Source: a virus
Strand: one strand, 5' to 3'
DNA length: 24,663 nucleotides
Virus record (IMG/VR): IMGVR_UViG_3300031696_000762
Location: 1 to 24,663 of that record
Part shown: piece after piece, positions 1-24,663 of the stretch
How the letters are laid out: every line of letters begins with the position of its first letter
Numbering within the stretch: the first letter of the stretch is position 1
Position numbers and translations under genes: made by a program
The notes under the pieces: generated by a model
The model's database searches: none
Told to the model about the DNA's origin: nothing
Seen by the model: the letters and a program-made list of their open reading frames with translations, nothing else

Positions 1-1
1 T

Positions 2-238
2 AAAGATAAGAACTTTAAGAAGATGCGTACATGGGTTGTCAACAACATTGATGTTGATGCTTCTGCTATCTTTCGTGGTATCTACGATGCTATGGGTGAA
101 AAGGTTTCCCCACAGTCAATTCCTCAACTAGTTCTAATCCTAGCAGATTATCAATATAAGAATGCCTTTGTCGCAGATCATGAGCTAAACGTTGTGGCTT
201 GTATGACTGAGATCATGGCTAACGTGGAGTTTGTCTAA
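2..238 (+). CDS. 44: Sliding-clamp loader large subunit gp44, C-terminal end (partial)
   Basis: The window opens inside this gene: the frame is open from base 2, before the first visible Met at base 23, so the 5' part is missing. The 78 visible residues match the C-terminal collar region of T4-type gp44, the AAA+ ATPase that with gp62 loads the gp45 clamp. Recognisable pieces are VVNNIDVDASAIFRGIYD, SIPQLVLILADYQYK and AFVADHELNVVACMTEI. The ATPase motifs lie outside the window. The context supports the call, since gp62, RegA and gp43 follow in T4 order. The stop codon overlaps the next start (TAATG). The identification rests on family resemblance and gene order. Confidence 0.85.
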   Translation, partial: KDKNFKKMRTWVVNNIDVDASAIFRGIYDAMGEKVSPQSIPQLVLILADYQYKNAFVADHELNVVACMTEIMANVEFV

Positions 239-486
239 TGTTAGTATTATACACCAAGGATAAGTGCGTTTATTGCCATTTTCTCAAAGAGAAGCTTGAT
301 GATTGGGGCATGAAATATGAAACGGTTCATAATGAGCCATTACCAAAAGGCCATTCCACCTATCCACAATTGTATTACAAGGGCAGAGACGTACAGCTAG
401 GATCTTCTACGGATCTTGATAGAAGCAATCTTGAAGGTCGTATTGAGCGTATTGAGTGGCCTAACATTGATGGTGGTATCGAATGA
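238..486 (+). CDS. Glutaredoxin-like thiol-disulfide oxidoreductase
   Basis: An 82-residue protein with the glutaredoxin fold signature: a beta strand MLVLYT, then the active-site pair Cys10-Val-Tyr-Cys13 at the start of a helix, and a cis-proline motif TYPQLYYKG near residues 41-49. Glutaredoxins reduce disulfides and are the usual electron donors for ribonucleotide reductase; T4 NrdC plays this role. It starts on the last base of the gp44 stop codon and its own stop overlaps the gp62 start, so it is translated within the clamp-loader operon. In T4 itself gp44 and gp62 are adjacent, so this gene is an insertion between them. The sequence does not show its specific partner. Confidence 0.85.
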   Translation: MLVLYTKDKCVYCHFLKEKLDDWGMKYETVHNEPLPKGHSTYPQLYYKGRDVQLGSSTDLDRSNLEGRIERIEWPNIDGGIE

Positions 487-878
487 GTAAAGGATTAAGT
501 CCATTCGATTGGCTCAACGCAATCAACTCAAGTAAGAAGGACATCATGATAGACGATATGACCGAGAAGTCATATTCCGCTTTTATGATCAACAGATCAT
601 TAAGTTACTTTCCAGACACAGTAGCGGTGGCTAATGAAATGAACATTAACCACCACCTCGACAGCAAACTACAGTTTCAATTTCTTATAAATATAGTAAG
701 GAAAAGAAAACGCTTTTCTAAGTGGACTAAGGCGTCTACTGAAAGTGATATTGAAGCTGTCAAGGAATATTATGGGTATAGTAACAGAATCGCCCTACAA
801 ACTTTGGCTCTATTGTCACCTGAGCAATTAACGATAATTAAGAATAAGGTGAATAAGGGTGGAAAAAGAAGAAACTAA
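483..878 (+). CDS. 62: Sliding-clamp loader small subunit gp62
   Basis: A 131-residue protein matching the short marine form of T4 gp62, the non-ATPase subunit of the clamp loader. Diagnostic segments are SPFDWLNAINSSKKDIM, the central SAFMINRSLSYFPDTV, LDSKLQFQFLINIVRKRKRF, and YYGYSNRIALQTLALLSPEQL. It is smaller than T4 gp62 (about 187 residues). It lies directly downstream of the gp44 end and glutaredoxin, overlapping the latter by four bases, and its 3' end overlaps the RegA start region by 20 bases. This suggests translational coupling in one operon with gp44 and RegA, as in T4. Confidence 0.88.
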   Translation: MSKGLSPFDWLNAINSSKKDIMIDDMTEKSYSAFMINRSLSYFPDTVAVANEMNINHHLDSKLQFQFLINIVRKRKRFSKWTKASTESDIEAVKEYYGYSNRIALQTLALLSPEQLTIIKNKVNKGGKRRN

Positions 879-1275
879 GATTGTGGAGTGGACTCCCAAG
901 CATATGCTTGAGATTACTCTAAATGAACCAGATGATTTCCTTAAGATTAGGGAGACATTGACTCGTATCGGTGTGGCAAGTAGGAAAGATAACAAGCTGT
1001 TTCAGTCCTGTCATATCCTACACAAACAGGGTAGATACTTTATCGTACACTTCAAAGAACTCTTCTTACTGGATGGTAAGAAATCAAACTTGGAAGAGAA
1101 CGATCTCGCTAGACGAAATACCATTACAACACTGATGTCCGATTGGGGATTAGTATCAATCGTGTCTGGTCAGAATATGGAGCCTCTAGCCCCATTAAGA
1201 CAGATTAAAATCATTCCCTTCAAAGAGAAGGTGAAGTGGGAACTATGCCCCAAGTACAACATAGGTAACAAGTAG
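859..1275 (+). CDS. regA: RegA translational repressor
   Basis: RegA binds early mRNAs near the start codon and represses translation of replication genes. The core closely follows T4 RegA: MLEITLNEPDDFLKIRETL, LFQSCHILHKQGRYFIVHFKE, and ARRNTITTLMSDWGLVSIVS. The start is uncertain. A GTG at 859 has TAAGG nine bases upstream and gives a 15-residue N-terminal extension (138 residues). The ATG at 904 gives 123 residues, almost exactly the T4 length, and begins at the residue matching the T4 N-terminus (MIEITL), but its GGAG is 15 bases away. I give the longer form. It overlaps gp62 and ends before an 82-base gap. Confidence 0.88.
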   Translation: MEKEETKIVEWTPKHMLEITLNEPDDFLKIRETLTRIGVASRKDNKLFQSCHILHKQGRYFIVHFKELFLLDGKKSNLEENDLARRNTITTLMSDWGLVSIVSGQNMEPLAPLRQIKIIPFKEKVKWELCPKYNIGNK

Positions 1276-1357
1276 AAGACTTTAAATGACTAAATAAGGG
1301 CGTAGTGCAGAATTACTCTGGCTATTAACCCATTCTTGCTTTACAGGAGAAACCATT

Positions 1358-1819
1358 ATGATAAGCAAACACACTACAGCCACAGGGCTATTTCCATCCG
1401 CCGCATTCGTGGGCTTTGATCACCTTTTTAAAGAATTGGATCATGTTACTAAACATGCCCATGATCATTATCCACCTCACAATATCCTCAAGACATCTGA
1501 GAGTGACTATCTAATTGAGTTAGCAGTCGCAGGTTTCAGTAAAGAGGGTATCGACATTGAGTTGCATGAACGGACATTAACTGTTACTGGAGAACACAAA
1601 AGTAAGGGTCGTGAATACGTTCATCGTGGTATTTCCACGAAGAAGTTCAAACGCACCTTTAGGCTATCAGAACACGTGCAAGTGCACGGAGCAGATATTC
1701 AAGACGGTATTCTAGCAATTAAATTGAACTTTATCGTCCCAGAAGATCAGCGTCCTCGAAAAATCAATATTGGTTCAGAGGATAAACCTAACAATGCAAC
1801 ACATACTAACAGCCCATAG
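1358..1819 (+). CDS. Small heat-shock protein, Hsp20/alpha-crystallin family
   Basis: A 153-residue protein with an alpha-crystallin domain at about residues 40-138: the strands YLIELAVAGFSKEGIDIEL, the TLTVTGEHK strand, and the conserved KKFKRTFRLSEHV segment. A C-terminal RKINI fits the I-x-I tail motif used for oligomer assembly. Such ATP-independent holdases keep unfolding proteins soluble, and Hsp20 genes are common in T4-like marine phages. An AGGAGA ribosome site lies upstream of the ATG. The preceding gap (1276-1357) has no clear promoter. The 3' end overlaps the next ORF, suggesting coupling. Confidence 0.9.
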   Translation: MISKHTTATGLFPSAAFVGFDHLFKELDHVTKHAHDHYPPHNILKTSESDYLIELAVAGFSKEGIDIELHERTLTVTGEHKSKGREYVHRGISTKKFKRTFRLSEHVQVHGADIQDGILAIKLNFIVPEDQRPRKINIGSEDKPNNATHTNSP

Positions 1820-2075
1820 CTTTTCGGTTCGGGCAATCGAAACAATCTTTGAAGCGTTCAGATCGCTTTATGCACACCGCAGACATGCATCATTAGTTCG
1901 TGAAACTGTTAAAGAGTTGAACAAACTATCTACAAAAGACCTAAATGATATCGGTCTATGTAGAGGTGACATTTACAGCATTGCCAACCGCAGTGTAGGA
2001 CATTTAAGTGAACGAATTAACTTTAGCGATGAATTCATCAAAGAAGTAAATCCTAACTTGAAAGGTTCAGTGTAA
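1794..2075 (+). CDS. DUF1127-like small protein
   Basis: A protein of about 93 residues from the ATG at 1794. An in-frame TTG at 1770 would add eight residues, but GAGG at 1778-1781 serves the ATG better. The central part, LNKLSTKDLNDIGLCRGDI, is the DUF1127 signature (usually L-x-x-L-s-d-x-x-L-x-D-I-G-L-x-R-x-D-I), a short domain common in Alphaproteobacteria and linked there in some cases to RNA-level or phosphate-responsive regulation. The upstream part is basic (LYAHRRHASLVRE). It overlaps the end of hsp20 and its stop overlaps the start of the next small ORF (TAATG). The role in the phage is unknown. Confidence 0.7.
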   Translation: MQHILTAHSFSVRAIETIFEAFRSLYAHRRHASLVRETVKELNKLSTKDLNDIGLCRGDIYSIANRSVGHLSERINFSDEFIKEVNPNLKGSV

Positions 2076-2245
2076 TGGCTACTGCAATCTTGAACTACGT
2101 TAACACACCACTTAGTGGGTTGTTTAGCGGATTTAACAGCTTCTTTCTAACCGTAGGTAAGGCTCGTGCCGCATCCGAATTGGCTAGAATGGGCTACCAT
2201 GAAGAAGCTAAGTATCTAATGATGACAGATACCAAAGATCTTTAA
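2075..2245 (+). CDS. Small conserved-looking protein (56 aa)
   Basis: A 56-residue ORF starting on the last base of the previous stop (TAATG) and ending just before the terminator hairpin. The first half is mildly hydrophobic (SGLFSGFNSFFLTVGKA). The second half, ARAASELARMGYHEEAKYLM, resembles a helix often found in short alphaproteobacterial proteins that accompany or resemble DUF1127 proteins. This placement and pattern make it a likely real gene despite its size. I cannot assign a function; it could be a partner of the DUF1127-like protein encoded just upstream. Confidence 0.65.
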   Translation: MATAILNYVNTPLSGLFSGFNSFFLTVGKARAASELARMGYHEEAKYLMMTDTKDL

Positions 2246-2248
2246 ATA

Positions 2249-2277
2249 TAAAGGGGGGCAATTAATGCCCCCCTTTA
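2249..2277 (+). terminator. Hairpin terminator after the small-protein operon
   Basis: A perfect stem with arms at 2249-2260 and 2266-2277 and a five-base loop (ATTAA). The core is six G paired with six C, flanked by A-T pairs. The T-run after the G/C core is short (TTTA), so it is a GC-strong hairpin with a weak U-tract. It separates the upstream operon from the gp43 promoter. Confidence 0.75.
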
Positions 2278-2288
2278 CCATTTGGGGT

Positions 2289-2317
2289 TTGACATTATCC
2301 CATATTTGTATTATAAT
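2289..2317 (+). promoter_or_regulatory. Sigma70-type promoter for DNA polymerase operon
   Basis: TTGACA at 2289-2294 and TATAAT at 2312-2317, separated by exactly 17 bases: a full consensus match at both hexamers. It lies between the terminator and the gp43 start at 2344, which has an AAGGAG ribosome site. It would be read by unmodified host RNA polymerase, as expected for early expression. Confidence 0.9.
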
Positions 2318-2343
2318 GAGCTAACAAACTTGAAGGAGTAAAT

Positions 2344-4857
2344 ATGTCGTTCTATACGTCTATCAACAAATACGGCAACACGCTCTTATATCGTGGTTAT
2401 AACGATAATGGATCTGCAATTACCAAGCGGATCAAGTTCCAACCAACCCTATACATTACATCTCAAGATCGTGATAACCCACCTTGTCGTGGCTTAGATG
2501 GTTGGCCTCTAGCTCCTATGCACTTTGGATCTATGAAAGAGGCTATGGACTTTCGTGACAAGTACAAGGATCTTGAGTCTTTCAAGATCTATGGTAACAC
2601 CAACTTCATTGCACAGTTCGTTACTGAACGTTTCCCTAATGATATCAAGTTCAAGAAAGAGCATGTAAACGTAGTAAACTTTGATATTGAGGTTGCTTCT
2701 GATGAAGGCTTCCCTAAACCAGAAGATGCGCTATTCCCTGTTATCTCAATTGCTTTGAAATCAAGTAAGTCTCAAGTCTACCATGTGTGGGGTCTTGGTG
2801 ACTATGACTATGAGAAGACAGAATTAAACATGGGCAGTGACCTCATACAATACACCAAGTGTGCTAGTGAAGAGGAACTACTTACTAAGTTCTTAACCTA
2901 TTGGGAGAAGAACCCACCTGACATTATTACAGGTTGGAACATCAAGTTCTTTGACGTGCCTTACTTGGTTAATCGTTTGGCTCGTATTGGATCTCCTGCG
3001 GCAGTTAAGCGGATGTCTCCTTGGAATATGGTTAATGACCGTAACAAGACCATCATGGGACGTGAGCACCAATACTATGATTTGGTTGGGATCCAACAAG
3101 CCGACTACATGGAGTTGTTCAAGAAGTTTGGTTACTCATACGGTACACAAGAGTCCTATGCCCTAGACCATATTGCACACACAGTTTTAGGTGAGCGCAA
3201 GTTGTCCTATGAAGAGCATGGATCGTTGCACGAGTTGTACAAGAATGACTATCAGAAGTTCATCGACTATAACATCCGTGATGTTCAAGTCGTGGAGCGT
3301 ATTGATGAGAAGATGGGCTTGATTGCTCTAGTTCTGACTATGACATATCGTGGTGGCGTGAACGTATCTGACACATTCGGCACTACAGCCATTTGGGATA
3401 GCATCATTTATCGTAAGTTGGCTCAAGACAATATCATTGTTCCGCCTGTTCAAGATCACCCTAAGATGTCATATCCGGGTGGGTATGTTAAAGATCCTAT
3501 GGTTGGTGCTCATGATTGGGTTGTATCATTTGACCTTGCGTCACTCTATCCTAACCTGATTGTTCAATACAATATGTCACCTGAGACACTAATGCCTGGT
3601 ATGGTAGAAGGTGGCGTGGAACGTTACTTGAATGGATCCCCAGCTAATAGCGAGTATTCGGTTGCGGCTAACGGTTCACAATATCGTAAAGACAAGCAAG
3701 GCATCCTACCAAAGATCATTGTAGATTACTATGCGGAACGTAAAGCCGTTAAGGGTAAGATGATCGAAGCCAAGAAGCGTTTCGAGAAGACAGGGTCTAT
3801 CGAAGATGAGAAGCTGATCAATAACCTTGAGAACCAACAGATGGCTATTAAGATCCTATTGAACTCTTTGTATGGTGCGTTAGGCAACCGCTACTTCCGT
3901 TACTACGATTTGCGTTTGGCAGAAGGCATTACGTTGTCTGGTCAGTTGTCCATTCTATGGGCAGAGAAAGCCGTAAACAAAGAGATGAATTCTATTCTCA
4001 AAACAAAAGATAAAGACTATGTGATTGCGATTGATACTGACTCTTTGTATGTCTCGTTTGCTGATCTCGTCAATAGGCTAGATCTCAAAGATCCTGTCAA
4101 AGGATTGGATAAGATCTGTGAAGAGCATTTTGTTAAGAAGCTAGGGATTTCATACGCTGAGTTGTTTACTCACATGAATGCCCTTACAAACCGTATGGAC
4201 ATGGAGCGTGAAGCGATTGCAGACCGTGGTATTTGGACTGCCAAGAAGCGGTACATCTTGAATGTTCATAACAACGAAGGTGTGCAGTACACAGAACCTA
4301 AGCTTAAGATCATGGGTATTGAAGCTATCAAATCTTCTACGCCTATGGTAGTTCGAACCAAACTTAAAGAGATCTTTCATGTAATTATCAACGGTACTGA
4401 GCAAACAACTCAACAGTACATTTCGGACTTCCGTAAAGAGTTTAACACTCTAGGACCCGAAGCGGTATCATTCCCTCGTGGGGTGAGCGATGTCGATAAG
4501 TGGGTAGCAGTTCCAAGCACTCAGAACAAGAATAAGCCTTATGCAAAAGGTTGTCCTATTCATGTTCGTGGTGCGTTGGTTTATAACAACGAGATCAAAC
4601 GTCTTTCGCTGAACAAGCGTTATGGACTAATCCAGAATGGCGAGAAGATCAAGTTTGCATACATGCGTCTACCCAACCCACTCAAAGAGAACGTTTTGGC
4701 GTTTCCACAATATCTACCTCAAGAGATGGCTCTACATAAGTACATCGATTATGAAAAGCAGTTTGAGAAGACGTTCCTAGATCCCCTAGAGCCTATCTTA
4801 TCTGCGATTGGTTGGAGACACGAAGACACAATGACATTAGAGGACTTTTTTGTATGA
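2344..4857 (+). CDS. 43: Family B DNA polymerase gp43
   Basis: The replicative DNA polymerase with 3'-5' proofreading, 837 residues, somewhat shorter than T4 gp43 (898). Exonuclease motifs: NFDIEVASDEGFP (Exo I, Asp and Glu), GWNIKFFDVPYLVNRL (Exo II) and YNIRDVQVVERI (Exo III). Polymerase motifs: SFDLASLYPNLI (motif A), KILLNSLYGALGNRYFRYYD (motif B), and YVIAIDTDSLYVSF (motif C, with DTDS), followed by the TAKKRYILNV motif. The C-terminus ends in LEDFFV, consistent with the clamp-binding tail of this family. No intein or split is visible. AAGGAG precedes the ATG, and a consensus promoter lies upstream. The stop overlaps the next start (ATGA). Confidence 0.97.
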   Translation: MSFYTSINKYGNTLLYRGYNDNGSAITKRIKFQPTLYITSQDRDNPPCRGLDGWPLAPMHFGSMKEAMDFRDKYKDLESFKIYGNTNFIAQFVTERFPNDIKFKKEHVNVVNFDIEVASDEGFPKPEDALFPVISIALKSSKSQVYHVWGLGDYDYEKTELNMGSDLIQYTKCASEEELLTKFLTYWEKNPPDIITGWNIKFFDVPYLVNRLARIGSPAAVKRMSPWNMVNDRNKTIMGREHQYYDLVGIQQADYMELFKKFGYSYGTQESYALDHIAHTVLGERKLSYEEHGSLHELYKNDYQKFIDYNIRDVQVVERIDEKMGLIALVLTMTYRGGVNVSDTFGTTAIWDSIIYRKLAQDNIIVPPVQDHPKMSYPGGYVKDPMVGAHDWVVSFDLASLYPNLIVQYNMSPETLMPGMVEGGVERYLNGSPANSEYSVAANGSQYRKDKQGILPKIIVDYYAERKAVKGKMIEAKKRFEKTGSIEDEKLINNLENQQMAIKILLNSLYGALGNRYFRYYDLRLAEGITLSGQLSILWAEKAVNKEMNSILKTKDKDYVIAIDTDSLYVSFADLVNRLDLKDPVKGLDKICEEHFVKKLGISYAELFTHMNALTNRMDMEREAIADRGIWTAKKRYILNVHNNEGVQYTEPKLKIMGIEAIKSSTPMVVRTKLKEIFHVIINGTEQTTQQYISDFRKEFNTLGPEAVSFPRGVSDVDKWVAVPSTQNKNKPYAKGCPIHVRGALVYNNEIKRLSLNKRYGLIQNGEKIKFAYMRLPNPLKENVLAFPQYLPQEMALHKYIDYEKQFEKTFLDPLEPILSAIGWRHEDTMTLEDFFV

Positions 4858-5549
4858 ATTACATATTTGACGTAGACGGAACGCTTACACCTAGTAGATC
4901 TAAGATGGATAAGGAGTTCCTAGAATTCTTTACTAATTGGATTGCTACCCATAAGACAACATTGGTCACAGGATCTCCAAAGGAAATGACCATAGATCAG
5001 ATTGGCTTTGACCTATGGGAGAAACTAAAAGTCTATCAGTGTTCTGGTAATGATGTCTATAATAAGGGAGTTGGTATCAAAACAAATGATTGGAAACTGA
5101 CTAACGAAGCCAACCTGTTCTTGCTTGATAGATTGTATGGATCGTTGTATAGTGTTAGGACAGGTAAGCATTTTGATCACCGTCCTGGGTTGTGTAACTT
5201 CAGTGTGGTTGGTCGTGGTGCAGGACCTTATCAACGCCAAGACTATGTTTGGTATGATGAGATGACTAATGAACGTAAAGCAATTGCTGATGAGTTCAAC
5301 TATAGATTCAAGGGTCACATTCAAGCTACAGTAGCTGGTGACACTGGATTGGATATCACCCCTGTAGGATGTGGTAAGGCTCAGATCCTACCAGATTTTG
5401 AAGGAGAGATAGTCTTCTTTGGAGACAAGACTGCACTAGGTGGTAATGACCATGATATTGCGGTAGCGGTAAGTAGTAGGCCACAGAGTGTGGTACATGC
5501 AGTAAAGTCGTGGGAAAATACCTACGAAGTATTAAAAGGAATTGTTTAA
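4854..5549 (+). CDS. HAD-superfamily protein resembling eukaryotic-type phosphomannomutase
   Basis: A 231-residue protein starting at the ATG that overlaps the gp43 stop. The HAD nucleophile motif is YIFDVDGTLTPSR (Asp6, Asp8). The C-terminal motif FFGDKTALGGNDHDIA (residues 188-203) closely resembles the FFGDKT-x-PGGNDHEI signature of eukaryotic-type phosphomannomutases, and GLCNFSVVGRGA and GLDITPVGCGKAQ also match that family's cap and substrate region. PMM interconverts mannose-6-P and mannose-1-P for GDP-mannose synthesis. In context it could feed the sugar genes at 7-12 kb. An alternative is a sugar-phosphate phosphatase, for instance filling the missing KDO-8-phosphate phosphatase step. 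The family call is firm, the substrate is not. Confidence 0.75.
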   Translation: MNYIFDVDGTLTPSRSKMDKEFLEFFTNWIATHKTTLVTGSPKEMTIDQIGFDLWEKLKVYQCSGNDVYNKGVGIKTNDWKLTNEANLFLLDRLYGSLYSVRTGKHFDHRPGLCNFSVVGRGAGPYQRQDYVWYDEMTNERKAIADEFNYRFKGHIQATVAGDTGLDITPVGCGKAQILPDFEGEIVFFGDKTALGGNDHDIAVAVSSRPQSVVHAVKSWENTYEVLKGIV

Positions 5550-5914
5550 TGCCTATTTGGAAATCATCTAGAAACAATCTAGTCGATAAGATTGCGCAAT
5601 GGCACCATGATCGCAACTTGATTGAGGGTAGTACCGATAAAGATCAATATATGAAGTTGATCCAAGAAGCAGGGGAGTTGTCTGATAACATCTGCAAGGG
5701 TCAAGACATTCGTGATGACATTGGTGATATGATGGTTGTTCTTATCAACATCATGACACGTAATGAGTTGACTATGGAAGAGTGTCTACAGGTTGCTTAT
5801 GATGATATCAAAGATCGTAAAGGTAAGATGATTGATGGTGTCTTTGTTAAAGAGGGTGATATGCAACCACTGCCCCATGAGATGTCTTATGAAAAGTCTT
5901 TACAAACGGAATAG
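5549..5914 (+). CDS. mazG: MazG-like nucleotide pyrophosphohydrolase
   Basis: A 121-residue all-alpha protein with the MazG metal-binding pattern: IQEAGELSDN (E40-x-x-E43) followed by DIRDDIGDMMVVLINI (D57-x-x-D60). The enzymes hydrolyse (d)NTPs to monophosphates; phage versions are proposed to recycle nucleotides or to alter ppGpp-type signalling, though the latter is debated. The start ATG at 5549 shares a base with the preceding stop, so it is coupled to the HAD gene. It has a single MazG domain, shorter than cellular two-domain MazG (about 260 residues). The promoter for the next gene overlaps its last codons. Confidence 0.82.
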   Translation: MPIWKSSRNNLVDKIAQWHHDRNLIEGSTDKDQYMKLIQEAGELSDNICKGQDIRDDIGDMMVVLINIMTRNELTMEECLQVAYDDIKDRKGKMIDGVFVKEGDMQPLPHEMSYEKSLQTE

Positions 5915-5927
5915 GGTGTGTTATACT
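5899..5927 (+). promoter_or_regulatory. Sigma70-type promoter with extended -10
   Basis: TTTACA at 5899-5904 and TATACT at 5922-5927 with a 17-base spacer; TG at 5919-5920 gives an extended -10. It lies at the end of the mazG-like gene, 23 bases before the ATG at 5950, so the leader is short. AAGGA sits just upstream of that ATG. Confidence 0.8.
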
Positions 5928-5949
5928 AACGTATAGATAAGGATATAAT

Positions 5950-6882
5950 ATGTACTCGTTGACAGTATTCAAGAATCAGTATGATAACAAAACAGACAAG
6001 CGGATTGACTTCCAAACTTGGCCTGAGTTTGTTGAACTATTGCGGAAGCTGTCAACGACACCATCCGAAGGGAAAAAGCATGCAGAACTTATATCACCAG
6101 CTGTTTATACATCTGGTACAACTAGATCGAACAAAAATGTCCTGTCTTGGGGATGTTGGGGTGCTGTTGATGTTGACGATCATGTCTTCGAAGGGAACCT
6201 AGAACATGAGCTTGCTTCTAAGTACGGTGATTATAATTACGTTGTTTATAGCACTGCTAGTAGCACGGACGTACATCCTAAGTTTCGCATTGTATTCGAT
6301 CTTGAAACAGAGGTTGAGCAATCTAGAATTCATCACTTCTGGTATGCCCTCAATAAGTGGCTTGGTTCAATTGGAGATGCACAGACTAAGGACATGTCTC
6401 GTATGTATTACATACCAGCTGACTACCCTAACGCTAACAGCTTCTTTTATGTTAATACTGGTCGGCCTATTGATGTCGATGCTCTTCTAGCATCACACCC
6501 ATATGACAAAAGTCGTGATAGTAAGAACTTTATAGACCGTCTCTCACCAGAGATGCAAGTCGCCGTTCTAGAGCACCGCAAATCAAAACTAAACAATACT
6601 CAGTATACTTGGACAGGTTATCGTGACTGCCCATTCTGGCCTAAGAATCTAGCAATCGAATACGCTTCGATCAGTGAGACTGGTTGGTATTCTAAGATGT
6701 ATGCTATAATGGTTAAGACGGCAGGAAATGCAAGCTATCGTGGTTATCCCATAACGTCTGATCAGATTGCAGAGATGTGTTCTCAGTTTGATGCAGAGAA
6801 TGGAAATTGGTATAACAACCGTCCACTGCAAGTTGAAGCAGATCGGGCATTGGAATATATATACAAAAATGGAGTTATATAA
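5950..6882 (+). CDS. Putative archaeo-eukaryotic-type primase/polymerase (AEP-like) protein
   Basis: A 310-residue protein whose first 170 residues fit the AEP/PrimPol catalytic pattern: an acidic motif in WGAVDVDDH (Asp74, Asp76), then YSTASSTDVHPKFRIVFDL (about 100-118), which aligns with the S-x-H..P+FR(I/V) strand of replication-initiator primases, and then GDAQTKDMSRMYYIPADY (142-159), matching the acidic-SR-x-x-Y-(L/I)-P motif. The C-terminal half has no motif I recognise. T4 uses a DnaG-type primase (gp61), not seen in this window, so this could be an alternative or extra primase. The assignment is by motif memory only; the canonical S-x-H is not cleanly preserved. Confidence 0.5.
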   Translation: MYSLTVFKNQYDNKTDKRIDFQTWPEFVELLRKLSTTPSEGKKHAELISPAVYTSGTTRSNKNVLSWGCWGAVDVDDHVFEGNLEHELASKYGDYNYVVYSTASSTDVHPKFRIVFDLETEVEQSRIHHFWYALNKWLGSIGDAQTKDMSRMYYIPADYPNANSFFYVNTGRPIDVDALLASHPYDKSRDSKNFIDRLSPEMQVAVLEHRKSKLNNTQYTWTGYRDCPFWPKNLAIEYASISETGWYSKMYAIMVKTAGNASYRGYPITSDQIAEMCSQFDAENGNWYNNRPLQVEADRALEYIYKNGVI

Positions 6883-6925
6883 TTATGATTATTATACACA
6901 ATGGAGCAAAGTTAGGATGGTGGTT

Positions 6926-7054
6926 ATGAAGGCACAACGTATTGCAAAGGATCGTACCGCTCGTGTACGCCGTTCCGTGATTAAGGGGATTATTGAGGGT
7001 AAGACTAAAAGACTTTATGCCAAACTTCGTCGTATGAGAAAGATGGGTAAATGA
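6926..7054 (+). CDS. Short strongly basic protein (42 aa)
   Basis: A 42-residue ORF rich in Lys and Arg (for example KDRTARVRRSVIKG and KLRRMRKMGK). I chose the ATG at 6926 because TTAGGA precedes it by about eight bases. In-frame ATGs at 6869 and 6917 are possible, but the first would overlap the preceding gene. Its last codons overlap the kdsA start by four bases. The composition suggests nucleic-acid or ribosome binding, but no family is recognised. Confidence 0.5.
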   Translation: MKAQRIAKDRTARVRRSVIKGIIEGKTKRLYAKLRRMRKMGK

Positions 7055-7818
7055 CACGGATCATTGCAGGTCCTTGTCAACACGAAAGCTTTGAACAGTC
7101 CATGGAAATTGCGGCTGAGTGCGAAAGTGTGTGTCGGAGCTTTGGGTTTGATTACATATTCAAAGCAAGTTATGATAAGGCTAACCGAAGTCATGAGAGT
7201 GGAGTTCGTGGTGTTGGTATAGATAAGACACTTAAAGCATTTAGGGAGATGCGGAAAGAACTTCCTAATCTTCAGATCCTTACTGATGTTCACACAACAG
7301 GGGAGATTAATAGAGTAAAGGGTACTGTTGATGTATTACAAATTCCAGCATTCCTAGCAAGACAAACAGATCTTATTAAGGTCGCATGTGAAACAGACTG
7401 TATCGTGAATATCAAGAAAAGCCAATTTATGGCACCTTGGGATATATCTGGTGTGCTATCCAAAACAGAAGGAGCTAAAGAAGTATGGATTACAGAGAGA
7501 GGTGTTTGTTTTGGTTATAACAATCTTGTGGTCGATTTTAATGGTATTCAGTACATGCTTGATAACTACGATGTACCGTTGGTATTTGATGCAACACACT
7601 CGGTACAAAAGCCTAGTGCACTCGGTAAATCTTCTGGTGGTAATCGTGATTACGTTGCAGGTCTTACTCGTTCTGCCTCTGCTTTGGGCGTTAACAACTT
7701 CTTTTTAGAGGTACATAAGGATCCGCCAAGCGCACCAAGTGATGGTGCTAATATGGTGTATCTAAAAAACTTTAAGGATATAGTCTATGATATCTACCGC
7801 TATTCTTATTCCCGCTAG
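7051..7818 (+). CDS. kdsA: 3-deoxy-D-manno-octulosonate 8-phosphate (KDO-8-P) synthase
   Basis: Condenses phosphoenolpyruvate with arabinose-5-phosphate to KDO-8-P, the committed step to KDO of LPS. The 255 residues contain all family landmarks: AGPC-x-x-ES (6-13), FKASYDKANRS (37-47), TDVH (78-81), DVLQIPAFLARQTDL (94-108), VNIKKSQF (119-126), TERGVCFGYNNLVVDF (148-163), FDATHSVQKP and the C-terminal FLEVHKDPPSAPSDG. Cys9, His183, Glu220 and Asp231 have the same spacing as the metal ligands of the Aquifex enzyme (Cys11, His185, Glu222, Asp233), so this is the metal-dependent class, unlike E. coli, which has Asn at the Cys site. It overlaps kdsB by 32 bases. Confidence 0.95.
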   Translation: MTRIIAGPCQHESFEQSMEIAAECESVCRSFGFDYIFKASYDKANRSHESGVRGVGIDKTLKAFREMRKELPNLQILTDVHTTGEINRVKGTVDVLQIPAFLARQTDLIKVACETDCIVNIKKSQFMAPWDISGVLSKTEGAKEVWITERGVCFGYNNLVVDFNGIQYMLDNYDVPLVFDATHSVQKPSALGKSSGGNRDYVAGLTRSASALGVNNFFLEVHKDPPSAPSDGANMVYLKNFKDIVYDIYRYSYSR

Positions 7819-8458
7819 ATGGGGATCTACTAGATACGAAGGTAAGCCATTAGTAGATCTTGATGGAAAGCCTATGATCAAACGTGTGTTTGATGAGTGT
7901 ACAAAGTCTGGACTAGACACGTTTGTGCTCACAGATGATATGCGGATCTTTGAACTGTTTGGATCTGGACAATGTTGGATAGATGAAACCCCTTATAATA
8001 ATGGTACAGAAAGATGTGCAGGGGCTATTGACAATGGGTTCTTTCATAAGTATAATCGCTTTATTAATGTTCAAGGAGATATGCCAGACGTTACTGTGGA
8101 TGTGATCTATATGATCCTCAAGGGATTGAATACATATGACGTGACTACAGTGTGCGCTAAGAATCCAAGTCTAGATCCTAATTGTGTTAAGGTTGACAGA
8201 GATGTTAAAACCAATACAGCCAAATCGTTTACTCGTACTTTACTATTAGATGAGCACCACTTAGGTGTATACGGATATAGTAGAGAAGCATTGCAATTCT
8301 ATGGTACGACACCTTGTGCCATGGAGATTGAACACGGTTTGGAGCAACTTAGGTGGATGCATATGGGCACAACAATTGGTTGTCATCCTGTTGAGTGGGA
8401 TGGTATAGAAATAAATACACCAAAAGATGCTAACGAATGGAAAAGAAAGAGGATATAA
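7787..8458 (+). CDS. kdsB: 3-deoxy-manno-octulosonate cytidylyltransferase (CMP-KDO synthetase)
   Basis: Activates KDO with CTP to give CMP-KDO, the donor for LPS inner core assembly. The 223 residues begin ILIPARWGSTRYEGKPLVDL, the nucleotide-binding signature of the family; then NNGTERCAGA (71-80, matching SGTERLAE-type), NVQGDMP (94-100, normally NVQGDEP), HLGVYGYSREAL (158-169), EHGLEQLRWMHMG (182-194) and GIEINTPKDANEW. E. coli KdsB is 248 residues, so this is slightly short. AAGGA lies eight bases before the ATG, inside the kdsA 3' end. Together with KdsA the phage encodes two of the steps from arabinose-5-P to CMP-KDO; no KdsC or KdsD is recognised in the window. Confidence 0.92.
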   Translation: MISTAILIPARWGSTRYEGKPLVDLDGKPMIKRVFDECTKSGLDTFVLTDDMRIFELFGSGQCWIDETPYNNGTERCAGAIDNGFFHKYNRFINVQGDMPDVTVDVIYMILKGLNTYDVTTVCAKNPSLDPNCVKVDRDVKTNTAKSFTRTLLLDEHHLGVYGYSREALQFYGTTPCAMEIEHGLEQLRWMHMGTTIGCHPVEWDGIEINTPKDANEWKRKRI

Positions 8459-8459
8459 A

Positions 8460-9419
8460 ATGGATGCGTTGACGATATGGATGGTGGTAGGATTTATATT
8501 CGCCGCTTACTCAGTAATAGCAAACGATTCGGTACAGACTTTGGGTACATGGATTGCAAGTAATAAAGAAAGATTTAGTTGGAAGACTATGTGGTTAGCC
8601 GCTTCTGGTGTACTACTCTATACCCTTTGGTATGGTTGGTATATGAATGGTGGTGATATCAGTTATGGAAGACTTAATAAGATTCCGTTTCAAGAAGTAC
8701 AGTGGTATCATGCAATGGCACCAGCAGTACTTTTACTATTGACCAGAGTGGGGGTTCCAGTATCCACATCATTCTTGGTTCTATCGGCATTTGCTTCTAC
8801 ATTCGTGTTGGAGAAAATGTTAATGAAATCTATGATGGGCTATGCTGTTGCCGCAATTGCCGCTTATGGAATCTGGATGGTCGTAAGTAGACTACTAGAC
8901 GAAGCAAAGCCTGTTAAAGAAGAACACAAAACATATTGGCGAGTGGGACAATGGGTAACAACAGGGTTCCTGTGGTTTACTTGGCTGAGTCATGACATGG
9001 CAAATATTGCAGTGTTCCTTCCACGCACCTTAGACGTTCCATTGATGATTATGATTAGTGTAGTCTTTGTTGGTGGTTTGGCATTCATGCTACGTGAAGG
9101 TGGTGGTAAGATCCAACAGATTGTTATTGAGAAGCACAACACACGTTATGTACGTTCTGCTACTATTATCGATGCAGTCTATTGGGCAATTCTAGTATTC
9201 TTTAAAGAGTTGAATGATATTCCTATGTCAACAACATGGGTGTTTGTAGGTCTCTTATGTGGACGTGAGTTAGCAATGGCTACATATACAGGTAAGGGAA
9301 AAATCAAGACAGTGTTTCCATTAATAGGTAAAGACTTCTTGAAGATGATGGTTGGGCTTGGTGCTTCGTTGGGAATTGTCCTTATGATACATTACGTCCT
9401 AGTACCGAATGGATATTAA
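8460..9419 (+). CDS. PiT-family-like inorganic phosphate permease
   Basis: A 319-residue integral membrane protein with about ten hydrophobic segments. Two internal repeats carry the hallmarks of PiT (Pi:cation symport) proteins: IANDSVQTLGT (20-30) with VGVPVSTS (97-104), and LSHDMANIAVFLP (176-188) with DIPMSTTW (253-260). These correspond to the GAND-x-x-N-x-x-GT and PVSTTH motifs. The second repeat has SHD for GAND, and both STTH-type motifs lack the His, so the substrate is an inference. I chose the ATG at 8460, preceded by GAGG, directly after kdsB; the next gene starts immediately after its stop. Raising phosphate uptake during infection would suit a phage in low-phosphate sea water. 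Confidence 0.65.
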   Translation: MDALTIWMVVGFIFAAYSVIANDSVQTLGTWIASNKERFSWKTMWLAASGVLLYTLWYGWYMNGGDISYGRLNKIPFQEVQWYHAMAPAVLLLLTRVGVPVSTSFLVLSAFASTFVLEKMLMKSMMGYAVAAIAAYGIWMVVSRLLDEAKPVKEEHKTYWRVGQWVTTGFLWFTWLSHDMANIAVFLPRTLDVPLMIMISVVFVGGLAFMLREGGGKIQQIVIEKHNTRYVRSATIIDAVYWAILVFFKELNDIPMSTTWVFVGLLCGRELAMATYTGKGKIKTVFPLIGKDFLKMMVGLGASLGIVLMIHYVLVPNGY

Positions 9420-9761
9420 ATGATAGCAGGTAAAGTGTGGGGTGGAACAGAACTAGTAGAAGCCAATGGCGCACTAGAGTTCCACAGAATTGAAATGAAT
9501 AAAGGTGGAGTATGCTCTAAGCATCTCCACGAATTCAAATGGAATGGTTTCTATGTCGAGAGTGGGCGTATGCTTATTCGTGTTTGGCAGAATGATTATG
9601 ATCTTGTTGACGAGACTATTCTAGATCCTGGGATGTACACTAAGGTAAGGCCTGGGGTGTATCATCAGTTTGAATGTCTTGAAGAGGGTGTTGCCTTCGA
9701 ATTGTATTGGGCAGAATTCAATCATCAAGATATTAAAAGAGAAACTGTAGGGCATGGCTAA
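9420..9761 (+). CDS. Cupin-domain protein
   Basis: A 113-residue single-domain cupin. The first motif carries His35-x-His37 (SKHLHEFKWNGFYVESGRMLI) and the second PGVYHQF with His82, giving a plausible metal site. It resembles the small cupins found beside nucleotide-sugar genes, including the cupin part of type II mannose-6-phosphate isomerases. The ATG follows the permease stop with no gap, and the 3' end overlaps the next ORF by eight bases. Given the neighbours (KDO, UDP-sugar and PMM-like genes) a role in sugar metabolism is possible, but the substrate cannot be read from the sequence. Confidence 0.7.
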   Translation: MIAGKVWGGTELVEANGALEFHRIEMNKGGVCSKHLHEFKWNGFYVESGRMLIRVWQNDYDLVDETILDPGMYTKVRPGVYHQFECLEEGVAFELYWAEFNHQDIKRETVGHG

Positions 9762-9948
9762 GCCCAATACTAAATTTGAATTAAGCGTGAATGATATTGC
9801 GCTAATTGATGAGGCTCTAGCTCTACTGCAACACCATAGAATGGGTGCAGTGGGCTTTGAGACAAGTGAAATTGAGGAATTAAAGGCCAAGATCTTCCAT
9901 CAGAAAGTGTGGTATAGAGTAAAGGTCGGTTTTCAAGGTGGTGGGTAA
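9754..9948 (+). CDS. Small hypothetical protein (64 aa)
   Basis: A 64-residue protein, MAKPNTKFELSVNDIALIDE onwards, predicted mostly helical with an acidic first half and a basic C-terminus (FHQKVWYRVKVGFQGGG). It resembles short conserved proteins I associate with T4-like marine phages, but I know no function. It overlaps the cupin by eight bases and ends directly before the start of the dehydrogenase-like gene, so it is part of the same operon. Confidence 0.65.
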   Translation: MAKPNTKFELSVNDIALIDEALALLQHHRMGAVGFETSEIEELKAKIFHQKVWYRVKVGFQGGG

Positions 9949-9949
9949 T

Positions 9950-10771
9950 ATGCGTATTGCAGTGGTTGGTTATGGATTTGTGGGTAAAGCTGTTGAACAT
10001 GGCTTTACCTACAAGGATAATAAATTGCAGTTAATAGATCCTAATTTAGGTACAGATGTTTATGATGTAGATCCTGATACGGATGCGTCATTTGTTTGCG
10101 TACCCACACCATTTGGTGAAGACGGATCTATTGACGCCTCAACAGTTATAAGTGTGGTTACTAAACTTGCTTTGATAACAAACGGACTTATCATTATTAA
10201 GTCTACAGTCATTCCAAGTATAGTTAAACAGTTGTCTGGTATGTTTGATAGGGTGGTCTACAATCCTGAGTTCCTCACAGAACGAAACGCACTACACGAC
10301 TTTGTTAATCCGCCTATGCACATTTTTGGTGGATCTGATCAGTCAACCGATGATCTACACAAGTTATATAAAGAATCGAGTAAATGTAAACCGTGTCCAG
10401 TACACAAGATGACTGCACAAGATGCATCGTTTGTTAAGTATGGGGTTAATTCGTTTCTTGCCACAAAGGTTATGTGGTTCAACCAATTTAAGGAGTTGAT
10501 TGATGGAAATGGTTCTGATTACGATACTGTTATTAGTGCTATTGGTGTTGATGAGAGGATTCATTCTTCCCATACTGTGGTTCCTGGTGAAGATGGTCGT
10601 TTTGGTTTTGGTGGTGCTTGCTTCCCTAAAGATACTAATGCATTCAGTGCATTTGGTGGCGGAACAATGTCAATACTTGATCTAGTGATTAAAGAGAATA
10701 ACAAGATCCGTTCACAATACGAACTGGATGATAGAGAAAAAGCGCAGAAAGTGGTTTACAACGTTTCCTAG
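9950..10771 (+). CDS. UDP-glucose/GDP-mannose dehydrogenase-like protein lacking the C-terminal domain
   Basis: Family enzymes oxidise UDP-glucose to UDP-glucuronate in two NAD-dependent steps. The N-terminal Rossmann motif is VVGYGFVGKAV (5-15), followed by VPTPF (51-55), KSTVIP (84-89), YNPEFLTE (104-111), FVKYGVNSF with Lys164, and the catalytic-Cys motif FGGACFPKDTNAF with Cys224. At 273 residues it lacks the usual third domain that binds the UDP moiety (family members are about 390-450 residues), yet it ends at a normal stop just before a promoter. It may be a natural short form. I start at the ATG 9950 (AGGTGG upstream) rather than GTG 9938. The next gene would use its product. Confidence 0.82.
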   Translation: MRIAVVGYGFVGKAVEHGFTYKDNKLQLIDPNLGTDVYDVDPDTDASFVCVPTPFGEDGSIDASTVISVVTKLALITNGLIIIKSTVIPSIVKQLSGMFDRVVYNPEFLTERNALHDFVNPPMHIFGGSDQSTDDLHKLYKESSKCKPCPVHKMTAQDASFVKYGVNSFLATKVMWFNQFKELIDGNGSDYDTVISAIGVDERIHSSHTVVPGEDGRFGFGGACFPKDTNAFSAFGGGTMSILDLVIKENNKIRSQYELDDREKAQKVVYNVS

Positions 10772-10783
10772 ATATGCTATAAT
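10755..10783 (+). promoter_or_regulatory. Sigma70-type promoter with extended -10
   Basis: TTTACA at 10755-10760 and TATAAT at 10778-10783 with a 17-base spacer, plus TG at 10775-10776 (extended -10). It overlaps the end of the dehydrogenase-like gene and stands 19 bases before the ATG at 10802, which has AAGGAG six bases upstream. Confidence 0.85.
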
Positions 10784-10801
10784 GCATGAAAGGAGATGAA
10801 T

Positions 10802-11773
10802 ATGAAAGTAATGATCACAGGAATGGCGGGGTTTATAGGATATCACCTTGCCAACTCGCTACTAGACGATGGACATGAAGTTGTAGGATTTGATAACTTC
10901 AACCACTATTATGATGTTTCTCTAAAGAACGCTAGAGCAAACAATCTAAGAATGCGTGGTGTAGAGACATCCTATATGGATCTCAAAGATCTGGATAGTA
11001 TCACTGATTTCATCATGGGAGAATACCCCGACATCGTAATGCACCTAGCGGCATATGCTGGGGTTAGACATTCTCTTAATAATCCACAACAATACATTGA
11101 TAATAACATGACAGGTTCGCAGAACTTGATCACAGCCTGTGAGGAAGCAGGTATTGAGAACATTGTGTACGCATCTTCGTCTTCAGTTATGGCAGGTAAT
11201 CCTATGCCACAAGATGAATATGAAAAGCTACCACGTGCACTCAATCCATACTCATTTACTAAAGCCGCTAATGAAGCGCAGTTTATGTCTAGTCCAATTC
11301 GCAATACAGTAGGACTTAGGTTCTTTACGGTTTACGGTCCTTGGGGTCGCCCCGATATGGCACTATTCGATTTCACCACCAAGATCATTGATGAAGATCG
11401 TATTGATTTGTATAACTACGGTGATATGTCAAGAGACTTTACTTACATTGATGATATCATACAAGGTATCATGATTACGTTGAAGCACACACAGAGTCAG
11501 GGATTGCATCCTAATCATGAGGAACATTACAACGAAGTCTTTAACATTGCATATGGTAAACGTATCCCATTAACCGATTTTGTTGATGCTATTGAGGATA
11601 ACTTGGGACGCAAGGCAATTCGTAATCCAGTCGCAATGCACAAAGCAGATGCAAAAGACACTTGGGCGTCTATTGACAAACTTAAGAAATTGGGGTATAA
11701 TCCGACTACACCTATGAAAGATGGGGTTGCTAAGTTTGTAGGGTGGTATAAGGAATACTATAATGTCAACTAA
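10802..11773 (+). CDS. NAD-dependent sugar epimerase, UDP-glucuronate 4-epimerase-like
   Basis: A 323-residue extended short-chain dehydrogenase. The Rossmann motif ITGMAGFIGYHLANSLL (5-21) is followed by VVGFDNFNHYYDVSLKNAR, the start typical of UDP-glucuronate 4-epimerases (DN-x-N-x-YYD-x-x-LK). The catalytic dyad is YSFTK (Tyr150, Lys154), then VYGPWGRPDMALF (178-189) and RDFTYIDDII. The usual SSVYG is SSVMAG here. The expected reaction is UDP-glucuronate to UDP-galacturonate, which fits the dehydrogenase-like gene upstream. I start at ATG 10802, six bases after AAGGAG; the ATG at 10796 abuts the ribosome site. It overlaps the next gene by 11 bases. Confidence 0.85.
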   Translation: MKVMITGMAGFIGYHLANSLLDDGHEVVGFDNFNHYYDVSLKNARANNLRMRGVETSYMDLKDLDSITDFIMGEYPDIVMHLAAYAGVRHSLNNPQQYIDNNMTGSQNLITACEEAGIENIVYASSSSVMAGNPMPQDEYEKLPRALNPYSFTKAANEAQFMSSPIRNTVGLRFFTVYGPWGRPDMALFDFTTKIIDEDRIDLYNYGDMSRDFTYIDDIIQGIMITLKHTQSQGLHPNHEEHYNEVFNIAYGKRIPLTDFVDAIEDNLGRKAIRNPVAMHKADAKDTWASIDKLKKLGYNPTTPMKDGVAKFVGWYKEYYNVN

Positions 11774-12191
11774 ACGTGTGGGGCTAACTGCCTCTACATT
11801 TGATTTATTGCATGCAGGTCATGTGATGATGTTGCGTGAGGCTAAGTCACAATGTGATTGGCTAATCTGTGCCTTGCAGATTGATCCCTCTGTTGATCGT
11901 AATGAGAAGAATAGTCCTATACAAACCATTGTAGAAAGACAAGCACAACTTGAAGCTATTGAATATGTTGATGAGGTCATTATCTACTGTACAGAATCAG
12001 ATTTAATTGATATAATTAACATGTATCCAATTAATGTTCGCATACTTGGTGACGAATATAAGAATAGAGACTTTACTGGTAAAGAGCTTGCTCGACAGTT
12101 GGGGATCGAAACATATTATAACAGTCGAACACATAGGTTCTCTACGAGTGATCTACGAGAACGTGTTTGCAACGAAAGGAAGACTAAATGA
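11763..12191 (+). CDS. Cytidylyltransferase-family nucleotidyltransferase (TagD/HldE-C-like)
   Basis: A 142-residue protein of the small cytidylyltransferase class: the HxGH signature in TFDLLHAGHVMML (12-24), and the C-terminal RFSTSDLRER, which matches the (R-x-x-G)IST-x-x-(I/L)R motif that binds the nucleotide. Length and motifs fit glycerol-3-phosphate cytidylyltransferase (TagD) or the nucleotidyltransferase half of HldE, which makes ADP-heptose; specificity cannot be decided. It overlaps both neighbours and follows two UDP-sugar enzymes, so activation of a polyol phosphate or sugar phosphate for a surface glycan is likely. Confidence 0.78.
   Translation: MSTKRVGLTASTFDLLHAGHVMMLREAKSQCDWLICALQIDPSVDRNEKNSPIQTIVERQAQLEAIEYVDEVIIYCTESDLIDIINMYPINVRILGDEYKNRDFTGKELARQLGIETYYNSRTHRFSTSDLRERVCNERKTK
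12093..12120 (+). promoter_or_regulatory. Candidate sigma70-type promoter for uvsX
   Basis: TCGACA at 12093-12098 and TATTAT at 12115-12120 with a 16-base spacer, each one base off consensus. It lies inside the cytidylyltransferase gene, 68 bases before the uvsX ATG. It is less perfect than the other promoters in the window and could be chance. Confidence 0.35.
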
Positions 12192-13237
12192 GTATAATGG
12201 ATAAACTCAAGAAGAACACGAAGCTGAAGGCCACGGAAGTGCTTTCTGAATCGGACTTCTTCAACAACAAGGTCATGGTTCCAACATCGGTTCCTATGGT
12301 CAATGTTGCTTTGTCTGGATCTGTGGATGGGGGTCTATCTCCGGGATTGACAGTTCTGGCAGGACCATCTAAGCACTTTAAGACATCGTTTGCCTTGCTT
12401 ATGGCAGGGGCATATCTTGATGCCAACAAAGATGCTGTTCTATTGTTTTATGACAGCGAGTTTGGATCCCCACAAAGTTACTTCGAACAGTTTGGTATCG
12501 ACACATCTCGTGTACTACACACACCTATTACTGATATCGAAGAACTCAAGTTTGATTTGATCTCACAACTAGAAGGCATGGATAAGAAAGATAATGTTGT
12601 TGTTGTTATCGATTCTATCGGCAACCTTGCATCCAAGAAGGAAAAGGATGACGCAGTATCTGAAAAGTCTGTAGGTGATATGACACGTGCCAAACAACTT
12701 AAGAGTTTGTTCCGTATGTGTACACCATACTTGGCTATGAAGGATATCCCATTGTTGGCTGTTAACCACACATATCAAACTCAAGAGATGTTCTCTAAAG
12801 CAGTTGTGTCTGGTGGTACAGGTATTTACTACTCTGCTAATGATATCTGGATCCTTGGTCGTAGACAAGTTAAGACTGGTACAGAGATTACAGGGTATGA
12901 CTTTGTTATCAATATTGAGAAGTCTCGTTCTGTTAAAGAGAAGTCTAAGATCCCTATCTCAGTATCATGGGAAGGTGGAGTTGAGAAGTATAGTGGGTTG
13001 TTAGAGGTTGCTCTTGCAGGTGGATTTGTTCGTAAACCAACTATTGGTTGGTATGAGGGTATTAATCCAGAAAGTGGTGAAGTTCTTACATCTAAGTCAC
13101 GTGCGGCAGATGCGCTCAAAGAAGAGTTCTGGACACGTATCATGGCAGAGACAGACTTCAAAGACTTTATCAAACGTACCTTCACTATTGGTTACAAGAG
13201 TGATATCAACTTCGATGAGTTAGTAGAGGAAGTGTAA
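12188..13237 (+). CDS. uvsX: UvsX RecA-like recombinase
   Basis: The strand-exchange protein of T4-like phages, which forms filaments on single-stranded DNA for recombination-dependent replication. The 349 residues include the Walker A segment AGPSKHFKTSF (58-68), matching the unusual GPSKSFKS of T4 UvsX rather than the RecA form, then LLFYDSEFGSP, the Walker B strand NVVVVIDSIGNLA and LLAVNHTYQTQEMF. Length is close to T4 UvsX (about 390) but shorter at the C-terminus. The start overlaps the preceding stop (ATGA), and the stop overlaps the next start (TAATG). Confidence 0.95.
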   Translation: MSIMDKLKKNTKLKATEVLSESDFFNNKVMVPTSVPMVNVALSGSVDGGLSPGLTVLAGPSKHFKTSFALLMAGAYLDANKDAVLLFYDSEFGSPQSYFEQFGIDTSRVLHTPITDIEELKFDLISQLEGMDKKDNVVVVIDSIGNLASKKEKDDAVSEKSVGDMTRAKQLKSLFRMCTPYLAMKDIPLLAVNHTYQTQEMFSKAVVSGGTGIYYSANDIWILGRRQVKTGTEITGYDFVINIEKSRSVKEKSKIPISVSWEGGVEKYSGLLEVALAGGFVRKPTIGWYEGINPESGEVLTSKSRAADALKEEFWTRIMAETDFKDFIKRTFTIGYKSDINFDELVEEV

Positions 13238-13557
13238 TGAAATACGATGAACAGTTCAATAGGGAACTACCCGAAGAGAATGTAGATTATGAGATGGTTC
13301 CTGGGGAAGAGGAAAACTGGTGTATTCGTATCATGACAGGCAATTTCGTAGAAACTGTATTTGCTTTCGGTGAGTTGAAGGTTAGTGGCGAAAATGAAGA
13401 GCCAATGATGTCGTTCAACTTTGATATCATATCTACACCAGATCCCGATCTAGAACCCGAAGATACTGCTTTACAATTAGTCGTAGGTGATGTATTATCG
13501 GCAGTATTAGTAAATTCGATTAAAGATGAATCGGTAGCAACAAGGGAATCAAAATGA
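13237..13557 (+). CDS. Acidic hypothetical protein between uvsX and helicase
   Basis: A 106-residue strongly acidic protein (ELPEENVDYEMVPGEEENW, PDPDLEPEDT) with a central pattern of alternating beta strands (WCIRIMTGNFVETVFAFGEL). It sits between uvsX and gp41 and overlaps both, at the place where T4 has gene 40. I see no resemblance to gp40 and no recognised domain. Placement suggests a role in replication or recombination, but that is inference from context only. Confidence 0.65.
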   Translation: MKYDEQFNRELPEENVDYEMVPGEEENWCIRIMTGNFVETVFAFGELKVSGENEEPMMSFNFDIISTPDPDLEPEDTALQLVVGDVLSAVLVNSIKDESVATRESK

Positions 13558-14921
13558 ATATAGATCAGGTAATACTTCGCAACATATTGGTTGACGAAAA
13601 CTACATGCGCAAGGTACTACCTTTTATCAAGCCCGAATACTTCGGGAATGTATATTCTAAGCTGTTTCTAGAAGTAGGGAAGTTTGTTGGCAAGTACAAC
13701 AGGCTTCCCACCCTAGAGTCATTCAAGATCGAACTTGATGAAGCTTCTGGATTATCTGATGCCGTATACAATGAAGCGGTTCAGCTACTACCAGAAATCT
13801 TCAAGATTGAAGAGATCGACATGGAATGGCTAGTTGATAAGACTGAGAAGTGGTGTCAAGATCGTGCGGTTCATAATGCAATCATGGAAGGTATTAGCAT
13901 CATTGATGGTAAGCACCAATCCCTGACTAAGAATGCTTTGCCTGATCTGTTGTCTGATGCTTTAAGTGTTAGCTTTGATGCCAACATTGGTCACGACTAT
14001 ATTGAAGACTTCGATAAGCGTTTCGACTTCTATCACGCTGATGAAGAGAAAATGCCTTTCGATATTGAGATGCTAAATACAATCACTAAAGGTGGTATTC
14101 CTAACAAGTCTCTAAACGTTATCCTTGCAGGCACAGGCGTTGGCAAATCTCTTGCCATGTGTCACTTTGCTGGTGCCGCTATGGAGCAAGGTAAGAACGT
14201 TCTCTATATCACAATGGAGATGAGCGAAGAACGTATTGCGGAACGTGTTGATGCGAATATTCTAAACGTTCCTATTAACGAACTAGACACACTGTCTCGT
14301 GATGCATACTCTGAAAAGATTGCACGTCTTCGTAAAGGCAACTGTGGTAAGCTTATTGTTAAAGAGTATCCAACAGGTTCTGCACACTCAGGACACTTTA
14401 GAGCACTACTAAATGAATTAAAGCTAAAGAAGAAGTTCAAGCCAGATATCATCTTTATTGACTATCTGAACATCTGTTCTTCTTCACGTATGAAAGCAAT
14501 GGGGGGATCAATCAATTCTTATACTTACATTAAAGCGATTGCAGAAGAACTTCGTGGACTGGCGGTGGAATTCGATCTCCCGCTCTTCACTGCAACGCAA
14601 ACGACACGTTCTGGTTTTGGTAACTCGGATGTTGGGCTTGAAGACACGAGTGAGTCTTTTGGATTACCCGCTACGGCAGACCTGATGTTTGCTTTGATAG
14701 CAACTGAGGAATTAGATGCTGTTGGTCAAGTTATGGTTAAACAGCTTAAGAACCGATACAATGACGTTAGTACTAATAAGCGGTTTGTTGTGGGTATAGA
14801 TAGATCACGAATGAGACTGATGGATGCCGAAGGGGATCCGACTGAAGGTCTGATGAAGGATATTCCTGTATTCGATAATACCACCGCACAAAAGAAATTC
14901 AATAACTTCAAGATGGAATGA
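13554..14921 (+). CDS. 41: Replicative DNA helicase gp41 (DnaB-like)
   Basis: The hexameric 5'-3' helicase of the T4-type replisome, 455 residues (T4 gp41 is 475). The N-terminal 140 residues form the small helical domain. The RecA-like motor has Walker A LAGTGVGKSLAM (191-202), the ITMEMSEERIAERVDANIL segment, Walker B PDIIFIDYLNIC (about residue 294-305) and the downstream FTATQTTRSG sensor segment and KNRYND arginine region. The acidic C-terminus is short. It overlaps the upstream small gene by four bases. No DnaG-type gp61 primase follows, unlike T4; thyX is next. Confidence 0.95.
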   Translation: MNIDQVILRNILVDENYMRKVLPFIKPEYFGNVYSKLFLEVGKFVGKYNRLPTLESFKIELDEASGLSDAVYNEAVQLLPEIFKIEEIDMEWLVDKTEKWCQDRAVHNAIMEGISIIDGKHQSLTKNALPDLLSDALSVSFDANIGHDYIEDFDKRFDFYHADEEKMPFDIEMLNTITKGGIPNKSLNVILAGTGVGKSLAMCHFAGAAMEQGKNVLYITMEMSEERIAERVDANILNVPINELDTLSRDAYSEKIARLRKGNCGKLIVKEYPTGSAHSGHFRALLNELKLKKKFKPDIIFIDYLNICSSSRMKAMGGSINSYTYIKAIAEELRGLAVEFDLPLFTATQTTRSGFGNSDVGLEDTSESFGLPATADLMFALIATEELDAVGQVMVKQLKNRYNDVSTNKRFVVGIDRSRMRLMDAEGDPTEGLMKDIPVFDNTTAQKKFNNFKME

Positions 14922-14925
14922 TACG

Positions 14926-15600
14926 ATGAAAGTATGGACAGTAGTAACACCTCAACCCTCAAAAGAACTGTTTGAGGGGGGTATCAAAGATGCTCAAGAT
15001 CTTATTAGTTATTGTGCTAGGGTATCAAACCCAGCTAATGAAATGAACACAGAAACTGCCGATAAGCTTATCCGATATTTGGTTAAGCATAAACATTGGT
15101 CGCCACTAGAAATGGTGTCTTGTACACTCGGTGTTGAGACTACCCGTGATATCGCCAGGCAACTGTTGCGCCACCGTTCAATGTCTTTTCAAGAGTTTTC
15201 GCAACGCTATGCAGATCCTCAAGATATGAAAGAGGCATTTGTTGTTCGAGAAGCACGTATGCAAGATACTAAGAACCGACAGAACTCCGTGCCTAATACG
15301 GATAAAGAACTTGCTAGAGCATGGAGAATGAAACAAGATCAGATCATCCACGAAGCTAAGTTGGCATATAATTGGGCAATCTCAATGGGCATTGCAAAGG
15401 AACAAGCGAGATCTGTCCTACCCGAAGGAAATACTGTATCTCGTCTGTTTGCAAACGCAACCTTGCGTTCTTGGATACACTATATAGAACTGAGAAGCGG
15501 CAACGGAACTCAACTAGAACATATGGAACTGGCACGTGCCATTGCCGTCGAGATCTCAAAGATATTTCCAATGACAAAGGAGTTCGTTCAAGATGGGTAG
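14926..15600 (+). CDS. thyX: FAD-dependent thymidylate synthase ThyX
   Basis: Makes dTMP from dUMP using methylene-tetrahydrofolate and FAD/NADPH. The 224 residues contain the ThyX signature RHRSMSFQEFSQRY (82-95), i.e. RHR followed by seven residues and Ser92, plus HWSPLEMVSCTLGVET near 57-72, SVLPEGNTVSRLFANATLRS and the HIEL-like segment HYIELRSGNGTQLEHMELA. It supplies thymidylate for phage DNA synthesis. It lies four bases after the helicase stop, with no strong ribosome site of its own, so coupling is likely. Its 3' end overlaps the next small ORF by eight bases. Confidence 0.96.
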   Translation: MKVWTVVTPQPSKELFEGGIKDAQDLISYCARVSNPANEMNTETADKLIRYLVKHKHWSPLEMVSCTLGVETTRDIARQLLRHRSMSFQEFSQRYADPQDMKEAFVVREARMQDTKNRQNSVPNTDKELARAWRMKQDQIIHEAKLAYNWAISMGIAKEQARSVLPEGNTVSRLFANATLRSWIHYIELRSGNGTQLEHMELARAIAVEISKIFPMTKEFVQDG

Positions 15601-15811
15601 AAAACTCGAAACCTACAAAGCTGAGAGTGGAAAGGGGAAATGTGAAGTACATTTCGATTACAAAACCGAAAGAGGTTACATTAAGTACTTTGATAGTAAC
15701 GACACGATGTTTTACACAGAACACTTTCCAGACCATTCTATCCGATATATCCAAGATGCCGCAGAAAACTGGTCTTTGGGTATCAAGAAACTTGAAAAAG
15801 AATACATTTAG
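15593..15811 (+). CDS. Small hypothetical protein (72 aa)
   Basis: A 72-residue protein with a beta-rich pattern (KCEVHFDYKTERGYIKYFDS, TMFYTEHFPDHSIRYI) and a helical C-terminus (AAENWSLGIKKLEKEYI). The mix of Lys and Glu gives little net charge. It overlaps the thyX end by eight bases and stops just before the promoter at 15815. I recognise no family; phages carry many such short accessory proteins beside nucleotide-metabolism genes. Confidence 0.6.
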   Translation: MGRKLETYKAESGKGKCEVHFDYKTERGYIKYFDSNDTMFYTEHFPDHSIRYIQDAAENWSLGIKKLEKEYI

Positions 15812-15814
15812 TCA

Positions 15815-15843
15815 TTGACAAGTCGTAAAAACAGAAGTATATT
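15815..15843 (+). promoter_or_regulatory. Sigma70-type promoter for the hydrolase/kinase pair
   Basis: TTGACA at 15815-15820 and TATATT at 15838-15843, spacer exactly 17. The likely start of transcription is near 15850, which favours the ATG at 15869 (with GAGG upstream) over the ATG at 15854, whose ribosome site would not be in the transcript. Confidence 0.8.
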
Positions 15844-15868
15844 AGGGGTACTTATGAGGCGAATTACT

Positions 15869-16330
15869 ATGAAAAACATTCTATCAGGTAGCATGACGTT
15901 AGCACTGATGCTTTCGTTGGGCGCATGTATAACCGTCGTTACTAAAGAATACGCAGAAGCTAAGGAATGCTTGGCATTAAATGTGTATCACGAAGCACGT
16001 GGCGAATCTGAAGAGGGGCAGTACGCAGTGGCTCATGTTACTATGAACCGTGTGGATTCCTCTAAACATGGCAACACCGTATGCGAAGTCGTATACGCTC
16101 GTAAACAATTCTCTTGGACATGGTTGATAGATGACCATCGTCCCAAGGATCTTTATGCATATCACAAGGCTAAACTTATTGCCGCCGATGTGTTGGGAGA
16201 ACGTGTTGAAGACAATACTGGTGGTGCAGACCACTATCACGCAGACTACGTAAGTCCTAATTGGGCTACTGAAGAGTATATGAATAAAACAGCGACAATC
16301 GGAACCCACATCTTTTACAAAGCGAAATAA
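15869..16330 (+). CDS. SleB-type cell-wall hydrolase with N-terminal lipobox or signal-anchor
   Basis: A 153-residue peptidoglycan hydrolase of the SleB/Hydrolase_2 group. The domain begins CLALNVYHEARGESEEGQYA with the candidate catalytic Glu42, continues AHVTMNRV, and ends with the conserved GADHYHADYVSPNWA and IGTHIFYKAK. The first 20 residues are a signal sequence (NILSGSMTLALMLSLGAC) ending in a lipobox LGAC (Cys20), so it may be a lipoprotein. Being rich in Gly, Ser and Ala, the same segment could act as a signal-anchor-release helix as in SAR endolysins. It is a good candidate for the phage endolysin, exported without a holin. It has its own promoter and is followed by the kinase-like gene. 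Confidence 0.85.
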   Translation: MKNILSGSMTLALMLSLGACITVVTKEYAEAKECLALNVYHEARGESEEGQYAVAHVTMNRVDSSKHGNTVCEVVYARKQFSWTWLIDDHRPKDLYAYHKAKLIAADVLGERVEDNTGGADHYHADYVSPNWATEEYMNKTATIGTHIFYKAK

Positions 16331-16335
16331 TCATC

Positions 16336-16977
16336 ATGGAAACAGCACCAGAACTACCTAAACTAAAACTACTAATCATTGGGCATGGAAGGCATGGTAA
16401 AGATACCGTGTGTGAAATGCTCAGAGACAATATGGACTATACATTTGAAAGCAGTAGTCACTTTTGTTGCAAACACTTCATCTATGATATGTTAAAGCCA
16501 AAATATGGTTATAAAGATATTGAAGAGTGTTATGAAGATCGACACAATCATCGTGCCGAATGGTATGATGCAATCTGTGCATACAACAAGAATGATGCCG
16601 CACGATTAGGTCGCCAAATGTTTGCTGAGTATGATATCTACTGTGGGCTACGCAACAAACGTGAGTTCTTTGCTATGCAGAATACAGGTGTTTATGACTT
16701 CTGTATTTGGATTGATCGCTCAGATCATTTGCCTAGTGAAGGCGATGACAGCATGAGCCTTAAGCAGTGGATGGCAGACTTTACTATTGACAACAATGGA
16801 GATCTTGAAGAGTTGCAGTTTAACACTCGTAACTTGATGGAACAGTTGCATGGTGGTGTGTCTCATCTAATGAAGATGAATGCGCCACCGCCTAAGTTTG
16901 ATGAGGGTGGGTTCGAAGTAGATTACAACGAACCACAACCTGTTGAACTAGAACAGACGTATGCCGCTCCTGTGTGA
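16336..16977 (+). CDS. P-loop kinase-like protein, possibly dNMP kinase (gp1-like)
   Basis: A 213-residue protein with a P-loop IIGHGRHGKDTVCEML (14-29) of the nucleoside monophosphate kinase type, followed by YGYKDIEECYEDRHNHRAEWYDAI and ARLGRQMFAEYDIYCGLRNKREF, a pattern I associate with marine-phage proteins annotated as deoxynucleoside monophosphate kinases (T4 gp1). WIDRSD near residues 126-131 fits a lid/core strand. The C-terminal 30 residues are Pro- and acid-rich (PPPKFDEGGFEVDYNEPQPV) and look disordered. The stop codon lies within the CRP-like palindrome. The P-loop is clear; the substrate is inferred. Confidence 0.6.
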   Translation: METAPELPKLKLLIIGHGRHGKDTVCEMLRDNMDYTFESSSHFCCKHFIYDMLKPKYGYKDIEECYEDRHNHRAEWYDAICAYNKNDAARLGRQMFAEYDIYCGLRNKREFFAMQNTGVYDFCIWIDRSDHLPSEGDDSMSLKQWMADFTIDNNGDLEELQFNTRNLMEQLHGGVSHLMKMNAPPPKFDEGGFEVDYNEPQPVELEQTYAAPV

Positions 16978-16988
16978 TATATGTCACA
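16973..16988 (+). promoter_or_regulatory. Perfect CRP/FNR-type palindrome upstream of tmRNA promoter
   Basis: TGTGATATATGTCACA: the exact CRP half-sites TGTGA and TCACA separated by six bases, overlapping the stop codon of the kinase-like gene. Further half-sites lie nearby: TCACA at 17003-17007 (ATGTCACA is directly repeated at 16981 and 17000) and TGTGA at 17031-17035 beside the -10. The main palindrome is centred about 67 bases before the likely transcription start. That a CRP-type regulator binds here is inference. Confidence 0.5.
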
Positions 16989-17012
16989 ACATTAAATCAA
17001 TGTCACAGTCCA

Positions 17013-17041
17013 TTGACACTTTAGGTGGTCTGTGATACTAT
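17013..17041 (+). promoter_or_regulatory. Promoter of the tmRNA-outer-membrane protein unit
   Basis: TTGACA at 17013-17018 and TACTAT at 17036-17041 with a 17-base spacer. The -35 is perfect, the -10 is weaker (4 of 6), which suits an activated promoter. An overlapping TATAAATT at 17041-17048 is one base off the T4 late octamer. The inverted repeat TCACAG (17003-17008) / CTGTGA (17030-17035) brackets the -35. Confidence 0.65.
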
Positions 17042-17047
17042 ATAAAT

Positions 17048-17363
17048 TGTAGACGTTGAAGCAACGTGGACACATTCTGGACTTGGGGGCAGTACCCAAC
17101 CGCTCCACCAAAAGTGCATTGCGTCCTACTGCAATAGGAAGTTTTGCAGAACATAGATGGCCCAAATGGGTGCGTCGAAGCTATGCACTTTTGATGGGGC
17201 GGAACTAGGATCGACAGGTGTGAAAGTGAACGTGGAGTTTATCGGGTGACTGCGTAATTGGTCAAAACTACTAAATGCAAACAATAACTTTGCTCCTTCT
17301 GAATTGCGCCTAGCGGCCTAATTTAAGGGGGTTGGCGACTTACCTAGCAACAGAAAAGTCGTA
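17048..17363 (+). ncRNA. ssrA: Two-piece (circularly permuted) tmRNA
   Basis: The acceptor part comes first: a T-arm TTGGG-GGCAGTA-CCCAA (17083-17099), then CCGCTCC (17100-17106) and ACCA (17107-17110). The coding part begins at 17196 with GGGGCGG, which pairs with CCGCTCC to form the seven-base acceptor stem (one G-U pair), followed by AACTAGGATCGACAGG, the conserved tmRNA 5' region. The tag reading frame is at 17277-17321. Between the parts is an excised segment bounded by the inverted repeat AAAAGTGCAT (17110-17119) / ATGCACTTTT (17183-17192). A hairpin near the 3' end pairs 17336-17341 with 17356-17361. This permuted layout is the alphaproteobacterial type. tmRNA rescues stalled ribosomes and tags the product. 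Outer ends are approximate. Confidence 0.92.
17277..17321 (+). other. tmRNA proteolysis-tag reading frame
   Basis: From the resume codon GCA at 17277 the frame reads ANNNFAPSELRLAA and ends with TAA at 17319-17321. The start (A-N-x-N-F-A) matches alphaproteobacterial tags such as ANDNFAEEFAVAA, and the LAA end is the usual ClpXP degron. The middle PSELR is unlike the tags I know. Confidence 0.9.
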
Positions 17364-17386
17364 CTAACAATTAACAAGGAATGAAC

Positions 17387-18154
17387 ATGAAACTATTAAT
17401 CTCTTCTCTAGCAATGATTGCTATGTCAACAAGTGCATTTGGTGCGGATATCGCCGTAGATGCTGACATTGACATCACAGAAAACACTGCGGGTAAGTAT
17501 ATCGCTACAAAGAAAATCGCTTTTGATGTAACTGCCGTAGGCGATGCCTTTGGTAGCGTCGAAGTAGTTGCTGGTGCAGACGACAAACTAGCAGTAGGCG
17601 ACTGGAACGTAGGCCACGCAGTTGGTTCGGGTAGTCTGTCTTTTGGTAAGCAAGGAAACCTTTTCGTAGAAGGTGAAGCTTCTGCCGTGAATAGCCCACT
17701 TGCAGATCCGTCTATGGGAACATCATTGCAAGCCGCTTTTTCTGGTGTAAGCGTAGGTCTCGCATTTACTGATATCGGTACAGACGTAACAGACATTGCA
17801 AGTTTGCAAGGTTCTTACGAACTAGAACTTAGTGGTATTGCAGTATCTACTTCTGCCGACTATAACATCAACACTAAAGATATTGCTGTTGGTGTGGGTT
17901 TTGGTCTTGAGATCAAGGAACAATCTGTTGATACAGTAATGACATACGCAAACGATGTATGGGCATACGAAGGCTCAACAACATTGCTTGGTGTCACAGG
18001 TTACTTGAACGGTGACGAAAATGACATGACACAGAACCTTGGTGGTTCTTATCTAATTGGTCTTAGTGATACCGCTTCTATCGAAAGCAAGCTTAACTAC
18101 GACATGAATAGCGAACAATATTCACCTTCCTTGAATTTGTCCTTTGCATTCTAA
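17387..18154 (+). CDS. Outer-membrane beta-barrel-like protein
   Basis: A 255-residue secreted protein. The signal peptide MKLLISSLAMIAMSTSAFG precedes an AD start. The rest is a series of alternating polar/hydrophobic beta strands with Gly- and Asp-rich turns, and it ends LNLSFAF with a C-terminal Phe, the usual BAM-recognition signal of outer-membrane barrels. I predict a small porin-like barrel. The start is the ATG at 17387 with AAGGA six bases upstream; the ATG at 17381 abuts the ribosome site. No promoter is visible between the tmRNA coding part and this gene, so the two seem to be co-transcribed. A strong terminator follows. The exact family is not recognised. Confidence 0.72.
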   Translation: MKLLISSLAMIAMSTSAFGADIAVDADIDITENTAGKYIATKKIAFDVTAVGDAFGSVEVVAGADDKLAVGDWNVGHAVGSGSLSFGKQGNLFVEGEASAVNSPLADPSMGTSLQAAFSGVSVGLAFTDIGTDVTDIASLQGSYELELSGIAVSTSADYNINTKDIAVGVGFGLEIKEQSVDTVMTYANDVWAYEGSTTLLGVTGYLNGDENDMTQNLGGSYLIGLSDTASIESKLNYDMNSEQYSPSLNLSFAF

Positions 18155-18211
18155 TACGAATGGTGTGATGGCCTAACACATCCGATGAACTCTACGGTTA
18201 GAGAACGATGT

Positions 18212-18243
18212 AAAGGGGAATCTTCGGGTTCCCCTTTCTTTTT
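18212..18243 (+). terminator. Rho-independent terminator with UUCG tetraloop
   Basis: AAAGGGGAATC (18212-18222) pairs with GGTTCCCCTTT (18227-18237) around a TTCG tetraloop, followed by C and a run of five T (18239-18243). It is a textbook intrinsic terminator closing the tmRNA-outer-membrane protein unit just before the late promoter. Confidence 0.95.
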
Positions 18244-18244
18244 G

Positions 18245-18252
18245 TATAAATA
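18245..18252 (+). promoter_or_regulatory. T4-type late promoter
   Basis: TATAAATA, the exact T4 late-promoter octamer (read by the gp55 sigma factor), immediately after the terminator and six bases before the first ATG of the curli operon. Transcription would start at about the ATG at 18258. The position between a terminator and a new operon makes chance less likely than for internal copies. Confidence 0.7.
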
Positions 18253-18257
18253 GGTGT

Positions 18258-18536
18258 ATGGATATATTTGCAATAATAGATAAAGTGGGATTTCCGATAG
18301 CTGGGGCAATAGCCGCAGGGTTGTTCGTGTTTATCACATTGAAGTTTATTCTAGCGAGTGTTACGGATTCTGTAACAACTCTTAAGAGTATAATCGGTTC
18401 CCTTGACAATAGGGTGCAGACAATGAACAACGATTTAGTGAAAATTGATGCCTTACTTAGTTATGCTCTAAATGTCAAACCTAATATTGACCGCATTGCG
18501 GCTAACGAAGGTAAGGAAGACGCAAGGAGAGATTAA
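18258..18536 (+). CDS. Small membrane protein, holin-like topology (paralogue 1)
   Basis: A 92-residue protein with one N-terminal membrane segment (VGFPIAGAIAAGLFVFITLKFIL, about residues 10-32), then a helical, coiled-coil-prone stretch (LKSIIGSLDNRVQTMNNDLVKIDALL) and a charged tail. It is clearly related to the protein at 18775: both have GFP at the membrane start and the same spaced N-D-(L/M)-(V/I)-(K/R)-(I/L) helix. The layout resembles YvrJ/BhlA-type holin-like proteins, but the function is not proven. Only a weak AGG lies upstream, and with the late promoter at 18245 the mRNA could be nearly leaderless. It is the first gene of the curli block. Confidence 0.7.
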   Translation: MDIFAIIDKVGFPIAGAIAAGLFVFITLKFILASVTDSVTTLKSIIGSLDNRVQTMNNDLVKIDALLSYALNVKPNIDRIAANEGKEDARRD

Positions 18537-18773
18537 ATGATTTGGAAAGACTTGGTACTATCTAAGTTTAGTAATGGGTTTCGGATTCTCAATGGAAAGA
18601 ACACAGATGATAAGTTCTTCGTTATTGATGATGTGAAACTCGAAATTGGTGATATGTTCAGAGTAGGTCCTAACGGATACTTTGAGAATGTTGGCAGTAT
18701 ACACGGTAATATTCATAATGAAGCTACTGATGATCAATCATATGCTTCTATAATTTATGAGAATAAGGACTAG
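18537..18773 (+). CDS. Small hypothetical protein (78 aa)
   Basis: A 78-residue soluble, beta-rich protein (FRILNGKNTDDKFFVIDDVKL; EIGDMFRVGPNGYFENVGSI) without signal peptide or membrane span. The ATG follows the upstream stop with no gap, and it lies between two paralogous membrane proteins. No family is recognised. A role with its two flanking membrane proteins (for example as cytoplasmic partner) is only a positional guess. Confidence 0.6.
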   Translation: MIWKDLVLSKFSNGFRILNGKNTDDKFFVIDDVKLEIGDMFRVGPNGYFENVGSIHGNIHNEATDDQSYASIIYENKD

Positions 18774-18774
18774 G

Positions 18775-19125
18775 ATGGATAGTGTAACCCAAGCTATAAG
18801 TGAATACGGCTTTCCTGTCGTTGCCTCTGTTGGCATGGGTTACTTTATCTACTTTATATGGAAGTGGGTTACGGAAACTATTGACCCTGTTATTGGTGAA
18901 ACTATGATGACGCTGATACGGTTGGTTGATAGAGTTCGTATGCTCGACAACGATATGATAAGATTAAACAGTAAGCTTTCGATGGTGTTGGAACATCGTG
19001 GCATGGATAGTGAAGTTGCTAAGTTCCAATCAAAGAGCGAAAGCCACAACTCAACAGGTCAAGCCGATGAAAAAGAAGATGATCCTAAGCCTAATAGCTT
19101 TGGTGTTACTCCCAACACAAAGTAA
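18775..19125 (+). CDS. Small membrane protein, holin-like topology (paralogue 2)
   Basis: A 116-residue relative of the 18258 protein: a membrane segment YGFPVVASVGMGYFIYFIWKWV (about 11-32), then a helix LIRLVDRVRMLDNDMIRLNS aligning with that of the first copy, and an added hydrophilic tail rich in Lys, Glu and Asp (QADEKEDDPKPNS). The start is the ATG at 18775, five bases after TAAGGA. Its last part overlaps the csgF start by 59 bases in another frame. Two copies of one membrane-protein type before the secretion genes suggest a hetero-oligomer, either a holin pair or inner-membrane partners of the secretion machine. Confidence 0.7.
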   Translation: MDSVTQAISEYGFPVVASVGMGYFIYFIWKWVTETIDPVIGETMMTLIRLVDRVRMLDNDMIRLNSKLSMVLEHRGMDSEVAKFQSKSESHNSTGQADEKEDDPKPNSFGVTPNTK

Positions 19126-19531
19126 TGCGGAGTTAACTTTTACTTTTAAGAACCCTTCCTTTAGTGGGCAAGGATATTCTTCCCATGCACTATCTACTGA
19201 GCAATTACTGTTCAATAGGCAGAAGGACAGAAACGACGAAATGAGAGCGGAAGCTAATCGCATTGAGCGTGAGCTAGAGAATACCACATTAAACAAATTT
19301 ATTAAGAACCTTGAGAGTAGAATATATGCGACACTGAGTAAACAGATGGTTGACTCCATGTTTGCGGAGTGTACAGGAGATGATTGCGCTAGTAGCGGAT
19401 CTACAGAGATTGAGGGAAGTACGATTGAGTGGTCTAAAGATTCTACTACAGGATCTATCACCTTAGTCATAACAAATGACGATGGTACTACAACTATTAC
19501 TATTCCAGGATCAGGGGAGTTTAACTTCTGA
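19067..19531 (+). CDS. csgF: CsgF-like curli assembly factor
   Basis: CsgF caps the CsgG pore outside the outer membrane and couples secretion to curlin nucleation. The 154 residues start with a signal peptide (MKKKMILSLIALVLLPTQSNA), and the mature N-terminus ELTFTFKNPSFSGQ matches the CsgF segment TMTFQFRNPNFGG that plugs into CsgG. The C-terminus IEWSKDSTTGSITLVITN and TTTITIPGSGEF aligns with the CsgF beta domain (YIVDIANRDGQLQLNVTD ... STIQVSG). A middle helix and the pair CTGDDC are extra relative to E. coli (138 residues). I start at ATG 19067 with AGG eight bases upstream. Its stop overlaps the csgG start. Confidence 0.88.
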   Translation: MKKKMILSLIALVLLPTQSNAELTFTFKNPSFSGQGYSSHALSTEQLLFNRQKDRNDEMRAEANRIERELENTTLNKFIKNLESRIYATLSKQMVDSMFAECTGDDCASSGSTEIEGSTIEWSKDSTTGSITLVITNDDGTTTITIPGSGEFNF

Positions 19532-20331
19532 TGCGTTTTGCTTTGATAACGATAATAGCATTACTTGCAGGTTGTGCGGATCTTTCGCAGTATCCTATAG
19601 GACAAGAGCCTGTGGTACAGGTTTCTCCTAATGATATTTCCGACTATCCTCAGATGGATGGTAAGGTTATGACCATTGCTGTTTATCAGTTTAAGGATAT
19701 GACAGGACAGAGAAAGCCTAGCAGTGGGGGTGCAAGTTTAAGTAGTGCCGTTACTCAAGGTGCGGAAGTGTGGGTGATCAAAGCATTACAAGATGTTGGT
19801 CACGGAACATGGTTTGAGGTTGTTGAACGAGTTGGTCTTGACAATTTAGTCAGAGAGAGACAGCTTGTTAGAAACACAAGAGAAGTCTATGAGAAGAACC
19901 TCGCAGACGGACCTACGCCTCTAAAGCCAATGGTATTTGCTGGTCTCATTCTTGAGGGTGGCATTGTTGGTTATGACTCAAGTGTGGCTACAGGTGGATC
20001 AGGTGCAAAGTATCTTGGTCTTGGTGTTCAACAACAATATAGAGTTGATACCGTCACAATAGTCATGAGATTAGTTAGTGTTAGCACAGGTAAGGTATTA
20101 CTGAGTGTTGCTACTGAAAAGAACATAGCAAGTCACCAAACAGGCGCAGATATGTTTAAGTTCTTTGATATGGGGACTAAGTTAGTTGAAGCGGAAACTG
20201 GTTATAGTTTGAATGAACCAGTTAATTATGCAGTCAGATCAGCGATTGAGGCTGGCGTTATTGAACTTATTAACGAAGGGAAAAACAGACAATTCTGGAA
20301 GTTTTTGGTAGATCCAAAGGCTGGCGGATGA
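19531..20331 (+). CDS. csgG: CsgG-like outer-membrane curli secretion channel
   Basis: CsgG is a lipoprotein forming the nonameric outer-membrane pore for curlin export. The 266 residues have a lipobox LLAGC (Cys15) and align along the whole E. coli protein (277): AVYQFKDMTGQRKP, the SSAVTQGAEVWVIKALQD helix, RVGLDNLVRERQLVR, GGIVGYDSSVATGGSGAKYLG, DTVTIVMRLVSVSTGKVLLSV, and the C-terminal NEPVNYAVRSAIEAGVIELI. The loop that forms the channel constriction in E. coli (PYPASNF, with Tyr51, Asn55, Phe56) reads PSSGGASL here, with no aromatic residue, so the pore may be wider. It is directly downstream of csgF and upstream of the curlin-like gene. Confidence 0.93.
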   Translation: MRFALITIIALLAGCADLSQYPIGQEPVVQVSPNDISDYPQMDGKVMTIAVYQFKDMTGQRKPSSGGASLSSAVTQGAEVWVIKALQDVGHGTWFEVVERVGLDNLVRERQLVRNTREVYEKNLADGPTPLKPMVFAGLILEGGIVGYDSSVATGGSGAKYLGLGVQQQYRVDTVTIVMRLVSVSTGKVLLSVATEKNIASHQTGADMFKFFDMGTKLVEAETGYSLNEPVNYAVRSAIEAGVIELINEGKNRQFWKFLVDPKAGG

Positions 20332-20343
20332 TAGGAAATATTA

Positions 20344-21063
20344 ATGAAGTATTCATCGAAGCTTTTAGTATTGGTGTGCGCACTTAGCATACCATTTACG
20401 CCGATTAGCGCAAACGACATATACATAACACAGGTTGGTGACACTTTAGATTTGGACATTGTCCAAGACGGTCAGAACAACACCATAGGTACTAGTCTAC
20501 AAGATGTAGTTTTAGGATCTGTTAGTGGTGCTTCCGACTCTATGACATTCAGCATAACACAGACAGGTAACTCGAACAGCATTACGGCACAAATTCTTGG
20601 TAGCACCTATGTAGGTACTTGGGACATATTGGGCAGTAATAATGAGATCGATCTTATGTGTTCTAGTGCCGCTGGGGGTAACTGCGATACTGTGACACTT
20701 AACATTGATGCCGATGGCGACAACCAAGACTATACAATCAATATTGGTGAGACCGCAGATGCGAGTAACTCTACAATCAACTTCACAGTTGACGATAGCG
20801 GAAACGTTATCACAACAGATGTTGATGGTACAAGTGCGTCTATAACAGTAGCAATTGATAAGAACGCAAGTCTTGAAACGTCTAACAGCACATTAGACAT
20901 TGACGTTTCTGGTGATGGAGATCTTAACGGACACACAATCAGTCTTGACTTAAAGGGTCGTGGGCATGCTGTTGTTATAAACCAAAGTGGTATATACGAC
21001 AACGTAATTGATCTTCACACAAATGGCGATACACAAGCTATAAACATCACACAATCTGACTGA
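20344..21063 (+). CDS. Curlin-like secreted amyloid-repeat protein (CsgA/CsgB-like)
   Basis: A 239-residue protein with a signal peptide (KLLVLVCALSIPFTPISA) and repeats of the curlin type (S-x5-Q-x-G-x-x-N-x(A/I)-x3-Q): NDIYITQVGD...IVQDGQNNTI, MTFSITQTGNSNSITAQI, and a final HAVVINQSGIYDNVIDL...INITQSD. The middle is more degenerate, rich in Asp, Asn, Ser and Thr with alternating hydrophobics, as in a beta-solenoid or functional amyloid. One Cys pair (CSSAAGGNC) is present, unlike E. coli CsgA/B. AGGAA precedes the ATG by six bases. It follows csgG and overlaps the FecR gene (TGATG). It is the likely main substrate of the CsgG/F channel. Confidence 0.8.
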   Translation: MKYSSKLLVLVCALSIPFTPISANDIYITQVGDTLDLDIVQDGQNNTIGTSLQDVVLGSVSGASDSMTFSITQTGNSNSITAQILGSTYVGTWDILGSNNEIDLMCSSAAGGNCDTVTLNIDADGDNQDYTINIGETADASNSTINFTVDDSGNVITTDVDGTSASITVAIDKNASLETSNSTLDIDVSGDGDLNGHTISLDLKGRGHAVVINQSGIYDNVIDLHTNGDTQAINITQSD

Positions 21064-22196
21064 TGTTAAAGTACTTTTTATTATTAGTGTGTATGTCTAC
21101 TTCGGCATATGCAAACATTGGCGAGATTGCCCAACTTAAAGGTAAAGAAGGTGGTGCGGCGATTGAGCGTGATAACTCCGCAATAAGTGCGGAGAAGGGT
21201 ACTGGAATACAAATGGATGATACGGCAGTTACGGCTAACTCTGCCATGACTATCAACTTCATTGATGAGACAAGAGTTGACATAACAGAACACTCACGTC
21301 TTATCATTGATGACTTTGTTTATGACCCATCTACTGGAAAGGGATCACTTGGTCTCAAAGCAAGTTTAGGAACAATCCGATACGCAAGTGGTCAGATTGC
21401 CAAAAATAGTAGACAAAGGGTAAGAATACGAACTCCATCTGCAACGATTGGTGTTCGTGGCACAGACTTCATTATGGTTGTGGATGAAACAGGTGGTAGT
21501 ATGGTCACATTACTTCCAAGTTGTGATACAGCAGGCATGTGCTACACAGGAGAGATAACAGTCGAGACGGATGTTGGATTTGTCGTACTTAATAAAGCAT
21601 TCCAAGTTACGGTAGCATCAACTAGTAACAATAAACCAACACCACCACTTTTGTTGGATATTGATGAAAGCATGATCAACCAACTGCTGATCCTACGTAA
21701 GCAGAATCCATACTTTGAAGAGCAAAGCAGAATTCTAATTGAGAAACGACAGGCCGCAGACTTCCTTGGGTTAGACTTTCTACAGTATGAGGGGTTGGAC
21801 TATGACGCCTTAGTTGATTCAATAGAGGGAATTTGGCTTACTGAACTTGATTTGGACGTAGACTACCTTAAAGACTTACTGTATGATATGTTAGATCAAT
21901 TGAATGAGGCATTAAAGAGATTGTTTAGTGATGAACTTGCTGATCAGAATGCAATGCTACTGAGACAGGAAGCGAATATATATGGATTAGATCCATTGAC
22001 AGGTATCTCCTTACTAAACCAAACACCTAATTGGGTGTTCTCTAGAAGAAATGATAGCGGAGAAAACTTCGTACAACTAAGATTAAATCAGGCATATGGT
22101 TATACTATAGATCTGCAACAGAACGATTGGGAGTTATATGACTACAGGTTGGGGGATAACACTGGCAACTCTATTGACATTTATCAGCAACGCTAG
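21063..22196 (+). CDS. FecR-domain secreted protein
   Basis: A 377-residue exported protein: signal peptide MLKYFLLLVCMSTSAYA, then a FecR domain at about 20-150 with the typical run VDITEHSRLIIDDFVYDP, GLKASLGTIRYASGQIAK and VRIRTPSATIGVRGTDFIM, and a pair CDTAGMC at its end. The middle is helical and acidic. The C-terminus (DYRLGDNTGNSIDIYQQR) looks like one curlin-type repeat. There is no inner-membrane span, so it should be periplasmic or extracellular, unlike the iron regulator FecR. FecR proteins often lie next to CHASE2 cyclases in bacteria, as here. It overlaps the second curlin-like gene by 59 bases. Confidence 0.85.
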   Translation: MLKYFLLLVCMSTSAYANIGEIAQLKGKEGGAAIERDNSAISAEKGTGIQMDDTAVTANSAMTINFIDETRVDITEHSRLIIDDFVYDPSTGKGSLGLKASLGTIRYASGQIAKNSRQRVRIRTPSATIGVRGTDFIMVVDETGGSMVTLLPSCDTAGMCYTGEITVETDVGFVVLNKAFQVTVASTSNNKPTPPLLLDIDESMINQLLILRKQNPYFEEQSRILIEKRQAADFLGLDFLQYEGLDYDALVDSIEGIWLTELDLDVDYLKDLLYDMLDQLNEALKRLFSDELADQNAMLLRQEANIYGLDPLTGISLLNQTPNWVFSRRNDSGENFVQLRLNQAYGYTIDLQQNDWELYDYRLGDNTGNSIDIYQQR

Positions 22197-22557
22197 TTTT
22201 GCTAATGACTTAGACATCACACAGATAGGTGATGACTTTGTTCTAAATGTAAATCAAGATGGAGAGAACCATGAGGCAGAGATCATCGTTGACGGTGATG
22301 AAAACGATGTGGCGTTGATGCAGACAGGAGCATCCAAATATGCATATCTTGATATGGATGGCACACCCCACGACTTTGATATATCTCAGACAGGATCTGG
22401 TAACCATTATTTGAGTATAAATATTACAACAGGAAGTATGGCAATAGCGGATATCAACTCAACGCAATATGGAACTAATAGTATGTCATATACAGTTAAT
22501 GGAAGTTGTTGGGCAGATACTGGTTGTGCTCTTAATATAAGTCAGAACGGTAACTAA
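22138..22557 (+). CDS. Second curlin-like repeat protein
   Basis: A 139-residue protein with a signal-like N-terminus (TLATLLTFISNASFA) and curlin-type repeats: NDLDITQIGDDFVLNVNQDG, closely matching the first repeat of the 20344 protein; HDFDISQTGSGNHYLSINI; DINSTQYGTNSM; and a terminal LNISQNGN. It has a Cys pair CWADTGC. The start ATG at 22138 lies inside the FecR gene, four bases after GGGAG. The signal lacks the usual Lys/Arg, so the start is a little uncertain. By analogy to E. coli one of the two curlin-like proteins may be the nucleator (CsgB role); which one cannot be told. Confidence 0.75.
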   Translation: MTTGWGITLATLLTFISNASFANDLDITQIGDDFVLNVNQDGENHEAEIIVDGDENDVALMQTGASKYAYLDMDGTPHDFDISQTGSGNHYLSINITTGSMAIADINSTQYGTNSMSYTVNGSCWADTGCALNISQNGN

Positions 22558-24590
22558 TGAAGAAACTATTGAGTCCTTGGTGGGCAATCTTAACCTTAGC
22601 AATCTTAGTATATACATTTGTATATCCATCTAACTTTGTGCAAAGCATTAGACTAAACTACTTTGATCAACTGATCATTAACCAAGAGCCTGTAGATAAT
22701 AACATCTATGTTGCAGAGATAGATGAAGAAGCTTTAAACAAATATGGGCAATACCCCTTTCCAAGAAACGTTTATGGTGATATAATAAAAGGTTTATATG
22801 ATTCGGGTGCTGGTCTCGTGATTTGGACAATCATGATGCCAGAAGAAGATCGTCTAGGTGGTGATGCATATATGGGTGATATTCTATACGATTATCCTGT
22901 AGTCCTAGCTTCACGCCCATCAGACAAAACTAAGAACGAACCTATCAATCCTGGTGCGGCTATTATCAATCCAGAACATATCCATGCAATTCTTCCATAC
23001 GATGGTATAATTGCTAACGTCCCAATCATAGAACAAAACTCTGTTGGTGCAGGGATCATTAGTACAGAACCAGAGATAGATGGTGTGGTTAGACGTATGC
23101 CAACCGTAGCAATGGTTGACGGTACACTATATCCTAGCCTAGCACTTGAGACATTACGTGTTCTTGCAGGAGACATTAGCTTTCAAATCAAATTACAACC
23201 CAACGGCATAGAGAAGATGAGGATCCCTCAGTTCGGTATTATCCCGACTGACAGTGAAGGTCGTGTCTGGATCGATTGGAGCCAAAAGAGTAAGAGAGTG
23301 TCCATAACGGATCTACCAAACTTTGATGGTGCAGTTGTTATCGTTGACGTGACAGCCGCAGGTATAGCCAATCCTACTCCAACCGCTATGGGATCTGTAT
23401 ACGCAGGGGAAGTCCAAGCGGCAGTTCTAGGTACAATGTTTAATGGAACTAACATCCAACGTCCCGATTGGGCACCAATGGCGGAACTACTTGCTATTGT
23501 GATTGGTGGTTTGGCTCTAATTGCACTAAGCAAATGGATGATAGTAGGACTGATTGCGACAGGTGCTCTTATCGGATCTGTCATACCATATTCTATGTAC
23601 ATGTATAACACGGAGAAGATGCTAATAGATGTGACAGCACCTACCATTGTCTTTGTAATCATAGCACTACAAGTATATGGTATTAAGTTTGTTAGAGAAT
23701 TCTTAGAGAAACAAGCTATTAAGAAACAGTTTGGTGGATATGCTTCACCAGAAGTTGTGGAGATCCTACAGAAGAACCCACAACTAATTAAAGAAGGTCG
23801 GAAGAAAAAAGTAAGCATTGTATTTTCTGATCTTAGAGGTTTCACCCCATTGGGTGAATCGTTCGGAGATGATGTTAAAGGTTTGACAACAGTGATGAAC
23901 AGTTATATGGATGCAATTACACAACCTGTGCTAGATGCCAACGGAATGATCATTAAATATATTGGTGACGCAACTATGCACATACATAACGCTCCAATCC
24001 CAGATCCCAGTCATCCAAAGACTGCGGTACAGGTTGGACTAAACATGCTAAAAGCAGTGGAGAAATTTAATGAAAAACTTATGGAACAAGGTAAACCGCA
24101 AGTCGGTATGGGCGCTGGCATTAATACTGGCATTGGTTATATTGGGGAGATGGGTTCTACAGCCAGACACTCCTATGATATCCTCGGAGACAGTGTCAGT
24201 ACAGCCGCTCGACTAGAGAGTGCATGCAAAGGGTATGGGGTTCTGTTAATTGTGGGACCCCATACCTACAGCCTAACGCAAAATGATTTCTTTTATTTAC
24301 AACTTGACAATCTTGCCGTTAAGGGTAAGACTGTAGGGTTAACGATTTATACGGTATTAGACATTGACCTTAACAAACATGGTGTGGATATGCTCAATCA
24401 CAACACCATGCATAACTTCTATGCAACACAGCACTTTGACCAAGCTATCCACATCTGTAAAGATATGAAGGGTAAGTTCGAAGGCAAGATGGATGACTAT
24501 TATGACATCTGGATTGAACGTTGTGAGTATATGAAGACACAAGATCTCCCAAAAGATTGGGATGGCATCTTTAGAGCAACCACAAAATAA
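22557..24590 (+). CDS. CHASE2-domain class III nucleotide (adenylate) cyclase
   Basis: A 677-residue membrane sensor-cyclase. A first membrane span (10-23) is followed by a periplasmic CHASE2 domain (about 30-305; ISTEPEIDGVVRRMPTVAMVDG and YAGEVQAAVLGTM are typical), then three spans (about 310-378) and the cytoplasmic cyclase domain (415-600). Metal ligands are Asp425 (IVFSDLRGF) and Asp471 (IKYIGDA). Lys467 and Asp541 are the adenine-selecting pair, so cAMP is the likely product. Arg552 is present, but the transition-state Asn is replaced by Ser548 (GDSVSTAARLE instead of GD-x-VN-x-AARLE). The C-terminal 70 residues are extra. It is the last gene of the curli block, overlapping the previous stop (TAATG). 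Confidence 0.9.
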   Translation: MKKLLSPWWAILTLAILVYTFVYPSNFVQSIRLNYFDQLIINQEPVDNNIYVAEIDEEALNKYGQYPFPRNVYGDIIKGLYDSGAGLVIWTIMMPEEDRLGGDAYMGDILYDYPVVLASRPSDKTKNEPINPGAAIINPEHIHAILPYDGIIANVPIIEQNSVGAGIISTEPEIDGVVRRMPTVAMVDGTLYPSLALETLRVLAGDISFQIKLQPNGIEKMRIPQFGIIPTDSEGRVWIDWSQKSKRVSITDLPNFDGAVVIVDVTAAGIANPTPTAMGSVYAGEVQAAVLGTMFNGTNIQRPDWAPMAELLAIVIGGLALIALSKWMIVGLIATGALIGSVIPYSMYMYNTEKMLIDVTAPTIVFVIIALQVYGIKFVREFLEKQAIKKQFGGYASPEVVEILQKNPQLIKEGRKKKVSIVFSDLRGFTPLGESFGDDVKGLTTVMNSYMDAITQPVLDANGMIIKYIGDATMHIHNAPIPDPSHPKTAVQVGLNMLKAVEKFNEKLMEQGKPQVGMGAGINTGIGYIGEMGSTARHSYDILGDSVSTAARLESACKGYGVLLIVGPHTYSLTQNDFFYLQLDNLAVKGKTVGLTIYTVLDIDLNKHGVDMLNHNTMHNFYATQHFDQAIHICKDMKGKFEGKMDDYYDIWIERCEYMKTQDLPKDWDGIFRATTK

Positions 24591-24593
24591 GAC

Positions 24594-24622
24594 TTGACAG
24601 CTAAACTCCTTTGTGTCATATT
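24594..24622 (+). promoter_or_regulatory. Sigma70-type promoter for the next gene
   Basis: TTGACA at 24594-24599 and CATATT at 24617-24622, spacer 17, with TG at 24614-24615 (extended -10). It stands right after the cyclase stop and before the start of a new gene at 24652. No terminator is seen between, so late transcripts may read through. Confidence 0.7.
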
Positions 24623-24651
24623 AGTTATGAAAGCAAATAGGAGAGCGAATC

Positions 24652-24663
24652 ATGTATGACGAT
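24652..24663 (+). CDS. Start of a gene cut by the window end
   Basis: An ATG at 24652 follows a good ribosome site (AGGAG at about 24640) and the promoter at 24594. Only four codons (MYDD) are visible, so the product cannot be named. Confidence 0.55.

Follow-up and report, generated by a model that had tools for sequence, protein, structure and literature searches.

In Aquifex aeolicus KdsB, D95 and D219 are described as the strictly conserved Mg-A ligands of the enzyme (PMC3149649). Viral genes for KdsA and KdsB have been recorded in marine AMG lists (PMC10653327), a trench study has kdsB (PMC9529941), and kdsA is on record from seamount viruses (PMC11018836) and, together with NeuA, from one T4-like environmental genome (PMC5332604). 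LPS-related genes and curli have been described for pelagimyophages (PMC7029224), and the searchable text of that paper yielded no mention of kds or KDO. In the literature within reach of our search, in which subscription journals are thinly covered, we found neither the KdsB variant nor phage Kdo transferases described. The presence of viral kdsA and kdsB is thus already in print, and the parts that appear to be new are a clade of variant KdsBs and their transferase partners.

The DNA analyzed here is an IMG/VR phage fragment of 24,663 bases (hereafter the window, meaning the whole stretch). Its DNA polymerase is closest to that of Phage C48C1 (56.5%), followed by those of cyanomyoviruses, its CsgG gene is closest to that of Pelagibacter phage HTVC008M (49.6%), and positions 16988-17365 hold a permuted alphaproteobacteria-type tmRNA gene (113.9 bits). 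For G002 (L092-L094), a relative of 160 kb, the tail sheath too is closest to that of C48C1, and the top ten matches also include the Melnitz and Mosig phages. Therefore, the polymerase, sheath and CsgG affinities, together with the tmRNA type, place the phage among T4-like marine myoviruses near the pelagimyophages. At 19531-24590 the phage carries, in a row, CsgG, two ORFs with curlin-like repeats (recognized by eye), a FecR-domain protein and a CHASE2-adenylate cyclase, which together make a pelagiphage-like curli-type cluster with a cyclase. By eye, many radical-SAM-like and several glycosyltransferase-like ORFs can be read in G002.

The kds genes and the neighboring features of the window are as follows.

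4854-5549, + strand: HAD-IIB phosphomannomutase-family protein (PF03332; PDB phosphomannomutases)
6917-7054, + strand: small basic ORF, 45 aa if it starts at 6917 (start chosen by eye), ending in an ATGA overlap with kdsA
7051-7818, + strand: kdsA, Kdo-8-P (3-deoxy-8-phosphooctulonate) synthase of the metal-dependent class, 255 aa (NF003543, PDB matches, metal site, dN/dS)
7787-8458, + strand: kdsB-like CMP-Kdo synthetase of the phage clade, 223 aa, with Asn210 for the second Mg-A aspartate (PF02348; NCBIfam kdsB models below cut-off)
8427-9419, + strand: multi-pass membrane protein, resembling PiT phosphate permeases by eye, whose gene overlaps the end of kdsB (ORF)
9420-9761, + strand: small cupin, common in these phages and not kds-specific (PF07883)
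9950-10771, + strand: UDP-glucose/GDP-mannose dehydrogenase-like protein (PF03721/PF00984 above cut-off; TIGR03026 below cut-off)
10796-11773, + strand: NAD-dependent nucleotide-sugar epimerase, SDR (PF01370; PHROG 540, nucleotide-sugar epimerase)
11763-12191, + strand: nucleotidyltransferase resembling the HldE C-terminal part or glycerol-3-P cytidylyltransferase (TIGR02199 and TIGR01518 below cut-off; PHROG 7878)

The small ORF before kdsA, whose stop overlaps the kdsA start, lies within an open frame spanning 6767-7054 and is likely to be on the same transcript. The 3' end of kdsA and the 5' end of kdsB share 32 nt, and both reading frames are whole. The membrane protein gave no match in Pfam, NCBIfam or PHROG.

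KdsA of the window scored 318 bits against NF003543, the equivalog model of Kdo-8-P synthase (cut-off 242), and 303 bits against TIGR01362, narrowly below the cut-off of 314. The family match is far beyond chance (E 3e-95 in the NCBIfam scan), and PDB matches were as strong as E 1.8e-68, the best being 3fs2. Cys9, His183, Glu220 and Asp231 align with the C/H/E/D metal ligands of the A. aeolicus chain, bearing out the metal-dependent class proposed in the initial annotation; these four residues and the KANR motif are invariant in 24/24 phage KdsAs, and the Cys column is N in the E. coli row. Between the window and locus L004, kdsA shows 10 synonymous codon differences and 1 non-synonymous (dN 0.0017, dS 0.063), and dN/dS is 0.13-0.19 in four other pairs. 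These data indicate that the phage KdsA is a genuine member of the metal-dependent class under purifying selection.

Homology of the second gene product to KdsB is also far beyond chance (E 8e-39), with scores that fall under all five NCBIfam kdsB cut-offs (133/234, 128/193, 113/281, 110/255 and 104/155 bits/cut-off). Its first Mg-A aspartate is kept as D98, the second is replaced by N210, and QGDEP has become QGDMP. The family assignments and conserved residues support the phage-borne KdsA/KdsB pair read by the initial annotation, which had also regarded both enzymes as intact; careful alignment upholds this for the reading frames and the KdsA metal site, but not for the active site of KdsB. 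R16, K20, H158, Y162, E186, Q187 and R189, covering the CTP-site Arg/Lys, HxGxYxY and LEQLR motifs, are kept in all 20 phage KdsB rows, and we take some of them to bind Kdo.

The substitution is conserved in these phages. In an alignment with E. coli KdsB and KpsU, the second Mg-A column is Asn in 41/41 distinct marine-phage KdsBs, and QGDMP replaces QGDEP in all 40 that have letters at those columns. Asn also fills this column in 40/40 distinct KdsBs lying around phage kdsA genes (39 by pattern, L062 by eye), a set reached through kdsA and not picked by KdsB motifs. A wider set gave Asn in 100/102, a figure biased towards Asn by the inclusion of loci retrieved with the EIN pattern. The KdsB of cyanophage S-SCSM2R has Asp in this column. 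Among 32 non-phage rows, 28 have Asp and four have Asn, namely two roseobacter plasmid genes, one Marinisomatota-group gene and the MAG contig L107, which rules out an Asn-type KdsB exclusive to phages. Scanning the genomes of 84,980 species with the phage profile gave three loci, under patterns that demand either QGDM or an HLGVY motif in its phage form and so do not count all Asn-type enzymes. Two of the three, L105 and L106 (153- and 335-kb contigs of the Neomarinimicrobiota MAG RS350), have a phage-like region with kds, GT99-like and cupin genes and are probably phage contigs binned with that MAG.

Both roseobacter plasmid kdsB genes that adjoin kdsA carry Asn, and thus an Asn-type KdsB need not be dead and may still work as an enzyme. 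Presumably, GlmU-type enzymes also use Asn as a metal ligand at the place matching Asn210. Conversely, the residue could signify lowered or altered activity. Between the window and L004, kdsB shows 7 synonymous and 8 non-synonymous codon differences (dN/dS about 0.26); two other pairs gave 0.11 and 0.13, and a fourth was saturated. The window gene is a genuine, non-canonical KdsB homologue, under purifying selection that these comparisons show to be looser than that on kdsA.

Phylogenetic analysis separated both phage proteins from bacterial ones. In the KdsA tree, 24 marine-phage rows lie on one side of a branch with support of 99/96 that recurs in 100% of 200 bootstrap trees, and in the KdsB tree 20 phage rows do so at 99/88 and in 99% of bootstrap trees; each set includes L105, the MAG contig labeled as phage by its neighborhood. 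Each phage protein therefore appears as a clade of its own. The roseobacter Asn-type genes join the phage side of the KdsB tree at 93/93, on a branch that is not starred, and are its nearest non-phage branch, L107 aside. Because the non-phage rows are few and many are plasmid-borne (KdsA, 10 rows from named bacteria; KdsB, 8 such rows and 22 from MAGs or the Marinisomatota group), the trees do not pin down the donor of the phage genes. L005 is 96% identical to the window in KdsA and 54% in KdsB, so kdsA and kdsB are exchangeable separately, and kdsB has apparently been swapped there beside a near-identical kdsA. Plasmids of Gram-positive bacteria also turned up, with kdsA and kpsF in Leuconostoc citreum (L300), kdsB in Streptomyces (L302), and matches to kdsA/kdsB in Bacillus velezensis (H35, H112).

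Relatives of kdsA are common in marine phages, being encoded on 224 viral contigs (229 matched stretches), from which 80 loci were kept for study. Within these, KdsB was found in 56, the cupin in 62, the HAD protein in 26, a GT42-like family (c37) in 12 and a GT99-like family (c18) in 23; many loci are cut by contig ends, and such presence counts are lower bounds. Seen from KdsB, 74 of 80 loci have KdsA, adjacent and on the same strand in 66.

A search of 28 kdsA-bearing records gave no homologue of KdsC or KdsD, and the host probably supplies both steps. The HAD protein at 4854, which the initial annotation had put forward as a candidate replacement for the missing KdsC, exists and its DxD motif is intact, but it is homologous to phosphomannomutases: its family alignment (A3) matched PDB phosphomannomutases at E 1e-46, and its RPGxxNFSxxGR stretch has an aligned counterpart in those enzymes. 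It gave no KdsC match in the NCBIfam scan and is not of the small, capless HAD type of KdsC. Its gene lies next to the polymerase in some phages and within the sugar cassette in others, and 24 of 30 cupin-centered loci with the HAD protein have no kdsA or kdsB in reach. This distribution and the phosphomannomutase homology make it a poor candidate for the replacement, and it was rejected as such. The cupin was attractive as a substitute for KdsD, the arabinose-5-P isomerase, because of its presence in most kdsA loci; it was rejected, since KdsA or KdsB is in reach in 23 of 80 cupin loci and neither in 57, and its PDB matches are weak, with a best E of 0.064.

Candidate transferases were sought in the related phages. 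The c18 family, of which one lineage has several copies upstream of kdsA, had four PDB sequence matches at E up to 10, all to the WbbB beta-Kdo transferase domain and weak (E 0.15). Its structure was predicted with a pLDDT of 88.6. In VIA, the top 15 rows were the retaining beta-Kdo transferases KpsC, WbbB and KrkA (Z 11.1-14.5; best row Z 14.5 over 241 residues, rmsd 3.9), followed by UDP-GlcNAc 2-epimerases at Z 10.4, and in Foldseek the top 14 rows were KpsC/WbbB/KrkA, with E from 2.9e-8. One of these structures, 5FA0, is the GT99 beta-Kdo domain (PMC9587256). The model thus assigns c18 the KpsC/WbbB-type fold of the retaining beta-Kdo transferases GT99/GT107. In 25 sequences, catalytic columns matched by motif, of which alignment backs the HP column only, are not uniform: they read E in 12 and D in 13 at the catalytic Glu, D in 13, N in 7 and E in 5 at the Asp nucleophile, and H in 20 and K in 5 at the HP-histidine. 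KdsA was found in 28 of 80 c18 loci, and kds genes in 14 of the 25 with full flanks. PF05159 gave sub-cut-off matches in 4 of the 28 kdsA-bearing records and none above cut-off.

All nine PDB sequence matches of the c37 family were GT42 sialyltransferases (best E 2.9e-4). Of 80 c37 loci, 52 have kdsA in reach, about 1 kb away in 48, and among loci with full flanks 19/30 have kds genes. KdsB occurs in only 4/80, so that the remainder would lean on host KdsB. Both c18 and c37 are also found without kds in reach. One cassette (L369:9153-12784; also L374, L387 and L397) reads tail-fibre-like, GT42-like, QueD-like 6-pyruvoyl-tetrahydropterin synthase, kdsA and glycosyltransferase-like, and the role of the QueD-like gene adjoining kdsA is unexplained.

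Neither c18 nor c37 was found in G002, which has an A7-family protein at 37,990-38,568 beside glycosyltransferase-like ORFs (by eye) and kdsA at 78,852-79,604. For the lineage of the window, this protein, about 40 kb from kdsAB, is the only candidate transferase. Profile comparison aligned A7 with c37 (probability 76%), and a model of a member (L088:17981; pLDDT 89.6) gave Maf at Z 11.1 in VIA, GT42 sialyltransferases including Cst-II at 9.5-10.0 and the next unrelated row at 9.4; Foldseek gave nothing at E 0.001 or better. A GT42/Maf-like nature of A7 in the 160-kb relative is suggestive only. With KdsA in 1/10 A7 records, A7 is not supported as a kds-specific partner. Across 15 large kds-bearing records, c18 occurs in 8, c37 in 7, A7 in 2 and any of them in 12 (union counted by hand).

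We hypothesize that the phage kdsAB boosts CMP-Kdo, or a close relative, for phage transferases that remodel a surface glycan, and does not primarily serve upkeep of the LPS inner core; we regard this as evenly balanced between right and wrong. The two genes, as a phage operon with coupled translation, would increase the amount of CMP-Kdo or a close 3-deoxy-ulosonate available in infection. KdsA would condense arabinose-5-P with PEP, the host would provide the missing KdsD isomerase and KdsC phosphatase steps, and the variant KdsB would activate the sugar with CTP. Phage transferases would then add it to a surface glycan (an O-chain or capsule-like chain), and the altered glycan would change the receptor and exclude other phages. 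Gene identity, conservation, the phage-specific clades, the Asp-to-Asn variant, and the linkage and transferase folds in related phages are observed here; the enzyme activity, the sugar, its acceptor, the gain to the phage and the transferase used by the phage of the window are inferred. A change of receptor structure, one of several options in the initial annotation, gains support from transferase partners of capsule/O-antigen or sialyltransferase-type folds.

Alternatively, kdsAB might sustain normal inner-core and lipid A synthesis and keep the outer membrane sound during host gene shut-down. KdsA and KdsB are classical LPS enzymes, and viral kdsA/kdsB are listed among lipopolysaccharide-biosynthesis AMGs (PMC10653327). 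However, no dedicated Kdo or lipid A gene was recognized in the window beyond the pair, an HldE-C-like gene being present, and the 28 records have no KdsC, KdsD or above-cut-off PF05159, the three families searched for there. Sustaining the LPS, as initially suggested, is further weakened by the phage-specific clades, by a KdsB variant common to roseobacter plasmid kds genes and by partners in related phages that are transferases of other kinds, with folds that are not inner-core; we consider it unlikely. Modification of phage DNA with a Kdo-like sugar, a use to which T4-like phages put other nucleotide sugars, seems very improbable: the UDP-sugar dehydrogenase and epimerase of the window do sit between replication genes, but the linked transferases carry folds of surface-glycan enzymes, and no hydroxymethylated-base enzyme was recognized by eye in the ORF list of the 160-kb relative.

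The activated sugar might instead decorate the virion, on a tail fibre or another structural protein. The product of L369:9153-9989, adjoining the GT42-like transferase in the kdsA cassette, matches tail-fibre/virion-structural PHROGs, and a long ORF comes after that cassette; yet tail-fibre and LPS genes are intermingled anyway in the host-recognition regions of T4-like marine phages (PMC7029224), and the window itself gives no sign of such decoration, so we rate this as unlikely. Finally, KdsB might no longer be a Kdo cytidylyltransferase, being inactive or altered in substrate, and the pair a degraded or repurposed remnant. Such a loss would fit an Mg-A aspartate turned to Asn in nearly all phage members, QGDMP and the sub-cut-off scores. 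It is quite unlikely in view of an Asn that is conserved and not drifting (40/40 distinct), the retention of every other checked motif, purifying selection, and the same Asn in 2/2 roseobacter kdsB genes adjoining kdsA.

Beyond surface-glycan remodeling in general, a more specific and tentative possibility is that marine T4-like phages own a Kdo branch, in which a phage-specific KdsA and an Asn-type CMP-ulosonate synthetase feed phage Kdo transferases (KpsC/WbbB-like or GT42-like, by lineage) that build a Kdo-containing coat the host alone does not make. If true, this phage-built glycan would be a coat for superinfection exclusion or receptor switch. LPS-type genes of marine phages have long been catalogued without a mechanism, and a synthetase pair with an active-site variant and nearby candidate Kdo transferases narrows "LPS auxiliary genes" down to one pathway that can be tested for its sugar, enzyme and acceptor. 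The Asn-type KdsBs also offer a natural set for probing how strictly CMP-Kdo synthetases hold to a two-metal mechanism.

Compared with known systems, the c18 family near kdsA shares a fold, as predicted, with KpsC/WbbB/KrkA, from which it differs by an identity of 11-14%, catalytic positions that are not uniform and its absence from the window's 160-kb relative. Cyanophage S-SCSM2R (PQ898602) is a named phage in which kdsA and kdsB adjoin near glycosyltransferases; its KdsA and KdsB are 37.5% and 28.0% identical to those of the window, its KdsB has the canonical Asp, and its two genes are convergent. Phage KdsA has the C/H/E/D site, KANR, substrate motifs and full-length alignment in common with the metal-dependent enzymes of bacteria (A. 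aeolicus 1fwn; 3fs2), whereas it stands on its own long branch (99/96) and is at most 48.4% identical to plasmid-borne bacterial KdsAs among the matches listed. The roseobacter plasmid genes annotated as "manno-octulosonate cytidylyltransferase" (Sagittula, with kpsF; Roseovarius) resemble phage kdsB in the Asn at the same position and in adjoining kdsA; unlike it, they lie on bacterial plasmids, lack the QGDM motif and join by a long branch. Relative to canonical KdsB (E. coli L-CKS 3k8d; KpsU 1gq9; A. aeolicus), the phage enzyme is shorter, scores below the NCBIfam cut-offs and has Asn for the second Mg-A Asp and QGDMP for QGDEP, while RxxSxR...GK, GTER, QGD, HxGxYxY and LEQLR are common to both.
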